Virus record (IMG/VR): IMGVR_UViG_3300042560_001323
Span: 62,001-126,000 of that record
Source: a virus
Direction: 5' to 3' (one strand)
Length of the DNA: 64,000 nucleotides
Numbering within the stretch: position 1 is the first letter of the stretch; each line of letters begins with the position of its first letter. The translations under genes were made by a program, and so were the position numbers. The notes beneath the pieces are model-generated. The model was not told the origin of the DNA, searched no databases, and worked only from the letters and a program-made list of their open reading frames with translations. Below, in pieces: positions 1 through 64,000 of the stretch.

Positions 1-983
1 TGTGCAGAATCTACTTGAGAAAGAGGAATCCAGGTTGCAGAAGTTGCATCGGAACCTCCCCGAACTTTCGGTAGTTCACCATCAGGAAGACAAATGTTAA
101 AGGCGTGAGTAATAGTCCTACCCCTTGAACTGCGTTGAATGGCATCAAAAACGTGAGTGTTCTTAATGTTTCCGCGAAGAACAGGAGAAGGAACTTTAAG
201 ACCAGTTTCTTCTCGGAGTTCTCTAATCATTGCATCCTCAAGAGATGCATCACTATTTGCATCCAAGAAGCCTCCTGGAAGTGCAAGCAATCCTCGCCCT
301 GGTTCAGAACGACGATTAATCATTAAGATGTGGCCAGATTGAATAACTACTGCATCTACAGTCACAAATGTTGGAGGATAAGGATATGATGCAAATTGTT
401 GCTTATACATTTCCTCAAACTGCCGCTCTCGGACAACTTGAGCAAACTCTTCAGTTTTCTTAAACACTTCAAGATATTCTAGGATACGTTGTGGAATAAC
501 TCCTTGAATAAAATTAAGATTGGAGTCATCCCTGAAATACAAATTCCTAATGTTAGTTGCACTCAATTCTTCAACAAGAGGAACCTCAACAAGTTCCCAC
601 TGGGGGAACATTTCAAGATAGTAAGAACTTTCATCTTTTTTGTGACCGATGATAGCCACCTTATCAGTGGGTGCAGTTTCGGCCTTTACAATTTCTTGAA
701 CTCGGACTGCCCAGGCAGTGTCATTGTATAGACTATCTCGAGTTCCTACAACTACAAAATCCAGTTCTTCTTCGTATCCAAGAATGGATAGAGTAGGAGA
801 AATCATATCATAACGGTCGCAGAGTGTAAATGGATTCTTATAGGTTCGCGGTTGATGAGCAGAACCGACCACAAGAATAACTTTATCTGCTAGTGCTGCT
901 GCTTGTTTGAAAATTTCTAGGTGTGCATTGTGAAACGGCTGAAATCTACCGATGAACACAATGGCATCGTATTGTTTGGTCAT
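1..983 (-). CDS. nadM: Bifunctional NMN adenylyltransferase / Nudix hydrolase (3' end outside window)
   Basis: The gene starts at ATG 983 with an AAGGAG ribosome binding site and runs off the left edge, so about 327 residues are visible. Residues 10-22 carry the nucleotidyltransferase signature GRFQPFHNAHL (HxGH-like HNAH), and about residues 141-146 carry SATNIR, matching the ISSTxIR nucleotide-binding motif. A second domain has a Nudix box near residues 230-260 ending in RELREETGL. This two-domain fusion makes NAD from NMN and ATP, and the Nudix part probably hydrolyses ADP-ribose-like products. T4-type phages use such enzymes for NAD salvage. The first Glu of the canonical Nudix box is not at its usual spacing, so the Nudix half may have altered specificity. 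It lies directly downstream of structured RNA copy 1. Confidence 0.9.
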   Translation of the reverse strand, partial: MTKQYDAIVFIGRFQPFHNAHLEIFKQAAALADKVILVVGSAHQPRTYKNPFTLCDRYDMISPTLSILGYEEELDFVVVGTRDSLYNDTAWAVRVQEIVKAETAPTDKVAIIGHKKDESSYYLEMFPQWELVEVPLVEELSATNIRNLYFRDDSNLNFIQGVIPQRILEYLEVFKKTEEFAQVVRERQFEEMYKQQFASYPYPPTFVTVDAVVIQSGHILMINRRSEPGRGLLALPGGFLDANSDASLEDAMIRELREETGLKVPSPVLRGNIKNTHVFDAIQRSSRGRTITHAFNICLPDGELPKVRGGSDATSATWIPLSQVDSA

Positions 984-1041
984 TGTAAGCTCCTTACAAA
1001 TGGTTTATGTGTGGAGCGTCTATCGCTCCAGGATTATATAG

Positions 1042-1192
1042 TAGTAACAAAAACCAATAAAAGTTCAAAAACTCTATTGGTTTTCTAGACGCTTCATGGC
1101 AGATGCTAAGTGGTGATAATCACCGCTCAGTCTTAATTCCGCTCCACGTCCGTAATCTGCATACTCTGCAGATGAAAGTTCTTTATCGGTTA
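1042..1192 (-). ncRNA. Structured repeat RNA, copy 1
   Basis: One of four related elements (others near 30.9, 31.5 and 50.6 kb). Read on the minus strand it has a hairpin ATCTGCA/TGCAGAT where the other copies have ATCGGTG/CACCGAT, a conserved block around GTGGAGCGGAATTAAGAC, an inner stem CTGAG/CTTAG capped by GGTG/CACC, the conserved GCATCTGC and GAAGCGTCT, and a final AT-rich hairpin followed by TTTTTGTT. The 5' part differs from the other copies and no clear late promoter box is seen. TATATAAT follows the hairpin and could be a -10 for the adenylyltransferase gene downstream. Confidence 0.75.
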
Positions 1193-1232
1193 GATTTCTC
1201 CAACCTTCTTTAAGAATGTGACAGATTCCGAA

Positions 1233-1291
1233 GTGGCACACAGAAAACAATCACATCGCAAATCCAATAGCTCGGGCTTCTTTCTTCTTGG
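1233..1291 (-). pseudogene. Relic of the 3' end of the AAA ATPase gene
   Basis: These 59 bases match 2242-2300 at all but one position. That stretch is the end of the AAA ATPase gene (last residues KKKEARAIGFAM and stop) plus its trailer. The frame is closed by stops just upstream here, so only the fragment remains. It marks an old duplication or recombination next to RNA copy 1. The interval from 990 to 1341 otherwise holds no gene. Confidence 0.8.
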
Positions 1292-1341
1292 TGGTGTGGT
1301 TAATGAGTTATTGTTAAAGAATTTCTTGGGTTTCATTTGTT

Positions 1342-1626
1342 TTAATCGATAATAATAGCAGGAATTTCTTCTTCGGTCCACCCTAGACTTTCGGGGGTGA
1401 CTTGCTTATTGCAGCTAAACCAATGTCCTAGTTTTTTAAACGAATACTTGAATATATAACCTTTATTGTCTGTAGTCTTTACTACATTGTTGGTATAGAT
1501 GTCAATTTCATCCTCTAAGTCCTCGTCTCCTTCGTAGTTGCCGTCACTTTTATAGAAGAGAACTTCTACATCATCCATTTCTTCAGGAAATTCATTCAGT
1601 TTTTGTTTTAAGTCTTTGAGTTTCAT
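1342..1626 (-). CDS. Small acidic protein, unknown function
   Basis: Ninety-four residues, beginning MKLKDLKQKLNEFPEE. ATG 1626 overlaps the TAA of the upstream gene (TAATG), which favours this start over an upstream TTG. The sequence is rich in Asp and Glu in the middle (GDEDLEDEID). I recognise no family. It closes a three-gene overlapping operon downstream of the AAA ATPase. Confidence 0.7.
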   Translation of the reverse strand: MKLKDLKQKLNEFPEEMDDVEVLFYKSDGNYEGDEDLEDEIDIYTNNVVKTTDNKGYIFKYSFKKLGHWFSCNKQVTPESLGWTEEEIPAIIID

Positions 1627-1937
1627 TAGTCTTTCATCCAACGGTTAGAGGAAGTCAAAAATCCAATTTTCAGAGTGCTCCTTTTATGAGTAAAAGTAAA
1701 AGAAAGAACCTCATCCTCGCTTAAAACATTAGAGGTAAAATTAAAGAAGGGAATGGACCAAGGGTACTCTTCTCTTCCAAAAAAAACTTTAAAGAAACAG
1801 AGGTCACAAGATGTTCCACCCCGAGGATTTTCAGTTTGAATGAATTCACAAAAATAAACAAGATTCTCTTCATCACAAACATTGATGAAATCAAAGAATT
1901 TTACAAATTTCATCGGGTAGTATTTATTAAATTTCAT
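1626..1937 (-). CDS. Unknown protein
   Basis: About 103 residues from ATG 1937, which overlaps the upstream stop as ATGA. The sequence is rich in Phe and Tyr (KFVKFFDFINV, CDLCFFKVFFG) and looks like a small beta-rich soluble protein. No domain is recognised. It is translationally coupled on both sides. Confidence 0.65.
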   Translation of the reverse strand: MKFNKYYPMKFVKFFDFINVCDEENLVYFCEFIQTENPRGGTSCDLCFFKVFFGREEYPWSIPFFNFTSNVLSEDEVLSFTFTHKRSTLKIGFLTSSNRWMKD

Positions 1938-2164
1938 TGATTGAGTTCCTCCATTAGGTTTGCGATGTGATGAAGGTCTGTGCATTTTACTGCGGCAATT
2001 TTAAAATCTTCATAACCATCAGCAGTATAAATGTCTTCACTCTCTCTTTCAGCTAAGACACGAAGAATGGCAGCAATAGCATCATACTTATTACTGGTGC
2101 TATCGTAAGCATCAATGAGTTTTTCATATTCTTTCAGGACATATTCTCTTTGTTTTTGGTCCAT
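1934..2164 (-). CDS. Small helical protein, paralogue of the gene at 57341-57550
   Basis: Seventy-six residues. ATG 2164 is preceded by AAAGGAAC, which decides the start over an upstream in-frame ATG at 2194. The pattern AIAAxLRxLAE, then an aromatic/Asp segment, then IAxxxEEL, is shared with the 69-residue protein at 57341-57550, so the two are diverged paralogues. Function unknown. Confidence 0.7.
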   Translation of the reverse strand: MDQKQREYVLKEYEKLIDAYDSTSNKYDAIAAILRVLAERESEDIYTADGYEDFKIAAVKCTDLHHIANLMEELNQ

Positions 2165-2224
2165 TTTAAGTTCCTTTGATTGCTCTAACAACATAGCCCA
2201 TCTACGCTGTCTCTTGATTGGTGG

Positions 2225-2250
2225 TGTGCCACTTCAAGCGGTGGCACACA
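2225..2250 (-). promoter_or_regulatory. Perfect 9-bp inverted repeat containing GTGTGCCAC
   Basis: GTGTGCCAC and GTGGCACAC flank an 8-base loop between the AAA ATPase stop and the next gene. No T-run follows, so it is not a classic terminator. One arm matches a motif found at several other unit boundaries (see findings). Confidence 0.5.
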
Positions 2251-2258
2251 GAAAACAA

Positions 2259-3356
2259 TCACATCGCAAATCCAATAGCGCGGGCTTCTTTCTTCTTGGT
2301 ATTTTTTTGAGAGTTGAAAATCTCAGCAATTGTGAAGTTTTTCTCAGGAAGTTCAACTTCTACGCCTTGCTTCTCCGCAACAGCAATTGCCTCATCTTTA
2401 GTAAGTTGACGGAACTGTAGAACATCAAAGCAACGACCTGGACGAATAAGGGCTTGGTCAACATCACTGAGACTGGCCAGGTTTGTCGTAAAGATAATCT
2501 TTTTATCAGACGATGAGATTAGACCATCACCAGCATTAAGAAACTTGTGAATAGTCCGGTTTCCGCTCTCACGGGAAGTCAAATATGCATCGGCGTCCTC
2601 AAAGATAAGATAGTTTACCGAAGAGTCATTAATGAAACTACTCAGGAAATTGTCGCTTTTAAGAATTGCATCATCATAGGAGAGTAGGGCATTCTTTTTT
2701 AAATGATGTAGTAGCCCACGAATGAACGTCGTTTTACCGGTTCCAGGTGGTCCCTGGAGCAAAAGAATAGAGGCAGAAGATGAGTTAAACCGTTCATAAT
2801 ATTCCTCAAGGCTTTCACCATTGAGGAAAGGATACATCTCAGTGAAAGGAGTATTCTTTATCTCCAGCTCTTTTGTAACTTTAACCATTTTATGATTGTC
2901 ATCCGTAAAACACCAGTTAATCATACATTTTTGTTCTTCGGTGTATTTTTCAAAATGTTCATATAGAACTGCGATAAATTTTTCAATTTCTTCTTTATCT
3001 CCACGCATCATTACATTAAAACTACGAGTATTAGATGTAATTGCGAAGTTTACAATAATATTATCAAAAATCAAACTATATGTATTAGTCGGACAAGTTG
3101 TGAATACTTGTGGTTTAGGATCGGGAAAAATTGTAATAAAATCTTCAAATTTTTCCCGAAATGCTTCATTAACCCCATTGTTTATCTGGCATTTCGGGGC
3201 CTCTAGATACACGTCTTCTGTGTGTAAATTTTTTCCTGCGTTAATATAATTAACAATAAATTGAGCATTGATGGCATTACGAAGCTCGTAACTACCAAAA
3301 GAATTATTATTTTGATGAAGAGTTGGGGCGGGAATGGTAAGACGGGTTTCGGTCAT
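2259..3356 (-). CDS. AAA ATPase, paralogue of 34057-35130
   Basis: About 365 residues from ATG 3356; a TTG at 3371 is the alternative. A Walker A motif GPPGTGKTTF lies a little past the middle, followed by Walker B LIFEDAD, a sensor-like IIFTTN and an ALIRPGR arginine finger, the pattern of BCS1/FtsH-type AAA modules. The N-terminal half is divergent and probably gives specificity. A second phage gene at 34057-35130 shares the arrangement, including the EYYE/DYYD lead-in before Walker A. It probably remodels a protein or DNA-protein complex; the partner is unknown. Its last 12 codons are duplicated at 1233-1291. Confidence 0.8.
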   Translation of the reverse strand: MTETRLTIPAPTLHQNNNSFGSYELRNAINAQFIVNYINAGKNLHTEDVYLEAPKCQINNGVNEAFREKFEDFITIFPDPKPQVFTTCPTNTYSLIFDNIIVNFAITSNTRSFNVMMRGDKEEIEKFIAVLYEHFEKYTEEQKCMINWCFTDDNHKMVKVTKELEIKNTPFTEMYPFLNGESLEEYYERFNSSSASILLLQGPPGTGKTTFIRGLLHHLKKNALLSYDDAILKSDNFLSSFINDSSVNYLIFEDADAYLTSRESGNRTIHKFLNAGDGLISSSDKKIIFTTNLASLSDVDQALIRPGRCFDVLQFRQLTKDEAIAVAEKQGVEVELPEKNFTIAEIFNSQKNTKKKEARAIGFAM

Positions 3357-3426
3357 CTTGATTAATTTCAAAGGTTTCTAGAGCCTAACACTTATAGGAA
3401 CCTTTGGTTGGGTTGTGTGCCAGTTG

Positions 3427-3678
3427 TCAAACCGTCACGGTGTAGGTGCGGGTGATGACACTATTAACGATGAAGTCTTGACTAACACAAGTTAGGGCAA
3501 ACTCAAGAGCATCTTTCATTGTGTAACACTCTTTCCTAAGAATTGTGAGATCGTGTTTGTGGTGATATAAAACAACAAAGTTGCCTTTAGTTTCCTGTTC
3601 AATGGGTATTGTAAATTCTTCACCGAGATAGTCTACATATTCGTCATAGACTTCACCGGGACATTCTGAATAGAACAT
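3427..3678 (-). CDS. Unknown 83-residue protein
   Basis: Starts at ATG 3678 and ends RTYTVTV. It is a beta-rich small protein with no recognised family. It stands as a single gene with gaps of about 50-70 bases on both sides. The ACCGTGACGG sequence at its end runs into a recurrent boundary motif (CAACTGGCACAC on the minus strand). Confidence 0.6.
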   Translation of the reverse strand: MFYSECPGEVYDEYVDYLGEEFTIPIEQETKGNFVVLYHHKHDLTILRKECYTMKDALEFALTCVSQDFIVNSVITRTYTVTV

Positions 3679-3727
3679 ATTTGTTTATGAAAAACTTATA
3701 CTAGCATCAAAATAAGGGACTCGGCTT

Positions 3728-3904
3728 TTACTGTGCCACTTCAGAATCTGTCACATAAGTCGGAGCATTTAAACAACAAAATTCGTTAAAGATGATCTTC
3801 ATTTCTTTGTTAGTTAGATTTGCATTGTCTGCGGCTTTAGGAACATTCCATTTTGCAGCAAATAGCATCTCAAGTGATTTTTTAGTTTCAGGTCTTGTGC
3901 TCAT
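3728..3904 (-). CDS. Small helix-turn-helix-like protein
   Basis: Fifty-eight residues from ATG 3904, overlapping the upstream stop as ATGA. The segment WNVPKAADNANLTNKEMKII resembles a helix-turn-helix, and similar small proteins occur in cyanophages. It could be a DNA-binding protein, but this is pattern-based only. Confidence 0.6.
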   Translation of the reverse strand: MSTRPETKKSLEMLFAAKWNVPKAADNANLTNKEMKIIFNEFCCLNAPTYVTDSEVAQ

Positions 3905-4077
3905 TCTGACACATCCTCCCAATCTTCTTTTTTTAAGGTCTTGTCCATATACTCAACAATATTCAAAAATTCGGTTGGGGTATCACAAACAATTTCTTTT
4001 ACACCCCCAGTATTAGAATAAAGTCTAACCGACCTTTCTAAAACATTAACCGCATAGCCAATTAAATAATCATTCAT
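3901..4077 (-). CDS. Unknown 58-residue protein
   Basis: Begins MNDYLIGYAVNVLERS at ATG 4077, overlapping the end of the tail protein gene upstream by 8 bases. Acidic C-terminus (KKEDWEDVSE). No family recognised. Confidence 0.6.
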   Translation of the reverse strand: MNDYLIGYAVNVLERSVRLYSNTGGVKEIVCDTPTEFLNIVEYMDKTLKKEDWEDVSE

Positions 4078-4726
4078 CAACTTCAATCTCCAATGGGGAA
4101 ACATCTTTTCTTGTTGCCGTAACTGTATAAAAACAGTTAATAATTTGATCGTTATTTGATTTAATTTTTATATCTGGGTATGTTGCCTCTACAACTAAAT
4201 CTTGAGACGTTCCAATCTGAGTTAGACTTACATTAATTGTTGAGTAGTCTACAAGGTCTTCCCAATAATCTGGGACTTCAATAATTGAAGAATCAAACAA
4301 CCTACCTCTGATATAAACCGCAATTTCTGGTCCTTCTAAACAGGCGTGTCTTAAACGCTTATTTGGTTTTGAGGGATGTGGAATATCAAACAGTTTATAT
4401 GGAGCAGAAAGACTAGTAAAGGTTCCTAGTGGTGCCCTTATTTCAGCCTGACACTCAACCAGCGGGCTATTTAGAGAGATTAAAGTTGACTTAACCGAAA
4501 ACTCAGAAAGTTGTCCGACCGAATGGCTGAAGTTTAATTTAGTATCAGTTGAAAGCTCACAATATGCATATTGGCTCGGGTTACTACCAACCCAAATTGC
4601 AGCAACATTACCCGAATAGTTGATGCCAAAGTTCAGAGCGTCCGGGTCATATTCATAATCTTCATTTGGATAATCATATTGGTTACGGATAAAAGACCCG
4701 TAATAGCGGTTATAATCATAGGCCAT
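4070..4726 (-). CDS. Tail surface protein with LEGPE domain
   Basis: 218 residues. The N-terminus is Tyr/Asp-rich. The C-terminal 110 residues carry DIPHPSKPNKRLRHACLEGP, then VYIRGR, PDYW and a beta-rich end. The neighbouring gene 4716-5345 has the same C-terminal domain, so the two are tandem paralogues. This domain is common at the end of T4-like cyanophage virion proteins, perhaps as a capping or adhesion module. It sits at the downstream end of the baseplate operon, consistent with a fibre or baseplate decoration. Confidence 0.7.
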   Translation of the reverse strand: MAYDYNRYYGSFIRNQYDYPNEDYEYDPDALNFGINYSGNVAAIWVGSNPSQYAYCELSTDTKLNFSHSVGQLSEFSVKSTLISLNSPLVECQAEIRAPLGTFTSLSAPYKLFDIPHPSKPNKRLRHACLEGPEIAVYIRGRLFDSSIIEVPDYWEDLVDYSTINVSLTQIGTSQDLVVEATYPDIKIKSNNDQIINCFYTVTATRKDVSPLEIEVDE

Positions 4727-5345
4727 ATTCTTCTGGATTCACCTCTACTTTAAGTTTTTCAATATCTTTTCTTGTTCCATAAACGTGATAGTAGCAATCA
4801 ATAGGAGCGCCAATGCTAGACTCTTTAATATAAATTTTGCACCCTTTGATTACCTCAACAAATAGATTCTGCGAGTGTCCAATGGGTTGAAGTTGAACAG
4901 TAATAGAATCTTCATCAACAAAGTTTACCCAATAATCTGGCAGTTCAATATAATTTTTATCGGTTATCCTACCTCTTACATAAACACCGTTTTCTGGCCC
5001 CTCTAGGGCAACGTGAACTAACTTCTTATTTGGTTTTGTTGGGTGGTCAATAACAAATGGCTTAGCCGTTGTTGCTGCAACAACATCTCCGACAATAACT
5101 CCTTTGACTCTAACTCCACCGTGAAAATATGCGGACCAAAATGCAGGAGTTTTTACCTCATCATTAACCTGTGGTGCAACCATAAGGGCTGCGGGAATTA
5201 CTGGAAATCTTGCAACATTACCAACTGCAAGTGGCCCTTCAATATAAGAAGAACCTCTTACTTCAGTTGGCCCCCTACCCAATGCATTCGGGGCACCTTC
5301 GCCAACAAAAAGCCTTTTACCAACATATAAATCTGGAACTTTCAT
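4716..5345 (-). CDS. Tail surface protein with LEGPE domain
   Basis: 209 residues starting at ATG 5345, immediately after the upstream stop. The C-terminal part has DHPTKPNKKLVHVALEGPEN, VYVRGR, PDYW and ends in ELDV-like beta strands, paralogous to 4070-4726. The N-terminal 90 residues (GxGAPN, SSYIEGPLAVGN) look like fibre repeats. Probably a virion tail protein; exact location unknown. Confidence 0.7.
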   Translation of the reverse strand: MKVPDLYVGKRLFVGEGAPNALGRGPTEVRGSSYIEGPLAVGNVARFPVIPAALMVAPQVNDEVKTPAFWSAYFHGGVRVKGVIVGDVVAATTAKPFVIDHPTKPNKKLVHVALEGPENGVYVRGRITDKNYIELPDYWVNFVDEDSITVQLQPIGHSQNLFVEVIKGCKIYIKESSIGAPIDCYYHVYGTRKDIEKLKVEVNPEEYGL

Positions 5346-5927
5346 TTACTTGTACTTTTCCTCATTTGTTGAACCACCTTTTGAGCCGTTAATTTTTGTT
5401 GCACCATCTGCACAATCAATTAAACCGCCATAGATGTTAAGTATTGCCTTTCCGACTAAATCGATTTGATTATCGGAGACCAATCTCGTTGAAACTTTTG
5501 ACTTTACTGAAATAATGGGGGCGGTTACAATTACCTTCTCGTTTGCATCAATAGTTATGTTACCATTTTGTCCATCTCCGCCTCTGGCAATAAGGTCAAT
5601 ATTTTCCCCAATAAAGCGGATTCTACCCTTTCCTGCATTAATAACAATGTCACCGTTAACCGCCTCAATATAGACTCCAATATTTTCTTCAATGCCAGAA
5701 CTTTTTACATTATCTCCGGCTTTAATCTGAAATGCCCCAGTTGACCTACAGATTGTTCCGTGTTTTCTGTGGGGCTGTCCTTCGGAATCCATTGAGATAT
5801 AATGATTGGATTCTGCACCACTTCTCAGAAGAACAGAAGCAATCTTGCTATCATCGTGAATGTGACCAAATTTTAATTCACCGTCTTTTGTTCCATATCT
5901 AACGGCATTATCATTTTCTGCGCTCAT
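5346..5927 (-). CDS. Beta-helical baseplate/needle protein
   Basis: 193 residues with short repeating strands (NGDIVINAGKGRIRF, NGNITIDANEK, SDNQIDLVG), the pattern of a triple beta-helix as in gp5 or VgrG needles. It follows directly downstream of the gp5-like gene with no gap, so it may form the spike that T4 places in the gp5 C-terminus. No enzymatic motif. Confidence 0.65.
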   Translation of the reverse strand: MSAENDNAVRYGTKDGELKFGHIHDDSKIASVLLRSGAESNHYISMDSEGQPHRKHGTICRSTGAFQIKAGDNVKSSGIEENIGVYIEAVNGDIVINAGKGRIRFIGENIDLIARGGDGQNGNITIDANEKVIVTAPIISVKSKVSTRLVSDNQIDLVGKAILNIYGGLIDCADGATKINGSKGGSTNEEKYK

Positions 5928-8225
5928 TTATTTTCCGGGGCAATCTACGACGTTAATGACCTTTTCACGGTTCACTGGCACAATAGTTAGGTTATCACCA
6001 ACTCTCTCTACACAGAGCCGTGCAATAAGATTTACCCTATAGCCAGTTTGAGACTGAATATAGATTTTTGGCATTTCTGTAAATCCTTCACCTTTTGTAA
6101 GAACATCAATTTTTATGATGGCTCCATTAGGACTTATTGTTGCTCTTGCGGTTGCTCCATTTGGAGGCTCAATAATAACTTGATCGCTTTGCGAGTAGCC
6201 AAATCCACTTTCTCTAATAATAACGTCACAGAGTTTTAGAATGACTGGGTATTGGCCATTTGATTTGGATGGATAGATTGCAGTTGGGGGTTTAACTGGA
6301 TCAGTCAAGGTTCTACCATCTCCACCTAAACTTCCATCTGGTGCAGAAAGATAACCGGAGCCCATATCTGTTATAACTACTTTAGTTACTCCAGTTGTAG
6401 TTGTTCCATTTGTTCCGGTTGCATTTGTTCCGGTTGTAGTTGTTCCATTTGTTCCGGTTGTAGTAGTGGAGGTGGTTCCAGAAATTTGAGCATTGACCAC
6501 ACCAATAATAGCAGTAGCAACCGCACCAGAACCTTTACCGCAAGCATCATAAAACTTTATTAGAGGAGAAGATGTATAACCCCCACCTGGATTTGTTATG
6601 TCAATTCCGATAACCTGACCCAATGCACTAACAATTGCATTACCGGCTGCACCGGTTCCACCTCCACCAGAGAATTGAATAGTTGGGGGACCACAAGAAA
6701 TAGCACCCACATTACAGGTATCTTGAAATGCATCACTAAAATCTAAATCAAAGTTAAAATTATCGGGGTCAACAGACTGTTGGACATTTGTAGCAAATGA
6801 CTTCATTTTACTAATCAATCCCGAAATATCCGTGATATCTCCCGCAATAGATTCTGGTCCGTCCCATATACTCCATTCTTTTATCTTTGCACAGGATGGT
6901 TCTTCATCACAAGAAATACCCGAAAGAAGATCGCTAACAAACCCGAGAATATCTGAAACAACATCAAATATACCGAAAACTGCCTTCAACGGAGCAAGAA
7001 TTAAATCAATTGCACCGGTAAGGAGACCTGTAATTTTACCAATAAGAGCCCCGACAAAGTTTTCAACCGCGCACAGTGGAGTATTGATAAGATAATCCAC
7101 TGCGGATGCAAGAAACTTTGCAACCATTTTAATAAGATTTTTGATTATCTTCCTGAACAAACAGGCCAATAAATCATTTGCTTTTTCAACCTTATCTATT
7201 GCCTTCTGGAGTTCACTTGGAAATAGAGTATAATATACATTCTTAAGTTTATCGTTAATTTGATTAATTATAAACTGTTGTATTTGTGTGATTAGGGTTT
7301 TCAGAGGAACAGAAATAAATTTTGAGACCTCTTGAATTTTTACCTTAAGATATTCATCAATGCTATATTGTTTTCCTTCTTTATTTTGATATGTATCAAT
7401 TGAATTAGTAAATCCAGATGAGAATACTTCATTTAAAGTTGTGCTAACCCCGATAGGAGAGTTAAAAGAGCCAAGTGCATTAAAAGGAATAAATGCTGCT
7501 GAATATGCTCCACTCGCAATGGTGCTAATACCAGATGAATTAATATTGAAATTTTGAAGAGTCGTTGATCCTATTTCAATAGAAGGGCTCTGACCAATAC
7601 TGGCAAGACTATTTTTTTGATTGGCAAACCACAATTTTGCATCAGTTATTTCTCTGATGAACTTCTTTAAACTGCTCTGAATTGCCCCGAGTGGCACTTT
7701 TTCACAGGTTGTTGGCGCCTCAAGAAATGTCGTAAAAACTCCATCTTGAAGTTCAAAATAGTTGGCAACATTTTCGTAGAACATTGCATTAGCCGAAGAC
7801 TCAATGAATCCTTTCTTTGGCGAAATATTATAAACTGGTGGTTGTTCTTTGCCGTTAAAGGCACTAAATGGAGTAAACCCTACGGCAGACGTTCCAAATA
7901 ATGTTTGTTCATTAGTGCCAAGACAGCCAGTAATAAAGTATCTTTCTCCAATTTGTGAGACCCAGACGAATGAACCCTCGGTCAAATTTGCAGTTTGATA
8001 ATTAGCCCTATGGCCAGTTCCTGCGGTTACAGGATACATTACTTCCAACCAAGGAAGATTTATATCAGGAAGAATTGACTTATTTTCAGAATGAATACCT
8101 TGGATTCTTACGGGATACCTTTTACCCCATCCTTTATTTGCTCCAGGTTTCCATTTTCCAGATGCGGAATTGCTTTTCCAAAAATCAGGTGGTATTTGGC
8201 CAATAAAGAAGTTATTATTTCCCAT
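5928..8225 (-). CDS. gp5: gp5-like baseplate hub protein with OB-fold N-terminus
   Basis: 765 residues. Residues 1-110 look like the gp5 OB-fold (KRYPVRIQGIHS, LPWLEVMYP, GSFVWVSQIGERYFITGCLG). No lysozyme domain follows. Instead there is a long helical middle with hydrophobic stretches (about residues 330-450) and a C-terminal part with repeated Gly-aromatic units (NPGGGYTSSP, MGSGYLSAP, ESGFGYSQ, GEGFTEMP). A threonine/glycine/asparagine low-complexity patch lies at about 6400-6480. It follows the gp27-like gene, as the hub order predicts. Cyanophage gp5 homologues also lack lysozyme. Confidence 0.75.
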   Translation of the reverse strand: MGNNNFFIGQIPPDFWKSNSASGKWKPGANKGWGKRYPVRIQGIHSENKSILPDINLPWLEVMYPVTAGTGHRANYQTANLTEGSFVWVSQIGERYFITGCLGTNEQTLFGTSAVGFTPFSAFNGKEQPPVYNISPKKGFIESSANAMFYENVANYFELQDGVFTTFLEAPTTCEKVPLGAIQSSLKKFIREITDAKLWFANQKNSLASIGQSPSIEIGSTTLQNFNINSSGISTIASGAYSAAFIPFNALGSFNSPIGVSTTLNEVFSSGFTNSIDTYQNKEGKQYSIDEYLKVKIQEVSKFISVPLKTLITQIQQFIINQINDKLKNVYYTLFPSELQKAIDKVEKANDLLACLFRKIIKNLIKMVAKFLASAVDYLINTPLCAVENFVGALIGKITGLLTGAIDLILAPLKAVFGIFDVVSDILGFVSDLLSGISCDEEPSCAKIKEWSIWDGPESIAGDITDISGLISKMKSFATNVQQSVDPDNFNFDLDFSDAFQDTCNVGAISCGPPTIQFSGGGGTGAAGNAIVSALGQVIGIDITNPGGGYTSSPLIKFYDACGKGSGAVATAIIGVVNAQISGTTSTTTTGTNGTTTTGTNATGTNGTTTTGVTKVVITDMGSGYLSAPDGSLGGDGRTLTDPVKPPTAIYPSKSNGQYPVILKLCDVIIRESGFGYSQSDQVIIEPPNGATARATISPNGAIIKIDVLTKGEGFTEMPKIYIQSQTGYRVNLIARLCVERVGDNLTIVPVNREKVINVVDCPGK

Positions 8226-8231
8226 TAAATT

Positions 8232-9539
8232 TTATACTCCGTAGCTATCTCTTACAAGATTCAATTTAGTAAAGTTTGGGCCGGCCGGACTAATATAATG
8301 ACATAAATCAACAATCAAGTATTTACCTGATTTCTTTTTGCTAACCATTTGTGTATATTTAGAGGACACTTCTGGAAAAGAACATTCAATAATATCTCCA
8401 GCGTGAAGGGTTAAATCACAGAAGATTGTAGTCTGCAGCTGAATAGAAAATAGTTGGTTATACCTCATTGTACTCTGATTGAGGATTCCGCGAACATTAA
8501 AGTTCTCTTTTATTGAGTTTTGTAGCTGGTCATCTACTGTTACACCATAAGACAGTTGACCAATATCAAGCGTTGAGAAATTTGTTTTAGATGATTTATA
8601 CAGTTCTTCAGGAATGAACGGAAGATTTTTTGCTGCCCTTACTGCACCAGCATTTTGTTCCGTTGAATTAATTGTTTTTCTATCGTATTGTTGAGTGACC
8701 GGATTAAATGTGATGATTGTTGAGGCATTTGTTCCTGCCTTCATTTGTTCAATCAAAGACGGCCCTTCTGAGAATGAAAAATTTAAAATCTTGCCATCAT
8801 AACCAAACGGTAGTTTTGTGGTATTGTTCATAATATACCGTTTTAATGGTTCTTGGCTCAATAACTTATCAACAGATTTAAAATGATAGCCGTCCGAAGT
8901 CTCATAAAAGAAATAACCAGCAGTATTTCCTTCAGTCTTTTTAGATTGAACAATGGGAATAGACTTTGCGGATAACTGATTGAGAACATTAAACGGCATT
9001 GCCTCATCATTAATTCTACCCGCAATCTTTAGATTGTTTAAGGTATCTTCAATGAATAGTGGTTTTTTTGTTTTTAGATGTTCAGTGAAGATTTTCTTAA
9101 CGGTTTCAGATATTTTTCCTTCATATGTTCTTGCAACTCTATTCTCTTCAAAGTTGTTGGTTAGATATTCTTTACTTGACAGACAGGCCGTTACAATTTC
9201 AGAACGAGTTGTTCCAATAACCTTTGGTCTTGCCATAAAATGGAGACAGGTATCATTCGTGATGAATTGCAGTCTTCCTCTTTCATCATCTTGTATGTCA
9301 AGAAAAACCTTTTCGGCATATTGTAGGTCTACATCATTTGCCTCAGTTGTTGCTGAAGTTTCTCCTGCATAATTTCTGTTGCCAGTATCTGCATATGTTA
9401 CAGTTACCTTTACTGTGTTTTCTAGGATACTTTCATAATAGTATAGTTGAGCAGAGCCATTAGAGATTTCAACCGTCTTTCCTTTATTGGAGACGATTTC
9501 AAACCTTTTAATCTGAATATCTGACCTTGATTCGTTCAT
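8232..9539 (-). CDS. gp27: gp27-like baseplate hub protein
   Basis: 435 residues, beta-rich, with an organisation resembling gp27/Mu gp44/late-control-D hub proteins: N-terminal barrel strands (KTVEISNGSAQLYYYESIL), a middle interdomain region, and a C-terminal barrel segment (LTLHAGDIIECSFPEVSSK, SGKYLIVDLCH). It lies between the large tail proteins and the gp5-like gene, which is where gp27 acts. The assignment rests on fold pattern and position more than on strong motif identity. Confidence 0.65.
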   Translation of the reverse strand: MNESRSDIQIKRFEIVSNKGKTVEISNGSAQLYYYESILENTVKVTVTYADTGNRNYAGETSATTEANDVDLQYAEKVFLDIQDDERGRLQFITNDTCLHFMARPKVIGTTRSEIVTACLSSKEYLTNNFEENRVARTYEGKISETVKKIFTEHLKTKKPLFIEDTLNNLKIAGRINDEAMPFNVLNQLSAKSIPIVQSKKTEGNTAGYFFYETSDGYHFKSVDKLLSQEPLKRYIMNNTTKLPFGYDGKILNFSFSEGPSLIEQMKAGTNASTIITFNPVTQQYDRKTINSTEQNAGAVRAAKNLPFIPEELYKSSKTNFSTLDIGQLSYGVTVDDQLQNSIKENFNVRGILNQSTMRYNQLFSIQLQTTIFCDLTLHAGDIIECSFPEVSSKYTQMVSKKKSGKYLIVDLCHYISPAGPNFTKLNLVRDSYGV

Positions 9540-12299
9540 TTATGTTAATATTGGTTGAATAAGAATTTGAGTTTCTTTTTCAATATTTGTTGTTATCCTG
9601 CTTGCAATATTACTTATCTGTTGTAATCTTTGTTGTTGTGGGGAGGATGCTATGGCCAGAGGTTTAGCCCCAGAAAGATTCATTTGTTCAGACGTTTGAT
9701 TGGAAGAAATTAAAGGGCCAGAATCTCTTCTAAATCGTGCCCTACTGGCAGGAGTTTTAAATCTAACGTGAATGTGATTTGGATGTTTAAAATTACCCGG
9801 CGCCGAATGCATCGGCATACCTTCAAACCACTGTCCAACTGGGTCGAATATAAGTTCATCAATTCCCAATTGTTTCCGCCTAGAAAACAACGATTTATAT
9901 AGAACCTTTAATCTTTCAATCCCCTCACTTTCTTCCCCACGAAAATCGGTAATATCCAATGAATGTTCAGCGTGGTCTGCACTATTTGAATGTGATCCAA
10001 CATAAGAAGACCCTAAAGGATTGAATCCCTTAAATTTAGTGAAGAATCTGTTTTCAGCAACAGTAAATCCCATTTTTAATAAGGACTTACCAACTGTTAT
10101 TGGGTCTGAACCACCAAGATGAAATCCTTTAATCTCTTTTCCAATATTTCCACCTTTGGCTTTTTGTATCGCGGACTGAAGTTTTGTTTTACTGACAAAG
10201 CTCAATCCTCTCCATTCATTAATAAAATTCTCAACAGTTGCTCCAGTTGAAAGCCTATATTTTATCAAGGCTATTGCTAGTTTATCTTGATTTGCTGGTG
10301 AAAATTTATCGGTTGTTCTTACGCCAGTATCTCCATAGCTCCCAGACATAAGCCCGCGCATTGTCTTTCCTATAATTTGATATCTTCCCGCAGCGTGTAT
10401 TGGGGGATTTTTATTCGCCTGATGTTGCATTATTTCTGCAATGGTCATATCAGTAAGATTTTTTCGTATTGGACCAGAAGATGACGGGCCACTATAACCA
10501 ACAGTTTGGTAGCCGCTATCTGTACCACCTTCATTATACGCATTATACCCCCCAGATGTAGCACTCTCTTTTTGAGCAATAATATTCAATAAATCGGTGT
10601 AATCTCCATCGAAATAACTCCCATCGCTAGGCATATCCCCAGAATCCCCGGAAGATTTAATTTCGGGTCTGTGCAACTCTAATTCTTTGCGTATATTCTG
10701 AAAAATTTCAGAACTTCTATTGTCCAACATTGCAGTAAATGACCGAACAATTTCCTTTGCAACAACCTGGCCCGGTGATGCCCCAGATTGACTAATCGTT
10801 CTACTAGCGGGAACAATACCACCACCAGCCATCGCAAACATAGATGAGCCGAGCATCTTTGCATTTGTTGCGGTTTGGTCATCAATAGAAGAGTCAATAA
10901 CAAAGGCAAGATACTTTTCGAGGCCCATTAAAGTTGACCGTTCAATCTTCTGGCCGAGTGCCAACATCTCAACACCAGAACTAAGAAAATTACCAAAAAC
11001 ACCAGCCTTTTTCATAACCCCAGCGTTTTTCTTCAAGAGCCTCAGCGGACTCATCGTATTATCATTATCGCTGTCGGGGAATAACTTCTTGATGTTATCT
11101 TCACCGCCAACATTTTTACCGGGAAGTGTGCGCTGACGTAACTGTTTAGGAGGTCTTTTTGGTTTGGCTTTTTTTATTGTTCTAGGAACTCTTGTATAAG
11201 ATTTTGAACCAACTCTACCACCAGTTGCGTGTTTTTGGGGTTTACCAAATCCAGACAGTGTATCATAAAGAGCACCGCCAACAATGTCACCAATAATACC
11301 ACCTAAAATCGTGCCAACTCCTGGAACTGGAATAAAACTGCCTAATCCTGCACCAATAGTTGCACCAATAGCCTTTGCGGCGGCCTTACCCGGTTTTTCA
11401 CCCATCATCATAGAAATGGCAAAATTAATCAGGCCACCAACGATTGGAACTCTACCAAATATTCTTCCAAACTTACCAATAAACTTTCCGCCAGTTTTTG
11501 CTGCGGCTCTTTTTACTCCACCTTTAGCTGTCGCTTCTCCGACATTAATATATCCACGCCTTGCAAGTCTTGCCCTATCTCCAATATTTGCTTCTCCAGC
11601 AATAAAACGGGCATAAGATTCATTAACCCTACTTAAAGAGCCGGGTTTTAATATGGGGACTTTACTGCCTTTTGGTGCCTTTGGCATAGGAATGCCGCCA
11701 CTTCCTGCAACAGCAAGACCTAATACAACTGCAAGATTTAAAAAGGTATTAAGATTTTTCTCTAAATCTTCAAATGACTTTTCAAACTTATCTCCAGTAG
11801 TTTTCTTTAAAATTCCTTTTATTTTATCGTGAACCTTATACCCAAAATCTACTGCACTAACAATGCCACCTAAAACATTGCCGACAAAGTTCTCAAAAAC
11901 TTTATAAAAAGGAGTAATGAACTTTACAATGCCTAGTATTTTTGGAAGATTTTTTAGAGCAAAAGGAACTGCCATTCCCATTGCGGTGTATAAAATAAAA
12001 TTGCGGATTGCATCTAGAAATCCGGTTCTAGGAAGTTTCTCCTTAATGAAGTTAATTGGATTAACTTTTCTTTGTTTCTCAATACTAAGTTTTTTATCTC
12101 TTCTCTTTGAATCTGTGTCTTTTTTTCTTTGGTCCTCTAATTGTTTTCTCTTTCCCTTTATCCCCAATACAACATATGCATCAATTTTACGCATATTGTT
12201 GTTAATACCCTTGAGTTCTAGAACAACAGGGTCATTTCTACACTCTGGATTAAGTGTGATACTTTTTGGAATAAAGGAAGAACGAGAAAATGATACCAT
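9540..12299 (-). CDS. Large tail protein with lysozyme-like and M15 peptidase-like domains
   Basis: 919 residues. ATG 12299 overlaps the upstream TAA. The N-terminal 350 residues contain hydrophobic helices and Gly/Ala-rich membrane-like segments, as in tape-measure proteins. Around residues 570-700 is a muramidase/transglycosylase-like region (IIAQKESATSGGYNAYNEGG, HAAGRYQIIGKTM). The last 150 residues carry SADHAEHSLDIT and NHIHVRF, the zinc-ligand pattern of VanY/M15 carboxypeptidases. It probably cuts peptidoglycan glycan and peptide bonds during DNA injection. A second such protein is encoded immediately upstream. Confidence 0.75.
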   Translation of the reverse strand: MVSFSRSSFIPKSITLNPECRNDPVVLELKGINNNMRKIDAYVVLGIKGKRKQLEDQRKKDTDSKRRDKKLSIEKQRKVNPINFIKEKLPRTGFLDAIRNFILYTAMGMAVPFALKNLPKILGIVKFITPFYKVFENFVGNVLGGIVSAVDFGYKVHDKIKGILKKTTGDKFEKSFEDLEKNLNTFLNLAVVLGLAVAGSGGIPMPKAPKGSKVPILKPGSLSRVNESYARFIAGEANIGDRARLARRGYINVGEATAKGGVKRAAAKTGGKFIGKFGRIFGRVPIVGGLINFAISMMMGEKPGKAAAKAIGATIGAGLGSFIPVPGVGTILGGIIGDIVGGALYDTLSGFGKPQKHATGGRVGSKSYTRVPRTIKKAKPKRPPKQLRQRTLPGKNVGGEDNIKKLFPDSDNDNTMSPLRLLKKNAGVMKKAGVFGNFLSSGVEMLALGQKIERSTLMGLEKYLAFVIDSSIDDQTATNAKMLGSSMFAMAGGGIVPASRTISQSGASPGQVVAKEIVRSFTAMLDNRSSEIFQNIRKELELHRPEIKSSGDSGDMPSDGSYFDGDYTDLLNIIAQKESATSGGYNAYNEGGTDSGYQTVGYSGPSSSGPIRKNLTDMTIAEIMQHQANKNPPIHAAGRYQIIGKTMRGLMSGSYGDTGVRTTDKFSPANQDKLAIALIKYRLSTGATVENFINEWRGLSFVSKTKLQSAIQKAKGGNIGKEIKGFHLGGSDPITVGKSLLKMGFTVAENRFFTKFKGFNPLGSSYVGSHSNSADHAEHSLDITDFRGEESEGIERLKVLYKSLFSRRKQLGIDELIFDPVGQWFEGMPMHSAPGNFKHPNHIHVRFKTPASRARFRRDSGPLISSNQTSEQMNLSGAKPLAIASSPQQQRLQQISNIASRITTNIEKETQILIQPILT

Positions 12300-14494
12300 T
12301 AGGACATATTACCTGCTCTAATTCCAAGTGTTGCAAGAGTTCCATTATCTCCATATCTATCTGAATAAGGTGGAATTGCAGAGAAGTCTGGAACATCTGT
12401 TGATGCACTTTCTCCACCTTTAGGGTCTTGATTTTTGAGGCTAATCGGGGGTAACTCTGTTATGGTTACTTTACCAGCGGTTCTAGGACCGGGAGCTATG
12501 ACTGTTGGTGCCATAGCGGTAAGTTGAAGATTATTTTTTGGTAAAAAAGACTGCTCATTTCCAGGTTGAAGATTGTTTCTTGGTATAAATGACTGCTCAT
12601 TTCCGGGTTGAGAATATAGCATTGAAGGAATTGGAGCAGCAACATTTCCCCGCTCTTTATGGTATTTTGTATTCTCTGCTGGGTAATTTGTGAAGAAATT
12701 ATCCTTTCTCGGAACTTTATTGCCGTTAACCATATCATAACGAATGGCATCATCTCCTTTCATATGCTTGAGTTGAGATGTTCCAAAGAATGAAGGTCTT
12801 CCTCCAACGTGCTGTTGAGCATTTATTTGGAGTTGACTATTTCTCAATGCTCTTTCGGTTTCGTTCAACATTTGCATCGCTGAATTAATATCAACATTTT
12901 TAGCCTTGGCTAGAGCAAGAGCAGCAGATTTTCTATCATTAATATTTAACCAATCGCTTCTATTTTTAAATGTTGGCTCGTATTGACCCTCTCCAGTTAT
13001 AATATCTTTTATGGTATTCCTTCTGGCAGTTGGCATAAAGTTTACGCCATATGCCGATGAGCCAGCATATAGGCGATTGTAAATGGATTGAGCAACATCT
13101 GCTCGTCCTTGTGGGTCTGAATCTTCAGCAGATGCAATAGCAAGTAGGGAATTATAATCTGCTTGACTTATTTTAGGCGAATTTTTTGGAGGAGTGAATG
13201 AATTTATTGCCTTGGCTGGTCTACCAAACTGTGGCATACTTTTCATCATATTTGAGCCAACAGATTTAATGCCGCTCATAATTCCACCGACAATACCACC
13301 ATCTTTAGCGAATTGGATATTGTTTGCAAATTTTGGTCGGTTGCTAGAACCAGCCTGTAGATTCATTTTTAAAAATGTATCAGCCCCAAACTTATCAACT
13401 GCAGCCTTTGACATTACAACCTCTCCAGGTTGTGCTGCAATTAGTTGCGTATCTGGCCCAGCTCCAGTAATTGCAATACCACTTGCCTCATCAATATGCC
13501 CACCTTCGGCATAACGAATTTCGTTAACGTGCTTTTCTTCTGGAAGGAAGAAATTGATTCCTCTCACCAAACCACCGCTAGAATAAGCACCAGTAGGTGC
13601 CATCGGAGAAGAAGCGGGGGAAGTTCCACCTTTATTTGGAGTTTTGTTGGGTTCTTGATTACTCCCCTCATCTGCCTTTGTGAGTAACTTGTGGGCAAGA
13701 ATACCCGCACCCGCCAATGCTCCAGCAGCAAGACCTCTAACTCCTATTGATTTTAAACCGAAAAGAATACCGGGAATACCGATTTTTCGTAGATATGTAA
13801 TAGTAGAAATAACTGCTCCGATAGATGCACGGATTGCACCACCAAATTTAGTTCCAAAAAGAACAAATGCACCTAGTAATGCTGGCCACCAATCTTTTAA
13901 GAATCTAGTAAGAGACTTGACTTTCTTCTCGTTTGCTGGATCTGCAAACCATTTTAAAATCTTGCTAATGGCCCGACCGGCTAAAGTGAATAGGATGAAT
14001 TTAAAAATTGCATCCATTGCACCTTTAATCGGATTGAATGCCTGTTGAAATGTTCTTGATAGCTTTCTACCGGAAGACTCTAATAGATTCTCTTTTTCTT
14101 TTCGTTCTTGATCCTCTTGGTTTTTTCTTATCTCATCTGTCTTTTTTTTATCTAAAAGGCTTTCAACTTTGAGGACATTTAAAACCCTAGAAACAGATTC
14201 ATTAATTATGTTGAGCATCCCCAACATATCATCGCAACAGTTACAATAATTGTTAGATTTATTATTTCCCAATGATAGGCCGGTTTTGGTTATTCTTCTT
14301 GGCGTTTTACTTCTTCTTGGCGTTCTCTGTCTTTGAGGAGGTTGTGGTTCTTGTTGTTGGGCTTCCGCTTTTTCTTCCTGTTTAATTTGAAATAAAAGTT
14401 CTTCAATCTTATCGCCCGCAGACTCTCCTCCAACAATTTCCGGTTTAGGAAGAGGCTTTTTATTTGGGTTTTTATTAGAGCGCCTGGGTGCCAT
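12299..14494 (-). CDS. Tape-measure-like tail protein with SleB-type hydrolase domain
   Basis: 731 residues from ATG 14494. A basic, Gln/Pro-rich N-terminus is followed by a CNCC cysteine cluster near residue 85, a coiled-coil stretch (KKKTDEIRKNQEDQERKEKE) and hydrophobic helices (about residues 160-270). Around residues 440-570 is a SleB/CwlJ-like cell-wall hydrolase region (AIASAEDSDPQGRADVAQSI and YNRLYAGS). It lies between the hub genes and gp26, the position of the T4 tape measure gp29. Near the C-terminus is a short direct repeat (QPGNEQSF twice). Confidence 0.7.
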   Translation of the reverse strand: MAPRRSNKNPNKKPLPKPEIVGGESAGDKIEELLFQIKQEEKAEAQQQEPQPPQRQRTPRRSKTPRRITKTGLSLGNNKSNNYCNCCDDMLGMLNIINESVSRVLNVLKVESLLDKKKTDEIRKNQEDQERKEKENLLESSGRKLSRTFQQAFNPIKGAMDAIFKFILFTLAGRAISKILKWFADPANEKKVKSLTRFLKDWWPALLGAFVLFGTKFGGAIRASIGAVISTITYLRKIGIPGILFGLKSIGVRGLAAGALAGAGILAHKLLTKADEGSNQEPNKTPNKGGTSPASSPMAPTGAYSSGGLVRGINFFLPEEKHVNEIRYAEGGHIDEASGIAITGAGPDTQLIAAQPGEVVMSKAAVDKFGADTFLKMNLQAGSSNRPKFANNIQFAKDGGIVGGIMSGIKSVGSNMMKSMPQFGRPAKAINSFTPPKNSPKISQADYNSLLAIASAEDSDPQGRADVAQSIYNRLYAGSSAYGVNFMPTARRNTIKDIITGEGQYEPTFKNRSDWLNINDRKSAALALAKAKNVDINSAMQMLNETERALRNSQLQINAQQHVGGRPSFFGTSQLKHMKGDDAIRYDMVNGNKVPRKDNFFTNYPAENTKYHKERGNVAAPIPSMLYSQPGNEQSFIPRNNLQPGNEQSFLPKNNLQLTAMAPTVIAPGPRTAGKVTITELPPISLKNQDPKGGESASTDVPDFSAIPPYSDRYGDNGTLATLGIRAGNMS

Positions 14495-14501
14495 TTGTTA
14501 C

Positions 14502-14672
14502 TTATTTCTGTTTGGCCTTTTCCTCTTCCTCTTGAAGATGGTTTTGTAATAAGGTTGAATAAATCTCACGTTCATAAGGAATCATATTTTCAATAAATTC
14601 AGGACTCCATTTATGAAACTGGCAGAGGGCAAAAATCAATTTATAATAAGTCTCAAGGTTATTATACATCAT
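14502..14672 (-). CDS. Small tail assembly protein
   Basis: Fifty-six residues: starts MMYNNLETYYKL at ATG 14672, overlapping the gp26 stop as TAATG, and ends with an acidic/basic tail (LQEEEEKAKQK). The composition and position, right before the tape-measure-like gene, recall the short tail assembly chaperones that P2- and T4-like phages encode there. This is inference; there is no catalytic motif. Confidence 0.7.
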   Translation of the reverse strand: MMYNNLETYYKLIFALCQFHKWSPEFIENMIPYEREIYSTLLQNHLQEEEEKAKQK

Positions 14673-15397
14673 TACGATGCGAAAAAAGATGATAACCCTT
14701 CTAAGGTAACAGTGCTTTTAACTTCAGTCTTTGGATTTGTAATCTCAATTTCGTGAGATAGTTTGGGCATAGTCTCGAAGAATTTCTCAATGCCTTTAAA
14801 AACTGAACTATTCAGATTATTAAGAAACTCGCTCCACTCATCTTTAGTATAATCAGAGAAAGTATAAACTTCTTCTGCATCATATAATTTGTCAATACAA
14901 TCAATAATATAATCCATAGCCTGTTCTGGTGTCATACTAAGATTTTCAACATCAAAATTATTTTTAAGAAACTGGTCAAGAGACGGATATTTAAGTTCAA
15001 GAATGTATGAATCATTGAGTTTAATTTTATTTGTATGCTCTGGATCCATTTTGACTTTAACATCTTCAAGGTCAATTTTAATTTTAACCTCAGTTTCTCC
15101 ATCGTCTGGACAATAGACTATTAGTTCAACTTCTTCTCCTACGGATTGAGCCCTAATATTTAAAAAGATATATTCAATATCAAAAATAGGTAGGCTTTCG
15201 AGTTTAACTCCCTTTGTTAGAACGCAATTTTTAATAATAGTTTTTATCGCGGTTGTTACTTGCTCGTTGCTGTTAGATTCAAGAGCGAGAAGAAGAAGTT
15301 TTTCTTCCTTTACGATAAATGGTCTATAATTAATTTCTTTTCCAGAAGATGGAAGATTCAACTTATAAGTTGGAGTAATAAAAGCGGGTAAAGGCAT
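14672..15397 (-). CDS. gp26: Baseplate hub subunit gp26
   Basis: 241 residues. The N-terminus FITPTYKLNLPSSGKEINYR followed by PFIVKEEKLLL is the hallmark of the T4 gp26 family (T4 baseplate protein). The middle is acidic with alternating beta strands (VEVELIVYCPDD, KIKIDLEDVKV). T4 places gp26 with the other hub genes, as seen here. A CTAAATA box at 15422-15428 lies 25 bases upstream and could be its late promoter. Confidence 0.85.
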   Translation of the reverse strand: MPLPAFITPTYKLNLPSSGKEINYRPFIVKEEKLLLLALESNSNEQVTTAIKTIIKNCVLTKGVKLESLPIFDIEYIFLNIRAQSVGEEVELIVYCPDDGETEVKIKIDLEDVKVKMDPEHTNKIKLNDSYILELKYPSLDQFLKNNFDVENLSMTPEQAMDYIIDCIDKLYDAEEVYTFSDYTKDEWSEFLNNLNSSVFKGIEKFFETMPKLSHEIEITNPKTEVKSTVTLEGLSSFFAS

Positions 15398-15420
15398 AAC
15401 AAATTAATGATGTTGTTGAG

Positions 15421-16107
15421 TTATTTAGTGTCGTTTTTGGAGTTTATTCTAGAGCGAACATAACGAATGTATGTGAAGTTTACAATACATTTAAGGATGG
15501 TTCCACTTTCATACGAAACGGGCATTGAATCAATAGAAATTGGATATGCTCTAATAAAATTATAATCCATTTCGGTTGCACTATAATTTGGAATCACATT
15601 AGTTTTTCCGCTGTTAATTACTTGTCCCATATTTCTTTCAAACTTTGAGATCGCAATCTTTCCTGCATAATCATTTCTAAATTTAATTCTATAAGAAGCA
15701 TTATCGGATAGATATTTTTCTTGACTATCCTCATTTACAATATAATTCATCCAACCTTCTAAAAATTCAATTATACTGTAGTCTTGGTCAACATAAAATG
15801 TAAATGAAGATTGATCATCGTATTGCCTACGATAAACCATCTTTTCGGTTGCACCAGTAAAATCTCCCGTTACTTCATTTGTGAATAGAGAACTACCTGG
15901 AAGGGTTGCCTCGCTGCAGAGCAACGATAGTTCATCTAATTTATCTTGCGTAAAGCCTTGAATACGCGCTTCGTTTGCCACAAAGGCAATTACTCCAGGA
16001 GGAGGAACTATTTTTACCGCAAAATGAGAAGTTAGTGCTGGACGAAGAATTGTGCTCTTAATCTCCGAGATACTTTTAGACCTAACATCAGCTTTAATGA
16101 AGGGCAT
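15421..16107 (-). CDS. gp54: Tail-tube-fold protein, probable baseplate tube initiator gp54
   Basis: About 228 residues from ATG 16107 (MPFIKADVRSK). The segment SEATLPGSSLFTNEVTGDFT followed by YRRQYDDQSSFTFYVDQDYS resembles the gp19/gp54 tail-tube fold, in which LPG lies in the first barrel. The gp48 gene is close by on the other strand, and gp54 and gp48 act together to start the tail tube. It is shorter than T4 gp54 (320 residues), so a tube-protein paralogue cannot be excluded. Confidence 0.7.
   Translation of the reverse strand: MPFIKADVRSKSISEIKSTILRPALTSHFAVKIVPPPGVIAFVANEARIQGFTQDKLDELSLLCSEATLPGSSLFTNEVTGDFTGATEKMVYRRQYDDQSSFTFYVDQDYSIIEFLEGWMNYIVNEDSQEKYLSDNASYRIKFRNDYAGKIAISKFERNMGQVINSGKTNVIPNYSATEMDYNFIRAYPISIDSMPVSYESGTILKCIVNFTYIRYVRSRINSKNDTK
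15422..15428 (-). promoter_or_regulatory. Late-promoter-like CTAAATA
   Basis: CTAAATA on the minus strand, 25-31 bases before the gp26 start and overlapping the stop of the upstream gene. The same box recurs at the same distance from many other starts. Confidence 0.5.
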
Positions 16108-16137
16108 AAATAACACTAAACGCTATCTATTATTTAG
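16105..16137. promoter_or_regulatory. Divergent late promoters of the tail module
   Basis: CATAAATA on the plus strand (16105-16112) and CTAAATA on the minus strand (16131-16137) face each other 18 bases apart. T4 late transcripts begin about 6-7 bases after the box, so the plus transcript (gp4, gp48, gp53) and the minus transcript (gp54, gp26 onward) would start almost back to back near 16119-16124. Confidence 0.55.
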
Positions 16138-16138
16138 A

Positions 16139-16588
16139 GTGGCCGAAAAGAACTATGCTCAAAACTTCTTTACACCATCTAATCCTCAAAAATATATTGG
16201 GGATTTGGGTAATATTGTCTATAGAAGTAGTTACGAACTCCGGTCATTTAGATGGTGCGATTCAAATCCTTCTATTTTAGAATGGAGCAGTGAATCTATT
16301 ATTATAAAGTATTTTGACCCAACAACACAAAAGATAAGAAGATATTTTCCAGATTTGTATGTAAAACTGCAAGAGCAGACTGGAGAGGTTAAACGTTATA
16401 TTCTTGAAATCAAACCCAAAAGACAAACAATTCCACCAAATCCATCACCAAAAAAGAAGACCAGAACATATCTTACTGAAGTTAAAACATATGCAAAGAA
16501 CGAAGCAAAATGGAAGGCGGCAGAGAACTTCTGCAAAGATAATGGCATCATTTTTAAACTTGTTACTGAGGACGAACTAGGCATATGA
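16139..16588 (+). CDS. gp4: Head completion protein gp4 (gp50/gp4 family)
   Basis: 149 residues if the GTG at 16139 is the start; an in-frame ATG at 16097 would lie upstream of the predicted transcript start. NPQKYIGDLGNIVYRSSYEL, FRWCD, ILEWSSESIIIKYF, RRYFPDLYV and LEIKPKRQT match the T4 gp4 family, a nuclease-like (TnsA/PD-ExK type) fold with D in PDLYV and E-x-K in LEIKPK. It completes DNA-filled heads before tail joining. It overlaps the next gene by ATGA. Confidence 0.85.
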   Translation: MAEKNYAQNFFTPSNPQKYIGDLGNIVYRSSYELRSFRWCDSNPSILEWSSESIIIKYFDPTTQKIRRYFPDLYVKLQEQTGEVKRYILEIKPKRQTIPPNPSPKKKTRTYLTEVKTYAKNEAKWKAAENFCKDNGIIFKLVTEDELGI

Positions 16589-17190
16589 AATTTCCAATTC
16601 AACTTAATTCTATTGCGAAAGCCGCTCTTGGCACAATGCAAAGTCTTAAGGGATTCTTCTCAAGACTTGGAAAAGCAAGTGAAACTAGATTACAACGAAT
16701 TTCTGACCAACTTAAAACCTTGGTTGCAAAAGATGAAGCTGCCGGAATTTACCATCCTTCTCTTTCAATTTTTGAAGTTGACAGACTTAAGAAAGAAAGT
16801 GATGAGTTTTATGCAGTCAAAAACTTTGTTGAGAAACTCCCTCCCGGCTTATCTCCTCCACAATACTTTAATCTTGTTCTGGAACTTTTGAGAAAGTTAG
16901 GCAGAGCCGAAGAGGCAATGGATATGCACGGCATTTATACTTTCAAGTATGTTGCAGTAACTAAAGGAAAGTATTATGATGTGTTCCCCGTTATTATGTT
17001 AAATTCAGTAAGTTCAACGTATTATCGTGGATTTAACTTTCATTGGGAAAGAGCCCCGCAATATGTTGAGAGTGTTATCCGCACTTATAATTTTTCAAGG
17101 ATACAAAGTAGGTTTTATAGAATCAAACCACACGAATTGGAGTATTTTCTACAGATTCCTACGTTTATGCCGATTTATATACCGGAATAA
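16585..17190 (+). CDS. T4-like conserved virion protein, unknown role
   Basis: 201 residues, ATGA overlap with gp4. The core KYYDVFPVIMLN, then YRGFNFHWERAP, resembles a T4-type family with YDxFPL and GFNLHYLP motifs found near neck and tail genes. In T4 the gene next to gp4 in this direction encodes baseplate/head-tail proteins. The exact role is not known to me; it is probably structural or an assembly factor. Confidence 0.7.
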   Translation: MKFPIQLNSIAKAALGTMQSLKGFFSRLGKASETRLQRISDQLKTLVAKDEAAGIYHPSLSIFEVDRLKKESDEFYAVKNFVEKLPPGLSPPQYFNLVLELLRKLGRAEEAMDMHGIYTFKYVAVTKGKYYDVFPVIMLNSVSSTYYRGFNFHWERAPQYVESVIRTYNFSRIQSRFYRIKPHELEYFLQIPTFMPIYIPE

Positions 17191-17191
17191 A
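17184..17191 (+). promoter_or_regulatory. Late-promoter-like AATAAATA before gp48
   Basis: AATAAATA about 26 bases before the gp48 ATG, overlapping the stop codon of the upstream gene. It fits the late promoter pattern of this window. Confidence 0.5.
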
Positions 17192-17216
17192 TAGGGTATA
17201 CAAATAGCGTTAAATA

Positions 17217-18557
17217 ATGGCCTGTAAAATTGTAACTCTTACACCTTTTATGGCATATGTAAAAGAACCTTTTACAAAATTTGGTGCGACTAGTATCCAA
17301 GAAATAAAAAGAAATTTTGTAACTGTTGTAGATCAATGTAGTGGCGATACGATAGTTTATGAAATAAATAAAGACAACAAAAGAACTCCAAAAATAACCA
17401 TAACTGGAAAAAATAGTATAACTGTAAAAGATAAAACCAGTAATGTTGAAGTTCAAAAAAGTTTAGAAGAAAAAGTTGGGAAAGAAAACGCTTTAAAGCA
17501 AAGGCTCGAAAACCTCAAATCTCTTCCTCCAGATGAAATAATAAAGAATGGTTTACTAGATATTGTAGAAACCCCCGAAGATGCTCCATCAGATGCTAAA
17601 GCCGAAGGGACGGCGGCGAATAGAGAAGATTTAGATGTTCTTCAAAATGAGGGGGTTGATAATGTAAATAAAGATATATCACCACTGCCAACAAATCTTT
17701 ATTATCCCGAAAAATATAAACAGTATGAGCAAGATTATATTAAATTTCAAATTTTAGATTATAAACCTCGTATTTTTAACAAGAATAATCTAGCAAGAAA
17801 CGAGCGTTATAAAAATGAAAAGGGTGAGACAAAAAAAGATAAGTTTATAAAATCTACAATAATTTTACCAATTCAAGGTGGTATATCCGATAGCAATACT
17901 GTAAATTGGAATGGCGACCCAATGAATGCTATTGAGCAGGCAACAGCATTTGCATCTTTAATGTCTATGAATAGTACGGATTTAAAATCAGATTCTGGTA
18001 CAGTTATAGATGCAATAGGAAATTTAGTGAAAACTGACCCGTCAAATAAAGCAATTGGCGCTTACCTTCAATCATACCTTTCTAGAATGGCTGCCAATTC
18101 TAGTGCCAATTTCTTTAGCAGGGCTTTTGGCGCAATTCTGAATCCTAACCTCGAACTACTTTTTCAAACTCCAGAATTACGTTCATTTGGTCTCAGATTT
18201 GATTTGACCCCAAGAACTGAAGAAGAAGCAATACAGGTTAAACAAATCATAAGAGTTTTTAAACAAACAATGGCTCCAAGAAAAGGTGTTGCGGATATAT
18301 TTCTAAAAACTCCAATGATTTTTGATATTACTTACATAAATGGAAAACTTGAAAAAGAACATACCTCAATTAATAAAATCAAGACCTGCGCTCTCAAAAT
18401 GTTTAATGTTAACTATACTCCAAATAATCAGTATATGACATATGATGATGCTGAGGCGACAATGACTGGCTACTCATTAGAAATGCAGTTTCAAGAACTT
18501 GAACCACTATTTTACGATGATTACATTGGTATCCCATATCAGGAAATCGGGTATTAA
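17217..18557 (+). CDS. gp48: Baseplate tail tube cap gp48
   Basis: 446 residues. The C-terminal 250 residues include IILPIQGGISDSN, a helical segment with NPNLELLFQTPELRSFGLRF followed by DLTPRTEEEA, and a final beta part, matching gp48 (T4: NRTKVFTWDLTPRS). The N-terminal 170 residues are extra and rich in Lys/Glu, longer than in T4 (364 residues). gp48 sits on the baseplate and nucleates the tail tube with gp54. gp53 follows after 3 bases. Confidence 0.85.
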   Translation: MACKIVTLTPFMAYVKEPFTKFGATSIQEIKRNFVTVVDQCSGDTIVYEINKDNKRTPKITITGKNSITVKDKTSNVEVQKSLEEKVGKENALKQRLENLKSLPPDEIIKNGLLDIVETPEDAPSDAKAEGTAANREDLDVLQNEGVDNVNKDISPLPTNLYYPEKYKQYEQDYIKFQILDYKPRIFNKNNLARNERYKNEKGETKKDKFIKSTIILPIQGGISDSNTVNWNGDPMNAIEQATAFASLMSMNSTDLKSDSGTVIDAIGNLVKTDPSNKAIGAYLQSYLSRMAANSSANFFSRAFGAILNPNLELLFQTPELRSFGLRFDLTPRTEEEAIQVKQIIRVFKQTMAPRKGVADIFLKTPMIFDITYINGKLEKEHTSINKIKTCALKMFNVNYTPNNQYMTYDDAEATMTGYSLEMQFQELEPLFYDDYIGIPYQEIGY

Positions 18558-18560
18558 ACA

Positions 18561-19571
18561 ATGTCTTTCTACTTCCGCTCAGTTCCAAACTTTGAATATG
18601 TTAATCCTTCAAGTGATGCATCTATTTCTGATTATGTTCAAATTAAGAACCTATTTAAAAAGAGTAAACTTCGTGAAGATATCTTTGGAAGCCTGGTATA
18701 CTTTACAAAGTATAATGTCGTCGGCAACGAAAGACCAGACCAGATCGCCGAGAAATTCTACGATGACCCAACTCTTGATTGGGTAATTCTTTTGGCAAAT
18801 AATATCCTAGACATAAGAAGCGAATGGCCATTGGATAATACCTCATTTGATAAGATGTTGTTTGATAAGTATGGCTCTTATGAAAACCTACACAGCGGCA
18901 TTCATCATTACGAAACAGTAGAAATCAAGAACTCCCAGGGTATTACCTTACTTCCAGCTGGTATCAGACTGAATAAACAGTGGAGAACCAATGGAAACTT
19001 TATTGAAGTCAATGCTCAAAAAATTAGTCAAATCTTCTGTGGTAATGGTGTCGTTCCTTCAACTACTGCAACGGCTACACTAGTAACAGGCGTTCAAGGC
19101 TTGAAAGTTGGAGATGAAGTAATCGTTGCCAATATCTCAGAAAACTTGTTTAATGGAACATTCAAAGTTACAAGTGTTACCATTCCATTTAACGATAACA
19201 TTACTCGTTCTTTCACTTACCAATTGACAACAACTCCAGGTGTTGCAATTCCAATAATGAGCACAAGTCAACAGGAAGAAATTTCTATTGTTGTTTATGA
19301 TGGTTCTATTAGTGGAAATACTTATTACTTTGAGTATTATGACCAAGGTTTATTAAATCGTCGGTCTTCTACTAGTGCTCTAACTGAAGTTACCAACTAT
19401 GATTATGAACTGAATCTCAATAACAAGAAGAGAGAGATTTATATTCTAAAACCAAACTATCTTGGAATCATTCTTAATGATGCTGAGGCTGCAAGTAGTT
19501 ATAAAACTGGCGGGGTTCAGTTTGTTAATGATACCTTAAAGCGAGGAGATAATATTCGGATTTATTCTTAA
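18561..19571 (+). CDS. gp53: Baseplate wedge protein gp53 with C-terminal extension
   Basis: 336 residues. The N-terminal 130 residues match gp53: FRSVPNFEYVNP, YNVVGNERPDQIAEKFYDDP, LDWVILLANN. T4 gp53 is 196 residues, so the C-terminal half is an added beta-rich domain, as in cyanophages. gp53 joins wedges in the baseplate. It ends the rightward transcript, which converges with 19653-20147. Confidence 0.85.
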   Translation: MSFYFRSVPNFEYVNPSSDASISDYVQIKNLFKKSKLREDIFGSLVYFTKYNVVGNERPDQIAEKFYDDPTLDWVILLANNILDIRSEWPLDNTSFDKMLFDKYGSYENLHSGIHHYETVEIKNSQGITLLPAGIRLNKQWRTNGNFIEVNAQKISQIFCGNGVVPSTTATATLVTGVQGLKVGDEVIVANISENLFNGTFKVTSVTIPFNDNITRSFTYQLTTTPGVAIPIMSTSQQEEISIVVYDGSISGNTYYFEYYDQGLLNRRSSTSALTEVTNYDYELNLNNKKREIYILKPNYLGIILNDAEAASSYKTGGVQFVNDTLKRGDNIRIYS

Positions 19572-19652
19572 AAGGTTGACCGGTAATAATTGTTCGTAAT
19601 GGGGCTATTGATATAGTGTTGAATCCAATCACTTGCTGAGAATCCATTAGGA

Positions 19653-20147
19653 TTAGGGGGTGCTAATAAATGTAATCTTTGGTCTTAGCGGTGGTTCTTC
19701 CTCAGTTTCTTCCTTAGTGAAGTCAAACAGAGGAACGAACAATAAAGTCTTACCATCGTCCAAAAGCGTGTGCATACTCATTAATTCCCAAGTGGCATCC
19801 CTGGCGGCATACCAGGCGGCATACCAGGCGGCATCCCTGGCGGAATACCCGGCGGCATCCCCAGCGGCATACCAGGCGGCAGACCCGGCGGCATCCCTGG
19901 CGGCAGACCTGGCGGCAGACCCGGCGGCATCCCTGGCGGCAGACCCGGCGGCATTCCTGGCGGCAGAGTCTAGGGCACGGTAGCGGCGGGCAACTTCATT
20001 CCATTGGTCGGCAGTAAGACCATCCATGAACCACCAGAAGTTAAGGACGGTTTCGTAGTTTGGTCCTAGAAAGTCTTGTGGACTTGTAAGAGCTTCAGGG
20101 TTTTGAAGTTCGTTGAAGAAGTTTTGATGGGCTTTTGAGTAATACAT
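19653..20147 (-). CDS. Alanine tandem-repeat protein, copy 1
   Basis: About 164 residues if it starts at ATG 20147, aligned with its paralogues; an upstream ATG at 20180 would add 11 residues. The N-terminus has [28 protein letters not shown] and NEVARRY. The middle is a run of four-residue units of the form x-A-A-x coded by NGG NAT GCC GCC-like 12-mers. The C-terminus has [20 protein letters not shown] plus an acidic tail. Paralogues lie at 47134-47592 and 49209-49631, and a repeat-free one at 46718-47137. Function unknown. Confidence 0.75.
19798..19972 (-). repeat. 12-bp coding repeat (GCC GCC units)
   Basis: Imperfect tandem 12-mers of the form GGCGGCATNCCN (plus strand) that encode the alanine repeat of the gene above. 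Variation is confined almost entirely to the first bases of two codons per unit. Confidence 0.8.
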
Positions 20148-20226
20148 AAACTCCGTTGGATTTCTAAGAGAATAACCCATCTGGAGACCAAATGGGTTAA
20201 AACGTGGACAGTCTAAAAACCGTCTA

Positions 20227-21174
20227 TCAGCCTTCTGCTAGGGCTATAAAGCGTTGTAGGTCTTCATCTTCTTCATCTTCGGCAATTGCTGCCTTTGATT
20301 TAGAATAAGAAGTCTCAAGTTCAGCAAGAATATCTTCTTTTGGATTGAGAAGTTCTTCAAGGTCTTTTTCCTGCTCTTCAACTGAAGGGGCAGACGTTGC
20401 TGGACGGGAGTTAGTCACAGCAGAAAGACGCTTTTCAAGTTCTTCGTAAGACTTGAACTTTTCGGGAGCAACGATTGCTTGTAGTGAGTGTAGTTGTTTA
20501 TACACAGTTTCAAGTTTATCATCATCACCACCCAAAAACTCCGTCTGAGATTCAAATTTGCTGTCATCGTAATTGGGCATACTGCGCTCTTTACCACCAA
20601 TAATAGTTTTGATGGTCTTTGTGATAAGACGGAAGTTTGCACCTTCCCAGAAATCAAATGGTTGAATAACTGGGTCGCCTTCAAATTCGGGCTTCATTGC
20701 AGCAACAATCTTGTCAAAGATTTTCTGTCCGAATCGGAAGATTTTGACAGTCCCTTCTACTGAAGGATCTGCAGGATTGCTCACCACATAAACATTGGCA
20801 TAATATGAAAGTTTACGTTTCCTGTCGCGGGCAACGTTCTTATCAGAGTCGTTTCCGCTATTCCAAAGTGCGCTGTTAGAGGTGCAAATCGAGCACTGTT
20901 CGCCTAAAGTAGTCGGGCAGTTTTCAATCAGCCACTTACCATTCACCTGGAAGCCGTGATTATAGAGCCTTACAAATGGGGCACCCTCACCAGCGGGAGC
21001 GGGCAGGAAGCGCAGAATTGCGCGACCGTTACCAGCCTTATCCGTTTCAAGTTTGAAAATGTTAAGGTCGTCGGAATATGAACCGCTATTCAGTTTTTCG
21101 GCTTCCTTCAGAAGTTTTTCTGTAAGAGCACCGATACCTGACTTGCTCTGCTTTTTAAGTTGTTTGAAATCCAT
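20227..21174 (-). CDS. gp32: Single-stranded DNA-binding protein gp32
   Basis: 315 residues. The core has the zinc-site ligands YNHGF, ENCP and CSIC (His and three Cys as in T4 gp32), followed by basic and aromatic DNA-binding residues (RKRKLSYYANVYVV). The C-terminus is acidic (EDEEDEDLQRF), the protein-interaction tail. It coats ssDNA during replication and recombination and recruits gp59. In T4, 32, 59 and 33 are neighbours; here three genes separate gp32 from gp59. Confidence 0.92.
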   Translation of the reverse strand: MDFKQLKKQSKSGIGALTEKLLKEAEKLNSGSYSDDLNIFKLETDKAGNGRAILRFLPAPAGEGAPFVRLYNHGFQVNGKWLIENCPTTLGEQCSICTSNSALWNSGNDSDKNVARDRKRKLSYYANVYVVSNPADPSVEGTVKIFRFGQKIFDKIVAAMKPEFEGDPVIQPFDFWEGANFRLITKTIKTIIGGKERSMPNYDDSKFESQTEFLGGDDDKLETVYKQLHSLQAIVAPEKFKSYEELEKRLSAVTNSRPATSAPSVEEQEKDLEELLNPKEDILAELETSYSKSKAAIAEDEEDEDLQRFIALAEG

Positions 21175-21253
21175 AGTACGTTAAATTGCGTTAGATGTTT
21201 GTGTTTGCGTTTTGGAAACTTTTTGAAACTCAACGGTTTGCCAACCTGTTTAT

Positions 21254-21994
21254 TTAGAAGAGTGTATCTAGGGCATTTGGAACGGGAGTTTTGTTTATTC
21301 TCTCAGAGCCAAGTTTAAAATACTCTTCATCTAATTCAATACCAATAAATCCCCTTCCATTCTTCTTTGCCGCAACACCAGTTGTGCCACTACCAAAGCA
21401 ATTATCTAAAACTACATCGTTTTCATTTGTGTAGGTCTTAATAAGATATTCCATTAAAGGAACTGGCTTTTGAGTTGGATGTAATCCTTTCTCTTGTTTG
21501 AACCGGAAAACAGTTTTTGGGTATCTAGTTCCTTCTGGGTTATCTCTATGTTTGGAATCTAGGTCACCATATACCTCACCCAACTTTTTCTGTTTTGATT
21601 TAAATCCTCCATAAGGAGTTGAAATCGTCATCTGGGGGTTATACTTCGGCCTCTTTCTATAAAAGACAACGATGTTTTCGTGAGCTTTTAATGGTTGTAT
21701 CTTGGCAACCATTGCATTTGTGCCCTGTGGCTTTTCCCATATCCATTCATATCTAAAGTTTTTTAGATTAGATGAAATAAGAGAAGTGGTAAATGGTTGA
21801 GATGCAGTGAATACCATTGCTGCATCTTCTTTTGCAATCCGGTTGTATTGCTCCCATAACGGCTCAAATGGAATAAGAATATCAAACTTTGCGGCAGTTA
21901 TTTCATAAGGAAGGTCAGCAAGAATCATATCAACTGAATCATCTGGAATAGTCTTCATTATTTCAAGACAGTCACCCTGATAAAGTTCAATCAA
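21254..21994 (-). CDS. DNA methyltransferase (amino-MTase, DLPY motif)
   Basis: 246 residues. It starts at TTG 21994, which has GGAGG nine bases upstream. The catalytic motif ADLPYE near residue 27 and the SAM motif FGSGTT near residue 200 occur in that order, with TQKP before the latter, giving a beta-class N6-adenine or N4-cytosine methyltransferase. It overlaps the next gene upstream, a putative restriction enzyme, so the pair looks like a restriction-modification unit inserted between gp32 and gp59. Confidence 0.88.
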   Translation of the reverse strand: MIELYQGDCLEIMKTIPDDSVDMILADLPYEITAAKFDILIPFEPLWEQYNRIAKEDAAMVFTASQPFTTSLISSNLKNFRYEWIWEKPQGTNAMVAKIQPLKAHENIVVFYRKRPKYNPQMTISTPYGGFKSKQKKLGEVYGDLDSKHRDNPEGTRYPKTVFRFKQEKGLHPTQKPVPLMEYLIKTYTNENDVVLDNCFGSGTTGVAAKKNGRGFIGIELDEEYFKLGSERINKTPVPNALDTLF

Positions 21995-22574
21995 TCGTAA
22001 TTACCTCCGGTTGAATATTTGACACTTCTAGATTTATTGTAGTCCAGAGTTGTCCACTTAAAGATTGTTGAATTACGGCTTGGTATCTATCAGTTTTACA
22101 GAACCAGCCACTTTGTTTTCCCATCTTTGAATATTTCGGTTGCCAGTCAGCCTCCGAATAGTTAAGAATGCGCGTATCAAAAGAGAATAGGTAGTATTCT
22201 TTTTTTTCTGTTTTTCTGCTATTAGTTGCAAGACAGACATATGCATCTTCTCGCTTATCGGAAAAAAACTTTAACTTCTGTTTAAGGGTCTTATATTCTC
22301 CACTTCTTGAACCACTGATTTGTAGTGTATTATTGGTTGGATTATACTTTCCACTCTTATTTGAAATCTTAATGGTTCTTCCTTCAATCGTGCAGATTTG
22401 ATCTTTTCCTACAGAATGAGAGCGGTCCGGCCTCCAATCTGAATATCCTTCAATGTCTTCAATGGACTTTGCAAATATCTCTTCCCAGTATTCGGCAATA
22501 ACTGGTAGTTCGTAAAGTTTGTGGTGTTCTTTTATTCTATATTCAATTCTGGTTTTTAAATCATTGTCTATCAA
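21987..22574 (-). CDS. Putative restriction endonuclease partner of the methyltransferase
   Basis: 195 residues from TTG 22574, preceded by AGAAAGGA and overlapping the end of the DUF1825 gene. The segment GKDQICTIEGRTIKISNKSG has the spacing of a PD-(D/E)xK active site (Asp, then S-x-K), and SGSRSGEYKTLKQKLKFFSD follows. Overlap with the methyltransferase and the fold pattern suggest a restriction enzyme, but I see no diagnostic family motif. Alternatives are a methyltransferase accessory or DNA-recognition protein. Confidence 0.55.
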   Translation of the reverse strand: MIDNDLKTRIEYRIKEHHKLYELPVIAEYWEEIFAKSIEDIEGYSDWRPDRSHSVGKDQICTIEGRTIKISNKSGKYNPTNNTLQISGSRSGEYKTLKQKLKFFSDKREDAYVCLATNSRKTEKKEYYLFSFDTRILNYSEADWQPKYSKMGKQSGWFCKTDRYQAVIQQSLSGQLWTTINLEVSNIQPEVITID

Positions 22575-22884
22575 TTTCCTTTCTCATTTCATCAATTAAG
22601 TATTGGACGCTATTAAGAGCATCTTGAATTGTATCCGCACCAAATAATCCTGAACAATCTTGAATTCTTTGCTTCATTTCTTGGGCTTCTTTATCTTCCG
22701 ATAGACTCAATCTTGCATAAAATAGATTGATTTTATTCAACATATCCTGAAGTGTATCAACTCTTTCAGACTTCTCTCGTAGACTTAGAGTTGGGAAAAT
22801 TAAGATATTTTCAGATATAACTGAACCAAGTTTTGAAATATTTTCAATTTCTTCTTGAACAATAGGAGAATCAAAGAAACTCAT
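22561..22884 (-). CDS. DUF1825 family protein
   Basis: 107 residues starting MSFFDSPIVQEEIENISKL, with YARLSLSEDKEAQEMKQRIQ in the middle. This matches the DUF1825 family of cyanobacteria and their T4-like phages in length and motifs. All-helical, function unknown. It is one of the better indicators of a cyanobacterial host. Confidence 0.85.
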   Translation of the reverse strand: MSFFDSPIVQEEIENISKLGSVISENILIFPTLSLREKSERVDTLQDMLNKINLFYARLSLSEDKEAQEMKQRIQDCSGLFGADTIQDALNSVQYLIDEMRKEIDRQ

Positions 22885-23471
22885 TGAATGTATTTGCGTA
22901 TTATGTTCTTGTATTTAGAGGAATCAAAATCAAGAAATGGTGCAAACTTTTCAATTTTATTGCTAACTAATGTCCATATTGGGTCTTGCAATGCCTCATC
23001 ATATTTTTCCTTCAAATTCAAAATCTCAACAAAGATAAAGAAGGTTTCAAATTTTATTGAGTTGTTAAGGTAACTTCTTAGAAGTTTTGGATGCTTTGAA
23101 CCATCTACCTTAACAACTTCAAATAAGTGTTGTGACTCCGTTAATTTTTTAAGGTCTTGCTCAAAGATATAAGACAGAGATTCTCTAATTCTTTTACTCT
23201 CTAGGTAAATTTTTTCTCCATTTTTTATGATATCTCCCACCCAAAGAGAGGATGGATTATCTGATGCAACAAAGTTAGAAACAAAGAAATCTACAATCTC
23301 CTGGGGCTTTTTCTTTCTACTCAGTCGTTCAAAAAACAACCGGTCTTTACTCTTTTTGTATGTTTCGGGAGAACATTTAATCTTTCCTTGATATTTAAAA
23401 AAATCGTATGAAGGTGTGGAAAAATGTCGCTTTAAGGCAAGAAAAGTGACGTAGACTTCATAAGGATTCAC
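22881..23471 (-). CDS. gp59: Loader of DNA helicase, gp59
   Basis: 196 residues, ATGA-type overlap with the DUF1825 gene. Features shared with T4 gp59: an N-terminal YVTFLALKRHF, YDFFKYQGKIK, the YKKSKDRLFFERLSRK region, FVSNFVASD followed by LWVGDI, ISFETFI-like IKFETFFIFVEIL and an ending LDFDSSKYKNIIRKY. gp59 loads the gp41 helicase on gp32-coated forks. It lies upstream of gp32 on the same strand, as in T4. Confidence 0.9.
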   Translation of the reverse strand: MNPYEVYVTFLALKRHFSTPSYDFFKYQGKIKCSPETYKKSKDRLFFERLSRKKKPQEIVDFFVSNFVASDNPSSLWVGDIIKNGEKIYLESKRIRESLSYIFEQDLKKLTESQHLFEVVKVDGSKHPKLLRSYLNNSIKFETFFIFVEILNLKEKYDEALQDPIWTLVSNKIEKFAPFLDFDSSKYKNIIRKYIQ

Positions 23472-23671
23472 GGGTTTTTAATAATTTCAGGTACGATATG
23501 GGTTTGAAAATACTCTTCAAATTTTTTCTTCAATTCCCTGTCTTCAATTCTCCGGGAAAATCCTAAAACTTCTTTTGTTGCTAACCAATAGATTTTTCCA
23601 CTATTATCTTTAGTTCTCGTTAGACTAGAGTAACCTAGGCCAGTAAAATGATAAGAACTTCTAATTATCAT
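23468..23671 (-). CDS. Unknown small protein between gp33 and gp59
   Basis: Sixty-seven residues, overlapping both neighbours by 4 bases. Contains YHFTGLGYSSLTRTKDNSGK and a basic helical end. No family recognised. Confidence 0.65.
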   Translation of the reverse strand: MIIRSSYHFTGLGYSSLTRTKDNSGKIYWLATKEVLGFSRRIEDRELKKKFEEYFQTHIVPEIIKNP

Positions 23672-23931
23672 AGAGGTAGCCGCGCTTTAGATGTTCGCTT
23701 CAAGAAGTTTAGTTTGATTGCATCGCCTTGAATTCTATCTTTGAGAGTCTTTGAAATTAGTTTTGTAATTGACTCAATATCAATGCTATTGACCTCACAA
23801 TATTCGGTGATTGCGGTAATATAATTCAAGTCATCCCTTTTAGAAACAAGAATCTCAATTTCTTTGGCGAATTTGTCTGGGCAGAGAAACTTTTTTTCTA
23901 TTTCTTTTTGTAGTTCTTCGGAAGCATTCAT
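23668..23931 (-). CDS. gp33: Late transcription coactivator gp33
   Basis: Eighty-seven residues. DLNYITAITEYCEVNSID and then SKTLKDRIQGDAIKLNFL parallel T4 gp33 (SYLEATTAFLEENSI, IIEKIQSEAIDENLL). gp33 bridges host RNA polymerase and the sliding clamp at late promoters. The order 32-59-33 is conserved with T4. Its presence fits the many late-promoter-like boxes seen here. Confidence 0.8.
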   Translation of the reverse strand: MNASEELQKEIEKKFLCPDKFAKEIEILVSKRDDLNYITAITEYCEVNSIDIESITKLISKTLKDRIQGDAIKLNFLKRTSKARLPL

Positions 23932-24635
23932 TGATTATCGGTGATAAATTTGTTTATATATTTTCTAAGAAGTTTAACGTATTTTTGAAGGTCTTTCTCA
24001 ATGTAAACTTCAACTTCTCCGTTTTGACAAGACATAATAATCACAAGTTGTTTTGGCATTACACTAAATCGTTCAGCGTACATATAGGCATATGAAAAGC
24101 ATTGAACAAAATAACCTTCAATCCATTCTAGTTTTTTGGGCTCCACTGATGTTTTATGGTCAATAACGCTAAGAACTCCATCAAACTCTGCAATCATATC
24201 GGGTGTTCCCGCAAGTTCCCAATCAAACGAATAAAGGGGAACTTCAATTGTATGAATCTTTCCAATTCTATTGAATGTAGAAAGAGCATTGTTGAACAGA
24301 AACTTAGCAAGAGCAGATTTTTCTGGAATTTCTTCGTTTTTAAAGTATGACTCAGAAAGAGCGTGGTATTGAGTTCCCAGTGTTGTTGCAAACTTAATAA
24401 CTCGTTTTGCCTCATCTTCGCCAACCTTCTTTCTCCATTCAGCAATCTTCTCTTTGGAGTAATTAGAAGTAACTGATGTAACAGAAATGAAAGTTTTATA
24501 GTCTTCAAAATCTGGAACCTTATAATACCTATTGCCGTCCAGAGTTACCCTTTCTATTTTCGGTATATTTAAATCTAGATGTTCAAATAACGGACGCTTG
24601 ATTTTATTTATTTTTTGTTTTAGGGTGCTACCCAT
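23928..24635 (-). CDS. PD-(D/E)xK exonuclease
   Basis: 235 residues. AGTPDMIAEFDGVLSVIDHK with TS gives the Asp and D-x-K catalytic residues of the RecB/Cas4-like nuclease fold. An upstream ALxxxYHALSESYF region supplies the conserved His/Glu. T4-like cyanophages carry this exonuclease next to gp33. Probably acts on DNA ends in recombination or host DNA degradation. Confidence 0.8.
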   Translation of the reverse strand: MGSTLKQKINKIKRPLFEHLDLNIPKIERVTLDGNRYYKVPDFEDYKTFISVTSVTSNYSKEKIAEWRKKVGEDEAKRVIKFATTLGTQYHALSESYFKNEEIPEKSALAKFLFNNALSTFNRIGKIHTIEVPLYSFDWELAGTPDMIAEFDGVLSVIDHKTSVEPKKLEWIEGYFVQCFSYAYMYAERFSVMPKQLVIIMSCQNGEVEVYIEKDLQKYVKLLRKYINKFITDNQ

Positions 24636-24684
24636 TTTTCCTCGCTCTGGAGTGGTATCACCCTAGCACATCTTCTAGAATTTG

Positions 24685-25446
24685 TCAAGTGGTCGCGGTT
24701 TCCTGCTCGTATTCGTGTTCCGCAATTAGGAAACTGCGAACCAAACCTGAGCGGATCACATCTTCAATGCCAAACTGAACCAAATCAAAACACTCCATTC
24801 TCTTAAGAACCTCGGCAAAATCAAGAAAGCCTTTACGTTCGCTCATTTTTGTCAGGTCAGATTGCTTAGAGTCACCCGCAAAAAAGATTTTACTGTCTTG
24901 GCCAACACGGGTAATGACCGTTGATAGATGATGATAGTTAAGGTTCTGGCACTCATCTACAATAAGGATGCAGTTATCATAGGTTGTGCCCCTAAGGAAA
25001 GATACACACATAAAGTCTAGAACTTTTTCGGCCTTAAGTAGACCATAGAGCATTTCAAAATCTTCTTCTGTTGGCAAGTCAAACATAGACTTTACCATAT
25101 GCTTGTATGGAGACTCAAACGGTGCAATCTTTTCACCTACATTACCAGGAACAAATCCAATTTCAAGGGATTGAACAGTTGAACGCACAATGATAATTTT
25201 ATCATATGGTGTTCTTTCGTTTAGAACATCTTTAAGAGCATTATAAAGCAAAACGTGAGTTTTACCAGTTCCAGGCGAACCATAAGCCAGAATATTTTGT
25301 CCTCTTTCATATGAATCAAAAAGTTTAGCCTGGTTATCAGTTAGTGGATGCATTTTATGTAATACATCTAAACTGATTGTTCTTTTATTTCTCTTTGGTG
25401 CCCTATTGTAGCCTTGTGCGTCTGCGGTCCGTCTTTTACGAGTCAT
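24685..25446 (-). CDS. phoH: PhoH-like ATPase
   Basis: 253 residues. Walker A is AYGSPGTGKTH near residue 53, Walker B is ILIVDECQN and the following NLNYHHLSTVITRVG and FFAGDSKQSDL are PhoH signatures. PhoH is a frequent phage gene of the phosphate-starvation ATPase family; its role in infection is unsettled. Basic N-terminus (TRKRRTADAQGYNRAPKRNK). Confidence 0.93.
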   Translation of the reverse strand: MTRKRRTADAQGYNRAPKRNKRTISLDVLHKMHPLTDNQAKLFDSYERGQNILAYGSPGTGKTHVLLYNALKDVLNERTPYDKIIIVRSTVQSLEIGFVPGNVGEKIAPFESPYKHMVKSMFDLPTEEDFEMLYGLLKAEKVLDFMCVSFLRGTTYDNCILIVDECQNLNYHHLSTVITRVGQDSKIFFAGDSKQSDLTKMSERKGFLDFAEVLKRMECFDLVQFGIEDVIRSGLVRSFLIAEHEYEQETATT

Positions 25447-25469
25447 TTAGGTTCGTTTAAGGAAATGGG

Positions 25470-25724
25470 TTAGATTTTGCTGATTTTATTTTGAGACCCG
25501 GCCGATTTACCAGCCTTTGCTAGAATTTCATTCCATCCTGGGTTCTTTTTAAGGAGTTTGTCTTTCCATTCTCCTGACTCATTGATGGGACTTGAGCATC
25601 CTTTAGACCAATCCCTCTTCCAGTCATCTTTATTTTCTTCACTCCATTTTACCCATTCTTCTATGGATATTTGTAATTCTTTTTCTTCTCCAGTTTTAAT
25701 ATTCACAATTGGATAGAAAGGCAT
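25470..25724 (-). CDS. Conserved T4-like cyanophage small protein
   Basis: Eighty-four residues starting MPFYPIVNIKTGEEKELQ, with WKDKLLKKNPGWNEILAK near the C-terminus. The pattern (NPGWNEIL) is common in cyanomyoviruses beside phoH. Function unknown; no metal-binding cysteines. Confidence 0.75.
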   Translation of the reverse strand: MPFYPIVNIKTGEEKELQISIEEWVKWSEENKDDWKRDWSKGCSSPINESGEWKDKLLKKNPGWNEILAKAGKSAGSQNKISKI

Positions 25725-25746
25725 AAATTATTCCCCCTTATTTTTA

Positions 25747-26511
25747 CTATTTAACAAGTTTCCAACCTCTATAAGTTTTTCTTTTTCCATTAATTAACCT
25801 ACTAATTCCACTTGGTAATAAATCATGTTCATTCGCAAATACTGATAATTCTCCAACAACCACATAATAGTATATACCATCAGGGGATTCCAAGCAATAT
25901 TTTTTACCAAATCCAGGTCTATTCCAATCCCTCGTAGGCTTTTTATTTTTAATTTTACAGGAATTAGTTAAAGTCCACCCTTTATGTGTATATTGTTTAT
26001 AGCAACGAAGTGATATTAGTGCATTTAAACTTAAATTATGTTCTCTGGCGAAATTAGTAATATTTGTGCCAGAATAAACAATTCCTTCGGGGGAAGTAAA
26101 TGAAAATTCTTTAGTCTGTAATGGAGGCTTTATTCCAAGTTCTTTTTGTTTTAAGCTAAATTTCAGTCTTTGCTCTTTAGTGTGAGGGGGTCTAGTAACT
26201 CTACCTTTAAGCGATTTACTGATTTTTCTCCTACTTTCTTCAGTATGTCCAGTAAAAACGGGAGGAGCATCTCCACCATTTGATTTATTACAGAGAAATC
26301 CAGTTCCTAAATCTTTTCTGCCAAATACATTAATCATATAAATTTCATGTTTATATGCCTCCTCTTCCGTGAGATTATTTTTAAGAATGAGTATTCTATC
26401 TTTTGGAGGAATTGTAAAATAATCATGTTTTTGGTATGCCCGTCTACCTTTCCCCTTACCGATATACCAAGGAGTTCCATCTTCTCGTAAATATGCGTAA
26501 GTATAATACAC
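25747..26511 (-). CDS. GIY-YIG-type homing endonuclease with NUMOD domains
   Basis: 254 residues from GTG 26511. N-terminal YTYAYLREDGTPWYIGKGKG is the catalytic GIY-YIG-like start with the YIGKG strand. A NUMOD3 motif (HTEESRRKISKSLKG) follows, then two repeated helix-turn-helix DNA-binding units (SGTNITNFAREHNLSLNALI and GELSVFANEHDLLPSGISRL, each ending GW or GWKL). It lies just downstream of the intein-bearing thyX. A CTAAATA box at 26537-26543 is 26 bases upstream. Confidence 0.85.
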   Translation of the reverse strand: MYYTYAYLREDGTPWYIGKGKGRRAYQKHDYFTIPPKDRILILKNNLTEEEAYKHEIYMINVFGRKDLGTGFLCNKSNGGDAPPVFTGHTEESRRKISKSLKGRVTRPPHTKEQRLKFSLKQKELGIKPPLQTKEFSFTSPEGIVYSGTNITNFAREHNLSLNALISLRCYKQYTHKGWTLTNSCKIKNKKPTRDWNRPGFGKKYCLESPDGIYYYVVVGELSVFANEHDLLPSGISRLINGKRKTYRGWKLVK

Positions 26512-26536
26512 TTTATGTTTTAAAACAGCATATAAC

Positions 26537-26543
26537 TATTTAG
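26537..26543 (-). promoter_or_regulatory. Late-promoter-like CTAAATA
   Basis: CTAAATA 26 bases before the homing endonuclease start and just past the end of thyX. Confidence 0.5.
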
Positions 26544-26544
26544 A

Positions 26545-28281
26545 TTAAGGGCTCAACCTTGCCTTACGGAATCTCTTCTCTTCATAATAAGCCCAAACAT
26601 TTGGAGCCCAGCGTTGTAGTTCTGGAACAATCGCATCACACAAAGCCTGAATCTCAAGTTGTGCATCAAGTTTGGCCCTTAAGTCTAGAAAATGTAGAAC
26701 CGAACGAAGATTAAATGAAACTACAAAATTTTGGCGAATAGCCTGAGCCAAAGAATCTCTAATATGTTCTTCAGACATTCCCCGTTCATACCTTGAGGCA
26801 TAACGCTTACACCCCTCAATGAAGTGCTCAAAATCTTCCTGGCGGTCTTCTTCTGTCCATTCGTACTTTTTACCTTTACGATTGGTATAGAAGCCAACAG
26901 GGCGAACGTAAAAAACATCTTCTACATCTAATTCACCGCTGGCAACTTTTAAAACCCGCTTCCCGGTGTAACGCTGCGACTGAACATCCCAAGTAGTTCC
27001 AATGCGATGGGTTCTACCCTGAACCATAACATTGTGGACGAATCCGGCACAAGAGAATGTAATCTGTGGATGCTCTAAACAGTTACCACATACTGCAACT
27101 TTATCATTACGACGAATAATAAGCGCACCAGTAGAAACCGTGGCACAATGAATTTCGCCTTCATAATCTACCCAGTTCTCGCTATAAGTTCTAGACCGGG
27201 TTGATTGTGAAATTTCAACTCTAGGATAGATTCTATCGGTGAGGCGTAAACAATAAAGGTCATTATGATTTTCGTTGTCTTTAATATCTTTACAGCAGGT
27301 AAACTTTAAATCGTTTATTGCGGCAATCGCTTGAAGTTGAGAGGCTAAACCATATGAGGTAGTTGAATATGCCCAAGTATTTCTACGATTCGTTCCATCC
27401 GAATTTCGCAAACCATCAAAAAGATTATAAACACAATCTTTTTCAAGTCGCAGATAACCATCGGGAAGTTTCTTAAAGTTTGAAGCGTAAAGGCAATTGG
27501 TTTTCATCCAATTTCCAATACCAGGATATGAAACAACATACCTATCATTTTTAGTTGAATAAAATTCTATCTCTAGTTCTTCACAGAGGGTTTGAAGATA
27601 TTCAATTTTCCTTTCTCGTTTTAAATGAAACCCTAGAGTGTTTGAACTAGTATGGGAATCCCCGTCTCCAACCCAAAATCCAATCAAGGCCCAAAAACTA
27701 GGATTATCAATTGGGGTATTTACAACGAGTCTTTCATTCTCCGAAAGATTTCCAGAAGTTGAATATCTAACGGGTTTATTATAAATTTCTTCCGCAGAAA
27801 TTGCATATCTTTCTGTCCAACTTCCATCTTTTTTTCTACTTTGAACAATCATTCTGTGGTCAGGACTAACTAAAAAGTCTAAAGCCTGACCCTCTAAATG
27901 ATACATTTTTCCTTTATAATCCCACCTTTGAACTGCGGTTGGCTTTTCAAAATTAACTAATCCAGTTTTTGTATCATAAGATGCTAATACTGTTTCTTTT
28001 GTTACGTCTGGCCAGAATATCCACCCATTTTCAGTTAAAACTTCCATATCAGATGAATAACAACCATAATGGCCACGGTCATTAGCAAGAAGTTGTTCAA
28101 CGATCCATTCACCACATTTCTGTGGAGTAGGAGTTTCAACTTGATGAATAGGAACTTCCGAGTAATCATTTTTACCCGCTTGCCATACAACCTGTTCTGG
28201 AATTGGATAGCATTGTAACATTACAACTTCTAATCTTGGATCTAGGAGTAGAAGGTCTTCCGCTTTAACTGGCCTGTTCAT
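26545..28281 (-). CDS. thyX: Flavin-dependent thymidylate synthase ThyX interrupted by an intein
   Basis: 578 residues. Residues 1-73 and 401-578 form a 251-residue ThyX, the usual size. The signature appears as RTHRIGTTWDVQSQRY (RHRxxS-like) and CLEHPQITF. Residues 74-400 are a 327-residue intein between GHYG and CLEHPQ. ThyX makes dTMP using FAD and methylene-tetrahydrofolate. The intein removes itself by protein splicing, leaving GHYG-CLEH. Both the intein's first residue and the residue after it are cysteine. Confidence 0.92.
   Translation of the reverse strand: MNRPVKAEDLLLLDPRLEVVMLQCYPIPEQVVWQAGKNDYSEVPIHQVETPTPQKCGEWIVEQLLANDRGHYGCYSSDMEVLTENGWIFWPDVTKETVLASYDTKTGLVNFEKPTAVQRWDYKGKMYHLEGQALDFLVSPDHRMIVQSRKKDGSWTERYAISAEEIYNKPVRYSTSGNLSENERLVVNTPIDNPSFWALIGFWVGDGDSHTSSNTLGFHLKRERKIEYLQTLCEELEIEFYSTKNDRYVVSYPGIGNWMKTNCLYASNFKKLPDGYLRLEKDCVYNLFDGLRNSDGTNRRNTWAYSTTSYGLASQLQAIAAINDLKFTCCKDIKDNENHNDLYCLRLTDRIYPRVEISQSTRSRTYSENWVDYEGEIHCATVSTGALIIRRNDKVAVCGNCLEHPQITFSCAGFVHNVMVQGRTHRIGTTWDVQSQRYTGKRVLKVASGELDVEDVFYVRPVGFYTNRKGKKYEWTEEDRQEDFEHFIEGCKRYASRYERGMSEEHIRDSLAQAIRQNFVVSFNLRSVLHFLDLRAKLDAQLEIQALCDAIVPELQRWAPNVWAYYEEKRFRKARLSP
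27082..28062 (-). mobile_element. Intein with LAGLIDADG endonuclease in ThyX
   Basis: It starts with Cys (CYSSDMEVLTENG), has block B VSPDHRM, LAGLIDADG-like motifs ALIGFWVGDGD and LFDGLRNSDG, block F YEGEIHCATV, and ends VAVCGN before Cys. The two acidic endonuclease motifs make it a homing-competent type. Insertion is inside the ThyX conserved core, the kind of site inteins favour. Confidence 0.9.
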
Positions 28282-28459
28282 TCTCTTGCTCTCCTTTTGC
28301 TCTCTTACGTGATTTTTTTAGGTCCTTCATCAATAGTTTAATCTCTTGATATGCCTCTTCTGCGGTCATCTTATCGCCAATCTCTAGGCCGACAATAATC
28401 TCAATTCTATCAGCAAAAGCCGCCATATCCTTTTCAAACGGGGTTAAATCATAAGCCAT
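28265..28459 (-). CDS. Small helical protein
   Basis: Sixty-four residues beginning MAYDLTPFEKDMAAFADRIE. Overlaps thyX by 17 bases. Helical with a basic KKSRKRAKGE end. Similar small proteins accompany thyX in cyanophages; function unknown. Confidence 0.65.
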   Translation of the reverse strand: MAYDLTPFEKDMAAFADRIEIIVGLEIGDKMTAEEAYQEIKLLMKDLKKSRKRAKGEQENEQAS

Positions 28460-28674
28460 TAGTCTTCCTCTTGGTATTCGGGGTCTTCATATTCGTCTTG
28501 TATCTTTTGTATCATATCTTCAAAACGAACAATATTCGTTTCTTCTTCCTCAACACAAACCTCATCTTTAAGAAGTTCAACAATATTCTCTAAATTTTGA
28601 ATCAAAAGTTTGAGACGTTTATTGTTTACTTTCTCGGGGACGGGCTGCTCTTGAGGTCGGTAATACCCTAGCAT
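28459..28674 (-). CDS. Small acidic protein
   Basis: Seventy-one residues with a helical middle (RLKLLIQNLENIVELLKDE) and acidic end (DEYEDPEYQEED). It overlaps the next start by one base. Unknown. Confidence 0.6.
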   Translation of the reverse strand: MLGYYRPQEQPVPEKVNNKRLKLLIQNLENIVELLKDEVCVEEEETNIVRFEDMIQKIQDEYEDPEYQEED

Positions 28675-28689
28675 AGTTCCTCCATTTTG

Positions 28690-29406
28690 TCAAGTCCCAA
28701 ACGTGTGGGTGGTATAAATTCCGTTCTTCTCTAAAACTGCGCTACAAGTATCAACCCAATCTCCACAGCAAAAATATTGATAACCGTCAATAATCCTATA
28801 ATTGAGATGATGAATGTGGCCAACAATTGCTCCAGTGTATAGCCTATTGTGAAGATTTTCTTTTATTCTTAGACCAGAAATAACATCCCGTTCATAAGAA
28901 TCAATATAATCTTTTCCGCGTTTTGTTTTCTTTAAAAAGTTTACCAACGATACATTGAAATTCTTCTTTAGGAAATGATTAAGAGGCGTAATCCATTCAT
29001 AGCCTTTATGTAAGAAAAACTGTTTCCAATCTCCAGATGAATGAGTTGAAAGTTTATCTCCGTGAATACACAAGAAGTTATTGCCCTTTGAATCTGTATG
29101 AACATATTCTCTACAGAATGTTATTCCACCAAAATTTCCAACGTAGCGAGATAAATCCTTTTCGTGGTTTCCATAGATGTAAACAATCTCACAGCCTTTA
29201 TTCTTCTTTTCCAGAAGTTTATGAATAATAAGGGTATGAAGTCTATTCCATTTTGAACCTCTTTCTAGGCACATTAAATCAATAACATCACCAACGAGAA
29301 CAAGTTTCTTCGTTTTAATTTCTGAAAGAAATTCTAAAAGGGCTTCGGCATCACATCGGTTCGTACCGATATGTAAATCCGAAATAAAAACGGTGTCGTG
29401 AATCAT
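28690..29406 (-). CDS. LpxH-like metallophosphoesterase
   Basis: 238 residues. Metal ligands in order: SDLHIG, GDVIDL, YGNHEKD, CIHGDK and GHIHH. This is the calcineurin-like phosphoesterase set of the UDP-2,3-diacylglucosamine hydrolase (LpxH) branch. The substrate in infection is unknown. The preceding gene speD overlaps by 4 bases. Confidence 0.85.
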   Translation of the reverse strand: MIHDTVFISDLHIGTNRCDAEALLEFLSEIKTKKLVLVGDVIDLMCLERGSKWNRLHTLIIHKLLEKKNKGCEIVYIYGNHEKDLSRYVGNFGGITFCREYVHTDSKGNNFLCIHGDKLSTHSSGDWKQFFLHKGYEWITPLNHFLKKNFNVSLVNFLKKTKRGKDYIDSYERDVISGLRIKENLHNRLYTGAIVGHIHHLNYRIIDGYQYFCCGDWVDTCSAVLEKNGIYTTHTFGT

Positions 29407-29738
29407 CTTCCGATATCAATAAGAGTATGATAGCTGGCATTCATCTGCTGAAGAATCCATTGGGCACCAAGTTTTGAATCTGCAATGCCGCAAGTATAAA
29501 TGTCAAAGGCTGCGGTTCCTTTCTCTGGAAAGGTATGAACTGAAATATGAGATTCTGATAAAAGAAGTATTGCCGTTACACCTTGCGGGTCAAATTTATG
29601 GGACACTACATTTAAAATGGTTGCTCCACATTCACTGGCAGCTTTTCTTAGCACTCGAATCATAAAGTCTTCGTTATCAAGAATCTCAAACTTACAACCA
29701 TAAACATTGAGCAAACAATGGTGTCCCATACTAACCAT
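29403..29738 (-). CDS. speD: S-adenosylmethionine decarboxylase proenzyme SpeD
   Basis: 111 residues from ATG 29738, chosen because GGAGG lies nine bases upstream. The self-cleavage site is in LSESHISVHTFPEKG, where the Ser becomes the pyruvoyl group; GHHCLLN and FDIYTCG are conserved neighbours. The enzyme decarboxylates SAM for spermidine/spermine-type polyamine synthesis. speD is a recurrent cyanophage auxiliary gene, likely supporting DNA packaging or replication. Confidence 0.92.
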   Translation of the reverse strand: MVSMGHHCLLNVYGCKFEILDNEDFMIRVLRKAASECGATILNVVSHKFDPQGVTAILLLSESHISVHTFPEKGTAAFDIYTCGIADSKLGAQWILQQMNASYHTLIDIGR

Positions 29739-29898
29739 TTGGAATATCCTCCAAAAGTTTAGAGACGATTTGCTCGGTTCCGTCAAGAGTTTTCATTTCA
29801 TATAGACTACTTTTCATATATTTTTTAATCTTCTTATATCGTTTGAGGAGTTTATTCAACTCATTATCATTAATAATCGCTCTTGCGAAACCGCTCAT
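29731..29898 (-). CDS. Small basic protein upstream of speD
   Basis: Fifty-five residues, MSGFARAIINDNELNKLLKR at the start, basic helix, ends EDIPNG. Its ATG 29898 overlaps the upstream stop (ATGA), and its own stop overlaps the speD start, so all three are coupled. Unknown. Confidence 0.65.
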   Translation of the reverse strand: MSGFARAIINDNELNKLLKRYKKIKKYMKSSLYEMKTLDGTEQIVSKLLEDIPNG

Positions 29899-30212
29899 TT
29901 CTTTTTGTTTACCTCTTCTGTTTTCTTATTTTGTCTCCAAATTCTTGGACTAACTCTTCCATTAGAGTAATCAATTTTTTCAATCACTCCCCCGAACCGG
30001 TCATAATATAAATCAAAAATGTCAACCATTCTGGCTGCTCTACAAATGTCCACTTTTTCTCCTTCTTTATCCTTATAGTAAATTAAATAAGAATCCGACG
30101 GAAGGGCATAGGTATTGACATCTAAAGTGTTAATGAAAAGAAGTTCGCATCTATAAGATGTTGGAACGGCTTCTTGTTCAGGTAAAGACCAAGGTTCAAG
30201 GGTTGCGATCAC
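29895..30212 (-). CDS. Unknown 105-residue protein
   Basis: Starts at GTG 30212 (GTGA overlap). Contains YRCELLFINTLDVNTYALPS, then an aromatic-rich FDLYYDRFGGV. C-terminus basic (NKKTEEVNKKK). No family recognised. Confidence 0.65.
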   Translation of the reverse strand: MIATLEPWSLPEQEAVPTSYRCELLFINTLDVNTYALPSDSYLIYYKDKEGEKVDICRAARMVDIFDLYYDRFGGVIEKIDYSNGRVSPRIWRQNKKTEEVNKKK

Positions 30213-30772
30213 ACTCTATTCCCCCATTGAATCTCGGGAAATGCTTCTTTAACAACATCAAAGGAAATGTTATACTTTTCTTGTAGCTTTTTATCTTTCA
30301 CAAAACAAATAATTTCAGCCTCACGAGGATGTAGACCTTGTAGCAGATTGATGAACATTGTTTCCCGGCGAATTCCAGAAAGGGAATCATTGCCACCACG
30401 GATAAAGTTAAAGAAATTAGTGTATTCCTTACGAATAGTTGTTCGGTTATTACTACCATAAGAATCTAACATCTCATCGGTTTTTAGTTGCTTATTCATA
30501 CTATCCGAAAAGGTTGTATCATTTCCAACAACGCCAATTTCTCTGGCATCGGCAAACGGTACATCACCCGGAGGAATTGCAGATTCTAAGCTTTGGTCAT
30601 AATTCCAAATGAATACTGCCATCATAGATGGGTCCTTATATTCTTGAAGAACTTCTACTTTTTTGGCATTGGAACGTTGTCTTTCAACCAAGTCAAAAAC
30701 TTCAAATAGAAATGGATTGGCTGGAAGTTTTTTAGGCGTAGTCACCTTCGTCGTCTTCGTCTGTGTCGTCAT
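30209..30772 (-). CDS. DUF6433-like T4-type protein
   Basis: About 187 residues. ATG 30772 begins MTTQTKTTKVTTPKKLPANP; a TTG at 30784 is less likely. Contains FEVFDLVERQRS, FNFIRGGNDSLSG, LLQGLHPREAE. T4-like phages carry this family in the structural or replication region; role unclear. Its first codons overlap the out-of-frame relic of the membrane protein gene at 31038-31259. Confidence 0.7.
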   Translation of the reverse strand: MTTQTKTTKVTTPKKLPANPFLFEVFDLVERQRSNAKKVEVLQEYKDPSMMAVFIWNYDQSLESAIPPGDVPFADAREIGVVGNDTTFSDSMNKQLKTDEMLDSYGSNNRTTIRKEYTNFFNFIRGGNDSLSGIRRETMFINLLQGLHPREAEIICFVKDKKLQEKYNISFDVVKEAFPEIQWGNRV

Positions 30773-30831
30773 AATTTTGATCAAATGTTACTGCGTAAAG
30801 TATGTCTGGTTTGATAGGCCCGTCGCTATTA
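30732..30831 (-). pseudogene. Relic of the 3' end of the gene at 31038-31259
   Basis: The minus-strand frame reads SDGPIKPDILYAVTFDQNYD followed by an acidic end and stop, closely matching the C-terminus of the membrane protein at 31038-31259. It is fused directly to the 3' end of RNA copy 2 and lacks any start. It overlaps the first codons of the 30209-30772 gene in another frame. Confidence 0.75.
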
Positions 30832-30832
30832 T

Positions 30833-31000
30833 AGTAACAAAAACCAATAAGAGCCAAAAACTCTATTGATTTTATAGACGCTTCATAGCAGATGCTAAAT
30901 GGTAAATAACCTTTTTAGTCTTAATTCCGCTCCACGTCCGTAATCGGTGTACTCCACCGATACCCGAAAAGTATTAACTAGCCGAGCGTCTTTATTTATC
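30833..31000 (-). ncRNA. Structured repeat RNA, copy 2
   Basis: The minus strand begins with GATAAATA (30993-31000), a late-promoter-like box, then about ten bases before GCTCGG. Hairpins include ATCGGTG/CACCGAT, the closing stem around ACGTGGAG and GCGTCT, CTAAA/TTTAG capped by GGT/ACC, and a terminal hairpin (CAATAGAG/CTCTTATTG) followed by TTTTTGTT. Same layout as copies 3 and 4. Confidence 0.85.
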
Positions 31001-31037
31001 TAACTTTTGTTTGTGGATAACTGAAAATACTCTATTC

Positions 31038-31259
31038 TCAGGCGTCCTTATAATCTTCTTCGTCTGTGTCGTCATAATTTTGGTCAAAAGTTACTGCATA
31101 AAGGATATCTGGTTTGATAGACCCGTCGTAGTTATACATCTCGGGGTGAAGTCTAGGAGCCGGGGGATAAAACTTGGATGCTATAAATCCAATAACACCA
31201 CCGAGCATTAAAAAGCAAAGAACTACTAGGACCGTTAGGGCAGTTATGAGGCCATACAT
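31038..31259 (-). CDS. Small membrane protein with acidic tail
   Basis: Seventy-three residues with one membrane span (about residues 5-28, LITALTVLVVLCFLMLGGVI) and an acidic C-terminus (DQNYDDTDEEDYKDA). Ends partly duplicated at 30732-30831. Lies between RNA copies 2 and 3. Function unknown; single-span holin-like accessory is only a guess. Confidence 0.65.
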   Translation of the reverse strand: MYGLITALTVLVVLCFLMLGGVIGFIASKFYPPAPRLHPEMYNYDGSIKPDILYAVTFDQNYDDTDEEDYKDA

Positions 31260-31408
31260 TTTAGTTTTCTCCTGAATGTTTTTTTAGTTATTTTTAACTC
31301 AATCTTCAGGTGAATTTCTTTTGAGAAAAAGGAAACTACCTTAGCAATTCTAAAATTAAATAGTTCCTCCGTTTTTCTTTGCTTTTTATTGCGGAGCATA
31401 AACTCCAT
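31244..31408 (-). CDS. Small basic protein, tandem duplicate B
   Basis: Fifty-four residues, MEFMLRNKKQRK start, then FNFRIAKVVSFFSKEIHLKI. Its ATG 31408 begins six bases after the terminal hairpin of RNA copy 3. It duplicates 31564-31692 with a longer C-terminus that overlaps the next gene. Confidence 0.55.
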   Translation of the reverse strand: MEFMLRNKKQRKTEELFNFRIAKVVSFFSKEIHLKIELKITKKTFRRKLKCMAS

Positions 31409-31412
31409 AGTA

Positions 31413-31567
31413 TGGAAAATCACTAAACTATAGTGATTTTCCAGACGCTTCACCGCAGATGCTAATTGGTATGAATAACCTATTAGTCTTAATTCCGCTC
31501 CACGTCTGTAATCGGTGTACTCCACCGATACCCGAAAAGCATTAACTAACCGAGCACAATTATTTAG
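31413..31567 (-). ncRNA. Structured repeat RNA, copy 3
   Basis: Late-promoter-like CTAAATA (31561-31567) then GTGCTCGGTTAG. Stems: ATCGGTG/CACCGAT, CAGACG/CGTCTG, CTAAT/ATTAG around GGT/ACC. The terminal hairpin GGAAAATCACTA/TAGTGATTTTCC (12 bp) has a sequence unrelated to that of the other copies but the same place and shape. Confidence 0.88.
31561..31567 (-). promoter_or_regulatory. Late-promoter-like CTAAATA of RNA copy 3
   Basis: The box overlaps the stop of orf A (TAA inside CTAAATA) and is followed after about seven bases by the conserved RNA 5' end. RNA copies 2 and 4 have equivalent boxes at the same distance. Confidence 0.6.
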
Positions 31568-31692
31568 GAAGGTCTTTCAGTTATTTTTAACTCAATTTTG
31601 AGATGAATTTCTTTTGAAAAAAAAGAAACTGCCTTAGAAATTCTAAAATTGAATAGTCCAGCCTTTTTTTCCTGTTTTTTAGAACGGAGCAT
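31564..31692 (-). CDS. Small basic protein, tandem duplicate A
   Basis: Forty-two residues from ATG 31692 (MLRSKKQEKKAG, then FNFRISKAVSFFSKEIHLKI). Paralogue of 31244-31408 with most residues shared. Unknown function. Confidence 0.5.
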   Translation of the reverse strand: MLRSKKQEKKAGLFNFRISKAVSFFSKEIHLKIELKITERPS

Positions 31693-31705
31693 ATATTCAA
31701 TACCC

Positions 31706-32059
31706 CTATTTAGTTTTAACTTTGGCTCTCCTTCCTGGTCTTTTGTCATAAACATATTTCTCCGCGTCTTTAATAAATGCTTCCAGGTAGGTCTTAATAC
31801 GCCGAGCAAAAGGCTTTGAGAGGTGTCCATAAGCCTCTCTAAGGTAGCAGTGGCGAGGGTCTTGGCCACCCTCAAGGTATTCGGACAATTCTTGTATGGT
31901 TGTCTTTAGATTGACTACTGTGGGGCTACCCAAAAAATCCTGGGCATCAGTTCTTCTAAATTCTTTTTGCTGAAGATATGTATATAAATTAAGAATGAAC
32001 TTGCTCTCGGCGAAGGCAAAATCTACTGCTTTTTCTACATCAAGATAGACTTCTTCCAT
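31706..32059 (-). CDS. Unknown helical protein
   Basis: 117 residues, MEEVYLDVEKAVDFAFAESK at the start and a basic C-terminus (KRPGRRAKVKTK). Contains CYLREAYGHLSKPFARRIKT. Overlaps glutaredoxin by TAATG. No family recognised. Confidence 0.65.
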   Translation of the reverse strand: MEEVYLDVEKAVDFAFAESKFILNLYTYLQQKEFRRTDAQDFLGSPTVVNLKTTIQELSEYLEGGQDPRHCYLREAYGHLSKPFARRIKTYLEAFIKDAEKYVYDKRPGRRAKVKTK

Positions 32060-32295
32060 TAGAGAATTTTTTGATCTTTTAGGAATAGAATTGTATCTTT
32101 ACAACCCCCCAGTTTTATAGTATTCATTAAAACTTGAGGAAAAGTTGTCCCCTCACCAAACTCATAGTAAAAATCATCTTTTGAGTAATGCTCGCCAAGA
32201 TTGAGTATGGAGTAATCTAAACCGGCAAGATGCATAACTTTTTTAATTTGGTCGCAATATGGGCAACCGTCTTTTGAATAAATTACGAATTTCAT
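32059..32295 (-). CDS. grx: Glutaredoxin
   Basis: Seventy-eight residues, YSKDGCPYCDQIKK active site (CPYC), then TFPQV and GGCKDT of the thioredoxin fold. It probably supplies reducing power to ribonucleotide reductase, encoded at 59.9-64 kb, as in T4. Confidence 0.88.
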   Translation of the reverse strand: MKFVIYSKDGCPYCDQIKKVMHLAGLDYSILNLGEHYSKDDFYYEFGEGTTFPQVLMNTIKLGGCKDTILFLKDQKIL

Positions 32296-32537
32296 TTTTG
32301 GGTTTCAATATCGGAGATTCTTTTTCTTAGGGTGTCAATTTGTCTTTGCCTGCTTTCTTCTTCAGCCGCTTTTCTTTGTTCATCGGCGCTCTGCTGAAGT
32401 TTTTCTTGATTACTTTGCCTCTGTTGTTCCAGATCGGCGGCGAGTTGTTCTCTTTTTTCCATAGAAGTTGAACGAATAACTTGCCTTCGGGTTTCTATGT
32501 TTGAATTATCTTCGCAAAATTGTTGAAAAGTTTTCAT
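32292..32537 (-). CDS. Coiled-coil protein
   Basis: Eighty-one residues. MKTFQQFCEDN at the start, a leader-like sequence common in cyanophage structural proteins, then a Gln/Glu-rich coiled coil (QQRQSNQEKLQQSADEQRKA). A CTAAATA box at 32559-32565 lies 22 bases upstream, followed by a small hairpin. Confidence 0.6.
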   Translation of the reverse strand: MKTFQQFCEDNSNIETRRQVIRSTSMEKREQLAADLEQQRQSNQEKLQQSADEQRKAAEEESRQRQIDTLRKRISDIETQK

Positions 32538-32558
32538 TCTAATTTTTAAATTAGAACT

Positions 32559-32565
32559 ATTTAGA
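32559..32565 (-). promoter_or_regulatory. Late-promoter-like CTAAATA
   Basis: Followed by the inverted repeat TTCTAATTT/AAATTAGAA just before the ATG at 32537. Confidence 0.45.
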
Positions 32566-32729
32566 GGTCAAATATCTTTCCAGCCGCAGATTGCTTATAG
32601 AACTCCAATTCTTGTCTCAGTTTTTCGTTCTCTGAAAGCAAAGAAGTAACATTTACATTTAGTCGTTCTGAATCAGTGAGATCGTGCCGGAAAACATCAA
32701 GAGCAGTTTTAAATTTAGTAACTAACATT
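32562..32729 (-). CDS. Small helical protein
   Basis: Fifty-five residues, MLVTKFKTALDVFRHD start, ends QSAAGKIFDL. Too short to assign. Overlaps 32715-32903. Confidence 0.6.
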
Positions 32730-32903
32730 TAAATTACGGGTAAGGGGGTGTGAATCATCTGCACCATCCAATGACTTAACAAATAGTTCAGCGAACTTTT
32801 GCATTCGTTCAGGAATGACACTAGAAGGTTGCTCACTAATTGCCTTGCGAAGACTATTCATCTCATCCCATTCTTCTTTTGTCATTGGTTTGGTTGCATT
32901 CAT
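32715..32903 (-). CDS. Small helical protein
   Basis: Sixty-two residues, MNATKPMTKEEWDEMNSLRK start. Contains MQKFAELFVKSLDGAD. No family recognised. Confidence 0.6.
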   Translation of the reverse strand: MNATKPMTKEEWDEMNSLRKAISEQPSSVIPERMQKFAELFVKSLDGADDSHPLTRNLNVSY

Positions 32904-32910
32904 TTTTTAT

Positions 32911-33165
32911 TTAGAGTTTAGTGAAGTTTACAGAGTAGTTTTCGTTTTCTTTAGATTTAAAGAATAGTTGCTGGGTTACATTATCCCAACCAAAGGTATT
33001 CGGTTGTAAGTCATCAAGAAACTCTTCAAGAGTGAACTTATCAGTTTCTCGTCTGTAGAACCAAATAGTGAAACTATCAGGCTCTTCCTCAGTTTCAATG
33101 AATTTCGTTGAAAGTTTTTTTGTAATTTCAAAGAAACCTTCAAAGGGTTTAGGAATCTCTGTCAT
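32911..33165 (-). CDS. Unknown protein
   Basis: Eighty-four residues from ATG 33165. Aromatic/acidic with a conserved-looking FTIWFYRRE and WDNVTQQLFF. Function unknown. Confidence 0.6.
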   Translation of the reverse strand: MTEIPKPFEGFFEITKKLSTKFIETEEEPDSFTIWFYRRETDKFTLEEFLDDLQPNTFGWDNVTQQLFFKSKENENYSVNFTKL

Positions 33166-33376
33166 TGTCAATCTTTTTAAAAAGGATTTCTTGAAGGGTT
33201 TTTAGGGCCTCGTATTGTTGGTCAACTGCAGAGATATTCTCAATAGAAACAAGAATTTCACCTATTAGACGAATCACTACAGGCTTTTCGGTTCTAGATG
33301 CAAAACTTAGGGCATTGCGAATATGTGAGGCGGCTTCACTAAGTTCTTCTTGTACTCGTTCAGAAATTTGGTTCAT
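33149..33376 (-). CDS. Helical protein
   Basis: Seventy-five residues, MNQISERVQEELSEAASHIR. Predicted all-helical; no known family. Confidence 0.6.
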   Translation of the reverse strand: MNQISERVQEELSEAASHIRNALSFASRTEKPVVIRLIGEILVSIENISAVDQQYEALKTLQEILFKKIDNDRDS

Positions 33377-33618
33377 TGTTGGTTTTGTAAGGATTTGAGT
33401 TTAGGATAAATCGTTTTAGCTAGATGATACCGGCCACTATCAAAACTATCATACCAACCGGCATATTCTTTTGAAAGAATTTGTTCTAGTTCTTTTAGAA
33501 TAGAATCAATTGTTTCGGGTGGGTTGGGTAGAGATGGAGTTGGGCCATAATCTGTAATAAGAGACGCTGTTCCAAAAGTCTCTTTCATATAAACTGGATC
33601 TCGGTCTGTTTTTGCCAT
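33373..33618 (-). CDS. Unknown protein
   Basis: Eighty-one residues from ATG 33618 (MAKTDRDPVYMKETFG); an upstream TTG gives a longer form. Contains ILSKEYAGWYDSFDSGRYH. No family recognised. Confidence 0.55.
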   Translation of the reverse strand: MAKTDRDPVYMKETFGTASLITDYGPTPSLPNPPETIDSILKELEQILSKEYAGWYDSFDSGRYHLAKTIYPKLKSLQNQQ

Positions 33619-33672
33619 TGTTTTAGTGAGTTGTGTCTCTGGTGATAGTTGGATAAATTGGTTCAATTTTAC

Positions 33673-33813
33673 TTATGTTGCACCAATCTGGGTTTCCCTA
33701 AAGGTGCTGCAAAGTTTTCGTTGCTCAGTTTGAGTTTTTGTGGTAAGTTGCCTATGAATGCGGGGAATAAAAACAAACCCGCAAACTATGGTTGAAGTAA
33801 TTACATCAATCAT
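33673..33813 (-). CDS. Small protein with hydrophobic N-terminus
   Basis: Forty-six residues, MIDVITSTIVCGFVFIPRIH then a basic tail; a single short hydrophobic stretch. The start at 33813 overlaps the stop of the upstream gene. Weak evidence, no family. Confidence 0.45.
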   Translation of the reverse strand: MIDVITSTIVCGFVFIPRIHRQLTTKTQTEQRKLCSTFRETQIGAT

Positions 33814-34054
33814 CCGCCGAAACAAAACGTTGTGGATGTTGAGTAATTACAGAGTTCCAAACTTCTGGAAACTGCAAGTCAACTCGCTCAATAGAATATT
33901 CTAGAAAGGCAATTGCTGCATCTAATGCTACATCTGGATTTTCAGATTTTTCACGAGTATAATAGAGCATCTGTTTAACGTGTTCAAAGTTAAACAGAAG
34001 TTGTTCCATTTCACTTAATGAATCAAAAGAAGAAATGTAATGTGCGTCAAACAT
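33806..34054 (-). CDS. Unknown helical protein
   Basis: Eighty-two residues, MFDAHYISSFDSLSEMEQLL start, helical. Two bases separate it from the end of the AAA ATPase gene upstream. No family recognised. Confidence 0.6.
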   Translation of the reverse strand: MFDAHYISSFDSLSEMEQLLFNFEHVKQMLYYTREKSENPDVALDAAIAFLEYSIERVDLQFPEVWNSVITQHPQRFVSADD

Positions 34055-34056
34055 GA

Positions 34057-35130
34057 TTAAATGAATCCTACAGTAGATTTTGCTTTAAGTTGGCTAGAAA
34101 AAGGCTGACGATTAAAGACTTCAGCTAGTGAAACTTTTCCGTCAAAAAGTTCTTGCTCCAGTTTAAGAGCCTCGGATACTGCATTAGCCTGTTGTGCAGT
34201 AAGATTCTCAAAGTTAAGAATATCAAAGCAACGGCCTGGGCGAATAAGAGCCGGATCAATTTCTTTAACCGAAGGAAGATTTGTTGTAAAAATAATCTTC
34301 TTATGTTGATTGCTAACTAATCCATCCCCAATATTGAGGAATTTCATAATCATATGATTTCCGTCCTTTCTCGGCCCAAGGAAGGTATCAGAATCTTCAA
34401 GAACCAAAAGTTGACTATTATCATCACCAATAAAGTTGGCAAAGAAACTATCGTCTTCAAGAATCTTTACATCGTAGGAGACGATAGCATTGCTTTTAGT
34501 ATGTGCAATAAGGCCCCGTAGAAATGTAGTCTTTCCAGTTCCAGGTGGACCAATAAGAATGAGAATAGAAGCCCTAGACTTCATATATTCATCATAATAA
34601 TCTTCAAGTGACTTTTCACCGAGAAATGGATAGAACTCTTTAATTGGATAGTTGTCAGTTAAAACCGGAAGAGTTATGCTATCACCTTTTCGGTTGTAGA
34701 CCCATTCAATCGATGAAACAACTTCCTCAAAATTATCTTTAAAGAGCTGTTGCACTCTTTGAACCTCTTGCTCTTCTCCGAAAATTTGAACACTTGTTGA
34801 GTTTCGGTGAATAGCGCGAATTTCAATAACACATTGTTCACTCTTAAGAAGAAATGAATATTGCGTCTGCGAAATAACGAAATCTGGTAAAACCGCTTTT
34901 ACAAACTCTTTGAGATTTTCTGGATTAGTGTAAAACTTGTAATCGGCCTTAAATACATTTTCTGAATTTTCCCAAGAAGAGTTGAGGAACTTGCCGAGAA
35001 TGAAGTCTGAATAACAAATTTCTTGATAAGAGATGGAGTCGTTTGGCATTTCCTTTTTCATTGGTTCATCCACATCATAGAACATTTTTGAGCGGGTTGG
35101 GCAGTAAGTGGCCAGTTTTGCAACTGTCAC
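34057..35130 (-). CDS. AAA ATPase, paralogue of 2259-3356
   Basis: 357 residues from GTG 35130 (GTGA overlap). Walker A GPPGTGKTTFLRGL, Walker B LLVLEDSDTF, sensor IIFTTN and ALIRPGRCFD. Paralogue of the 2.3-3.4 kb gene, sharing the DYYD lead-in and the same motif spacing. Divergent N-terminus. Two copies suggest duplication with specialised partners. Confidence 0.8.
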   Translation of the reverse strand: MTVAKLATYCPTRSKMFYDVDEPMKKEMPNDSISYQEICYSDFILGKFLNSSWENSENVFKADYKFYTNPENLKEFVKAVLPDFVISQTQYSFLLKSEQCVIEIRAIHRNSTSVQIFGEEQEVQRVQQLFKDNFEEVVSSIEWVYNRKGDSITLPVLTDNYPIKEFYPFLGEKSLEDYYDEYMKSRASILILIGPPGTGKTTFLRGLIAHTKSNAIVSYDVKILEDDSFFANFIGDDNSQLLVLEDSDTFLGPRKDGNHMIMKFLNIGDGLVSNQHKKIIFTTNLPSVKEIDPALIRPGRCFDILNFENLTAQQANAVSEALKLEQELFDGKVSLAEVFNRQPFSSQLKAKSTVGFI

Positions 35131-35327
35131 AGTTCATAATATTCGTCTTTTGGTTTTTTCTTTTGAAGTTTAATGAAATCTCCCGCCCGGTCGTATGAAC
35201 GAAAAAATATCCTGTGCGGCGGAAAACTGGTTTCCCAATAATCCCAGTACACAAAAAAACGTTTATACTGTGGAACATAAATGGTTAAGCCTTCTATGTC
35301 TGTTGTTTTTTTGATTCTGTGACTCAT
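35127..35327 (-). CDS. Small aromatic protein
   Basis: Sixty-six residues, MSHRIKKTTDIEGLTIYVPQ start, FFVYWDYWETSFPPHR. Unknown. Confidence 0.55.
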   Translation of the reverse strand: MSHRIKKTTDIEGLTIYVPQYKRFFVYWDYWETSFPPHRIFFRSYDRAGDFIKLQKKKPKDEYYEL

Positions 35328-35572
35328 TTTTTGGGTTGCGTTTTTTGGAGGGTATAATCTTTTGCTTTTAAAGCATTCCGTTTAATATATTTTTCCATAT
35401 CAATTTTATCTTTAAACCAACAAGTCTTCTTTTCGCCCCTATCTGAATGTTGCAGCTCAAATGGAAAACTCAGATGAAAAGGCTTTGCATTCGGCTGTTC
35501 AACTGGTAGCGGGGCATTTGCAGGAGGATTTACCTTTGTTGTTGCATTGAGATTTCTACGCTTTTTTGCCAC
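35324..35572 (-). CDS. Small basic protein
   Basis: About 82 residues from GTG 35572, chosen for CAGGA upstream; a TTG at 35590 is possible. Basic and Pro/Asn-rich (RRNLNATTKVNPPANAPLPV), then HLSFPFELQHSDRG. No family recognised. Confidence 0.5.
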   Translation of the reverse strand: MAKKRRNLNATTKVNPPANAPLPVEQPNAKPFHLSFPFELQHSDRGEKKTCWFKDKIDMEKYIKRNALKAKDYTLQKTQPKK

Positions 35573-35753
35573 TTTCTCGTCCTGCTTCAAATGCTGCTTT
35601 TAACCAAGATAGAAAAACTCTCTCGGCTTCCTTCTTTTGCAGTTCGTCACCATCTTTTAAATAATGGTCACAATCTCCGAAAAACCTTTCACTCTTAAGA
35701 GAGAAATATTCAAGATAATAAAACCATTCGTCAAATGTGCTTTTTGTTTCCAT
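35556..35753 (-). CDS. Unknown helical protein
   Basis: Sixty-five residues from ATG 35753 (METKSTFDEWFYYLEYFSLK), C-terminus AGRESGKKA. Unknown. Confidence 0.55.
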   Translation of the reverse strand: METKSTFDEWFYYLEYFSLKSERFFGDCDHYLKDGDELQKKEAERVFLSWLKAAFEAGRESGKKA

Positions 35754-35889
35754 TATCAACCCTCAAAGTCTTTAAATAATTTTGATAACGGAGAAATTTT
35801 TGAATCGTTGGTTCTACCCCTAGACTCTCACAACAAAAAGTGTAACTAAGGAACTCGAACCAGGGGGCAGTGGAATCAAAATCACTCAT
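35731..35889 (-). CDS. Unknown small protein
   Basis: Fifty-two residues from ATG 35889, overlapping the upstream stop. FDSTAPWFEFLSYTFCCESL start, ends basic (DNGNKKHI). Unknown. Confidence 0.5.
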   Translation of the reverse strand: MSDFDSTAPWFEFLSYTFCCESLGVEPTIQKFLRYQNYLKTLRVDNGNKKHI

Positions 35890-36478
35890 CTTCTTCTTCA
35901 GGTTTAAGGTCATAGTAGCACATATCTTCTTCATATCGGTGAAAAATACTACTACACGCCTCAACAAACGAATTTGAGATTTTCATAACATTCTCGTGAC
36001 TGTCCTCAAAGTTATTCGTCAAAGAATCAATAAAATCTTCAGAAGGAATTTTAGCAAACAAAAGAGTAAGGGCGGCAATCAGATAACCACCAATCCAATG
36101 GGCAGGAGAAACATCTCTCATAACTAAGATTCTATCAAAAGTGCTCGGCTCATCTTCTTCTAATTCTTCATCCTCACTATAATATGCGATTCTCTGCATT
36201 CCGCAGAGCCATACTAATTCCATCATTAGATAGTTTTGCCCGTCGCTATCCAATGGCAATAAGTCTTCTTTTGTTGGAACCTTTCCACACTGCAAAACCT
36301 TAATAATCTCATCTGGAACATCTTCCAGTTCAATGTCTTCATAAAGAGCGGAATCCAGATTATAGCGGCTTTGTAAGCATTCAATAAACTCAACTGTAAA
36401 TTCTGATGTGGATTCACTTTCAGCCTTAAGAGAGGCAACCATACTATTCAGTTGGGTAAAATCAAGTTCTTCAGTCAC
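35882..36478 (-). CDS. Acidic protein
   Basis: 198 residues from GTG 36478 (GTGA overlap). Strongly acidic with a hydrophobic helix near residues 130-145 (WIGGYLIAALTLLFA). C-terminus LKPEEEDE. No family recognised. Confidence 0.6.
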   Translation of the reverse strand: MTEELDFTQLNSMVASLKAESESTSEFTVEFIECLQSRYNLDSALYEDIELEDVPDEIIKVLQCGKVPTKEDLLPLDSDGQNYLMMELVWLCGMQRIAYYSEDEELEEDEPSTFDRILVMRDVSPAHWIGGYLIAALTLLFAKIPSEDFIDSLTNNFEDSHENVMKISNSFVEACSSIFHRYEEDMCYYDLKPEEEDE

Positions 36479-36726
36479 AGTTTTGGTTCCTCACTTTTTT
36501 TAACATTTTTGACAAGTTCTCTGATGAGGAGACGGTATTTAATTTCCATTCTTAGACGGACTAATGGATTTTTTGGATGATTATTCATCAACCACCATAA
36601 ACCAGCAATCTTAACCCTGAGAAATTTAAGATTAAGAATAATGTATTCAGCAAACCTCGGTTCTATGTAAAGAAGGTAAAACAAGAAGCCAAAAAAGATT
36701 ATAAGAGTTTGAAAATAAAGATTCAT
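36475..36726 (-). CDS. Membrane protein
   Basis: Eighty-three residues, ATG 36726. One N-terminal span (YFQTLIIFFGFLFYLLYI) followed by a basic, amphipathic body. Possible inner-membrane anchor. Confidence 0.6.
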   Translation of the reverse strand: MNLYFQTLIIFFGFLFYLLYIEPRFAEYIILNLKFLRVKIAGLWWLMNNHPKNPLVRLRMEIKYRLLIRELVKNVKKSEEPKL

Positions 36727-36823
36727 TTTTTGTAGGGTTTAATTGTTTGCTCTGGGCCAATTTGGACTGGACAATTGGGAACAGTTTTTCTGAGTTCGAG
36801 AAAAATATGAACTTTTTGTTTAA

Positions 36824-37051
36824 GTGAGAGGAAAAATATGGGTAAATAATAGTTCAATTGAAATGATGGTTGTTTCGGACCAAATACCAAAAGGATTCGT
36901 TAAAGGAAGAATTAAAGAGAAATGTTTTTCAAATGTAACAAAAAGGGCAAAAGCAAAAGGAACGCATTGGTGGAATAATGGAACAATTGAAAAAATGTCT
37001 AAAATTCAACCCGATGAAACCTTTGTGCAAGGTAGACTTAAATCCAAGTGA
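36824..37051 (+). CDS. Orphan WWNNG-repeat protein, possible homing-endonuclease remnant
   Basis: Seventy-five residues from GTG 36824. Two similar units, WVNNSSIEMMVVSDQIPKGF and WWNNGTIEKMSKIQ then FVQGRL, match the WWNN...GR segment near the C-terminus of the homing endonuclease at 37908-38765. It is a plus-strand gene in a long minus-strand stretch with no nuclease domain. Probably a decayed or minimal DNA-binding module. Confidence 0.5.
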   Translation: MRGKIWVNNSSIEMMVVSDQIPKGFVKGRIKEKCFSNVTKRAKAKGTHWWNNGTIEKMSKIQPDETFVQGRLKSK

Positions 37052-37055
37052 TTAA

Positions 37056-37832
37056 CTATAAATTTAAGTAAAAGTGTGGATTAAACCCCGTGTTTTGTCC
37101 GGGATACCCGACAGGATTACATATAACCCGACACTCTCCAATTTTGTAATCAAAAGGAGTATGCGTATGCCCGTGGATAAAGTATTTAATTTGAGGGTGT
37201 TTCATAATCAACTCATCTAAATCACTACAATACGCACTATTACACGATGAAGTTTTATACTCATCTGCAATGGAGCGATAACTTGGAGCGTGATGACTAA
37301 TCACGAATACATTCTCTTTGAGAGTTTCAAGTTGATTGAGAAGATAATCCCTACTTTTAAGATGAAAGTTTAGCGTATCTTGTGCTCTCAACTTTCTATA
37401 ATTGGAACCAATACGAATGACTTTATAATCATTCATATATTGCTCCGCATCCATCATTTCTATAGGATTTCCATTACGAAAGTTAGTCCATAGAGTGAAC
37501 CCCACAAAAGCCCAATCCCCAATCTTGATAGTATCATTCTCTAATAGATGAAAGTTATTAGGAAGATGCTCCTTTAAGGTTTTAAAAGTTCCTTCAAAAT
37601 TGAACCCGAAGTGTTCGTGATTTCCTAACACATAAAGAACTTGATTAAAATTCTTGGAGCAATTCTCCAGAAATGTATAGTAAACATTGTGAAGATACCC
37701 ATTAGTCTTAAAATACTTAACCGAAAGAATATCTCCCGCTAAGATTAGTACATCTCCGCGTCCTAAATCTGGAAGTATTTGACAAGAAATATAATGGTCA
37801 AGGTGAATATCTGATGCGATCCGAACCTTCAC
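37056..37832 (-). CDS. Metallophosphoesterase
   Basis: 258 residues. SDIHLDH, AGDIL, LGNHEH, SHHAPS and HGHTHTPFDY give the complete calcineurin-like metal-ligand set. A distinct subfamily from the LpxH-like protein at 28690-29406. Substrate unknown. Confidence 0.82.
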   Translation of the reverse strand: MKVRIASDIHLDHYISCQILPDLGRGDVLILAGDILSVKYFKTNGYLHNVYYTFLENCSKNFNQVLYVLGNHEHFGFNFEGTFKTLKEHLPNNFHLLENDTIKIGDWAFVGFTLWTNFRNGNPIEMMDAEQYMNDYKVIRIGSNYRKLRAQDTLNFHLKSRDYLLNQLETLKENVFVISHHAPSYRSIADEYKTSSCNSAYCSDLDELIMKHPQIKYFIHGHTHTPFDYKIGECRVICNPVGYPGQNTGFNPHFYLNL

Positions 37833-37907
37833 TTTTATAGCTCCTTTACTTGAGTTCTTTCATTATAGCAGGTTTTAGGGCCTGTGCCCGTTTAGTGTGC
37901 CAGTTCA

Positions 37908-38765
37908 TCAGGTGGACTCCGATGTTAGTTTAAGTATTCTTAAAATATCTTTATGTGGAGATTTTCTTTTATTGCTTACGATATAATATAATGAATTTGG
38001 TTTATAGTTATTGTTCATTGCCCATTCAGATAAGCAAAAAATTATTTCACATCTACCGTCATTAAATTCAATTTTATAGTGTGATGAATTTGAATTTTTA
38101 TTTCCAGGTTTTGAATAATTACCAGTTAATGGTAATCTTCCAGGTTTCCATCCATTTGGGCATTCTGGGCAAAACTTTTGCTCACATTCATTATTCCACC
38201 ATTTATTTTTCTTTCTTTCATTAGTGAGCCTATCTACAATTTCTCTATCTATTTTATTTCCTTTTGAATAATTATTTCCCAATAAAGACTTACTAATTTT
38301 TCTTTTAGTTTCTTCGGTTAGAGGTTTACCTTTTTTTGCTTCACTCATTTTTCTTCTGGTTTCTTCTGATAGATTTTTACTCGCCTCACTCATTTTTCTT
38401 TTACTTTCTTCAGAATGTGATTTACCATAAAGAGGGTGATTTTTACCTTTACGACACTCACTCATTTTCCGTCTAGTTTCCATAGATAGATTTGCTGGAG
38501 CAACTCCACCATCACTTCTATTTCTCAATAAACCAGTACCTAAATCTTTTCTGCCGAAAACAGCAATCATATATCTTTCGTGATGGAGAGCTTCATCTTC
38601 TGTTAGATTTTGTTTTAGAAAGATTATTCTTAGTTTATCTTTAGGGGGGTTTACTTCATTTTTCCCTTTACGGTAAATTCTTCTTCCTTGTCCTTTCCCA
38701 ATATAATAAGGACTTCCATCTTCACGCAAATATGCGTAAGTATAAAACCTTTTTGGGTCTTTCAT
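37908..38765 (-). CDS. GIY-YIG-type homing endonuclease with NUMOD3 repeats
   Basis: 285 residues from ATG 38765, chosen over upstream codons because the catalytic domain begins here. YTYAYLREDGSPYYIGKGQG, then AVFGRKDLGTGLL, then NUMOD3 repeats (HSEESKRKMSEASKN, LTEETKRKISKSLLG) and a KWWNNECEQKFCPECP module. TATAAATA lies 27 bases upstream. It is closely related to the endonuclease at 25747-26511 in its catalytic domain. Confidence 0.85.
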   Translation of the reverse strand: MKDPKRFYTYAYLREDGSPYYIGKGQGRRIYRKGKNEVNPPKDKLRIIFLKQNLTEDEALHHERYMIAVFGRKDLGTGLLRNRSDGGVAPANLSMETRRKMSECRKGKNHPLYGKSHSEESKRKMSEASKNLSEETRRKMSEAKKGKPLTEETKRKISKSLLGNNYSKGNKIDREIVDRLTNERKKNKWWNNECEQKFCPECPNGWKPGRLPLTGNYSKPGNKNSNSSHYKIEFNDGRCEIIFCLSEWAMNNNYKPNSLYYIVSNKRKSPHKDILRILKLTSEST

Positions 38766-38791
38766 CTGCTCTATAAATTGACTTGCAATGC

Positions 38792-38799
38792 TATTTATA
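38792..38799 (-). promoter_or_regulatory. Late promoter TATAAATA
   Basis: Exact T4 late consensus 27 bases before the endonuclease ATG at 38765. A second exact box lies at 38871-38878. Confidence 0.6.
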
Positions 38800-38890
38800 T
38801 TTTTAAATTTTAAGGGGAAGTATGATAACTCCCCCAACCTGAAAAGATGCAAGTCAATTACAGGCATTAGTATTTATACCGCTAAAAAAT

Positions 38891-39064
38891 TTAATTTTCA
38901 TCATCTTTAAGTTTGGCAATTTCTTCCTGAATCCGGCATTGAAGTTCTTTTAGTTGAGTTGTAGAAACATCATAGTCGTCAAACTCATTATACTTTTTAA
39001 TTGACTTAATTGCCACGGAAAGGCAATAATCAAGATTTTGGAGGTCGTTCAAATTAAGATTCAT
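38891..39064 (-). CDS. Small helical protein
   Basis: Fifty-seven residues, MNLNLNDLQNLDYCLSVAIK. Acidic end. Unknown. Confidence 0.6.
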   Translation of the reverse strand: MNLNLNDLQNLDYCLSVAIKSIKKYNEFDDYDVSTTQLKELQCRIQEEIAKLKDDEN

Positions 39065-39123
39065 AGTTCTTTCTTAATGAAGAGTTGATGGTTACACCCT
39101 ACTAGATTTAGCCGGGTTGTGGG

Positions 39124-39130
39124 TATTTAG
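39124..39130 (-). promoter_or_regulatory. Late-promoter-like CTAAATA
   Basis: CTAAATA about 60 bases before the start at 39064, next to the recurrent boundary motif CCGTCCACT. Confidence 0.4.
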
Positions 39131-39148
39131 TGGACGGTTTGAGTACTG

Positions 39149-39192
39149 TCATAAGTCGTTAAAAGGGGGAACAACAAAGTCTTATCCTCAAG
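39149..39192 (-). pseudogene. Relic of an alanine-repeat gene 3' end
   Basis: The sequence corresponds to GKTLLFVP...NDL of the alanine-repeat family, with indels that break the frame (DKTLLFPLL). Only this 3' tip is recognisable, indicating a lost fifth family member. Confidence 0.6.
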
Positions 39193-39236
39193 ATTTGTCA
39201 AGGGTTAGGAGGTGAGGGTTTGCTGACAATATAAAT

Positions 39237-39431
39237 TCAGTTTAATTCTTGTTGGTTGATGTAGTGATAGACTGGTTCAGGTTCTAACTCTTTATAATAT
39301 TCGTGGTGTTCTTTAATTTGTTGAAGGGCTAGTTCTTTTGTTTTATACGAATAGCCAAAATCAGTCCACCACCACAAAAAGTTAATCTGTGGAGTAAAAA
39401 CTCCGTTGCGTTCTTCAATTCTGTATTACAT
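39237..39431 (-). pseudogene. Open frame with ATG-TAA start
   Basis: From ATG 39431 the next codon is TAA, after which the frame is open for 62 codons (YRIEERNGVFTPQINFLWWW, then YKTKELALQQIKEHHEYY) to TGA at 39239. The composition looks like a real protein. Either codon 2 mutated to stop, or translation begins at a rare start such as ATT. Confidence 0.45.
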
Positions 39432-39432
39432 T

Positions 39433-39837
39433 TTACCATTGCTCTTGTGGAAATTTGTTTTTTACATCATATAAGTCGTCATCAATAGTTTCAATTTTAC
39501 TTTCAATATATTGAAGACGTTCAAATAGATTTTTTAAAAACAGTTCCATTCCAGACTTTTCATACTCGTCATCTTTTAGTAAAGTTTCTATTAGGTTTCC
39601 CGATATTCCCGTAAACATTTGGCTTGCAAAATTCCACGAGTTAACATTTCCAATAAATTCCTCGTGCAACCAAAAATCTTTAAAATCCTCTCTAATCATA
39701 GTAAAATTGGCAGAGGGAGCATCGGTATAACCCATTTGCATTCCGTGTTGTCCATACTCGGGAAGATAAGGAAAAGTTTTGTCCCATTTGGCCTTCCCCT
39801 TTTTCGTTAATCCGTTTGGTTCTAAAAATACTAGCAT
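39433..39837 (-). CDS. Unknown 134-residue protein
   Basis: MLVFLEPNGLTKKGKAKW start, ends DVKNKFPQEQW. Contains GQHGMQMGYTDAPSANFTMI. No family recognised. It follows the glycan cassette. Confidence 0.6.
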   Translation of the reverse strand: MLVFLEPNGLTKKGKAKWDKTFPYLPEYGQHGMQMGYTDAPSANFTMIREDFKDFWLHEEFIGNVNSWNFASQMFTGISGNLIETLLKDDEYEKSGMELFLKNLFERLQYIESKIETIDDDLYDVKNKFPQEQW

Positions 39838-39886
39838 AGTTCAATTATTTTAACGATTATGAGCTTAGCACACCATCTTGATTTTG

Positions 39887-40687
39887 TCAAACCCCTTGTG
39901 CCACTTGTCCAGATGGCTCGGCGATGCGCCCATGATAAGGATTAAAATCTGTGATTTGTTCAAGAGAAACCTGTGCTCCTAATTGGGACCAGAAGTTAAA
40001 AATGCCGTCATAAGAATTTTTATGAAAAGCATCTAAGTGTTCCGGGTGAATAGTTGAGCCCATATCCAACTTATATAAAAATAGTGGACAAGCATACGTC
40101 ATACCAGCATTATAGATTAGGTCATCTGCGGTTGCTCTTGGTTTTACTCCATTGTCTAGTTTATATTTGTCATCTCTAATGTGTAGGTCAATAAGTTTTT
40201 TGGCATACCGGCGTGTAATGATATAACAAGCAGTGGAAAAACTGTTGACGAATCTTGTATGAATTGGAACACTAATATCACCAGTTGAGATAATTGCAAG
40301 TTGAATACAATCCCAGGCATAAGGAACTCTGCCAATAAAATCAACGAAAGTGAAATTCCAGAAGCGGGCAATACTAATGTCTACATCATCCTCCATAAAA
40401 AGAGCATAAGGAGACTCAGATGTTTCATACCACTCCTTAATTGCTTTTAGATGACTACAAGTGCAACCAATTTCACCACTTGTCATATTCTCTGGATAGG
40501 TTCCCCTCAAAATTTCACTAAGGTCAGATGCTCTACCATCATATGCAGAGATTCTTGTGTAGTTTTCAATTTCCCAATAAGAGAACTGCTCCTCCATATA
40601 TTTACGACGGTTTTCCTGATCATCTAGATTAATATAATAGATTGAAGGAAGATTTTTTAGTTTATATGCTGATTTGTTGATGTCCAT
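39887..40687 (-). CDS. GT25-family glycosyltransferase
   Basis: 266 residues. YYINLDDQENRRKYMEEQ, EIGCTCSHLKAI and FMEDDVDIS are GT25 (LPS biosynthesis protein) marks, with the DxD-like EDD. Adds a sugar to a lipopolysaccharide or virion glycan. Last gene of the glycan cassette. Confidence 0.82.
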   Translation of the reverse strand: MDINKSAYKLKNLPSIYYINLDDQENRRKYMEEQFSYWEIENYTRISAYDGRASDLSEILRGTYPENMTSGEIGCTCSHLKAIKEWYETSESPYALFMEDDVDISIARFWNFTFVDFIGRVPYAWDCIQLAIISTGDISVPIHTRFVNSFSTACYIITRRYAKKLIDLHIRDDKYKLDNGVKPRATADDLIYNAGMTYACPLFLYKLDMGSTIHPEHLDAFHKNSYDGIFNFWSQLGAQVSLEQITDFNPYHGRIAEPSGQVAQGV

Positions 40688-40751
40688 ACTTAAAATTAAT
40701 GAAGAATATCATTCAAAATATACAATAAAAGATTTGTCTTATTTCCATCTT

Positions 40752-41447
40752 TTACATTATAAAATGTGTCCCAGTTGCGGGCATTTCTAGAATGTAAAAA
40801 TTGCCAGCAAAATGAAGTTCAAAGTTATAGCCCAATGTGACACTCTGATCGGTTAAATCAATATCCTTGTATGCTTCTGGATATGTTGCTCCAGTATTTT
40901 TAAATTTTATGTTTTTATCTCTTAAGATTGTATATGTTCCACCACCACTATCAACTTTTTGCCCTTCCACTTCCCCACATTTCCAATTTATTTCAGCAAA
41001 AGAACTAGTCTTAAATGCAACAAGACCCGGCCAAATGTATTTAACATGTTCTCGCTGCTGCAGCAGCCCGAGAATATCGTAACCATTCAACTCTTCAACA
41101 AGATTCAAGTCTTCGGTGAGGAAAATATCGTGATCTAAAAATAAAACAATCTTATCATCTAGTCGTTTAACTATATTATCATAAGTCCACTGAAGGGCCT
41201 CTGAATGATATTGTGATGATTGTAGCCCATTTGGAGATTGATGGGGGCAATAGTATACTGAAAGTTCTTGATACTTTTCACTTATCTTTTTGCAGACAGC
41301 TTCAAACTCATTTACTAAACTACCATTTCTAGTGTCGTGAATGACATTTAAGTTAAAATCATTTAAAAGAAATTTTTTAAGACAATCTACTTGCAGTTCC
41401 AGTAAATCTGGCCTATTAAATGCAAACGTAAATATTTCTATTTTCAT
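40752..41447 (-). CDS. Glycosyltransferase-like protein
   Basis: 231 residues. N-terminal KIEIFTFAFNRPDLLELQVD and FLDHDIFL (DxD) indicate a GT-A fold. Family not certain (GT2-like). Overlaps the next gene's start. Confidence 0.7.
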   Translation of the reverse strand: MKIEIFTFAFNRPDLLELQVDCLKKFLLNDFNLNVIHDTRNGSLVNEFEAVCKKISEKYQELSVYYCPHQSPNGLQSSQYHSEALQWTYDNIVKRLDDKIVLFLDHDIFLTEDLNLVEELNGYDILGLLQQREHVKYIWPGLVAFKTSSFAEINWKCGEVEGQKVDSGGGTYTILRDKNIKFKNTGATYPEAYKDIDLTDQSVTLGYNFELHFAGNFYILEMPATGTHFIM

Positions 41448-42337
41448 AATTGCCCCTCAATCCACTCAATTACATTGACCTTTGGCTCCCATTCTAAAAT
41501 GCCTTTGATCTTATCAATATTTGCTCTAGAATGAATAACTTCACCAATACGTTCGGGTAAATTAATTTGATTCAAAGAGATAAGATTCGCAATAAATTCA
41601 ATGGAAGTGCCTAGCCCAGTTCCAACATTAAAAACCTCACCATACTTATATAAATTTTTTTGGCTCGCAATAATGTTTGCAGATACCACATCAGAAACGT
41701 GAACGAAGTCCCGTGTTTGATAACCTTCACCAATAAGAGTAAGAGGTTCATTATTATTTTTCTGCCTTAGAAAAATTCCCAAAACTGGAGCATAACTTCC
41801 AACAAGAGGCTGCCTCTCACCATAAACATTAAAGTATCGGAAGATAACGGTTTTCAGCCCGTAAAGGTTGTAATACATCTGGCAAAGTTGTTCACCGGAA
41901 TACTTTGAAATGGAGTAAGTATTCAAACAATCAATAGGATTGGTTTCCACACTGGGGAGAAACAGACTATTTCCATAAACCGCAGAGGTAGAGGAAAATA
42001 CAACTCGCTCAACACCATATTTTCTTGATGCCTCTAAAACATTTAAAGTTGAGAGAACATTATTCTGCATTGACTCTCGGGGATGCTCAACACAGTAAGG
42101 AATAGAAATCTCTGAGGCAAGATGAAAGACGTAATTTACATCTTCAAATAACCATTCGATTCCAGAATAATTAGACAAATCGGCCTTGTGATAAGTTGCA
42201 TTATCATTAAAGAAGTATTCAGTTCTTGTTGAAGAGGTCTGGCTATCAATAACAACAACCTCGTGTCCAAGTTCAATAAGTTTATCTACAATATGGGAGC
42301 CAATAAAACCGCAACCACCAGTTACAATACTTTTCAT
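41444..42337 (-). CDS. NAD-dependent nucleotide-sugar epimerase/dehydratase
   Basis: 297 residues. VTGGCGFIGSH Rossmann motif at residues 5-15, VFSSTSAVYG, and YSISKYSGEQ (YxxxK). Extended SDR family, GalE-like. Likely prepares an NDP-sugar for the neighbouring transferases. Confidence 0.88.
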   Translation of the reverse strand: MKSIVTGGCGFIGSHIVDKLIELGHEVVVIDSQTSSTRTEYFFNDNATYHKADLSNYSGIEWLFEDVNYVFHLASEISIPYCVEHPRESMQNNVLSTLNVLEASRKYGVERVVFSSTSAVYGNSLFLPSVETNPIDCLNTYSISKYSGEQLCQMYYNLYGLKTVIFRYFNVYGERQPLVGSYAPVLGIFLRQKNNNEPLTLIGEGYQTRDFVHVSDVVSANIIASQKNLYKYGEVFNVGTGLGTSIEFIANLISLNQINLPERIGEVIHSRANIDKIKGILEWEPKVNVIEWIEGQL

Positions 42338-43104
42338 ACAATTCTCGTTGGAACAAAATAACCTGGAATGCCATTAACATCCCGTCTACTTATTAGTGGT
42401 CGGAAAGGCGATTTAAACTCCTCGTTTAACTTATAGAAGTTCGCATCGTCAATTAGAATCTGCCGGTAAAAAGACTCAGCATCAACGGCATCTATTGAGT
42501 TCTCAGACAGTTTGCCGGTCGTTACTGCCGACCATTCATATTGCCTGAACAGAGGTTCATCTAGTGCATACACATCAAAGTATTTTTGATTTTCGGCAAA
42601 CCCAATGTCAAGATGATTATTTACTTGATAGCCGTGATGATAAGCAATCCGTGAGCACATTTGAGTATATTCATCATTGAGATATAGAATTGCGTGAGTT
42701 GCTAGCATATTGTAGACCCTTACACATTCAGTATCAGTTTTAGATGTATGAACATATGGTCCAGAATGATTCAGATATCTACCCCAATGTGAAATACCAA
42801 GATACACAGCATCTGCTGTATTTGGATATTCTATTACACCATTGAACTCTTTATTTAAGGAACAGTCATCTTCTAGAATGATTGCTGGACCACTAAGAGT
42901 AGAGAGAATCTTATGATGTGACCGGGCACAACCAACAATTCTACCAGCCTCGTGCTTAATAGCAGAAACGCGGGTTACATCTTTAAACCCCATTTCGCCA
43001 AGAAGTTTTTCAGTTCTTTCCTTCTTTTCTGCCTCTTCATCCAGATTAATATAATAAACTGGAATTTCTCTTAAATCAAGTTTATAATCAATTACGGACT
43101 TCAT
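42334..43104 (-). CDS. GT25-like glycosyltransferase
   Basis: About 256 residues from ATG 43104, where the GT25 pattern starts (IPVYYINLDEEAEKKERTEK, IVGCARSHHKIL, IILEDDCSL). An upstream extension would overlap the GT6 gene much further. Confidence 0.78.
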   Translation of the reverse strand: MKSVIDYKLDLREIPVYYINLDEEAEKKERTEKLLGEMGFKDVTRVSAIKHEAGRIVGCARSHHKILSTLSGPAIILEDDCSLNKEFNGVIEYPNTADAVYLGISHWGRYLNHSGPYVHTSKTDTECVRVYNMLATHAILYLNDEYTQMCSRIAYHHGYQVNNHLDIGFAENQKYFDVYALDEPLFRQYEWSAVTTGKLSENSIDAVDAESFYRQILIDDANFYKLNEEFKSPFRPLISRRDVNGIPGYFVPTRIV

Positions 43105-43816
43105 TATGATTCTTCTGTAATGCCATAACCTTTGGAGAGAATGGAACTCTCCAACCGTATGGATAATATTTAGTAGGAGCACCATTCTCATCTGCACCTT
43201 CTGGGAAGCAATAAGATGGATTAAGTTCAAGAGTTGGGGGATTATCAATAAGATAACGATTCATATGAGATTCATCGTGCCATTCTGCAATGATACCACT
43301 ATCAAAATCTCTATTAATATTTTCAACAATTGTCTCAGCCATACTCAAAAAGTTCACAGGATTTCCACCGTTAAATCCTCCCGCATAATATTTTCTTCCT
43401 GCTCCATATGGAACATATGCGGTGCTCTGTGGTCGCCTTTCGTAAGTAAAAGAATCTGGTGTTTTATTCCACATTCCAGGATGTTGGGTAGCCACAAGGT
43501 CTCCAAAAATTTCTTCCCCGACATTATCCACAATCATCATATCAACGTCAAGATAAAAACAATAATCATATTTTTGAATATGTTCTTTTTCTTGAAGAAA
43601 ATAATGATACCTCTTAAGAGTTGGCATCGGCCAAGGCTCGTGTTGAATTTGTGAGACCTTAATTCGGTCAGATTCAACTTCAAGTTCTTGATTAGTAAAT
43701 ACTAGAGCATCAACCGTATGGCCATTTAAAAAATTTTGATCAATAGAATCTAGCAAAGGATTGATGAACCGAATGTAGTGGTTTGTTGCCACATTTAAAA
43801 TACAAATTTTTTTCAT
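43088..43816 (-). CDS. GT6-family (ABO-like) glycosyltransferase
   Basis: 242 residues. FYLDVDM (DxD), VATQHPGMW, YYAGGFNGG, WHDESHMNRYLI and LNPSYCFPEG match the GT6 family (alpha-1,3-galactosyl/GalNAc transferase type). GT6 enzymes are known in a cyanophage and in bacteria that make blood-group-like antigens. Together with a GT11 gene this could build a Fuc-Gal-(Gal/GalNAc) epitope. Confidence 0.82.
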   Translation of the reverse strand: MKKICILNVATNHYIRFINPLLDSIDQNFLNGHTVDALVFTNQELEVESDRIKVSQIQHEPWPMPTLKRYHYFLQEKEHIQKYDYCFYLDVDMMIVDNVGEEIFGDLVATQHPGMWNKTPDSFTYERRPQSTAYVPYGAGRKYYAGGFNGGNPVNFLSMAETIVENINRDFDSGIIAEWHDESHMNRYLIDNPPTLELNPSYCFPEGADENGAPTKYYPYGWRVPFSPKVMALQKNHNEVRN

Positions 43817-44490
43817 TGCTTCTCCATATAAAATTCTTCTGTTACAAAAACGGTGTTATGAATATCGCTATAAATTTCTACATATTTTTTTAATTTGATA
43901 AACTCTCTTAGTTCCTTTATTTCTTGAATTAGGTCTGGATATTTTTGAAATGATGGATGTTCATCTTCTAATTCAACAATTAACATTTTGGGGCGCCACT
44001 CATCAATGTCAAATGTTTTAAAAATTTCAGATTCTTTTCCTTCTACATCTACTATAAGAATATCAAAGTTTTTAGGGGCTTCTAGCCGGTTCATCAACGT
44101 ATCCAAACGCATCTGGTCACACATTACTTCATCAAACTGAATATGGGCAGACCAGTCAATTTCTTTATATCTATCAACTTGTTCTGGATTTAGGGTTGAA
44201 AGGGTTTGCCCCCTATACATTTTAATTTCACCTTCTTCTAGACCAATAGCAACGTTAGCAACTGTAACGTCATTCAGTTCGTGTCGTTTTAGGCATTTTA
44301 AATAGTATTCATAAACGGGCTCAATATACAGTCCATTCCATCCAATATCGGCTAAAAAAGAGGTATTTGAAACAAACTCCCCATCATAAGCACCAACTTC
44401 AACAAAGAAGCCTTTTGATGGATAGCCAAAATATTTTTGATAAATTTCATTGAGAGTTTTAACTTGACAATCAGGAGATATATTATACAT
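43813..44490 (-). CDS. FkbM family methyltransferase
   Basis: 225 residues. FVEVGAYDGEFVSNTSFLAD, LYIEPV and then DILIVDVEGKESEI give the SAM motif and FkbM signature. Probably O-methylates a sugar in the same glycan. Confidence 0.85.
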   Translation of the reverse strand: MYNISPDCQVKTLNEIYQKYFGYPSKGFFVEVGAYDGEFVSNTSFLADIGWNGLYIEPVYEYYLKCLKRHELNDVTVANVAIGLEEGEIKMYRGQTLSTLNPEQVDRYKEIDWSAHIQFDEVMCDQMRLDTLMNRLEAPKNFDILIVDVEGKESEIFKTFDIDEWRPKMLIVELEDEHPSFQKYPDLIQEIKELREFIKLKKYVEIYSDIHNTVFVTEEFYMEKQ

Positions 44491-45149
44491 TATTTCAAAG
44501 GATAAGGATAAAACTGAAGTGAATTAATTTCCATACATTCAGTGTGATTAACAGAGGTTATGGATCTATTTGTAGCATTTTCATTGCTACTCTGAGCAAA
44601 CAAGGGGTCGTTAAAGGCATAAACATTAAAGTATCTTTGCACCTCTGCGAAGGCAACATCGTTATAATTTTCTATAACATAACCAGTATGATACGCTATC
44701 CTTTTTATCAGACTGGTGTATTCTTCACTTAGATATAAAATGGAATGAGTCGCCAACATATTGTATACCCGGAGCAACCCCGGATAATCGTCTACATAAT
44801 CATATTGAATAAATTCTCCATTGTGACCATTCATTCTTCCCCAGGTTGAATTACCCAGATATACTGCATCGGCATCATCTGGAACATTAATTATTCCACC
44901 GTTCCAATTTTTGTCAAGTAAAAAAGCATCATCTTCTAGTAAAAGAAATGGAACATTTTCGGGGTCCAAAGAATGATAATGTGCCCTAGAACAACCCGCC
45001 ACGGGATTTTCGGGATAAATTGACCCATCTAAACGTTGAACTTTTTTAAAACTTAAACCAGTCAATAGAGCTTCAATCTTTTCTCTCTTGCTTGTGTGTT
45101 GTGGCAAATTAATATAATATGTTTGCAATTCAGTTAAATCAATTTGCAT
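44490..45149 (-). CDS. GT25-like glycosyltransferase
   Basis: 219 residues from ATG 45149. LQTYYINLPQHTSKREKIEA, PVAGCSRAHYHSL, FLLLEDDAFLL. Similar to 42334-43104, also GT25-like; the two share GRxNxHNGEF or NHSGPYVH-type middle segments and are probably duplicates. Confidence 0.75.
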   Translation of the reverse strand: MQIDLTELQTYYINLPQHTSKREKIEALLTGLSFKKVQRLDGSIYPENPVAGCSRAHYHSLDPENVPFLLLEDDAFLLDKNWNGGIINVPDDADAVYLGNSTWGRMNGHNGEFIQYDYVDDYPGLLRVYNMLATHSILYLSEEYTSLIKRIAYHTGYVIENYNDVAFAEVQRYFNVYAFNDPLFAQSSNENATNRSITSVNHTECMEINSLQFYPYPLK

Positions 45150-45921
45150 TTTTACCGTAAATAATATGAACAGTGTGTGGGGGTCTAATTTCAATTTCAA
45201 AGGTAATAGAAAAGTCGTTGGAGGCCATTTCAATAAATGCCTGAGAGTTTAAATTATTTTCAGTAAAATTATTATATACAATATAAAAATTTTTGGCATT
45301 TTTGATGAAGGAGTTATAATAAAGTTTTTGATATTCCCTGGAACATTCAGAGAAAGCATAGTTACTAATAACCAAATCTAAGTTATCATTTTCTGCGACT
45401 TCACTTGTTGAGATGTGCTTGATTTTAGTTTTAAGATACTTGAACTTATTCAAGTATTTTTTTGATAACCTATTTACTTCTGGGAAGTCTACTAGATGAT
45501 AAGTATCAAACCTATTAAAAGAACTGAATACTTTACATAAGCCACCATATCCACCACCAATTTCTAGAACATTCTTAAAGGGCATCTCTGAGCCAAAATA
45601 TGAAACGATATCAAGACTATTCTTAATATATCTAACAGTTGTTGGCGAAATAACACCGAGTTCGGAATGATTAAACAATAAAGGAGAACCATATGTGTCG
45701 TTTTCCTTTACTGAGTTTACAAGAGCTTCAGTAAGAATTTCTTTAGATTTCATTTCCGAAAAATAAAGATTAGCATCGGTCTCTGTTAAATGTTCAAGAA
45801 CTGGTGTATATCTTGAATCTACCTTAAAAACGCTAAATAAATTATCATTTTCCACAAATTCATTGCAAGCCTGTAAATAGTTGTCAATCATAGACTGATT
45901 GACATCCCAAAGTTTATTCAT
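45139..45921 (-). CDS. Putative sugar O-methyltransferase
   Basis: 260 residues from ATG 45921 (AAGGAG upstream). Contains VLEIGGGYGGLCKVF (SAM motif I), then LVISNYAFSECSREYQKLYY. Matches the putative sugar O-methyltransferase family. Decorates the glycan. Confidence 0.78.
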   Translation of the reverse strand: MNKLWDVNQSMIDNYLQACNEFVENDNLFSVFKVDSRYTPVLEHLTETDANLYFSEMKSKEILTEALVNSVKENDTYGSPLLFNHSELGVISPTTVRYIKNSLDIVSYFGSEMPFKNVLEIGGGYGGLCKVFSSFNRFDTYHLVDFPEVNRLSKKYLNKFKYLKTKIKHISTSEVAENDNLDLVISNYAFSECSREYQKLYYNSFIKNAKNFYIVYNNFTENNLNSQAFIEMASNDFSITFEIEIRPPHTVHIIYGKNAN

Positions 45922-45932
45922 TTCATTCTCCT

Positions 45933-46721
45933 TCAAATTGTCTTCCAGGACTCCCTATATATTCCGCTTGAATCCGCTCCCGTTAAAGTCTCCCCAAACC
46001 ACAGTTTAGGAGCAACAGTCTTTTTGCTATCTGCCAAATAACTTCCCCACCACGAAAAAGAAGAGTTGCAGATGATATGATAAGAGCACATACTCTGTAA
46101 ACATAGATCAACCGCTGTTGTATTGTTTTCCGAAATCAGAAATCTATCATCTTCAAAGAGTTCCTGTTCGTAGCACCATTGATGGTCGTCCGAAAATACC
46201 ATAACTGGTAGAGAAGAATCAAAATGCTTCAAGGCTTCTTCATAATAAGACATTGGTTGCAGGGGATGGTTAGGATTACTAACATAATCTCCCCTTCGGA
46301 TATGTAGAGAAATGTATTCTTCATTGCCTAGAAGATTTCCACAAAGACCTTGAATCTCTTCAGAAAAAGTGAAGTCTTTTCTAATTTCTCCTTCAATATG
46401 TTTGAAGTAATTCTCGTTCTGAAAGTATCCAAGAAGATTGATATTATCTGGGCAGTTTTCAAATAAGTTCTGATCAAAATTAAATGTTGTCTCAGTAACA
46501 GTTTGATAATCGGTTATATGATAGTTTACTCCACTAAGTTGAAACGTATTGTGAATATTAGCATCCGAGTGTCTGACATTTAAATCAGTATGCCCTGCAA
46601 CATTTGGAGATGGAATACAAAAGTCAAATCCTCTATTTCTTGCGATACCCTTAAGAGATGCATACTGAAACATCTGATTACCGAGTCTTCCAAGATTGGC
46701 CAAATTGTTAAATGAAATCAT
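45933..46721 (-). CDS. GT11 alpha-1,2-fucosyltransferase
   Basis: 262 residues. NLGRLGNQMFQYASLKG near the start, HIRRGDYV, and NSSFSWWGSYL at the C-terminal part are the three GT11 motifs. It transfers fucose from GDP-fucose to galactose in 1,2-linkage, the step before GT6 in H-antigen-type structures. Confidence 0.9.
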   Translation of the reverse strand: MISFNNLANLGRLGNQMFQYASLKGIARNRGFDFCIPSPNVAGHTDLNVRHSDANIHNTFQLSGVNYHITDYQTVTETTFNFDQNLFENCPDNINLLGYFQNENYFKHIEGEIRKDFTFSEEIQGLCGNLLGNEEYISLHIRRGDYVSNPNHPLQPMSYYEEALKHFDSSLPVMVFSDDHQWCYEQELFEDDRFLISENNTTAVDLCLQSMCSYHIICNSSFSWWGSYLADSKKTVAPKLWFGETLTGADSSGIYRESWKTI

Positions 46722-47137
46722 ATATTGTCAAACAATGAAACGAAAATCAGTCGTTTGCCCTGCTCCAGTAAGATGTGCATACCGATTAATTCTTGAGTTG
46801 CCCAGGTGACTGCCCTAGCCTCATCTAAGTCTTCAGTCCCATAATCATCGGCGTAATGTGACCAGATAGAATGCCAAGTGGCCTGCAGGGCTGCGTGTGC
46901 GGCTTTTGGATTTACGAAATGAGCAGCATCTTCTACATTACCAACAGAATTGTATTTAATTATGTAATCATATCGCTTGGCAACTTCTCTAAATTGAACT
47001 GTAGTAAGTGTATCAATCCATAACCAAAAATTTATGACCGCCGCACAATTCGGACCCAAAAAGTCTTCGGGGCGCTCCAAGGATTCAGAGGCTTCTGAGT
47101 ATTTGCTAAACCGTTGGTGAATTTTAGAGTAGGTCAT
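46718..47137 (-). CDS. Repeat-free paralogue of the alanine-repeat proteins
   Basis: 139 residues. Shares YSKIHQRF, FLGPNCAAVINFW, the VAKRYDY region and the end (ATQELIGMHILLEQGKRLIF) with the alanine-repeat proteins, but the middle is ordinary (KAAHAALQATWHSIWSHYAD). Suggests the repeat block is an insertion or expansion in a domain that also exists without it. Confidence 0.75.
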   Translation of the reverse strand: MTYSKIHQRFSKYSEASESLERPEDFLGPNCAAVINFWLWIDTLTTVQFREVAKRYDYIIKYNSVGNVEDAAHFVNPKAAHAALQATWHSIWSHYADDYGTEDLDEARAVTWATQELIGMHILLEQGKRLIFVSLFDNI

Positions 47138-47592
47138 AAGTCGTTAAAAAAAGGAACGAACAATAAAGTCTTACCATCGTCCAAAAGCGTGTGCATACCA
47201 ATTAGTTCATAGGTGGCATTCCTGGCGGCATACCCGGCGGCAAAATAGGCGGCAGACCCGGCGGCATCCCTGGCGGCAGACCAGGCGGCATCCCCGGCGG
47301 CATACCCGGCGGCAAAATAGGCGGCAGACCCGGCGGCATCCCTGGCGGCAGACCAGGCGGCATCCCCGGCGGCATACCCGGCGGCATACCTGGCGGCATC
47401 CCAGGCGGCATCGTCTAGGGCATCATAACGGCGGGCAACTTCATACCATTGGTTCTCGGTAAGACCGTCCATAAACCACCAGAAGTTAAGGACGGTTTCG
47501 TAGTTTGGTCCTAGAAAATTCTGTGGATTTTTTAGGGCTTCAGGGTTTTGAAGGCGGTTGGAGAAGTTTTGGTGGGCTTTTGAGTAATTCAT
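47134..47592 (-). CDS. Alanine tandem-repeat protein, copy 2
   Basis: 152 residues, ATGA overlap. Starts [20 protein letters not shown], then a repeat block of x-A-A-x quartets that itself contains a 60-bp duplicated segment, and ends [20 protein letters not shown]. Its closest relatives lie at 19653 and 49209. Function unknown. Confidence 0.78.
47208..47413 (-). repeat. 12-bp coding repeat block
   Basis: GGCGGCATNCCN 12-mers plus a larger duplicated segment with GGCGGCAAAATA, the alanine-coding repeat of copy 2. Confidence 0.8.
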
Positions 47593-47807
47593 TTTACAAA
47601 ATAAAGTTGCAACAATTTGGCCCCTTCAATAACTGCGAAAAAACTCCCAATTAAAACTGCATCCCACATCTTTAGTTGAATAAAAGAAGGAAACATTATG
47701 ATGCCGCCAATAAGCTTAATACCGAGACCAATTTTTACGTCACAATATAGAAGTATACAATAACCAACTATGAGAAGTAAATTGCCAAGCCACCGCAAAT
47801 TAGTCAT
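47589..47807 (-). CDS. Small membrane protein
   Basis: Seventy-two residues with two hydrophobic spans (LGNLLLIVGYCILLYCDV and AVLIGSFFAVIEGAKLLQLY). Similar to small membrane proteins found in T4-like marine phages. Unknown function. Confidence 0.65.
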   Translation of the reverse strand: MTNLRWLGNLLLIVGYCILLYCDVKIGLGIKLIGGIIMFPSFIQLKMWDAVLIGSFFAVIEGAKLLQLYFVK

Positions 47808-48031
47808 TTTAAGTATGCAGGTTCACCAACTAACATCTTTGCATATTCCATATCTTCCATTGCATATGAGCATTGAATGCTATTATCAAACAGGACTGAA
47901 TCTTTCCAAGTTTTAAAACGGGGATGCCGGATTTGAAGTCTATAATCCGGCATACCATTATGAAAGATTGTTCCCTTAATCACAAAGCGGAAATCATTTG
48001 TTTGAAGTAAAACTTTAGGTTGATTTGTCAT
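47804..48031 (-). CDS. Unknown protein
   Basis: Seventy-five residues, MTNQPKVLLQTNDFRFVIKG start, contains RHPRFKTWKDSVLFDNSIQC. No family recognised. Confidence 0.6.
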   Translation of the reverse strand: MTNQPKVLLQTNDFRFVIKGTIFHNGMPDYRLQIRHPRFKTWKDSVLFDNSIQCSYAMEDMEYAKMLVGEPAYLK

Positions 48032-48255
48032 CAGACCATCACCTCAATCCCTAGTTCTTCTGAAATAAGATTGAGAATCATAATATAGTCAGCTTCCACT
48101 TCACCGTAAAATGAAACATTCTGATCTTCGTAAAACTTCACAATTTTTTTCCAGAGTTTTGGTTTATCAATAGGAAGAATAACTTCTCGGTCAAGGGCTC
48201 GCTGAAGAGTGTATTTTTCTTTGCGAAACTTTTCGGCAAAAGTTTGTTCAGACAT
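48031..48255 (-). CDS. Unknown protein
   Basis: Seventy-four residues, MSEQTFAEKFRKEKYTLQRA start, acidic middle. Similar size genes recur here. Unknown. Confidence 0.6.
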   Translation of the reverse strand: MSEQTFAEKFRKEKYTLQRALDREVILPIDKPKLWKKIVKFYEDQNVSFYGEVEADYIMILNLISEELGIEVMV

Positions 48256-48366
48256 ATGTGGCTTGTGTTAATCATTAGTAAAGGACTGGTGAGATTTTTC
48301 TCGGTTTTATTATAGGGTATAATGCCCGGTTTGTCGAGCAACAGTGGACGGTTGTGATGGTGTCCA

Positions 48367-48437
48367 TAGGAACATCGGGGATTGAACCCAAATCAACCGG
48401 TTATAGGCCGGTCGCTCTTCCATTGAGCTATGCTCCC
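48367..48437 (-). tRNA. tRNA-Ile (anticodon UAU)
   Basis: Seventy-one nt, reading on the minus strand: acceptor GGGAGCA/TGTTCCT, D stem GCTC/GAGC, anticodon stem ACCGG/CCGGT with loop CCTATAA (anticodon TAT), T arm TTGGG-TTCAATC-CCCGA. It lacks the usual U at position 33 (C here) and reads AUA codons. No encoded CCA. The 48256-48592 interval otherwise holds one short frame. Confidence 0.8.
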
Positions 48438-48444
48438 ATCAAAA

Positions 48445-48564
48445 TCAACAACCGTCGTTATGCTCTCCAAGATAGTTAAAATCGGCACTATCTTCTTTTT
48501 TCTGATGGTCAGTATACATCTGAAAACTTAATAATATTCCCCTTAAATGGGAACAATCATCCAT
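48445..48564 (-). CDS. Possible small protein
   Basis: Thirty-nine residues, MDDCSHLRGILLSFQMYTDH then basic/acidic tail. Plausible composition but weak ribosome binding site; low confidence. Confidence 0.35.
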   Translation of the reverse strand: MDDCSHLRGILLSFQMYTDHQKKEDSADFNYLGEHNDGC

Positions 48565-48592
48565 TTCATTTCAATGTTTTCAGTCATTTTTA

Positions 48593-48787
48593 TCATAAGT
48601 ATTCGGGTGGATCAAAGGGTTCGTGAAACATTTCTTGTGAGCGCATTTTTATTGCTCTTTGAGTTATTGCTTCCACAGATTTTTCATCTATAAATCTTAT
48701 AGAATAGAGCATTTCACCTCTTTGAACTTTATTTAGCTCTGGATGATTGCTAGTCTCAAAGGGAATCCAACTTGATCTAAAAATCAT
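48593..48787 (-). CDS. Small unknown protein
   Basis: Sixty-four residues, MIFRSSWIPFETSNHPELNK start, ends EPFDPPEYL. Overlaps the next start (ATGA). Confidence 0.55.
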   Translation of the reverse strand: MIFRSSWIPFETSNHPELNKVQRGEMLYSIRFIDEKSVEAITQRAIKMRSQEMFHEPFDPPEYL

Positions 48788-48930
48788 TTTTTGTTAAAGA
48801 ACGTCTCCATTGGGTCTACTCCGGTTTTTAAAATTGCACAAGCCCTTTTATAAAACTGGCAATCAGTTTTTCTGGATGCCTCTAGGGTATCTTTAATTTT
48901 TTGCCAGTTTTGGCGGGTGTGGTTGTCCAT
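48784..48930 (-). CDS. Small unknown protein
   Basis: Forty-eight residues, MDNHTRQNWQKIKDTLEASR start, ATG 48930. ATGA overlap with 48593-48787. Unknown. Confidence 0.55.
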   Translation of the reverse strand: MDNHTRQNWQKIKDTLEASRKTDCQFYKRACAILKTGVDPMETFFNKK

Positions 48931-48939
48931 TTGATTAAT

Positions 48940-49212
48940 TCATTGAGTTAATTTATCTTCATATTCTTGAAAAATATTCATTTCCCAATAATCAAACTCT
49001 TCTTGAATTTTACGTTTTGCATCTTTGTATGATTTTTCGGTAAGACACCCCGGATTTTGATAAAGAATTTTCATTTGTTCAAGGGCATTTTGTAAGCCTT
49101 GGATATATTCAAAACTATATTTGCGGGCATTATATTGCTCTAAGGTCTCGGTTACTCCATCTGGGTAATAAAACTTTTCTGTTTGAGAATTAAATGTAAT
49201 TTGATTAGTCAT
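48940..49212 (-). CDS. Helical protein
   Basis: Ninety residues, [20 protein letters not shown] start, then helices. No family recognised. Confidence 0.6.
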   Translation of the reverse strand: MTNQITFNSQTEKFYYPDGVTETLEQYNARKYSFEYIQGLQNALEQMKILYQNPGCLTEKSYKDAKRKIQEEFDYWEMNIFQEYEDKLTQ

Positions 49213-49631
49213 AAGTCGTTAAAAAGAGGAACGAACAACAAAGTCTTACCAGCATTCAATAAAGTGTGCATACCAATTAGTTCATAAGTTGCATACCCGG
49301 CGGCATACCCGGCGGCATACCCGGCGGCATCCCAGGCGGCATACGCGGCGGCATCCCAGGCGGCATCCCAGGCGGCATTCCTGGCGGCATCCCAGGCGGC
49401 ATCCCTGGCGGCATTCCTGGCGGCATACCTGGCGGCATACCAGGCGGCAGAGTCTAGGGCACGGTAGCGGCGGGCAACTTCATTCCATTGGTCGGCAGTA
49501 AGACCATCCATAAACCACCAGAAGTTAAGGACGGTTTCGTAGTTTGGTCCTAGAAAGTTTTGTGGACTTGTAAGAGCTTCAGGGTTTTGAAGTTCGTTGG
49601 AGAAGTTTTGGTGTGTTTTGGAAATTGGCAT
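49209..49631 (-). CDS. Alanine tandem-repeat protein, copy 3
   Basis: 140 residues, [20 protein letters not shown] start, then a repeat block rich in x-A-A-x units, ending [20 protein letters not shown]. Third of this family in the window. Confidence 0.78.
49292..49454 (-). repeat. 12-bp coding repeat block
   Basis: Repeated 12-mers coding the alanine units of copy 3. Confidence 0.8.
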
Positions 49632-49708
49632 CTCTTACTTTGTTTCATTGTAGAAACAATAACACAAACCGCGAGCATTGGGAGAAACAGTGGACGGTTT
49701 TGAAACTG

Positions 49709-49963
49709 TCACCGCTCCTCAAATGTTATTCTACGAACACCGCGCTTCTTTCTTTCTTCCTGCCACATTAAATCAGAAGAAGACAAGACACTCGCGGGCT
49801 TCTTATAAGAAGGGCTACCAGAAATAATAACAACTTGAGAAAGGTCAACAGCAGATACAGAATCCCCACGAATTGTTGCCATATTTGAACATTTACATAC
49901 TGAAGATTGGCCAGGTTTTGCAAGAACTTCAGTATTACAGGCAAGGCACCGAATTTTTAACAT
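49709..49963 (-). CDS. Small zinc-ribbon-like protein
   Basis: Eighty-four residues. IRCLACNT and CKCS give a four-Cys ligand pattern at residues 5-30; basic C-terminus (RKKRGVRRITFEER). CTAAATA at 49990-49996 with a hairpin (ATCACTG/CGGTGAT) lies before the start. Function unknown. Confidence 0.6.
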   Translation of the reverse strand: MLKIRCLACNTEVLAKPGQSSVCKCSNMATIRGDSVSAVDLSQVVIISGSPSYKKPASVLSSSDLMWQEERKKRGVRRITFEER

Positions 49964-50032
49964 CATAAATCACCGAATAACAGTGATGCTATTTAGTTCT
50001 AAAAACTGCATAACCTTTAACGTTGTATTAGT

Positions 50033-50476
50033 TTACTGTAGGTAAGACCTCAACTTATAAACATTCTTACCGTGGGATTCCATCAAATCCTGCACAAGAT
50101 TTGCAGTTGCATAACTTCTTTGTTTTTCCGCTTCTTCGGAAATGTCTGTGAGCATTTCAATAAGACGTTCATTATCTGCACGCAGTTGTTCTACCATACC
50201 TCTTGCATCAATCTCTTGATTGGCATTGGCTGGCCCTTCAATAGCAGAAACCTCAACAATCCGCTCAAGTCTTGAGACTGGGCGAATGTTGAGGTAGCGC
50301 ATATGCTCACTGAGCCTATCAATCTCATCAAACATTTCGGTATATTGGTCGCCAAAAAGTTCGTGTAACTGAGGAAAATCCGTTCCAACGACATTATGAT
50401 GGTAGTTCCAGGTTTTCTGGAATAGAACAAACAATGTGGCCTGGGTGTCACTCAATAGTTTAAATAATTTTTCCAT
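50033..50476 (-). CDS. dps: Dps/ferritin-like protein
   Basis: 147 residues from ATG 50476. WNYHHNVVGTDFPQLHELFG and FDEIDRLSEHMRYL match the Dps ferroxidase and helix-2 pattern (His, then LHEL, then D...E). Binds DNA and stores iron to protect against peroxide. The start lies 17 bases after RNA copy 4. Confidence 0.88.
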   Translation of the reverse strand: MEKLFKLLSDTQATLFVLFQKTWNYHHNVVGTDFPQLHELFGDQYTEMFDEIDRLSEHMRYLNIRPVSRLERIVEVSAIEGPANANQEIDARGMVEQLRADNERLIEMLTDISEEAEKQRSYATANLVQDLMESHGKNVYKLRSYLQ

Positions 50477-50492
50477 TATAGTCTTTTTGAAT

Positions 50493-50660
50493 AGTAACAA
50501 AAACCAATAAGAGTCAAAAACTCTATTGATTTTCTAGACGCTTCATAGCAGATGCTAAATGGTTTAAATAACCTTTTAGTCTTAATTCCACTCCACGTCT
50601 GTAATCGGTGTACTCCACCAATACCCGAAAAGCATTAACTAACCGGGCACAATTATTTAG
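50493..50660 (-). ncRNA. Structured repeat RNA, copy 4
   Basis: Late-promoter-like CTAAATA (50654-50660) then GTGCCCGG. Hairpin ATTGGTG/CACCGAT uses a G-U pair, CTAAA/TTTAG closes the inner domain, and the terminal hairpin (CAATAGAGT/ACTCTTATTG) is followed by TTTTTGTT. It occupies the 5' leader of dps. Confidence 0.88.
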
Positions 50661-50663
50661 GTC

Positions 50664-51071
50664 TTAGAGCAACTTCAAATGACCAGTAATATCCTGAAGT
50701 TCTTCCTTTGTTGCAGGACCAATGGCACAACAAGTAAGGGTCTTAACCCCTTTAAATTCGGTAAGTCCCGAGTCTTCAATAATCTCGCAAATTTGATTGG
50801 TTAGTTTTGCCTTATCGTAGATGGCTAAAAGTTCTTCTTCAGAATCCACTGACACGCAAATCTTAGTAAATGCACCCTTTAGCCACTCTTTAACCCGCCA
50901 ATCAATTAGATGTGGTAGAATGGCAGCCACAGAGGCGTGTGCGCCTTGTGCGACCATCTTACCCTTCCGCATATTTAAGTCTTTGCGTATTACGATGACT
51001 TGTTGTAGTTTGTTTGTTTCTTCTCCTTGTTCTGCAATTTCTGTCATATCTTCATAGTTAAGGTTAGTCAT
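50664..51071 (-). CDS. pth2: Peptidyl-tRNA hydrolase PTH2 family
   Basis: 135 residues. QVIVIRKDLNMRKGKMVAQG then AHASVAA and GLTEFKGVKTLTCCAIGPAT are PTH2 signatures. Releases peptidyl groups from stalled tRNAs. Uncommon in T4-like phages and interesting beside the tRNA cluster. Confidence 0.85.
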   Translation of the reverse strand: MTNLNYEDMTEIAEQGEETNKLQQVIVIRKDLNMRKGKMVAQGAHASVAAILPHLIDWRVKEWLKGAFTKICVSVDSEEELLAIYDKAKLTNQICEIIEDSGLTEFKGVKTLTCCAIGPATKEELQDITGHLKLL

Positions 51072-51072
51072 T

Positions 51073-51255
51073 TCAGTTTCCTACAAAATATGGTAAATCG
51101 TTTTCTTTAGGTTCTGATTGAGTTGCCCCAGGAAAGAGTTTTCGGAGTTCTTGTAATACGGGGATAAGTTCGTGGTCATACTTTATATCTCCACTATTGT
51201 TTAGTCTCAATAAAAGGTTGTAAAGTTGCCTCAATTGCTCTTCAGTCAAAGACAA
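51073..51255 (-). CDS. Small unknown protein
   Basis: Sixty residues, MSLTEEQLRQLYNLLLRLNN start, helical. Unknown. Confidence 0.55.
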   Translation of the reverse strand: MSLTEEQLRQLYNLLLRLNNSGDIKYDHELIPVLQELRKLFPGATQSEPKENDLPYFVGN

Positions 51256-51273
51256 TTTATAGTTTTTTGAATT

Positions 51274-51534
51274 TCAATCATTTTTTAGTTCCTTATACTT
51301 AAGTGCAAAGTGTTCGTAAATACTCATAACAATATGTTCCATATACTCGGTGTGATGATGCATAGGAATTTTAAGATTAGAACAGAATGCTTGTGCGTTT
51401 GACCTCAAAAGACAATCTCCAATCTGCCCTTCTCTTTTCCATTCTTTATAGTTATCAATCATATCCCACAAACTTTCTTCGTTTCCGTTGTCTGCGAAGT
51501 GTTTTACAAACTGGTCAATCGTGTAATATTTCAT
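51274..51534 (-). CDS. Unknown protein
   Basis: Eighty-six residues, MKYYTIDQFVKHFADNGNEE start, HHHTEYMEHIVMS in the middle. No family recognised. Confidence 0.55.
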   Translation of the reverse strand: MKYYTIDQFVKHFADNGNEESLWDMIDNYKEWKREGQIGDCLLRSNAQAFCSNLKIPMHHHTEYMEHIVMSIYEHFALKYKELKND

Positions 51535-51773
51535 TATGGTCTGTTTAGTCGGTTGGTAGATTGTTCATAGGGTGTTCCTTTTCGGGTTAGTTGAGAAACA
51601 GTAAGAGAGTCTTTTCTCCAAGTTTGTAAAACTTCTCCTGTTTCTTTATTCATAAGATGCGCCCAGTCAGTTGCTACTGTTCCGCAACAATCAATAAATT
51701 TTCCATAAGTGGATACTTCCATTACTGTGGGAAGATGATTATAATGGGAATGAAAGAATGCTACAAGGGTCAT
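51534..51773 (-). CDS. Unknown protein
   Basis: Seventy-nine residues, MTLVAFFHSHYNHLPTVMEV start. Contains CCGTVATDWAHLMNKETGE. Unknown. Confidence 0.55.
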   Translation of the reverse strand: MTLVAFFHSHYNHLPTVMEVSTYGKFIDCCGTVATDWAHLMNKETGEVLQTWRKDSLTVSQLTRKGTPYEQSTNRLNRP

Positions 51774-52045
51774 TTGGTTTCCTCACAAATCATACAGTAT
51801 TTACATTGAAAACTAAAGTGGTCATTATGATGAGCATATTTCTCACCTCTTAGTTCCCCCGAATAATAAATCTCATACCAGTGTTCATCTTCGTGGTCTG
51901 ATGCTGGATAGATTTTAATCTCATCAATCGTTACGACAAGATTAGCGCCATCAACAGAAACCCAACGAGTTCCAACTTTAAATTCTTTTCGGGGAAAAAT
52001 GTGACTGACAATTACTCTGTGTCCGTTAATGATTTCAGTTTCCAT
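51770..52045 (-). CDS. Unknown protein
   Basis: Ninety-one residues. METEIINGHRVIVSHIFPRK start; CKYCMICEETK at the end suggests a small zinc site. No family recognised. Confidence 0.6.
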   Translation of the reverse strand: METEIINGHRVIVSHIFPRKEFKVGTRWVSVDGANLVVTIDEIKIYPASDHEDEHWYEIYYSGELRGEKYAHHNDHFSFQCKYCMICEETK

Positions 52046-52068
52046 TGGTTTGGTTGCTTATGCGAGTA

Positions 52069-52518
52069 TTATAGCACCTTTGGGGGTGGGTTGGGGTCTG
52101 GGGAGACAGCTAGTGAAGCGTCATATTCAAGATATTCTATTTTATCTTTTTGTGATTTTTGGAAATCCTCAGTAATAATCTCATTTGCCCAGTGTTTGCT
52201 TGAAAAGGGACCAATGTTAGAAATGTCTACCCAGAAAAACCACAGAACTTTCTTTTGTGGTTGATACCAAACTGTTTCATCACCTTTAGTGATTTTTTTG
52301 GTGCGATAATTATTCATTTGATCTTGTTCTGGTAAGAAATCTTCACGGATTAATCGGGGTTTAGGAAATTCAGGTTTCATATTTTTAAGTTTAAGTTGAG
52401 GTTCGCCTTTTGGGGGATTTCGGTTTTCGTATAAGCTACCTCCCAACCAGAAAACACCGGGAGCAATTTCCCGTTCTTTTGAGAAGAGAAACTTTAATAC
52501 GACAACAAATACCTTCAT
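52069..52518 (-). CDS. Unknown protein with hydrophobic N-terminus
   Basis: 149 residues. MKVFVVVLKFLFSKEREIAP start, then a Pro-rich body and WFFWVDISNIGPF. Possible lipid- or membrane-associated protein. Start overlaps the damaged gene upstream (ATGA). Confidence 0.55.
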   Translation of the reverse strand: MKVFVVVLKFLFSKEREIAPGVFWLGGSLYENRNPPKGEPQLKLKNMKPEFPKPRLIREDFLPEQDQMNNYRTKKITKGDETVWYQPQKKVLWFFWVDISNIGPFSSKHWANEIITEDFQKSQKDKIEYLEYDASLAVSPDPNPPPKVL

Positions 52519-52867
52519 TTCATTTTCAAGTGATTATCAAGTTCATATCTATGTCGTTCAAAGCAACCCATCGCAGTTCCAAATGCCCAGTTATCATAAT
52601 CTTCCTGAGTTGGTTCTGTATCATTACCATCTTCCCATTCCACAAAAAAGTCTTCAATAGGACAATCAAATTCAATGTATGCGGTTTTTGGTTTATATGC
52701 ATTTTCCCTAATTCATCAGCGATTTTATAAAGAATACTAGGATAACCATTCATATTGTCGGCAAATGTTCGCAGAGAAGTAGCAAGTGCTTCCTTCATAT
52801 CATCAGTTGGCGGCTGGGATAGTTCACTACAGAATGCTTCCCACATTTTTTGTGCTCGTTCAGACAT
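52515..52867 (-). pseudogene. Gene split by a frameshift in an A-run
   Basis: From ATG 52867 the frame reads MSERAQKMWEAFCSELSQ to about 52706, then the coherent frame jumps by one base at GGGAAAA and continues as AYKPKTAYIEFDCPIEDFFV to a TGA at 52517 overlapping the next start. One extra A would restore a single 118-residue protein. Alternatives are a sequencing error or programmed slippage. Confidence 0.55.
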
Positions 52868-53126
52868 TTTCCAGTTCATTGATAAGAGATAAAATACTAT
52901 TCCGTAAGAATTGATTATTTTGCCATTCGCGGTCTGCTTCATCATCCCAAAATTGAGAGTCTCCTGGATGTGGATCATTAGGAACAATCTCGTTAGCAAT
53001 AAAGAGAAGAACATTACGGGTTGCATTTAAACTTTTTCCTGTTTATCTACACTGCTTGCAAACTTCATTAGACTGAATAATATTTAAAACTTTTTGAGCA
53101 GTTGAAGAGATTTGATTATTGGTCAT
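52860..53126 (-). pseudogene. Gene interrupted by an in-frame TAA
   Basis: From ATG 53126 (ATGA overlap with 53123-53479) the frame reads MTNNQISSTAQKVLNIIQSN and ends at TAA after 27 codons, then continues open for 60 codons (SLNATRNVLLFIANEIVPND, WDDEADREWQNNQF) to a TGA at 52862. Reads like a single 88-residue protein with a nonsense codon. Confidence 0.5.
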
Positions 53127-53479
53127 TTTCCGTATTTTAAAATCATTTTGAGAGTTGTTGCGGGTTCCATATTATCTTCAAGTTTATGAGGTTCTAGGAG
53201 TTTTGCAAGTTCCTCATATTTTGCTTTGTAGTTAGTTCCTAAATCTACATCCTCATCACAAAAAGCATCTTGAACAATTCTCAAAGATGCTACTATTTTA
53301 TTTGGATGGTCTTTGGGCGAGTACTCAAAGTTCTCAAATACACCTCTCATCCATTCTGGGGTATATGCATACTTATGAATAACTTTTCGGACATCATCTT
53401 CGTCTAAAATGTAGAGGAAGTGATATACTGGGAGATATCCAGTATTTGCTGATATGTCTTTGTAATAATCAAATTTCAT
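53123..53479 (-). CDS. Unknown protein
   Basis: 118 residues from ATG 53479 (AAAGGAAC upstream). MKFDYYKDISANTGYLPVYH start; acidic helices; YKAKYEELAKLLEPHKLED near the end. AATAAATA lies 21 bases upstream of the start. No family recognised. Confidence 0.65.
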   Translation of the reverse strand: MKFDYYKDISANTGYLPVYHFLYILDEDDVRKVIHKYAYTPEWMRGVFENFEYSPKDHPNKIVASLRIVQDAFCDEDVDLGTNYKAKYEELAKLLEPHKLEDNMEPATTLKMILKYGK

Positions 53480-53499
53480 TATTAGTTCCTTTAGTGATA

Positions 53500-53507
53500 T
53501 ATTTATT
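53500..53507 (-). promoter_or_regulatory. Late-promoter-like AATAAATA
   Basis: 21 bases before the ATG at 53479, just after the hairpin end of the structured RNA at 53516. Confidence 0.5.
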
Positions 53508-53515
53508 AAAATGAA

Positions 53516-53690
53516 TCCCCAACCGAAGTCGGGGATTCTAAACGGGGGTTCTCTAAGTTTTTCTAGAATTCTTAGAGAACGATGAGTCTGATACTCAAAA
53601 GAGTAGAGCAGCGACGGTATGAAAGGGTTATCTCGCAAGGTGGCGATATTAAATCACCGGGCGGGATACACTTTCCAATTCCTATTTATT
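53516..53690 (-). ncRNA. Hairpin-rich RNA with late promoter, omega-RNA-like end
   Basis: On the minus strand it begins with AATAAATA (53683-53690), then folds: GGTG/CACC type hairpin, ACTC/GAGT hairpin, a 10-bp hairpin GTTCTCTAAG/CTTAGAGAAC, and an 11-bp hairpin GAATCCCCGAC-TTCG-GTTGGGGATTC with the stable UUCG tetraloop. The last part (TAGAATCCCCG ... GGGGATTC) resembles the 3' end of IS200/IS605 omega RNAs, but no tnpB is present. Identity uncertain. Confidence 0.55.
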
Positions 53691-53749
53691 ATTAAGACTT
53701 TCATCACAAAACAGGCAAAACTATGTGAAAGAATTTGGCTAAAAGCCAA

Positions 53750-53822
53750 CGGCCAATAGGAGATTTGAACTCCTGTAACCTACTAGACATGTAGGTGTCC
53801 TAGACCACTAGACGAATTGGCC
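53750..53822 (-). tRNA. tRNA-Asp (anticodon GUC)
   Basis: Seventy-three nt: GGCCAAT acceptor, anticodon stem CCTAC/GTAGG with loop ATGTCTA (anticodon GTC), T loop TTCAAAT, discriminator G. A CTAAATA box lies about 60 bases upstream. Between them is a 49-nt tRNA-like mini-hairpin (53825-53873) with ATCCAG/CTGGAT ends and a D-arm-like GTC-AGCGGTA-GAC. Confidence 0.9.
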
Positions 53823-53881
53823 ATATCCAGACCTCCCCAAACGGTGCCGTCTACCGCTGACTTATTCCTGGATGTGTCAAC

Positions 53882-53888
53882 TATTTAG
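53882..53888 (-). promoter_or_regulatory. Late-promoter-like CTAAATA before tRNA-Asp
   Basis: CTAAATA flanked by CAAC and GTTG, just after the 23S-like RNA and before the tRNA-Asp. Confidence 0.45.
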
Positions 53889-53892
53889 GTTG

Positions 53893-54055
<163 letters not shown>

Positions 54056-54119
54056 AATTAAGTTTTTGTGCCTTTTAGAGCATTTCAAGAATTTGAGTTG
54101 TAGAAACAGTCATTTTAGT

Positions 54120-54260
54120 TTACCTCTTGGCAATTACACCAAATAAAAATCCAGAAATCCATTTAGTAGCACCAGAAGGTTCTGGAACTACCAGTAAAAC
54201 CATAGCAACAATTATAAGTGCGGCTATAACCACTTTAACTGTTTTCTCCTCGTTGGTCAT
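54120..54260 (-). CDS. Small membrane protein
   Basis: Forty-six residues with one span (VVIAALIIVAMVLLVV). ATG 54260. Lies between the split tRNA-Arg and the 23S-like RNA. Unknown function. Confidence 0.5.
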   Translation of the reverse strand: MTNEEKTVKVVIAALIIVAMVLLVVPEPSGATKWISGFLFGVIAKR

Positions 54261-54311
54261 AAAAATACATCCACAATTAAAACATCAATTAGAATGAAAT
54301 TGGTCATTCAA

Positions 54312-54594
54312 CACCCCGTGAGGGCTACGATCCCCCGATCTACTGCTTAGCGTACCACTATGGTTTTCACCACCACCACATTTAGTGTTTGTGGTCTGGA
54401 CCATCCCTTCACCATATTTCTTAAGAACTTAGGTGCTTCCCGTCTGGTCTCTACACGTTCAAGATTTCTCTTGCTTCGCTCGGGATTGCCATTTTAAAGG
54501 TTTCCCCGAATTTGAGAAGTTACATTCATAGAGTTTCCCCTATGGCGCTCCATCAGTTTAAGGCAGTTGCTTTATCCGGCTAAGCTAACGGGGC
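54312..54594 (-). tRNA. tRNA-Arg (UCU) interrupted by a group I intron
   Basis: 5' exon 54560-54594 and 3' exon 54312-54350 join to a tRNA with acceptor GCCCCGT/ACGGGGT, D arm GCTT/AAGC, and anticodon stem ACTGC/GCAGT with loop CTTCTAA (anticodon TCT). The intron follows U34. The T loop (ATCGTAG) is atypical, with U54 and A58 swapped. A CTAAATA box at 54633-54639 lies 39 bases upstream. Confidence 0.85.
54351..54559 (-). other. Group I intron (209 nt, no ORF) in tRNA-Arg
   Basis: The core elements appear in order: AAATTCGGGGAAACC (P) and GGCAATCCCGAGC (Q) forming P4/P5, then GTGTAGAGACCAGACGGG (R) and GAAGGGATGGTCCAGACC (S) forming P7, with P8 (CACC/GGTG) between them and P9 (CCACA/TGTGG) after. 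The last base is G. The core resembles the tRNA introns of cyanobacteria. Confidence 0.88.
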
Positions 54595-54632
54595 AAAAAA
54601 TTCCTTCAATAAGAAGAGAATTATTCAACTAC

Positions 54633-54639
54633 TATTTAG
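54633..54639 (-). promoter_or_regulatory. Late-promoter-like CTAAATA before tRNA-Arg
   Basis: CTAAATA 39 bases before the tRNA-Arg 5' end. Confidence 0.45.
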
Positions 54640-54731
54640 AAGTTTTATGGATAGGAATGTGATTGATTTCTCAACCACCCCTTAAGAATAACACAAAACC
54701 ACCAGAACGGTGAGAGCGTGTGCCAGTTTGA

Positions 54732-55172
54732 TTACTGGCTAATTTCTTCAAGATGTGGCGGAACAAAAGAAGCCCGAATACCCATAACGCCACCTAATTT
54801 CCTTTGAGCCTCGCTATTATCGGGTCTGAACTCATAATACACAGCATTCTCAATAAGAACCCGCTCGGGTCTATACCGATACTCATCAAGTATCTGCTGG
54901 TTCTTCATTTTAGGTTTATACATTCTCTTTTCTTCCCGTTCATACTGCTCTATCGCAGAATCAACATCGTATTTTACTCTGCTGTCTAATAATTCAGGGG
55001 TTTTAATAATGTATTCATTTAACTCTTTCGGAGAGTATTTAGTGTTTCTTTGAATCTGGTCATTAAGAACCCAAACTTTCTCTTCAGATAAACCGGTGCA
55101 ACGGGAAATACAGAAAACAATCGTTGTTATTGTCAGAGATATAACTGTCCATCTAATAGCTTCTTTTTTCAC
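54732..55172 (-). CDS. Membrane-anchored protein next to the transpeptidase
   Basis: 146 residues. N-terminal span (RWTVISLTITTIVFCISR) and a basic/acidic body with helical stretches. Three bases separate it from the upstream L,D-transpeptidase gene. Possibly a periplasmic accessory or lysis factor; no family recognised. Confidence 0.6.
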   Translation of the reverse strand: MKKEAIRWTVISLTITTIVFCISRCTGLSEEKVWVLNDQIQRNTKYSPKELNEYIIKTPELLDSRVKYDVDSAIEQYEREEKRMYKPKMKNQQILDEYRYRPERVLIENAVYYEFRPDNSEAQRKLGGVMGIRASFVPPHLEEISQ

Positions 55173-55175
55173 CTA

Positions 55176-55706
55176 TCAATAAGAGCCAGGTTCTTGAAAC
55201 ACAGAGAGAAATACAGTTCCTTTCTTATAAAGTGGTAGAAGTTTATCTCTTAGATCAATGTTATAAAGTCTTACACAACCTAGTGTGGGGTATAGTGGTT
55301 GTCTAGGTGCCCAGGCTCCTGGCCAAAATGCGGCAGATCCGCCACCGTGAACCATAAGACCGGCTCTACCATATCTTGCTTCTTGGCCCTCTAGTTCTAC
55401 CATATCAAATGACATCCACCCATATGCCATTAGGGTGCGATCATAGCGGGGGTAATCGCCGTAAGTTGCATAATCATTGTAAAGCTGTCCTAGCTTATAA
55501 AGGCCAGGAACAGTATCACTTCCAGTTGCAGAAAATAGATAATCGCTACCTTGACCGCGAGCAAGAGCGGGGATTTCCCATAGAAGATTACCATAGAAAT
55601 CGTATGCCTTTGCAGTCTCTACGATATCATTAACAATAATATGAGTATCAAGTGGTTTAAACCCAAATTCTTTAGGGCTTTTACCGGGTCCTACTGGTTT
55701 AGTCAT
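55176..55706 (-). CDS. L,D-transpeptidase (YkuD family)
   Basis: 176 residues. The catalytic region GLMVHGGGSAAFWPG, then YPTLGCVRLYNID, has the HG...GC(V)R active-site pattern with catalytic Cys. No signal peptide. Cross-links or anchors peptidoglycan. Late-promoter-like CTAAATA at 55731-55737. Confidence 0.85.
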   Translation of the reverse strand: MTKPVGPGKSPKEFGFKPLDTHIIVNDIVETAKAYDFYGNLLWEIPALARGQGSDYLFSATGSDTVPGLYKLGQLYNDYATYGDYPRYDRTLMAYGWMSFDMVELEGQEARYGRAGLMVHGGGSAAFWPGAWAPRQPLYPTLGCVRLYNIDLRDKLLPLYKKGTVFLSVFQEPGSY

Positions 55707-55730
55707 AATTACAGCATATTGAACTGTAAT

Positions 55731-55737
55731 TATTTAG
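55731..55737 (-). promoter_or_regulatory. Late-promoter-like CTAAATA with leader hairpin
   Basis: CTAAATA 24 bases before the transpeptidase start; AATTACAG/CTGTAATT forms a hairpin in the leader. Confidence 0.45.
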
Positions 55738-56235
55738 TCAGTATGTAGACTCAGCATAGACTAACAATAATATGATAAGAAAAAGCAAAAATCCAATAGC
55801 AGCAAAAATATTAAATTTAATTAATGGTACAAGAACAAATGCAAGAAAAAGGTAAAAGCCGAATGCAACACCTGTAAGAGCCAGAGTAATAGCTAATGCA
55901 ATAAGAACTTTAGAGAAAAAAGGTTCCCATAAAAATTCAAGAATATCCCAAATCTCTTTAAAAACAAAGACTATTCCTGTTCCACAAAAGTTTAGAATCT
56001 TTTTACAGAGTCTAAGAAAGCCCCTACTTTTATCTCTCGGAGGATTCTTATACTCACTAAAAATTCTAAAGTTTTCAATAGCAGTAGGATCAGCAGAATC
56101 TAGCCACTCTAAAAATTGCTGAGAGTCATAAGAGTTAATTTTTTGCCAATCTTCTTCAAACTCTTCAAAGTAGTCTGGATTATTTTTCAGGAATGCAGCT
56201 GTGATTGGTCTGGTGTGTTTCATTGGTGGTTTCAT
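55738..56235 (-). CDS. Membrane protein with C-terminal spans
   Basis: 165 residues. N-terminal soluble part (HTRPITAAFLKNNPDYFEEF), then two or three hydrophobic spans (LIALAITLALTGVAFGFYLF, then AAIGFLLFLIILLLVY). Start uncertain (ATG 56235 or 56223). Lies between RlpA and the transpeptidase; a holin-like role is possible. Confidence 0.6.
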   Translation of the reverse strand: MKPPMKHTRPITAAFLKNNPDYFEEFEEDWQKINSYDSQQFLEWLDSADPTAIENFRIFSEYKNPPRDKSRGFLRLCKKILNFCGTGIVFVFKEIWDILEFLWEPFFSKVLIALAITLALTGVAFGFYLFLAFVLVPLIKFNIFAAIGFLLFLIILLLVYAESTY

Positions 56236-56299
56236 AATAATACAGGCAAAGGGCTCCCCAAAAGAGAAACCCTTAACATTCCTAAATCAACCGTTTGAA

Positions 56300-56767
56300 T
56301 CAGTTAAGAACTTCAAGACGAACATCGGCAAGACCACTGGAGGTTACTCCAAGATGACTTGCAATGCCTTGTCCAAGGTCTACAATACGGCCACCAACAT
56401 AAGGTCCACGGTCATTTACCCTTGCAACGGCACTACGACCATTGTTAAGATTAGTGATGCGAACTCTCGTGCCAAATGGCAGACTACGGTGAGCAACAGT
56501 AAAGGTTCCCGGTCGGTAAGTTTCACCATTAGCAGTGCGATTACCATAGAATCCAGGACCATACCAACTTGCAACACCAGTGGATGCACCGGCAAGCGTA
56601 TGTTGAATAGTTTGATTCTCCTCCATCATCCATTTATTCGTATTGATAGAAGTTTCGGGGGAAACATCTACTGTAGAATAAGAACTAGAAGAAATTGCTC
56701 GTGCCTGAACTGGGGTTAGCAGAACTGCACCGGCAAAAAGGATTGAGATAGTTTTGTTAATTTGCAT
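56300..56767 (-). CDS. rlpA: RlpA-like protein with signal peptide
   Basis: 155 residues. Signal peptide MQINKTISILFAGAVLLTPV with AxA-type site near residues 22-24. The C-terminal half is a double-psi barrel (ASWYGPGFYGNRTANGETY, then VNDRGPYVGGRIVDLG), as in bacterial RlpA lytic transglycosylases, with the conserved D of NDRGPY. No SPOR domain. Probably modifies the host wall from the periplasm. Confidence 0.82.
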   Translation of the reverse strand: MQINKTISILFAGAVLLTPVQARAISSSSYSTVDVSPETSINTNKWMMEENQTIQHTLAGASTGVASWYGPGFYGNRTANGETYRPGTFTVAHRSLPFGTRVRITNLNNGRSAVARVNDRGPYVGGRIVDLGQGIASHLGVTSSGLADVRLEVLN

Positions 56768-56873
56768 TTAATTGAATAGAACTCGACATCCAGGCTTGAG
56801 TACCGTCGCAACGCCCCCGTTCTAAAAGGCAGCACTCCCTGGCTCTAGTAACACTTATTTCATTATGAAAAAG

Positions 56874-56896
56874 TATTTAGGCTGGGTTTCCCAACC
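56874..56896 (-). terminator. Hairpin and late-promoter-like box upstream of rlpA
   Basis: GGTTGGG-AAA-CCCAGCC hairpin (56880-56896) followed by CTAAATA and TTTTT. It could end the unit upstream and start the late unit with rlpA, whose ATG is about 105 bases on. Confidence 0.5.
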
Positions 56897-56925
56897 TTGA
56901 AGATAGAATAGCACAGTTTTAGAGT

Positions 56926-57072
56926 TTATGGTGCAGCAGTGACCAGTTGTGGTTCTGACCACTCCTCCACAATTGCTTTTTTATATTCTGTAAGGTTTTT
57001 ATCAGTGAGATGCTTACAGCGTTCAGAAACCCACTTCTTGTTGGCTTCTTCAATTTTTTGTTCGTTGTTCAT
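56926..57072 (-). CDS. Small protein
   Basis: Forty-eight residues, MNNEQKIEEANKKWVSERCK start, ends EPQLVTAAP. Start seven bases after the upstream stop. Unknown. Confidence 0.5.
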   Translation of the reverse strand: MNNEQKIEEANKKWVSERCKHLTDKNLTEYKKAIVEEWSEPQLVTAAP

Positions 57073-57078
57073 AGTTAT

Positions 57079-57246
57079 TTAAGGAATTGTGGCACAGGCC
57101 GCCGCAATAATACCAACAATAATACAAAGAAATAATAAAAATCCTAGTGGGCTAAAATAGGTAGAGGCAAAACTGAATAAAAGAACAATTCCAAAAAGAC
57201 TGACACTAACTAATGTTGCAATTTTAATAAATTTCATCATCTTCAT
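57079..57246 (-). CDS. Small membrane protein
   Basis: Fifty-five residues, two spans (KIATLVSVSLFGIVLLFSFA and PLGFLLFLCIIVGIIAAACA). AGAGGA upstream of ATG 57246. Possible envelope or lysis role; no family. Confidence 0.55.
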   Translation of the reverse strand: MKMMKFIKIATLVSVSLFGIVLLFSFASTYFSPLGFLLFLCIIVGIIAAACATIP

Positions 57247-57340
57247 TTAAAGGATCCTCTAACATACATCATTTATTGATAGTTGGACCGTTCGGTGGAC
57301 ACTTTTTAAATTGTCCATAATAGGTCTATTCGGGATGGAT

Positions 57341-57550
57341 TTATTGCTCTAGTTCAGCAGCGATTGCGCAAAGTTGTTCTGCATCAATGTAAAAATTCCC
57401 ATAATCATCCATATATTCTGTATCTTTACAGTCTGCAAGGGCACGGAGGGCGGCGGCAATGGCATAACTTGCTTTGTCAACGGCATAAACATCCCATTCT
57501 GACAAGAACGCATTCAACACTTTCTGTGCAGGGCCATCTTTCTGTGCCAT
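57341..57550 (-). CDS. Small helical protein, paralogue of 1934-2164
   Basis: Sixty-nine residues. Shares ALRALADCKDTEYMDDYGNF and ILAAELEQ-like end with the 1934-2164 product. Unknown. Confidence 0.65.
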   Translation of the reverse strand: MAQKDGPAQKVLNAFLSEWDVYAVDKASYAIAAALRALADCKDTEYMDDYGNFYIDAEQLCAIAAELEQ

Positions 57551-57648
57551 ATCGTTGTTTGGTAAACTGCCAACATAACATACGCCATCTACAACCTAAC
57601 GGGCCTTTCAGTGGACACTTCTTAAACTGTCCATAAATACAAATAAAA

Positions 57649-58107
57649 ATGTGGCTGTATAATAATCAAGTTCTTGAAACCGTACCCGAAGGAATGGAAG
57701 GGTTTGTATATCTTATTGAAAACTTAACAAACAATAAGAAATACATCGGTAAGAAACATTTCTGGGAAAGAAGAAAAGACCGTAAGACTGGCAGAAGAAA
57801 GACAAAAGAGAGCAGTTGGCAATCTTATATGGGGAGTTGCGATGAATTGATTGCCGATTATAAAGAACTAGGAAGGGTAAACTTCAGGAAAACTATTCTT
57901 TATCTTTGCCCACATAAAAAGTCAATGTCTTATTTTGAAACACTGGAGCAGTTCAAAAGAGACGTTATTATGCGTGAAGATTATTACAATACTAATGTTG
58001 AAGGAAAGTTTTTTACCTCAGAGAAAGACAATATTTATAGTAAGGTATTATTCTCGGAAACAGTTCAAGACCAATCTTCAAACATAAATCCACTTGTGGT
58101 TGAGTAG
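57649..58107 (+). CDS. GIY-YIG-like endonuclease
   Basis: 152 residues. GFVYLIENLTNNKKYIGKKHFW is the GIY-YIG motif; SYMGSCDELIADYKELGRVN follows. Widespread T4-like phage protein of Seg type. Plus-strand gene behind CATAAATA (57632-57639). Converges with the deaminase gene, overlapping its 3' end by 43 bases. Confidence 0.8.
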   Translation: MWLYNNQVLETVPEGMEGFVYLIENLTNNKKYIGKKHFWERRKDRKTGRRKTKESSWQSYMGSCDELIADYKELGRVNFRKTILYLCPHKKSMSYFETLEQFKRDVIMREDYYNTNVEGKFFTSEKDNIYSKVLFSETVQDQSSNINPLVVE

Positions 58108-58508
58108 TGAATTTTTGTTATTCCATTGTGCTTAAGAAATAGAGTACATAGAGGACAAGGACGAGAGTTTCTGAGTTTATTGCCACCGTGACCACCGACT
58201 CTTGCAACAACAATTGTATCGCCTTCTTCTTTTGCTCTCAAAATACAGTTAAGTTCGGAATGTAAGAAATGCTTTTTCGAGTACACATCATTATCGTGAA
58301 TGCGGCTCGCAAGAATAGCATACTTCTCTTGAATAGGATGGGTCTTTCTATCGTAATTACAGGCGGCGGATATAATCTTTCGCTTTTTGAGAAGAATGCT
58401 CCCAACTCGTTTTTTAGAAGGAGATGCCATTGCAACCGAAATTGCATTATTAAGAATCTCCGGTTTCATTTGCGACGGGACTGCAATAATATCACTCAAA
58501 AGATACAT
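58065..58508 (-). CDS. Zinc-dependent deoxycytidylate/cytidine deaminase family
   Basis: 147 residues. HSELNCILR gives the HxE zinc motif and SRPCPLCTLFL the PCxxC motif. Makes dUMP or uridine-type product, feeding ThyX. Overlaps the plus-strand gene at the 3' end. Confidence 0.8.
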   Translation of the reverse strand: MYLLSDIIAVPSQMKPEILNNAISVAMASPSKKRVGSILLKKRKIISAACNYDRKTHPIQEKYAILASRIHDNDVYSKKHFLHSELNCILRAKEEGDTIVVARVGGHGGNKLRNSRPCPLCTLFLKHNGITKIHYSTTSGFMFEDWS

Positions 58509-58520
58509 CAGTTAGGCATT

Positions 58521-58560
58521 AAAAAATCACTCTAGCACGGAGTTGTGACTAGAGTGATTT
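58521..58560 (-). terminator. Strong intrinsic terminator
   Basis: AAATCACTCTAG/CTAGAGTGATTT (12 bp) followed by TTTTTT on the minus strand. Ends transcripts of the basic protein and RNR region. Confidence 0.8.
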
Positions 58561-58582
58561 AGGTGTGACAGTTTTTAAAGTG

Positions 58583-59728
58583 TCAGTCTTCTAGATAGTT
58601 GCTAGCAAACTCGGTTAAGGTTTCAGTGGACATATCCTCTAAGATAGACACTGCCTGACTTTCAGTTTCAGCATATCCTTCATTAATAAGATCTTCAATC
58701 ATATATTGCGTTAGGAGATCGTAGTCTACTGAGGCATTTACATTTTGCCGTTTCCTTGCACTACGAATTGCAGGGGCAACAGCCGAACCTTTAAGAGGAT
58801 TACCGGCCTTAGATGTAACTTGAACCCCCATTTTTGATCTAGTTCTTGATGGGAAGGCAGTAGGATTAACAGGAGCAGCGGGCCTATTGCTTAGACCCCG
58901 TAGACCCAATCTAGGCCGATTAGTTTCTGTAGAAGTAGCGGAGGCTTTTGGAGTTGCAGGTTTTGCAAATACATCATCATTTGTGGCTCGGGCAGAAGCT
59001 CTGGCCTGCCGAGTTTGCTCCCTACCTGGAGTTCTGGGGGTTGGCTTGGTTAGAGGAGCCTTGTAGCCGCTTTTAGCGCCCTGATATGCGCCTCTAGCAG
59101 CATTGACTAGGCGTCTACCACCCCGGCCAACTCTTGCCAGAGCGGCTTGAGCTTTTCCTGCTACTTCACTACCAGTTTTCTTTAGTTGAGCCTTTCTATC
59201 TCTGATTTTCTTATTAGCGATTTCCATCGCACCTTTAACACTTCGCTTTGCACCACTAAGAGCGCCACGAATGGCAGCGGATCTAGATGCACGCCGGGCT
59301 CTGGCGGCGGAATCTGAAGCAGAAGAAAGAGAACGTTTTGCAAGTTGTGTGGCTGATTCCAAATCTTTTGTGGCTTTTGCTCCAGATGCGGTTGCAGAAG
59401 TTTTAAAACGTGCGGCATCTTGAGCACTATAATTGCCTCTCAAACCTCTCTGCGAAGACCTTCTTTGTGAAACTGACATTGCCTCATTAATCATCTCTAG
59501 AGATTCAGTAAGAACTTCATCATCAGAGAAAGTGACTTCAAGTGTATCTACAGCCTCATCAAGAGTATCACCATAATCCATAAATTCCCAAATTAGGGAT
59601 TCCATTACTTCTTCAATTTCTTCTTGTTGAAGATAGTCTACGAAGCGAAGATTATCGTAAAAACTGGCTTCAGTAAAACGGCTATTATATAGTTCACCGT
59701 AAGCCTCAGTTAGATGGTATCTAGACAT
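58583..59728 (-). CDS. Basic Ala/Ser/Arg-rich protein with helical N- and C-terminal domains
   Basis: 381 residues. Acidic helical start (LQQEEIEEVMESLIWEF), long basic low-complexity middle (KRSLSSASDSAARARRASRS), and C-terminus YDLLTQYMIEDLINEGYAET common in T4-like cyanophage virion proteins. Looks like an internal head or DNA-binding protein. Exact role unknown. Confidence 0.65.
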   Translation of the reverse strand: MSRYHLTEAYGELYNSRFTEASFYDNLRFVDYLQQEEIEEVMESLIWEFMDYGDTLDEAVDTLEVTFSDDEVLTESLEMINEAMSVSQRRSSQRGLRGNYSAQDAARFKTSATASGAKATKDLESATQLAKRSLSSASDSAARARRASRSAAIRGALSGAKRSVKGAMEIANKKIRDRKAQLKKTGSEVAGKAQAALARVGRGGRRLVNAARGAYQGAKSGYKAPLTKPTPRTPGREQTRQARASARATNDDVFAKPATPKASATSTETNRPRLGLRGLSNRPAAPVNPTAFPSRTRSKMGVQVTSKAGNPLKGSAVAPAIRSARKRQNVNASVDYDLLTQYMIEDLINEGYAETESQAVSILEDMSTETLTEFASNYLED

Positions 59729-59758
59729 ATTTTGTTTTAGGTTATACTCTCCTATTAT

Positions 59759-59926
59759 TTAGGAAACTTGTCCCAGCAACTTTTCCTCAAAGTCTTCCCA
59801 GTATTTGTCTGTTGCCTCTGTATTATCTTCGGGGCTTCCTAGATAATCAAACCAGAACTCTCCCGATTCGTGAAAGTTCTCCCAAAAGGCGGTTTTAATT
59901 TGGTCTAAAGTAAAAGTTTCTTCCAT
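59759..59926 (-). CDS. Small acidic protein beside nrdB
   Basis: Fifty-five residues, MEETFTLDQIKTAFWENFHE start, YWEDFEEKLLGQVS end. A conserved small cyanophage protein following nrdB. Unknown. Confidence 0.65.
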   Translation of the reverse strand: MEETFTLDQIKTAFWENFHESGEFWFDYLGSPEDNTEATDKYWEDFEEKLLGQVS

Positions 59927-59931
59927 TGTGT

Positions 59932-61128
59932 TTAAAGTTTAAAGTTTGCAAAGGCTGTAGGACTAACATCTTGTTTAATTCCACCAACAACATAACTCTC
60001 AACCTCAGTCTCTTGTGGTGCCACTTGTAGACCCTTAGAGGAAATCCAATGTTGAGTCCAAGGTAATGGATTATTATTTGCAGAAATATCATAAACCGGA
60101 TTTAATCCAATAGCTTTAAGTCTACGATTAGCAATCCATTCAATGTATTGCTGAAGAAGTTTATCATTTAGGCCAATCATACTTCCATCTTTAAATAAAT
60201 ATGATGCCCACCGCTTTTCTTCATTTACTGCACAATCAAACATTTTATAAATCCAGTTCTCCTCTTCCTTTGCGATACTTTGCATATCTGGGTCGTCACC
60301 CTCTTTCCATTTATTTAAAATGTTTTGAGTGAGAGCTAGATGTTGATTTTCATCTCTTGCAATAAGACTGATAATTTTTGCAGAACCCTCCATCAATTTC
60401 AGTTCACCGAAAGCAAAGCTACAAGCAAAACTAACATAGAAACGAATACCTTCAAGAATGTTCACATTTACAACAGCTCTAAACAATTTTCTTTTAACTT
60501 CCATCAAGGTTTCCCTTGCATATTGAACTCCCTCAAGATTGTGAATCCAAGTATCAGAAGACCCGTAATTCTGTGCAGATTGAATAAAATCATCATATGA
60601 TTCGGTAACACTTTTTGCCCTCTCTATAATATTTTTATCGTCAATAATAGTATCAAACACTTCTGATGGGTTAGAATAAATATTCTTAATAATATAAGTA
60701 TATGACCTTGAATGTATCATTTCCATGAATTCCCAAACTGTCATACATGCTTCAAGTTCTGGAAGAGAGCAATAAGGAATAAACGCCATTCCTGGACCTC
60801 TACCCTGAACTGAATCCAGCATAATCTGGTATTTAAGATTAGAGGTGTATATGTGCTTTTGTTCCGGGCGAAGTGTTTGATAGTCCCCGCGATCTTTTTG
60901 TAGCGAAATCTCCTCGGGTCGCCAAAAATATCCAAGTTGTTGGGTAGTTAGTTTTTCAAATATTGGATACTTATATGAATCATATCTTTGAATTCCAAGA
61001 GGTTTACCGAAAAACATTGGTTGTCTTTTAGTTTCCACTTTTTCTGTATTAAATACTGTCATTCCTTTAATGGCTGTAGTTTGTTCGGTTAAAAAATCTT
61101 TAAGCTGATAGTCTGGTTTATTTTGCAT
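59932..61128 (-). CDS. nrdB: Ribonucleotide reductase small subunit NrdB
   Basis: 398 residues; ATG 61128 or an internal ATG 61062. Iron/radical motif EFMEMIHSRSYTYII has the E...H ligands and the conserved Tyr; second set ARDENQHLALTQ. Class Ia. Makes dNTPs with NrdA. Confidence 0.93.
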   Translation of the reverse strand: MQNKPDYQLKDFLTEQTTAIKGMTVFNTEKVETKRQPMFFGKPLGIQRYDSYKYPIFEKLTTQQLGYFWRPEEISLQKDRGDYQTLRPEQKHIYTSNLKYQIMLDSVQGRGPGMAFIPYCSLPELEACMTVWEFMEMIHSRSYTYIIKNIYSNPSEVFDTIIDDKNIIERAKSVTESYDDFIQSAQNYGSSDTWIHNLEGVQYARETLMEVKRKLFRAVVNVNILEGIRFYVSFACSFAFGELKLMEGSAKIISLIARDENQHLALTQNILNKWKEGDDPDMQSIAKEEENWIYKMFDCAVNEEKRWASYLFKDGSMIGLNDKLLQQYIEWIANRRLKAIGLNPVYDISANNNPLPWTQHWISSKGLQVAPQETEVESYVVGGIKQDVSPTAFANFKL

Positions 61129-61218
61129 TGGTTTTATTTAATATAATTTAAATGGTAAATTATAGGTCCATAATATCTTACATAATCATAACTTTTAGGT
61201 GAATCGTCGCGGGCATTT

Positions 61219-61908
61219 TTAATTACTCATTTTTACATAACTCCATTTGTACCCCTTACAGTGGTTAAATCTTCCCTCACAAGTATATTTAATATTAGAT
61301 GCGTTTGTTTTTACAAATCTTGCCGCAGCATTGATTGATTCAAACTCTCTTAAAAAATTTCCATCAATATCATACTGAAATACCTTTACTCTTTTTATGT
61401 TTGGATTATTTCTAAGTGTTTGCGATGTTTTGGCTTTACTCTCATCTGTATGAGATTTTCCAGCAAATCCACAAACAGATGGTTTTCCCTTTCTCATTTT
61501 ACGCAATTTTTCTTTAGTCTCTTCCGTATGATGACGACCGTAAAACGGGTTATCTTTTCCCGTGTACTTGCCCCTCCTCATCTCTGACAAAAGTTTTTTA
61601 GTTTCTTCTGTGTGATAATATCCGGGATTGCCCCCATCTCCTCCAAGAGATTGGTTATAATCTGGACGCAATTGAGAAATCCAGAACATTTCTCTATTTC
61701 CTAAGTCACATTCGCAGAATTCTATTTCCTCTATGATGAAATTTTCTTTTCCATATTTTCTAATCGCTCTATGTAGATAGGTTGTAGAATTTTTTTTTGT
61801 TGCGTCATAGCAATGGTTGGAGAATCTCTCAGCTAAAGACTTTACAGTCCTACCCACATAAAATTTACGGTTGACTTTATTTGTTATCTTATAAATTTTC
61901 CCTTTCAT
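61219..61908 (-). CDS. GIY-YIG homing endonuclease between nrdB and nrdA
   Basis: 229 residues. KIYKITNKVNRKFYVGRTVK is the GIY-YIG start; HTEETKKLLSEMRRGK and HTEETKEKLRKMRKGKP are NUMOD3; C-terminal INAAARFVKTNASNIKYTCE is an IENR1-like helix-turn-helix. Free-standing, in the T4 mobE-type location. Exact TATAAATA is 23 bases upstream. Confidence 0.88.
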   Translation of the reverse strand: MKGKIYKITNKVNRKFYVGRTVKSLAERFSNHCYDATKKNSTTYLHRAIRKYGKENFIIEEIEFCECDLGNREMFWISQLRPDYNQSLGGDGGNPGYYHTEETKKLLSEMRRGKYTGKDNPFYGRHHTEETKEKLRKMRKGKPSVCGFAGKSHTDESKAKTSQTLRNNPNIKRVKVFQYDIDGNFLREFESINAAARFVKTNASNIKYTCEGRFNHCKGYKWSYVKMSN

Positions 61909-61930
61909 AGAATTCCTAAAAACTTATTAC

Positions 61931-61938
61931 TATTTATA
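61931..61938 (-). promoter_or_regulatory. Late promoter TATAAATA
   Basis: Exact T4 late consensus 23 bases before the ATG at 61908, within a CTATTAC/GTAATAAG-like inverted repeat. Confidence 0.6.
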
Positions 61939-61960
61939 GTAATAGGTCTTTAAGATTTTA

Positions 61961-64000
61961 TTAAATAGAGCAGCTATCACACATTGATTCATCGGAATTA
62001 GAAAGTTCTTGGAGAATGACCTGAAGCTCTTGTTCAGAGTTTTCCGTCACTTCATCCGTTTTATTATCAAAAGTGTTTTGATAATAACTTGTTTTCCAAC
62101 CCACGGAATATGAGTAAAGCATGTCATGGGCCATTACGCTAACTGGAACTTCATTATCGGGATAGTTTTCCGGATTGTAAGACCAGTTCCCAGAAATTCC
62201 CTGATCGATAAATTTCTGTAGAACTGCAACGGTATTAATATAACCTAAATTAGACTTCATATCCCAAAGAAGCGTATAATTATTCTTAAGAGTGTGATAT
62301 TGTGGAACAATTTGCTTAAGTGGACCTTTTTTGGACTTTTTAATTGACAGCAGTTCACGAGGAGGTTCAATTCCATTAGTTGCATTAGAAACAACAGAAC
62401 TACTCTCCGATGGCATCTGTGCAGATAGAGTTGAGTGCCTAAGGCCATTTTCAAGAATGGATTTTCGCAATTCTTCCCAATCATGTTGAAGAGGAACTGA
62501 GGAAATTTCATCCACCTCTTTCTTGTAAGTATCTATGGGTAAAATTCCATCAGAATACTTAGTTCGCCCAAACCATTCACAGTGTCCTTTTTCTTTAGCG
62601 AGTTGATTGGATGTCTTTAAAAGGTAGTATTGAAAAGATTCAGAAAGTTTATGCATCGCATCCCACGCCCCTTGTGAATCATAGTTAACTCCAAGTTTAG
62701 CAAAATAGTGAGCAAGGCCAATAAAGCCAATTCCAAGCGATCTGCGACGCTTTGTAAAGTTTTCCGCCGCTTTGACGGGATACTTTTGATAATCAATAAT
62801 TTCTTCTAGAGCACGAACTGCAAGATCACATAACTCTTCAATCTCTTCGTCTGGTTTTATTTTGCCAACATTAATAGCCGAAAGAATACAAGTGGCAATT
62901 TCAGAAAAATTGTCATCATCAATATGTTGAATTGGGGTAGTGGGTTCCGTGATTTCTTGGCAGAGGTTCGACATCGTAATCTGGTCTTTATATGAACTAT
63001 GAGTGTTACAATGATCAATGTTCATAATATAAACCCTGCCAGTTTCAGCCCGTTCTTTAAGAAGATTTAGAATTAATTCTTGAGCTTTAACAGTCTTTTT
63101 AGGAATCGTCGGATCATTTTCATATTCAACGTAAATAGAATCAAATTCAGGCAGCCCAAAAGCATCATACAGCCTAGGTACATTATGTGGTGAGAAAAGG
63201 GTAATCTCTCCATTCTGAATGAATCTTTCGTAAAAAATTCTACTAAGTTGAATTGAATAATCGAGCCTGCGAACTCTATTGTCTTCAGTTCCCTTGTTAT
63301 TTTTTAATACTACGACATCCTCTATTTCTTGGTGCCAAATTGGAACATGAACCGTCGCAGAACCACCTCTAATGCCATTTTGCGTGCAACTTCTAACGGT
63401 TGCCTCAAATTTTTTAAAAAACGGAATAAGCCCAGTGTGTATGACCTCTCCTCCCCGGATTTTGCTGTTGATGCCGCGAATTCTTCCCCCGTTAATACCG
63501 ATTCCAGCGCGTTGAGCTACATATCTAAAAATCGCAGAATCGCTGGCCTCAATGCTATCAAGAGTATCGTCTACATCAACAAGAACACAACTTGCAAATT
63601 GACGAAGTGGAGTTCTAACCCCCGCCATAATAGGCGTAGGAATGTTAATTTTGTGTTTTGAAATTGCATCATAGTATTTTTTTACAAACGCCAGTCGGGT
63701 CTCTTTAGGATATTCAGAGAAGAGGGTTAGCGCAATCATAATATACATAAATTGCGGAGTTTCATATAATTTGCCGCTACTTCGGTCTTGTACCAAATAC
63801 TTGTCAACAACTTGACGAATACCGGCATAGGTAAAAATGAAATCCCTGTCGTGATTTATAAAATAATTTACCTTATCAATTTCTTCCTTTGAATACTTCT
63901 CATAAACTACGGGATCATAAAGATTCATTTGAACACAATGATTGATGTGCTCATCTAGATGGGGCAAATCAATTCTACCTCCATACACTTGCTTACGAAT
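61961..64000 (-). CDS. nrdA: Ribonucleotide reductase large subunit NrdA (5' end outside window)
   Basis: At least 679 residues visible; the frame is open at the right edge. Catalytic cysteines in CVLVDVDDT, MSNLCQEI and ILSAINVG context, plus the C-terminal CDSC pair. Class Ia RNR. The gene continues to the right. Confidence 0.93.
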   Translation of the reverse strand: MRKQVYGGRIDLPHLDEHINHCVQMNLYDPVVYEKYSKEEIDKVNYFINHDRDFIFTYAGIRQVVDKYLVQDRSSGKLYETPQFMYIMIALTLFSEYPKETRLAFVKKYYDAISKHKINIPTPIMAGVRTPLRQFASCVLVDVDDTLDSIEASDSAIFRYVAQRAGIGINGGRIRGINSKIRGGEVIHTGLIPFFKKFEATVRSCTQNGIRGGSATVHVPIWHQEIEDVVVLKNNKGTEDNRVRRLDYSIQLSRIFYERFIQNGEITLFSPHNVPRLYDAFGLPEFDSIYVEYENDPTIPKKTVKAQELILNLLKERAETGRVYIMNIDHCNTHSSYKDQITMSNLCQEITEPTTPIQHIDDDNFSEIATCILSAINVGKIKPDEEIEELCDLAVRALEEIIDYQKYPVKAAENFTKRRRSLGIGFIGLAHYFAKLGVNYDSQGAWDAMHKLSESFQYYLLKTSNQLAKEKGHCEWFGRTKYSDGILPIDTYKKEVDEISSVPLQHDWEELRKSILENGLRHSTLSAQMPSESSSVVSNATNGIEPPRELLSIKKSKKGPLKQIVPQYHTLKNNYTLLWDMKSNLGYINTVAVLQKFIDQGISGNWSYNPENYPDNEVPVSVMAHDMLYSYSVGWKTSYYQNTFDNKTDEVTENSEQELQVILQELSNSDESMCDSCSI

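What the first reader, a model, noticed from the sequence alone, without database searches (positions are those of the whole stretch)
30833..31567. Four-copy structured RNA family with compensatory base changes
Copies at 1042-1192, 30833-31000, 31413-31567 and 50493-50660 share a 5' hairpin, a closing stem (AGACG/CGTCT), an inner stem and conserved GCATCTGC and GAAGCGTCT. The inner stem varies as CTGAG/CTTAG, CTAAA/TTTAG and CTAAT/ATTAG; the first hairpin as ATCGGTG/CACCGAT, ATCTGCA/TGCAGAT and ATTGGTG/CACCGAT. Wobble pairs fit the minus strand only. Copies 2, 3 and 4 have a late-promoter-like box about ten bases before the RNA. I recall no matching Rfam family.
Basis: partly seen in the sequence, partly recalled or inferred. 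Interest (0 to 1): 0.9.

Follow-up and report, generated by a model that had tools for sequence, protein, structure and literature searches.

The report
TnpB guide RNAs beside late promoters
The repeated structured RNA is the guide-RNA part of TnpB, a CRISPR-like gene scissors carried many times by this T4-like cyanobacterial phage; three copies have lost the scissors gene, sit just after phage late promoters, and keep part of a leader that also precedes ordinary phage homing endonucleases.

Summary
The four RNA copies are real, but they are not an orphan family. They are the 3' end (omega RNA / reRNA plus right end) of an IS200/IS605-type TnpB element. The 243-kb phage record holds 11 copies: four end intact 398-aa TnpB genes, one ends a 5'-truncated tnpB. 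Copy 1 is a tnpB remnant. Copies 2-4 are solo elements with tnpB deleted at one shared junction. Stems are supported by covariation; Rfam has no match. The 'late-promoter box' is a phage late promoter: in relatives it sits 14-20 nt before the gene that copy 4 now separates from it, so the element lies directly 3' of TAAATA (a candidate TAM), and the 3' flank (guide) matches a relative's empty site 19/20. The 5' hairpin of copies 2-4 is the remnant of a leader: box1, hairpin, box2, complementary arm, Shine-Dalgarno, ATG. I found this leader on TnpB, GIY-YIG and HNH endonuclease genes, including window 38877-38765 and isolates S-SRM01 and B23. Its long stem covaries strongly (0/20000 permutations) and hides the ribosome site, with a late promoter inside, as in T4 I-TevI. 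Best reading: late-timed, RNA-guided homing elements with non-autonomous solo derivatives. No experiment was possible.

The parts
1042..1192 (-). Copy 1: omega RNA core and right end (TTACTA 1047-1042) at the 3' end of a degraded tnpB; no left end, no intact ORF
30993..30999 (-). Late-promoter-type box ATAAATA directly 5' of copy 2
30832..30992 (-). Copy 2: solo element (leader hairpin S1 fused to omega RNA and right end, ending TTACTA); 3' flank homologous to the neighbouring gene ending near 31040
31561..31567 (-). Late-promoter-type box CTAAATA directly 5' of copy 3
31408..31560 (-). Copy 3: solo element with a rearranged right-end hairpin but the terminal UACUA kept; sits between two copies of a duplicated gene
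50654..50660 (-). Late-promoter-type box CTAAATA that precedes the ferritin-like gene by 14-20 nt in most relatives; candidate TAM
50492..50653 (-). Copy 4: solo element inserted between the box and the ferritin-like gene (ATG at 50476)
50472..50491 (-). Predicted guide of copy 4 (TTCAAAAAGACTATAATGGA); 19/20 identical to the empty site of relative L253, one base after TAAATA
50033..50476 (-). Ferritin-like (Dps-type) gene displaced from its promoter by copy 4
38765..38877 (-). Complete endonuclease leader: box1 ATAAATA 38877-38871, hairpin with 5' arm, middle hairpin, box2 ATAAATA 38798-38792, 3' arm, AGAGCAG, ATG at 38765
37908..38765 (-). GIY-YIG-like / NUMOD3 homing-endonuclease gene behind that leader

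Best explanation
[quoted passage not shown] Identity: shown by sequence, about 0.95. The elements sit immediately 3' of the phage's late-promoter box TAAATA, which probably serves as the TAM, so the guide reads the first bases behind a late promoter. No TnpA was found, so within phages the likely mode of spread is homing: TnpB cuts the empty allele of a co-infecting relative next to its late promoter and repair copies the element in (inferred, about 0.6). Copies 2-4 are non-autonomous derivatives, transcribed late from the promoter they sit behind and probably loaded into TnpB made by the intact copies (inferred, about 0.5). Full TnpB elements, like GIY-YIG and HNH endonuclease genes, carry a leader that folds over the Shine-Dalgarno in read-through transcripts, while transcripts from an internal late promoter lack the 5' strand and are translatable, as for T4 I-TevI (architecture and covariation shown; function inferred, about 0.7).
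For: TnpB: four intact 398-aa ORFs ending in the RNA, NCBIfam guided_TnpB 337-346 bits against cut-off 100, Pfam OrfB_IS605 and Cas12f1-like_TNB, ISDra2 TnpB 8bf8 E 3.7e-75 with the catalytic D/E/D positions aligned. RNA: covariation 0/500; 11 copies. Solo form: the same junction in copies 2, 3, 4 and L011 with unrelated flanks. Promoter/TAM: box preserved 14-20 nt before the gene in most relatives, with 15 nt from TTACTA to ATG in the window; L253 empty site 19/20. Leader: 84 matches to the leader pattern in held loci, before TnpB, GIY-YIG and HNH-type ORFs; own-arm helix mean 11.9 bp against 6.5 swapped, 0/20000 permutations; Shine-Dalgarno region more open in the late transcript in 25 of 26. 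Precedent: I-TevI, mobE, segB, gene e (PMC2988022, PMC3014915). Cyanophage late promoter NATAAATA (PMC2984593).
Against: No transcript, cleavage or homing data. The TAM rests mainly on one clean empty site (copy 4); the 11th copy and L443 show TAAATA at the right junction too, so the boundary rule may be more complex. Spread to new sites without TnpA is unexplained. Solo copies could be decaying relics: copy 2 has a lost base and an A/C mismatch, and copy 3 has lost the standard right-end hairpin. Two of 26 representative leaders (L319, L345) lack the arm complementarity.
Confidence: 0.8

Rival explanations
1. Copies 2-4 are inert deletion relics (MITE/PATE-like debris) of IS605-type elements; the structure persists only because they are young, and the promoter boxes are just target sites.
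For: Independent deletion remnants exist (C1:129534, C1:200098, a relic in G006). Solo copies differ by only 6-12 of 87 positions.
Against: Shared junction at four unrelated sites means the solo form spread; two-sided compensatory changes among solos; the terminal UACUA is kept in copy 3 although its right-end hairpin changed.
Confidence: 0.3
2. The solo RNAs were exapted as 5' leader or regulatory RNAs of the downstream genes (e.g. ferritin-like), comparable to TldR-type guide use.
For: They lie between promoter and gene in the same direction; phage-encoded TldR regulators exist (PMC13418256).
Against: The TnpB aligned here keeps the catalytic D/E/D, unlike nuclease-dead TldR; copies 2 and 3 precede truncated or duplicated genes; no conserved link to one gene.
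Confidence: 0.12
3. The leader is simply a transposon left end for an unseen recombinase, not a translational switch; TnpB and endonucleases are cargo.
For: The leader is shared by unrelated endonuclease genes and starts at a fixed distance from box1.
Against: Endonuclease loci show no shared right end; the arms pair over the Shine-Dalgarno around a late promoter, which transposition would not need.
Confidence: 0.12
4. A wholly new structured RNA family unrelated to TnpB.
For: No Rfam match.
Against: Many copies are the coding 3' ends of tnpB genes.
Confidence: 0.01

Closest known systems
ISDra2 TnpB and reRNA (omega RNA), IS200/IS605 family (Karvelis 2021, PMC8612924)
   Same: Homologous TnpB with aligned catalytic residues; ~130-150-nt RNA from the tnpB 3' end plus right end, followed by a flank-derived guide; insertion 3' of a short motif without target duplication at the copy-4 site
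   Different: No tnpA in the phage; motif looks like TAAATA, the phage's own late promoter, not TTGAT; left side carries an endonuclease leader; solo RNA-only derivatives
T4 homing-endonuclease leaders (I-TevI, I-TevII, I-TevIII, segB, Aeh1 mobE; PMC2988022)
   Same: Late promoter inside a stem that sequesters the ribosome site in early or read-through transcripts
   Different: Here one recognisable leader family, with an extra upstream box1 and an alternative S1 hairpin, is shared by TnpB, GIY-YIG and HNH genes
Non-autonomous IS200/IS605 derivatives (MITE/PATE type; from general knowledge)
   Same: Both ends kept, gene deleted, multiple copies
   Different: They retain the whole covarying guide-RNA scaffold and sit behind phage late promoters
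TldR (phage-encoded, nuclease-dead TnpB relatives; PMC13418256)
   Same: Phage use of TnpB-family RNA guidance
   Different: TnpB here keeps the catalytic residues; no sign of a regulated target elsewhere
Fractured genes with split inteins and free-standing endonucleases (Dassa 2009, from general knowledge)
   Same: The C1:190302 element lies between what look like split-intein halves of the terminase large subunit
   Different: The endonuclease there is TnpB

Membership tests
TnpB RNA-guided nuclease | TnpB family profile match and catalytic RuvC D/E/D | tested here: met
omega RNA / reRNA | Structured RNA overlapping the 3' end of tnpB and the right end, with 3' flank as guide | tested here: met
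   Overlap and covarying structure; guide position inferred from anatomy
omega RNA / reRNA | Bound by TnpB and directing cleavage | not testable with these tools
   needs pull-down and cleavage assay
IS200/IS605 element | Y1 TnpA transposase in the element or genome | tested here: not met
   No PF01797 in this record or 14 related records; controls ring. So filed as a TnpB-only element; full IS200/IS605 transposon not claimed. (tnpB-only elements are known in that family.)
IS200/IS605 element | Insertion 3' of a fixed motif without target duplication | tested here: inconclusive
   Fits the copy-4 empty site; C1:200098 and L443 also show a box at the right junction
T4 I-TevI-type late leader | Stem pairing with or abutting the Shine-Dalgarno, with a late promoter inside the stem | tested here: met
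T4 I-TevI-type late leader | Demonstrated early repression and late translation | not testable with these tools
   needs reporter or infection time course
TldR | Inactivated RuvC residues | tested here: not met
Any Rfam family (release 15) | Score above the family gathering cut-off | tested here: not met

The most novel reading that the evidence does not exclude
T4-like cyanophages carry an RNA-guided homing system whose TAM is the phage's own late promoter: TnpB plus many solo guide RNAs home into sites directly behind late promoters of competing phages, and a common early-off/late-on leader RNA, shared with GIY-YIG and HNH homing endonucleases, times all these nucleases.
Probability: 0.4. 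Interest if true: 0.85.

Novelty: new variant of a known kind. Interest (0 to 1): 0.66.

Why it matters
It links two literatures that are usually separate: TnpB/omega RNA transposon biology and phage homing endonucleases. A shared, covarying leader on three unrelated nuclease families suggests that mobile nucleases in these phages are swapped behind one regulatory module, and that TnpB behaves there as a homing endonuclease. A promoter used as TAM would explain how such elements are always expressed, and standalone guide RNAs would give one TnpB many targets. All of this is directly testable in cultured freshwater Synechococcus phages such as S-SRM01 and B23, which carry the leader.

Tried and rejected
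BLASTN of the finding region against named phages gave nothing. Rfam at E<=1 on the window and on five loci gave nothing on these RNAs. A transposon-end reading of the leader was tested by looking for a common right end behind endonuclease genes: none. A search for leader-type sequences in six whole related genomes with a loosened pattern found only a chance-like hit, because the hairpin sequence varies. Guides other than copy 4's had no convincing empty target among held sequences. A pseudoknot between the GAGUA loop and the terminal UACU was considered: both sides are nearly invariant, so it is untested, and L030 breaks it. A genome-contig search found only distant TnpBs, so no cellular donor was identified. 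MAFFT put the leader arms one base out of register between groups, so covariation of the long stem was tested by arm swapping instead.

Full report
Observation. The four copies exist on the minus strand at the given coordinates with the given stems. A search of the whole 243,166-base record, of which the window is bases 62001-126000, found ten places by BLAST and an eleventh, divergent one with a covariance model. Twenty distinct copies from this and other phage contigs support four helices: 98.5% of cells pair, 21 cells change on both sides (5.4 in shuffles, 0/500 as high), and sliding the partner reduces pairing to 34-48%. Part of this region is coding in the tnpB-linked copies, but two-sided changes also occur among the solo copies. 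Rfam has no family for it.

Identity. Elsewhere in the record the RNA is the 3' end of tnpB: C1:23883, 32125, 190302 and 220796 end intact 398-aa ORFs and C1:14849 ends a 5'-truncated one. The proteins match guided_TnpB far above cut-off, OrfB_IS605 and TNB domains and ISDra2 TnpB (E 3.7e-75), with the catalytic D, E and D positions conserved. The position (3' end of tnpB plus right end, then flanking DNA) and size fit the reRNA described by Karvelis 2021 (PMC8612924). Copy 1 is such a tail behind a tnpB remnant. The phage is T4-like (gp32, baseplate and tube-cap homologues), and its GIY-YIG-like gene is nearest to those of the Kyanoviridae S-SRM01 and B23, Synechococcus phages of 241-244 kb. 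No Y1 transposase was found in this or 14 related records.

Solo elements. Copies 2, 3 and 4 and the solo in contig L011 have the left-hand hairpin fused to the omega RNA at the same junction (CTTTTCGGGT/AT[CT]GGTGG) although their flanks are unrelated. One deletion followed by spread is the simplest account. C1:129534 and C1:200098 are independent deletions; the latter occupies the same intergenic site as L011's solo, so some turnover at fixed sites occurs.

Promoter and target. CTAAATA occurs 22 times on the coding strand and once on the other, and NATAAATA is the known cyanophage late promoter (PMC2984593). The ferritin-like gene behind copy 4 has a TAAATA box 14-20 nt before its ATG in most relatives. 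In the window that box lies 5' of the element, and TTACTA (element end) lies 15 nt before the ATG. The element therefore sits immediately 3' of the box. The 20 bases behind the element match the empty site of L253 at 19 of 20 positions, one base after TAAATA. In a relative with a 97% identical gene upstream, the box is present without the element, though the downstream gene differs. Every intact left end examined in this TnpB clade has the box. Caution: at C1:200098 and in L443 (upstream of the terminase gene) a TAAATA is also present at the right junction, so a promoter may be regenerated or duplicated there.

Leader. The left end of tnpB elements is [CA]TAAATA, four bases, TGCCTG, a 5' arm, CTTTTCAGG, a middle hairpin, a second TAAATA, a 3' arm, AGAGCAG and ATG. 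The same leader precedes the GIY-YIG-like/NUMOD3 gene in this window (38877-38765) and many GIY-YIG and HNH-type endonuclease genes in IMG/VR, and, with a changed hairpin, genes of isolates S-SRM01 and B23 annotated as 'translation initiation factor 2'. The arms differ between leaders yet match within each: mean helix 11.9 bp against 6.5 when arms are swapped, 0 of 20000 permutations as high. The second box mostly ends 2-6 bases before the 3' arm, where late transcripts are expected to start, so late transcripts would lack the 5' arm. Folding predicts one long hairpin taking in the Shine-Dalgarno for read-through RNA, and a more open start region in the late RNA in 25 of 26 leaders. This is the I-TevI/mobE arrangement (PMC2988022, PMC3014915). 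The small hairpin S1 also varies in a compensatory way (CCTG/CAGG, CCTA/TAGG, CTTG/CAAG, CTCT/AGAG, CCCG/CGGG). S1 and the long stem share bases, which suggests a switch or pseudoknot; this is inference. Endonuclease genes with the leader share no right end, so the leader is not simply a transposon end.

Mechanism. Most likely these are TnpB elements living as homing elements. Read-through RNA cannot be translated well because of the leader but contains the omega RNA; late RNA makes TnpB. TnpB with its guide cuts empty alleles next to late promoters, and repair copies the element. Solo copies, transcribed from the late promoter they follow, could lend further guides to TnpB in trans. Shown: anatomy, homology, covariation, promoter position, one empty site. 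Inferred: TAM, cleavage, homing, trans use, timing.

Novelty. TnpB, omega RNA, IS605 derivatives and late-leader switches are each known; I found no description in the held literature of their combination, of the shared leader family, or of a late promoter as TAM (the library is incomplete, so this is not proof of absence).

Noticed in passing
L018 (G000:C1:188500-192500), minus strand 3580-1200: A TnpB element lies between two halves of what looks like a split intein in the T4-type terminase large subunit (..CPRQVGK/CFDINTIVRV.. and ..NNIVSHN/STAVVAFLLHY), i.e. TnpB in the place of an intein endonuclease.
   Followed up: partly
window 37908-38877: Complete endonuclease leader and GIY-YIG-like/NUMOD3 gene in the same window, the key to recognising the leader family.
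   Followed up: yes
L417 (S-SRM01) 1393-1503 and L418 (B23) 1399-1497: The leader precedes endonuclease genes annotated as translation initiation factor 2 in two sequenced cyanophage isolates.
   Followed up: partly
window 26545-28281: ThyX gene with a LAGLIDADG-like insertion, probably an intein (Thy1 match restricted to residues 401-561).
   Followed up: no
window 54376-54570: Group I intron match (Rfam RF00028, 55 bits) on the minus strand.
   Followed up: no
window 31020-31258 and 30600-30830; 31564-31875 and 31244-31410: Copies 2 and 3 each sit between or beside copies of duplicated genes, as if insertion or repair had duplicated the neighbour.
   Followed up: partly
L439 about 2099-2235 and L443 (rc, near base 60-200): Element right ends TTACTA followed by AATAG recreate a CTAAATA late box for the next gene.
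   Followed up: partly

Follow-up and report, generated by a model that had tools for sequence, protein, structure and literature searches.

In a T4-like phage genome, short cassettes at three sites (w2, w3 and w4) probably encode solo guide RNAs that home with TnpB supplied in trans, in a manner resembling intronless homing. The cassettes belong to a repeat RNA that is present in four copies, all on the minus strand, in the window, by which we mean the whole stretch of 64,000 nucleotides that was analysed; the window spans positions 62001-126000 in a virus record of 243,166 bases (G000), in which 11 copies occur on both strands. The host phage has cyanophage affinity (its gp17 terminase scores ~51-56% against Synechococcus phages), and the window also carries T4-type tail and baseplate proteins and a ribonucleotide reductase. 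Neither a megablast of window positions 40000-64000 against 50,697 isolate phage records nor a distant blastn of the cassette region against 50,697 phage records gave a match; the pattern of the solo 5' part was found in no stretch of the GTDB genomes and, in IMG/VR, in L010 and L011 only. A match search over 20 records matched 10 of them. The features of the window are listed in Table 1.

Table 1. Positions of cassette parts, duplicated gene segments and the tnpB remnant within the 64,000-nucleotide window
Feature	Position	Strand	Basis
w4 solo cassette: left-end-derived 5' part, omega-RNA and right end, in the gap between the PTH2 gene and dps	50492..50662	-	sequence match
w4 late-promoter motif CTAAATA	50654..50660	-	sequence; motif enrichment
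w4 omega-RNA core and right end, final bases TTACTA	50492..50623	-	covariance-model match, 150.2 bits
w4 predicted guide, spanning dps leader and start codon	50470..50491	-	position only; inference from ISDra2 reRNA
w3 solo cassette, right-end hairpin of other type	31408..31569	-	sequence and covariance-model match
Gene C start, guide-side (native-like) copy; first ~20 nt are the predicted w3 guide	31282..31409	-	
Gene C segment, diverged upstream copy; starts at same homologous base	31575..31702	-	
w2 solo cassette; 1-nt deletion breaks old tnpB frame	30832..30999	-	
Gene A 3' part, guide-side copy; first ~20 nt are the predicted w2 guide	30751..30833	-	
Gene A 3' segment, diverged upstream copy inside intact gene A (31038-31259)	31054..31136	-	
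w1 truncated tnpB 3' remnant, omega-RNA and right end kept	1042..1213	-	

Origin and fold of the repeat RNA

Aligned with their flanks, several copies of the repeat run upstream into codons of the TnpB C-terminus, and the repeat RNA overlaps the 3' ends of all four full-length tnpB genes of the record (intact genes of 398 aa at 22779-23975, 31028-32224, 190307-191503 and 220801-221997). Pfam scans of two of the four proteins returned Cas12f1-like_TNB, OrfB_IS605 and HTH_OrfB_IS605, one TnpB of the record matches the PDB sequence of ISDra2 TnpB with E = 8.5e-75, and a profile search of the record recovered all four proteins and one truncated copy. The D-E-D residues of the RuvC catalytic motif look intact by eye in all four. 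Because copies extend into TnpB codons and the tnpB genes of the record match TnpB, the repeat is, as judged from its sequence, the tnpB 3' end plus the right end of an IS200/IS605-type element, that is, an omega-RNA (reRNA) scaffold. TnpB, the ancestor of Cas12, and its omega-RNA are themselves already known, as are standalone omega-RNAs. The reRNA of ISDra2 is reported to consist of the tnpB 3' end and the right end, with its last ~16 nt drawn from flanking DNA and serving as the guide, and reRNA supplied from a separate plasmid to form active ISDra2 TnpB complexes (PMC8612924). Dead copies are found at 200098 (which has no core), at 14849 and at w1, so decay is common.

The fold was assessed on an alignment of 20 of the 31 core matches, which omits two sequences identical to w2 (L010, L119), four near duplicates (L030, L035, L038, L041) and five that lack the right-end hairpin or reach a contig end (L012, L026, L027, L028, L034). 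Shuffle z-scores for the four window copies range from -3.7 to -5.2, and RNAalifold on the 20 sequences gives 37 pairs, 15 of them changed on both sides. In a 39-pair structure 95.6% of cells are paired and 15 of the 39 pairs are doubly changed, against a shuffled mean of 4.1 and with none of 500 shuffles reaching the observed count; slid versions of the structure have 35-49% of cells paired, a control biased in favour of the structure since it was derived from the same sequences. Constraint is also evident within the gene: among 12 of the 19 tnpB loci (near duplicates L027 and L030, partial L034 and L042, and distant L036, L037 and L040 being omitted), the synonymous difference is 0.172 in the last 33 codons and 0.380 elsewhere, where the lowest of 333 windows is 0.287, and the amino acid difference in those last 33 codons is not low. 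This synonymous drop indicates that the constraint acts on the RNA inside the coding sequence.

Architecture of the solo cassettes

The w2, w3 and w4 cassettes lack the tnpB body, and over ~38 nt at their 5' end, promoter motif included, they share homology with the left end of intact elements. Of 44 comparisons of the solo 5' part with left ends, 37 score above all 200 shuffles (the worst at 3/200); the shared stretch also holds a 4-bp left-end hairpin that is paired in 15/15 sequences, with covariation. With both element ends kept and tnpB gone, as in non-autonomous IS605 derivatives, the three cassettes are recognizable by sequence as deletion derivatives of the TnpB element that consist of left end, omega-RNA and right end. 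The internal deletion places the late-promoter motif CTAAATA directly before the guide RNA. This motif occurs 10 times in the 5832 nt upstream of 98 ORFs, mostly ~30 nt from the start, whereas 51,663 nt of gene interior hold 6 sense-strand occurrences; its density in the 60 nt preceding genes is thus ~14 times that of the same strand within them. The enrichment makes a late promoter of the T4/cyanophage type credible. A simple promoter/terminator scan detected no sigma-70-type site in 50400-50800 and called nothing inside the cassette, the end hairpin included.

The end hairpin of the cassette is the right-end hairpin of the element; together with its U-rich tail it could stop transcription ahead of the guide. 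The 1-nt deletion in w2 leaves the helix unbroken. A right-end variant without the terminal hairpin (..CAATAGAGTTTTTTACTA) is present in L012, L026, L028, L034 and L222; the terminal hairpin thus seems dispensable, with TTACTA kept. At G000:129510 there is a different solo, also found in a sibling contig, with ATAAATAG just before the omega-RNA, and its distinct type suggests that solo copies probably arose more than once.

A preliminary description of this DNA had proposed a repeat RNA joined in each copy to a late-type promoter and a hairpin. The repeat is real (pairwise matches among the four window copies have E = 1e-22 to 1e-64, and the fold is significant), and the enrichment of CTAAATA upstream of ORFs bears out the promoter type; the three-part unit holds for w2, w3 and w4 and fails for w1, a truncated tnpB remnant without the promoter part.

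Insertion sites in the phage and its relatives

At w2 and w3 the locus-specific DNA in the guide position begins a gene segment, the 3' part of gene A and the small gene C respectively; on the upstream side of the cassette there is a second, diverged copy of that segment, which starts from the homologous base. In a search near 20 elements, an upstream copy starting at the boundary was seen only at these two sites, matches elsewhere being weak; w4 and the solo at 129510 have no second copy nearby. The DNA after w2 is a 3' remnant of gene A that runs into the start of a DUF6433 gene, and the small gene after w3, whose start codon lies at the junction, is a frameshifted spare copy of gene C. Compared with L126, the guide-side copy at w3 is identical at 121/126 positions and the upstream copy at 100/124; the downstream, guide-side copy reads as the native one, and it is frameshifted relative to L126, the upstream copy being open. 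The difference is small at w2 (73/83 guide-side, 70/83 upstream), and L120-L124, which are more distant, resemble both copies to about the same degree. The predicted 20-nt guide has 4 mismatches (w2) or 6 (w3) to the resident upstream copy. To the L126 allele it has 1 mismatch at w3 and 5 at w2, counts by which the model gains support at w3 but not at w2; the w2 guide has no good match in any sampled relative. A query with the exonuclease for the empty site of the intact element at 31028 gave 13 pattern matches, none of them a relative; the sequences available for comparison with a TAM are GAGATG|TA at w2 and AGGGG|TA at w3.

All six relatives that cover w2 and w3 (L120-L124 and L126; L123 was checked by blastn only) have a single copy of the segment and no cassette. 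In sibling L010, 30714-31142 (guide arm, cassette and upstream copy, ~429 bases) has one mismatch, the flank 28061-30700 is 92.5% identical, and 0/2280 flank windows of 398 nt are as similar as the w2 block; one difference against ~7% in the flank argues that the block moved recently as a unit. The w2 cassette would thus behave as a homing element does, being absent from cassette-free alleles and apparently moving with co-conversion of its flanks. The core at 129510 is likewise identical at 129/130 positions in L217, its flanks there being 87-89% identical. At the w4 site the relatives L056 and L058 are free of the cassette, and a different gene follows PTH2. Where G000 retains a 72-nt remnant, a complete solo is found in L011, and the bases upstream of it resemble those at w3.

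Several further observations concern these loci and their genomes. In L011 the predicted guide resembles the start of the downstream gene (17/19 nt, by eye only). Just upstream of w1, the 3' end of the AAA-ATPase gene (2259-3371) is part of a 60-bp, 98% duplication (1233-1292 / 2241-2300) with small ORFs between its two copies, another 3'-end duplication beside an element copy. Elsewhere in the record, an intact TnpB element (G000:188446-192079, L023) separates the terminase gene gp17 into two halves; by eye, both halves end in intein-like sequence at Walker A (N half ..RQVGK/CFDINT.., C half ..IVSHN/STAVV..), so that the arrangement looks like a split-intein 'fractured gene' in which TnpB occupies the gap. 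Also by eye, a full intein carrying LAGLIDADG-like motifs sits in the gp17 of sibling L220, with a tnpB element just before the gene, and the gp17 of L039 has a mini-intein, with TnpB before the gene. L042, whose contig ends inside tnpB, is a further record noted in this context; a candidate intein in DSL-LC03 gp17 was dropped, that gene being annotated as one ORF. The window has a group I intron (RF00028, 55.2 bits, 54376-54570, minus strand), two paralogous NUMOD3-bearing ORFs (25747-26511, below the Pfam cut-off, and 37908-38867) that are probably free-standing homing endonucleases, and three related genes (19653-20180, 47134-47592 and 49209-49631) with long 12-bp repeats of the GGCGGCATACCC type, one of which was checked in Pfam and had no match.

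Proposed mechanism, alternatives and known systems

We propose that, late in infection, the solo RNA would be transcribed through the right end with ~16-20 nt of downstream DNA as its guide, and would load onto TnpB made from other loci. The complex would then cut cassette-free alleles in co-infecting relatives, and repair of the cut genome would bring in the cassette together with the diverged gene copy. With this upstream copy in place the host gene would stay whole, and mismatches would let the copy escape the guide. Parts of this route can be read from the genomes compared here, namely the descent from tnpB, the promoter position, the fold, the site duplication at w2 and w3, the empty sites and the transfer of the w2 block. 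In a more specific form, which we put forward tentatively and as somewhat doubtful, the cassette would be an RNA-only 'cleave-and-rescue' drive: a 170-nt late-promoter guide gene coupled to a resistant target copy, which would rely on TnpB encoded at other loci of the phage and would spread between co-infecting phages, genomes without the cassette being either destroyed or converted. In that case TnpB would operate as a distributed system in this genome, made up of several genes for the nuclease and several guide loci that are independent.

The solos might instead be dead MITE/PATE-like relics, internal deletions once moved by a transposase from elsewhere and now without guide function. The retention of both element ends with tnpB lost, and the presence of decayed copies in the genome, agree with this, yet we think it unlikely: two solo forms both have a late-type promoter beside the omega-RNA, and the w2 and 129510 blocks are near-identical in siblings against 7-12% divergence in their flanks, although recent transfer alone could explain the latter. 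Moreover, the 243-kb record gave no match to the Y1 transposase (PF01797), controls having matched, and no serine transposase was found in it. A transposase for solo movement could come from elsewhere; with neither type in the record, homing is left as the simplest mover. It is harder still to see the cassettes as a decoy or inhibitor RNA aimed at an RNA-guided nuclease of the host or of a rival, as with the single CRISPR repeats borne by phages: an RNA-only unit with its own promoter would suit that role, but the scaffold fits the TnpB family that the phage itself carries and the duplication at the guide boundary would be left unexplained, which makes this highly improbable.

That the cassettes regulate the gene that follows, as a leader or attenuator or as a TldR-like repressor based on TnpB, is also quite improbable. 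The RNA does end in a hairpin with a T-rich tail, and w4 lies 15 nt before the dps ATG; the common core, however, belongs to tnpB, the downstream genes are unrelated, relatives have those genes without the cassette, and the D-E-D residues look intact by eye in all four TnpB, unlike in TldR, which is nuclease-dead. The attenuator or riboswitch leader raised in the preliminary description is therefore not supported, the RNA being a TnpB omega-RNA with no match to any leader or riboswitch family of Rfam at gathering or permissive thresholds, and w2 and w3 being followed by duplicated segments. The statement that copies end just before a gene survives for w4 and, loosely, for w1 (58 nt from the next gene), and not for w2 and w3; cassettes lie before genes because the guide abuts the insertion site. 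The likeness to PeSL cassettes also falls, with CTAAATA in place of a sigma-70-type site and an RNA derived from tnpB. Better borne out were the mobile cassette and, as a sequence-level reading, the independent small RNA: comparing synteny showed that six relatives have the sites empty, that copies lie at other sites as well, and that one block was transferred recently.

If homing by solo guide RNAs is correct, TnpB in phages is more than a keeper of transposons, since its guides now exist as genes of their own, able to multiply and to change target without the nuclease. Such separation of the guide would resemble a step on the path from TnpB to CRISPR arrays, would be a natural precedent for engineered gene drives with a recoded rescue, and makes a testable claim on competition among lytic phages. 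Repeats before phage genes may, moreover, be solo omega-RNAs missed by annotation. In the literature searched, which left out most subscription papers, no phage was found in which several solo omega-RNAs with promoters of their own lie beside diverged target copies.

Among known systems, the PeSL of T4-type phages are likewise small units of promoter and stem-loop between genes; they have early promoters and no tnpB ancestry. PATE is the name given to non-autonomous IS605 derivatives, and PATE/MITE-like elements keep both ends and have the protein gene deleted, as the solos do; the solos, by contrast, keep an intact omega-RNA and a promoter, and at two sites have a duplicated gene segment. ISDra2 and other IS200/IS605 OMEGA systems (Karvelis 2021, PMC8612924) have a homologous TnpB, and their RNA likewise originates in the 3' end of tnpB plus the right end and takes its guide from flanking DNA, whereas the phage RNA also stands alone with a late promoter, beside diverged target copies, and no TnpA was found. 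Virus-borne mini-CRISPR arrays are reported as guide-only loci aimed at relatives, with the nuclease in trans (PMC11656645); that nuclease is the host's, whereas the solo RNAs would use a TnpB of the phage itself and form no array. Plasmid inheritance is reported to be biased by TnpB when TnpA is not active, a gene drive that, as described, involves whole insertion sequences with the guide in cis, unlike the solo cassettes (PMC11870625). In T4 phages intronless homing is known and homing in trans is cited, and SegF and MobE/I-TevIII are described as elements beside a resistant target allele that spread by repair in co-infection, with the nuclease possibly in trans (PMC2993671); their specificity lies in protein, and that of the solo cassettes would lie in RNA.
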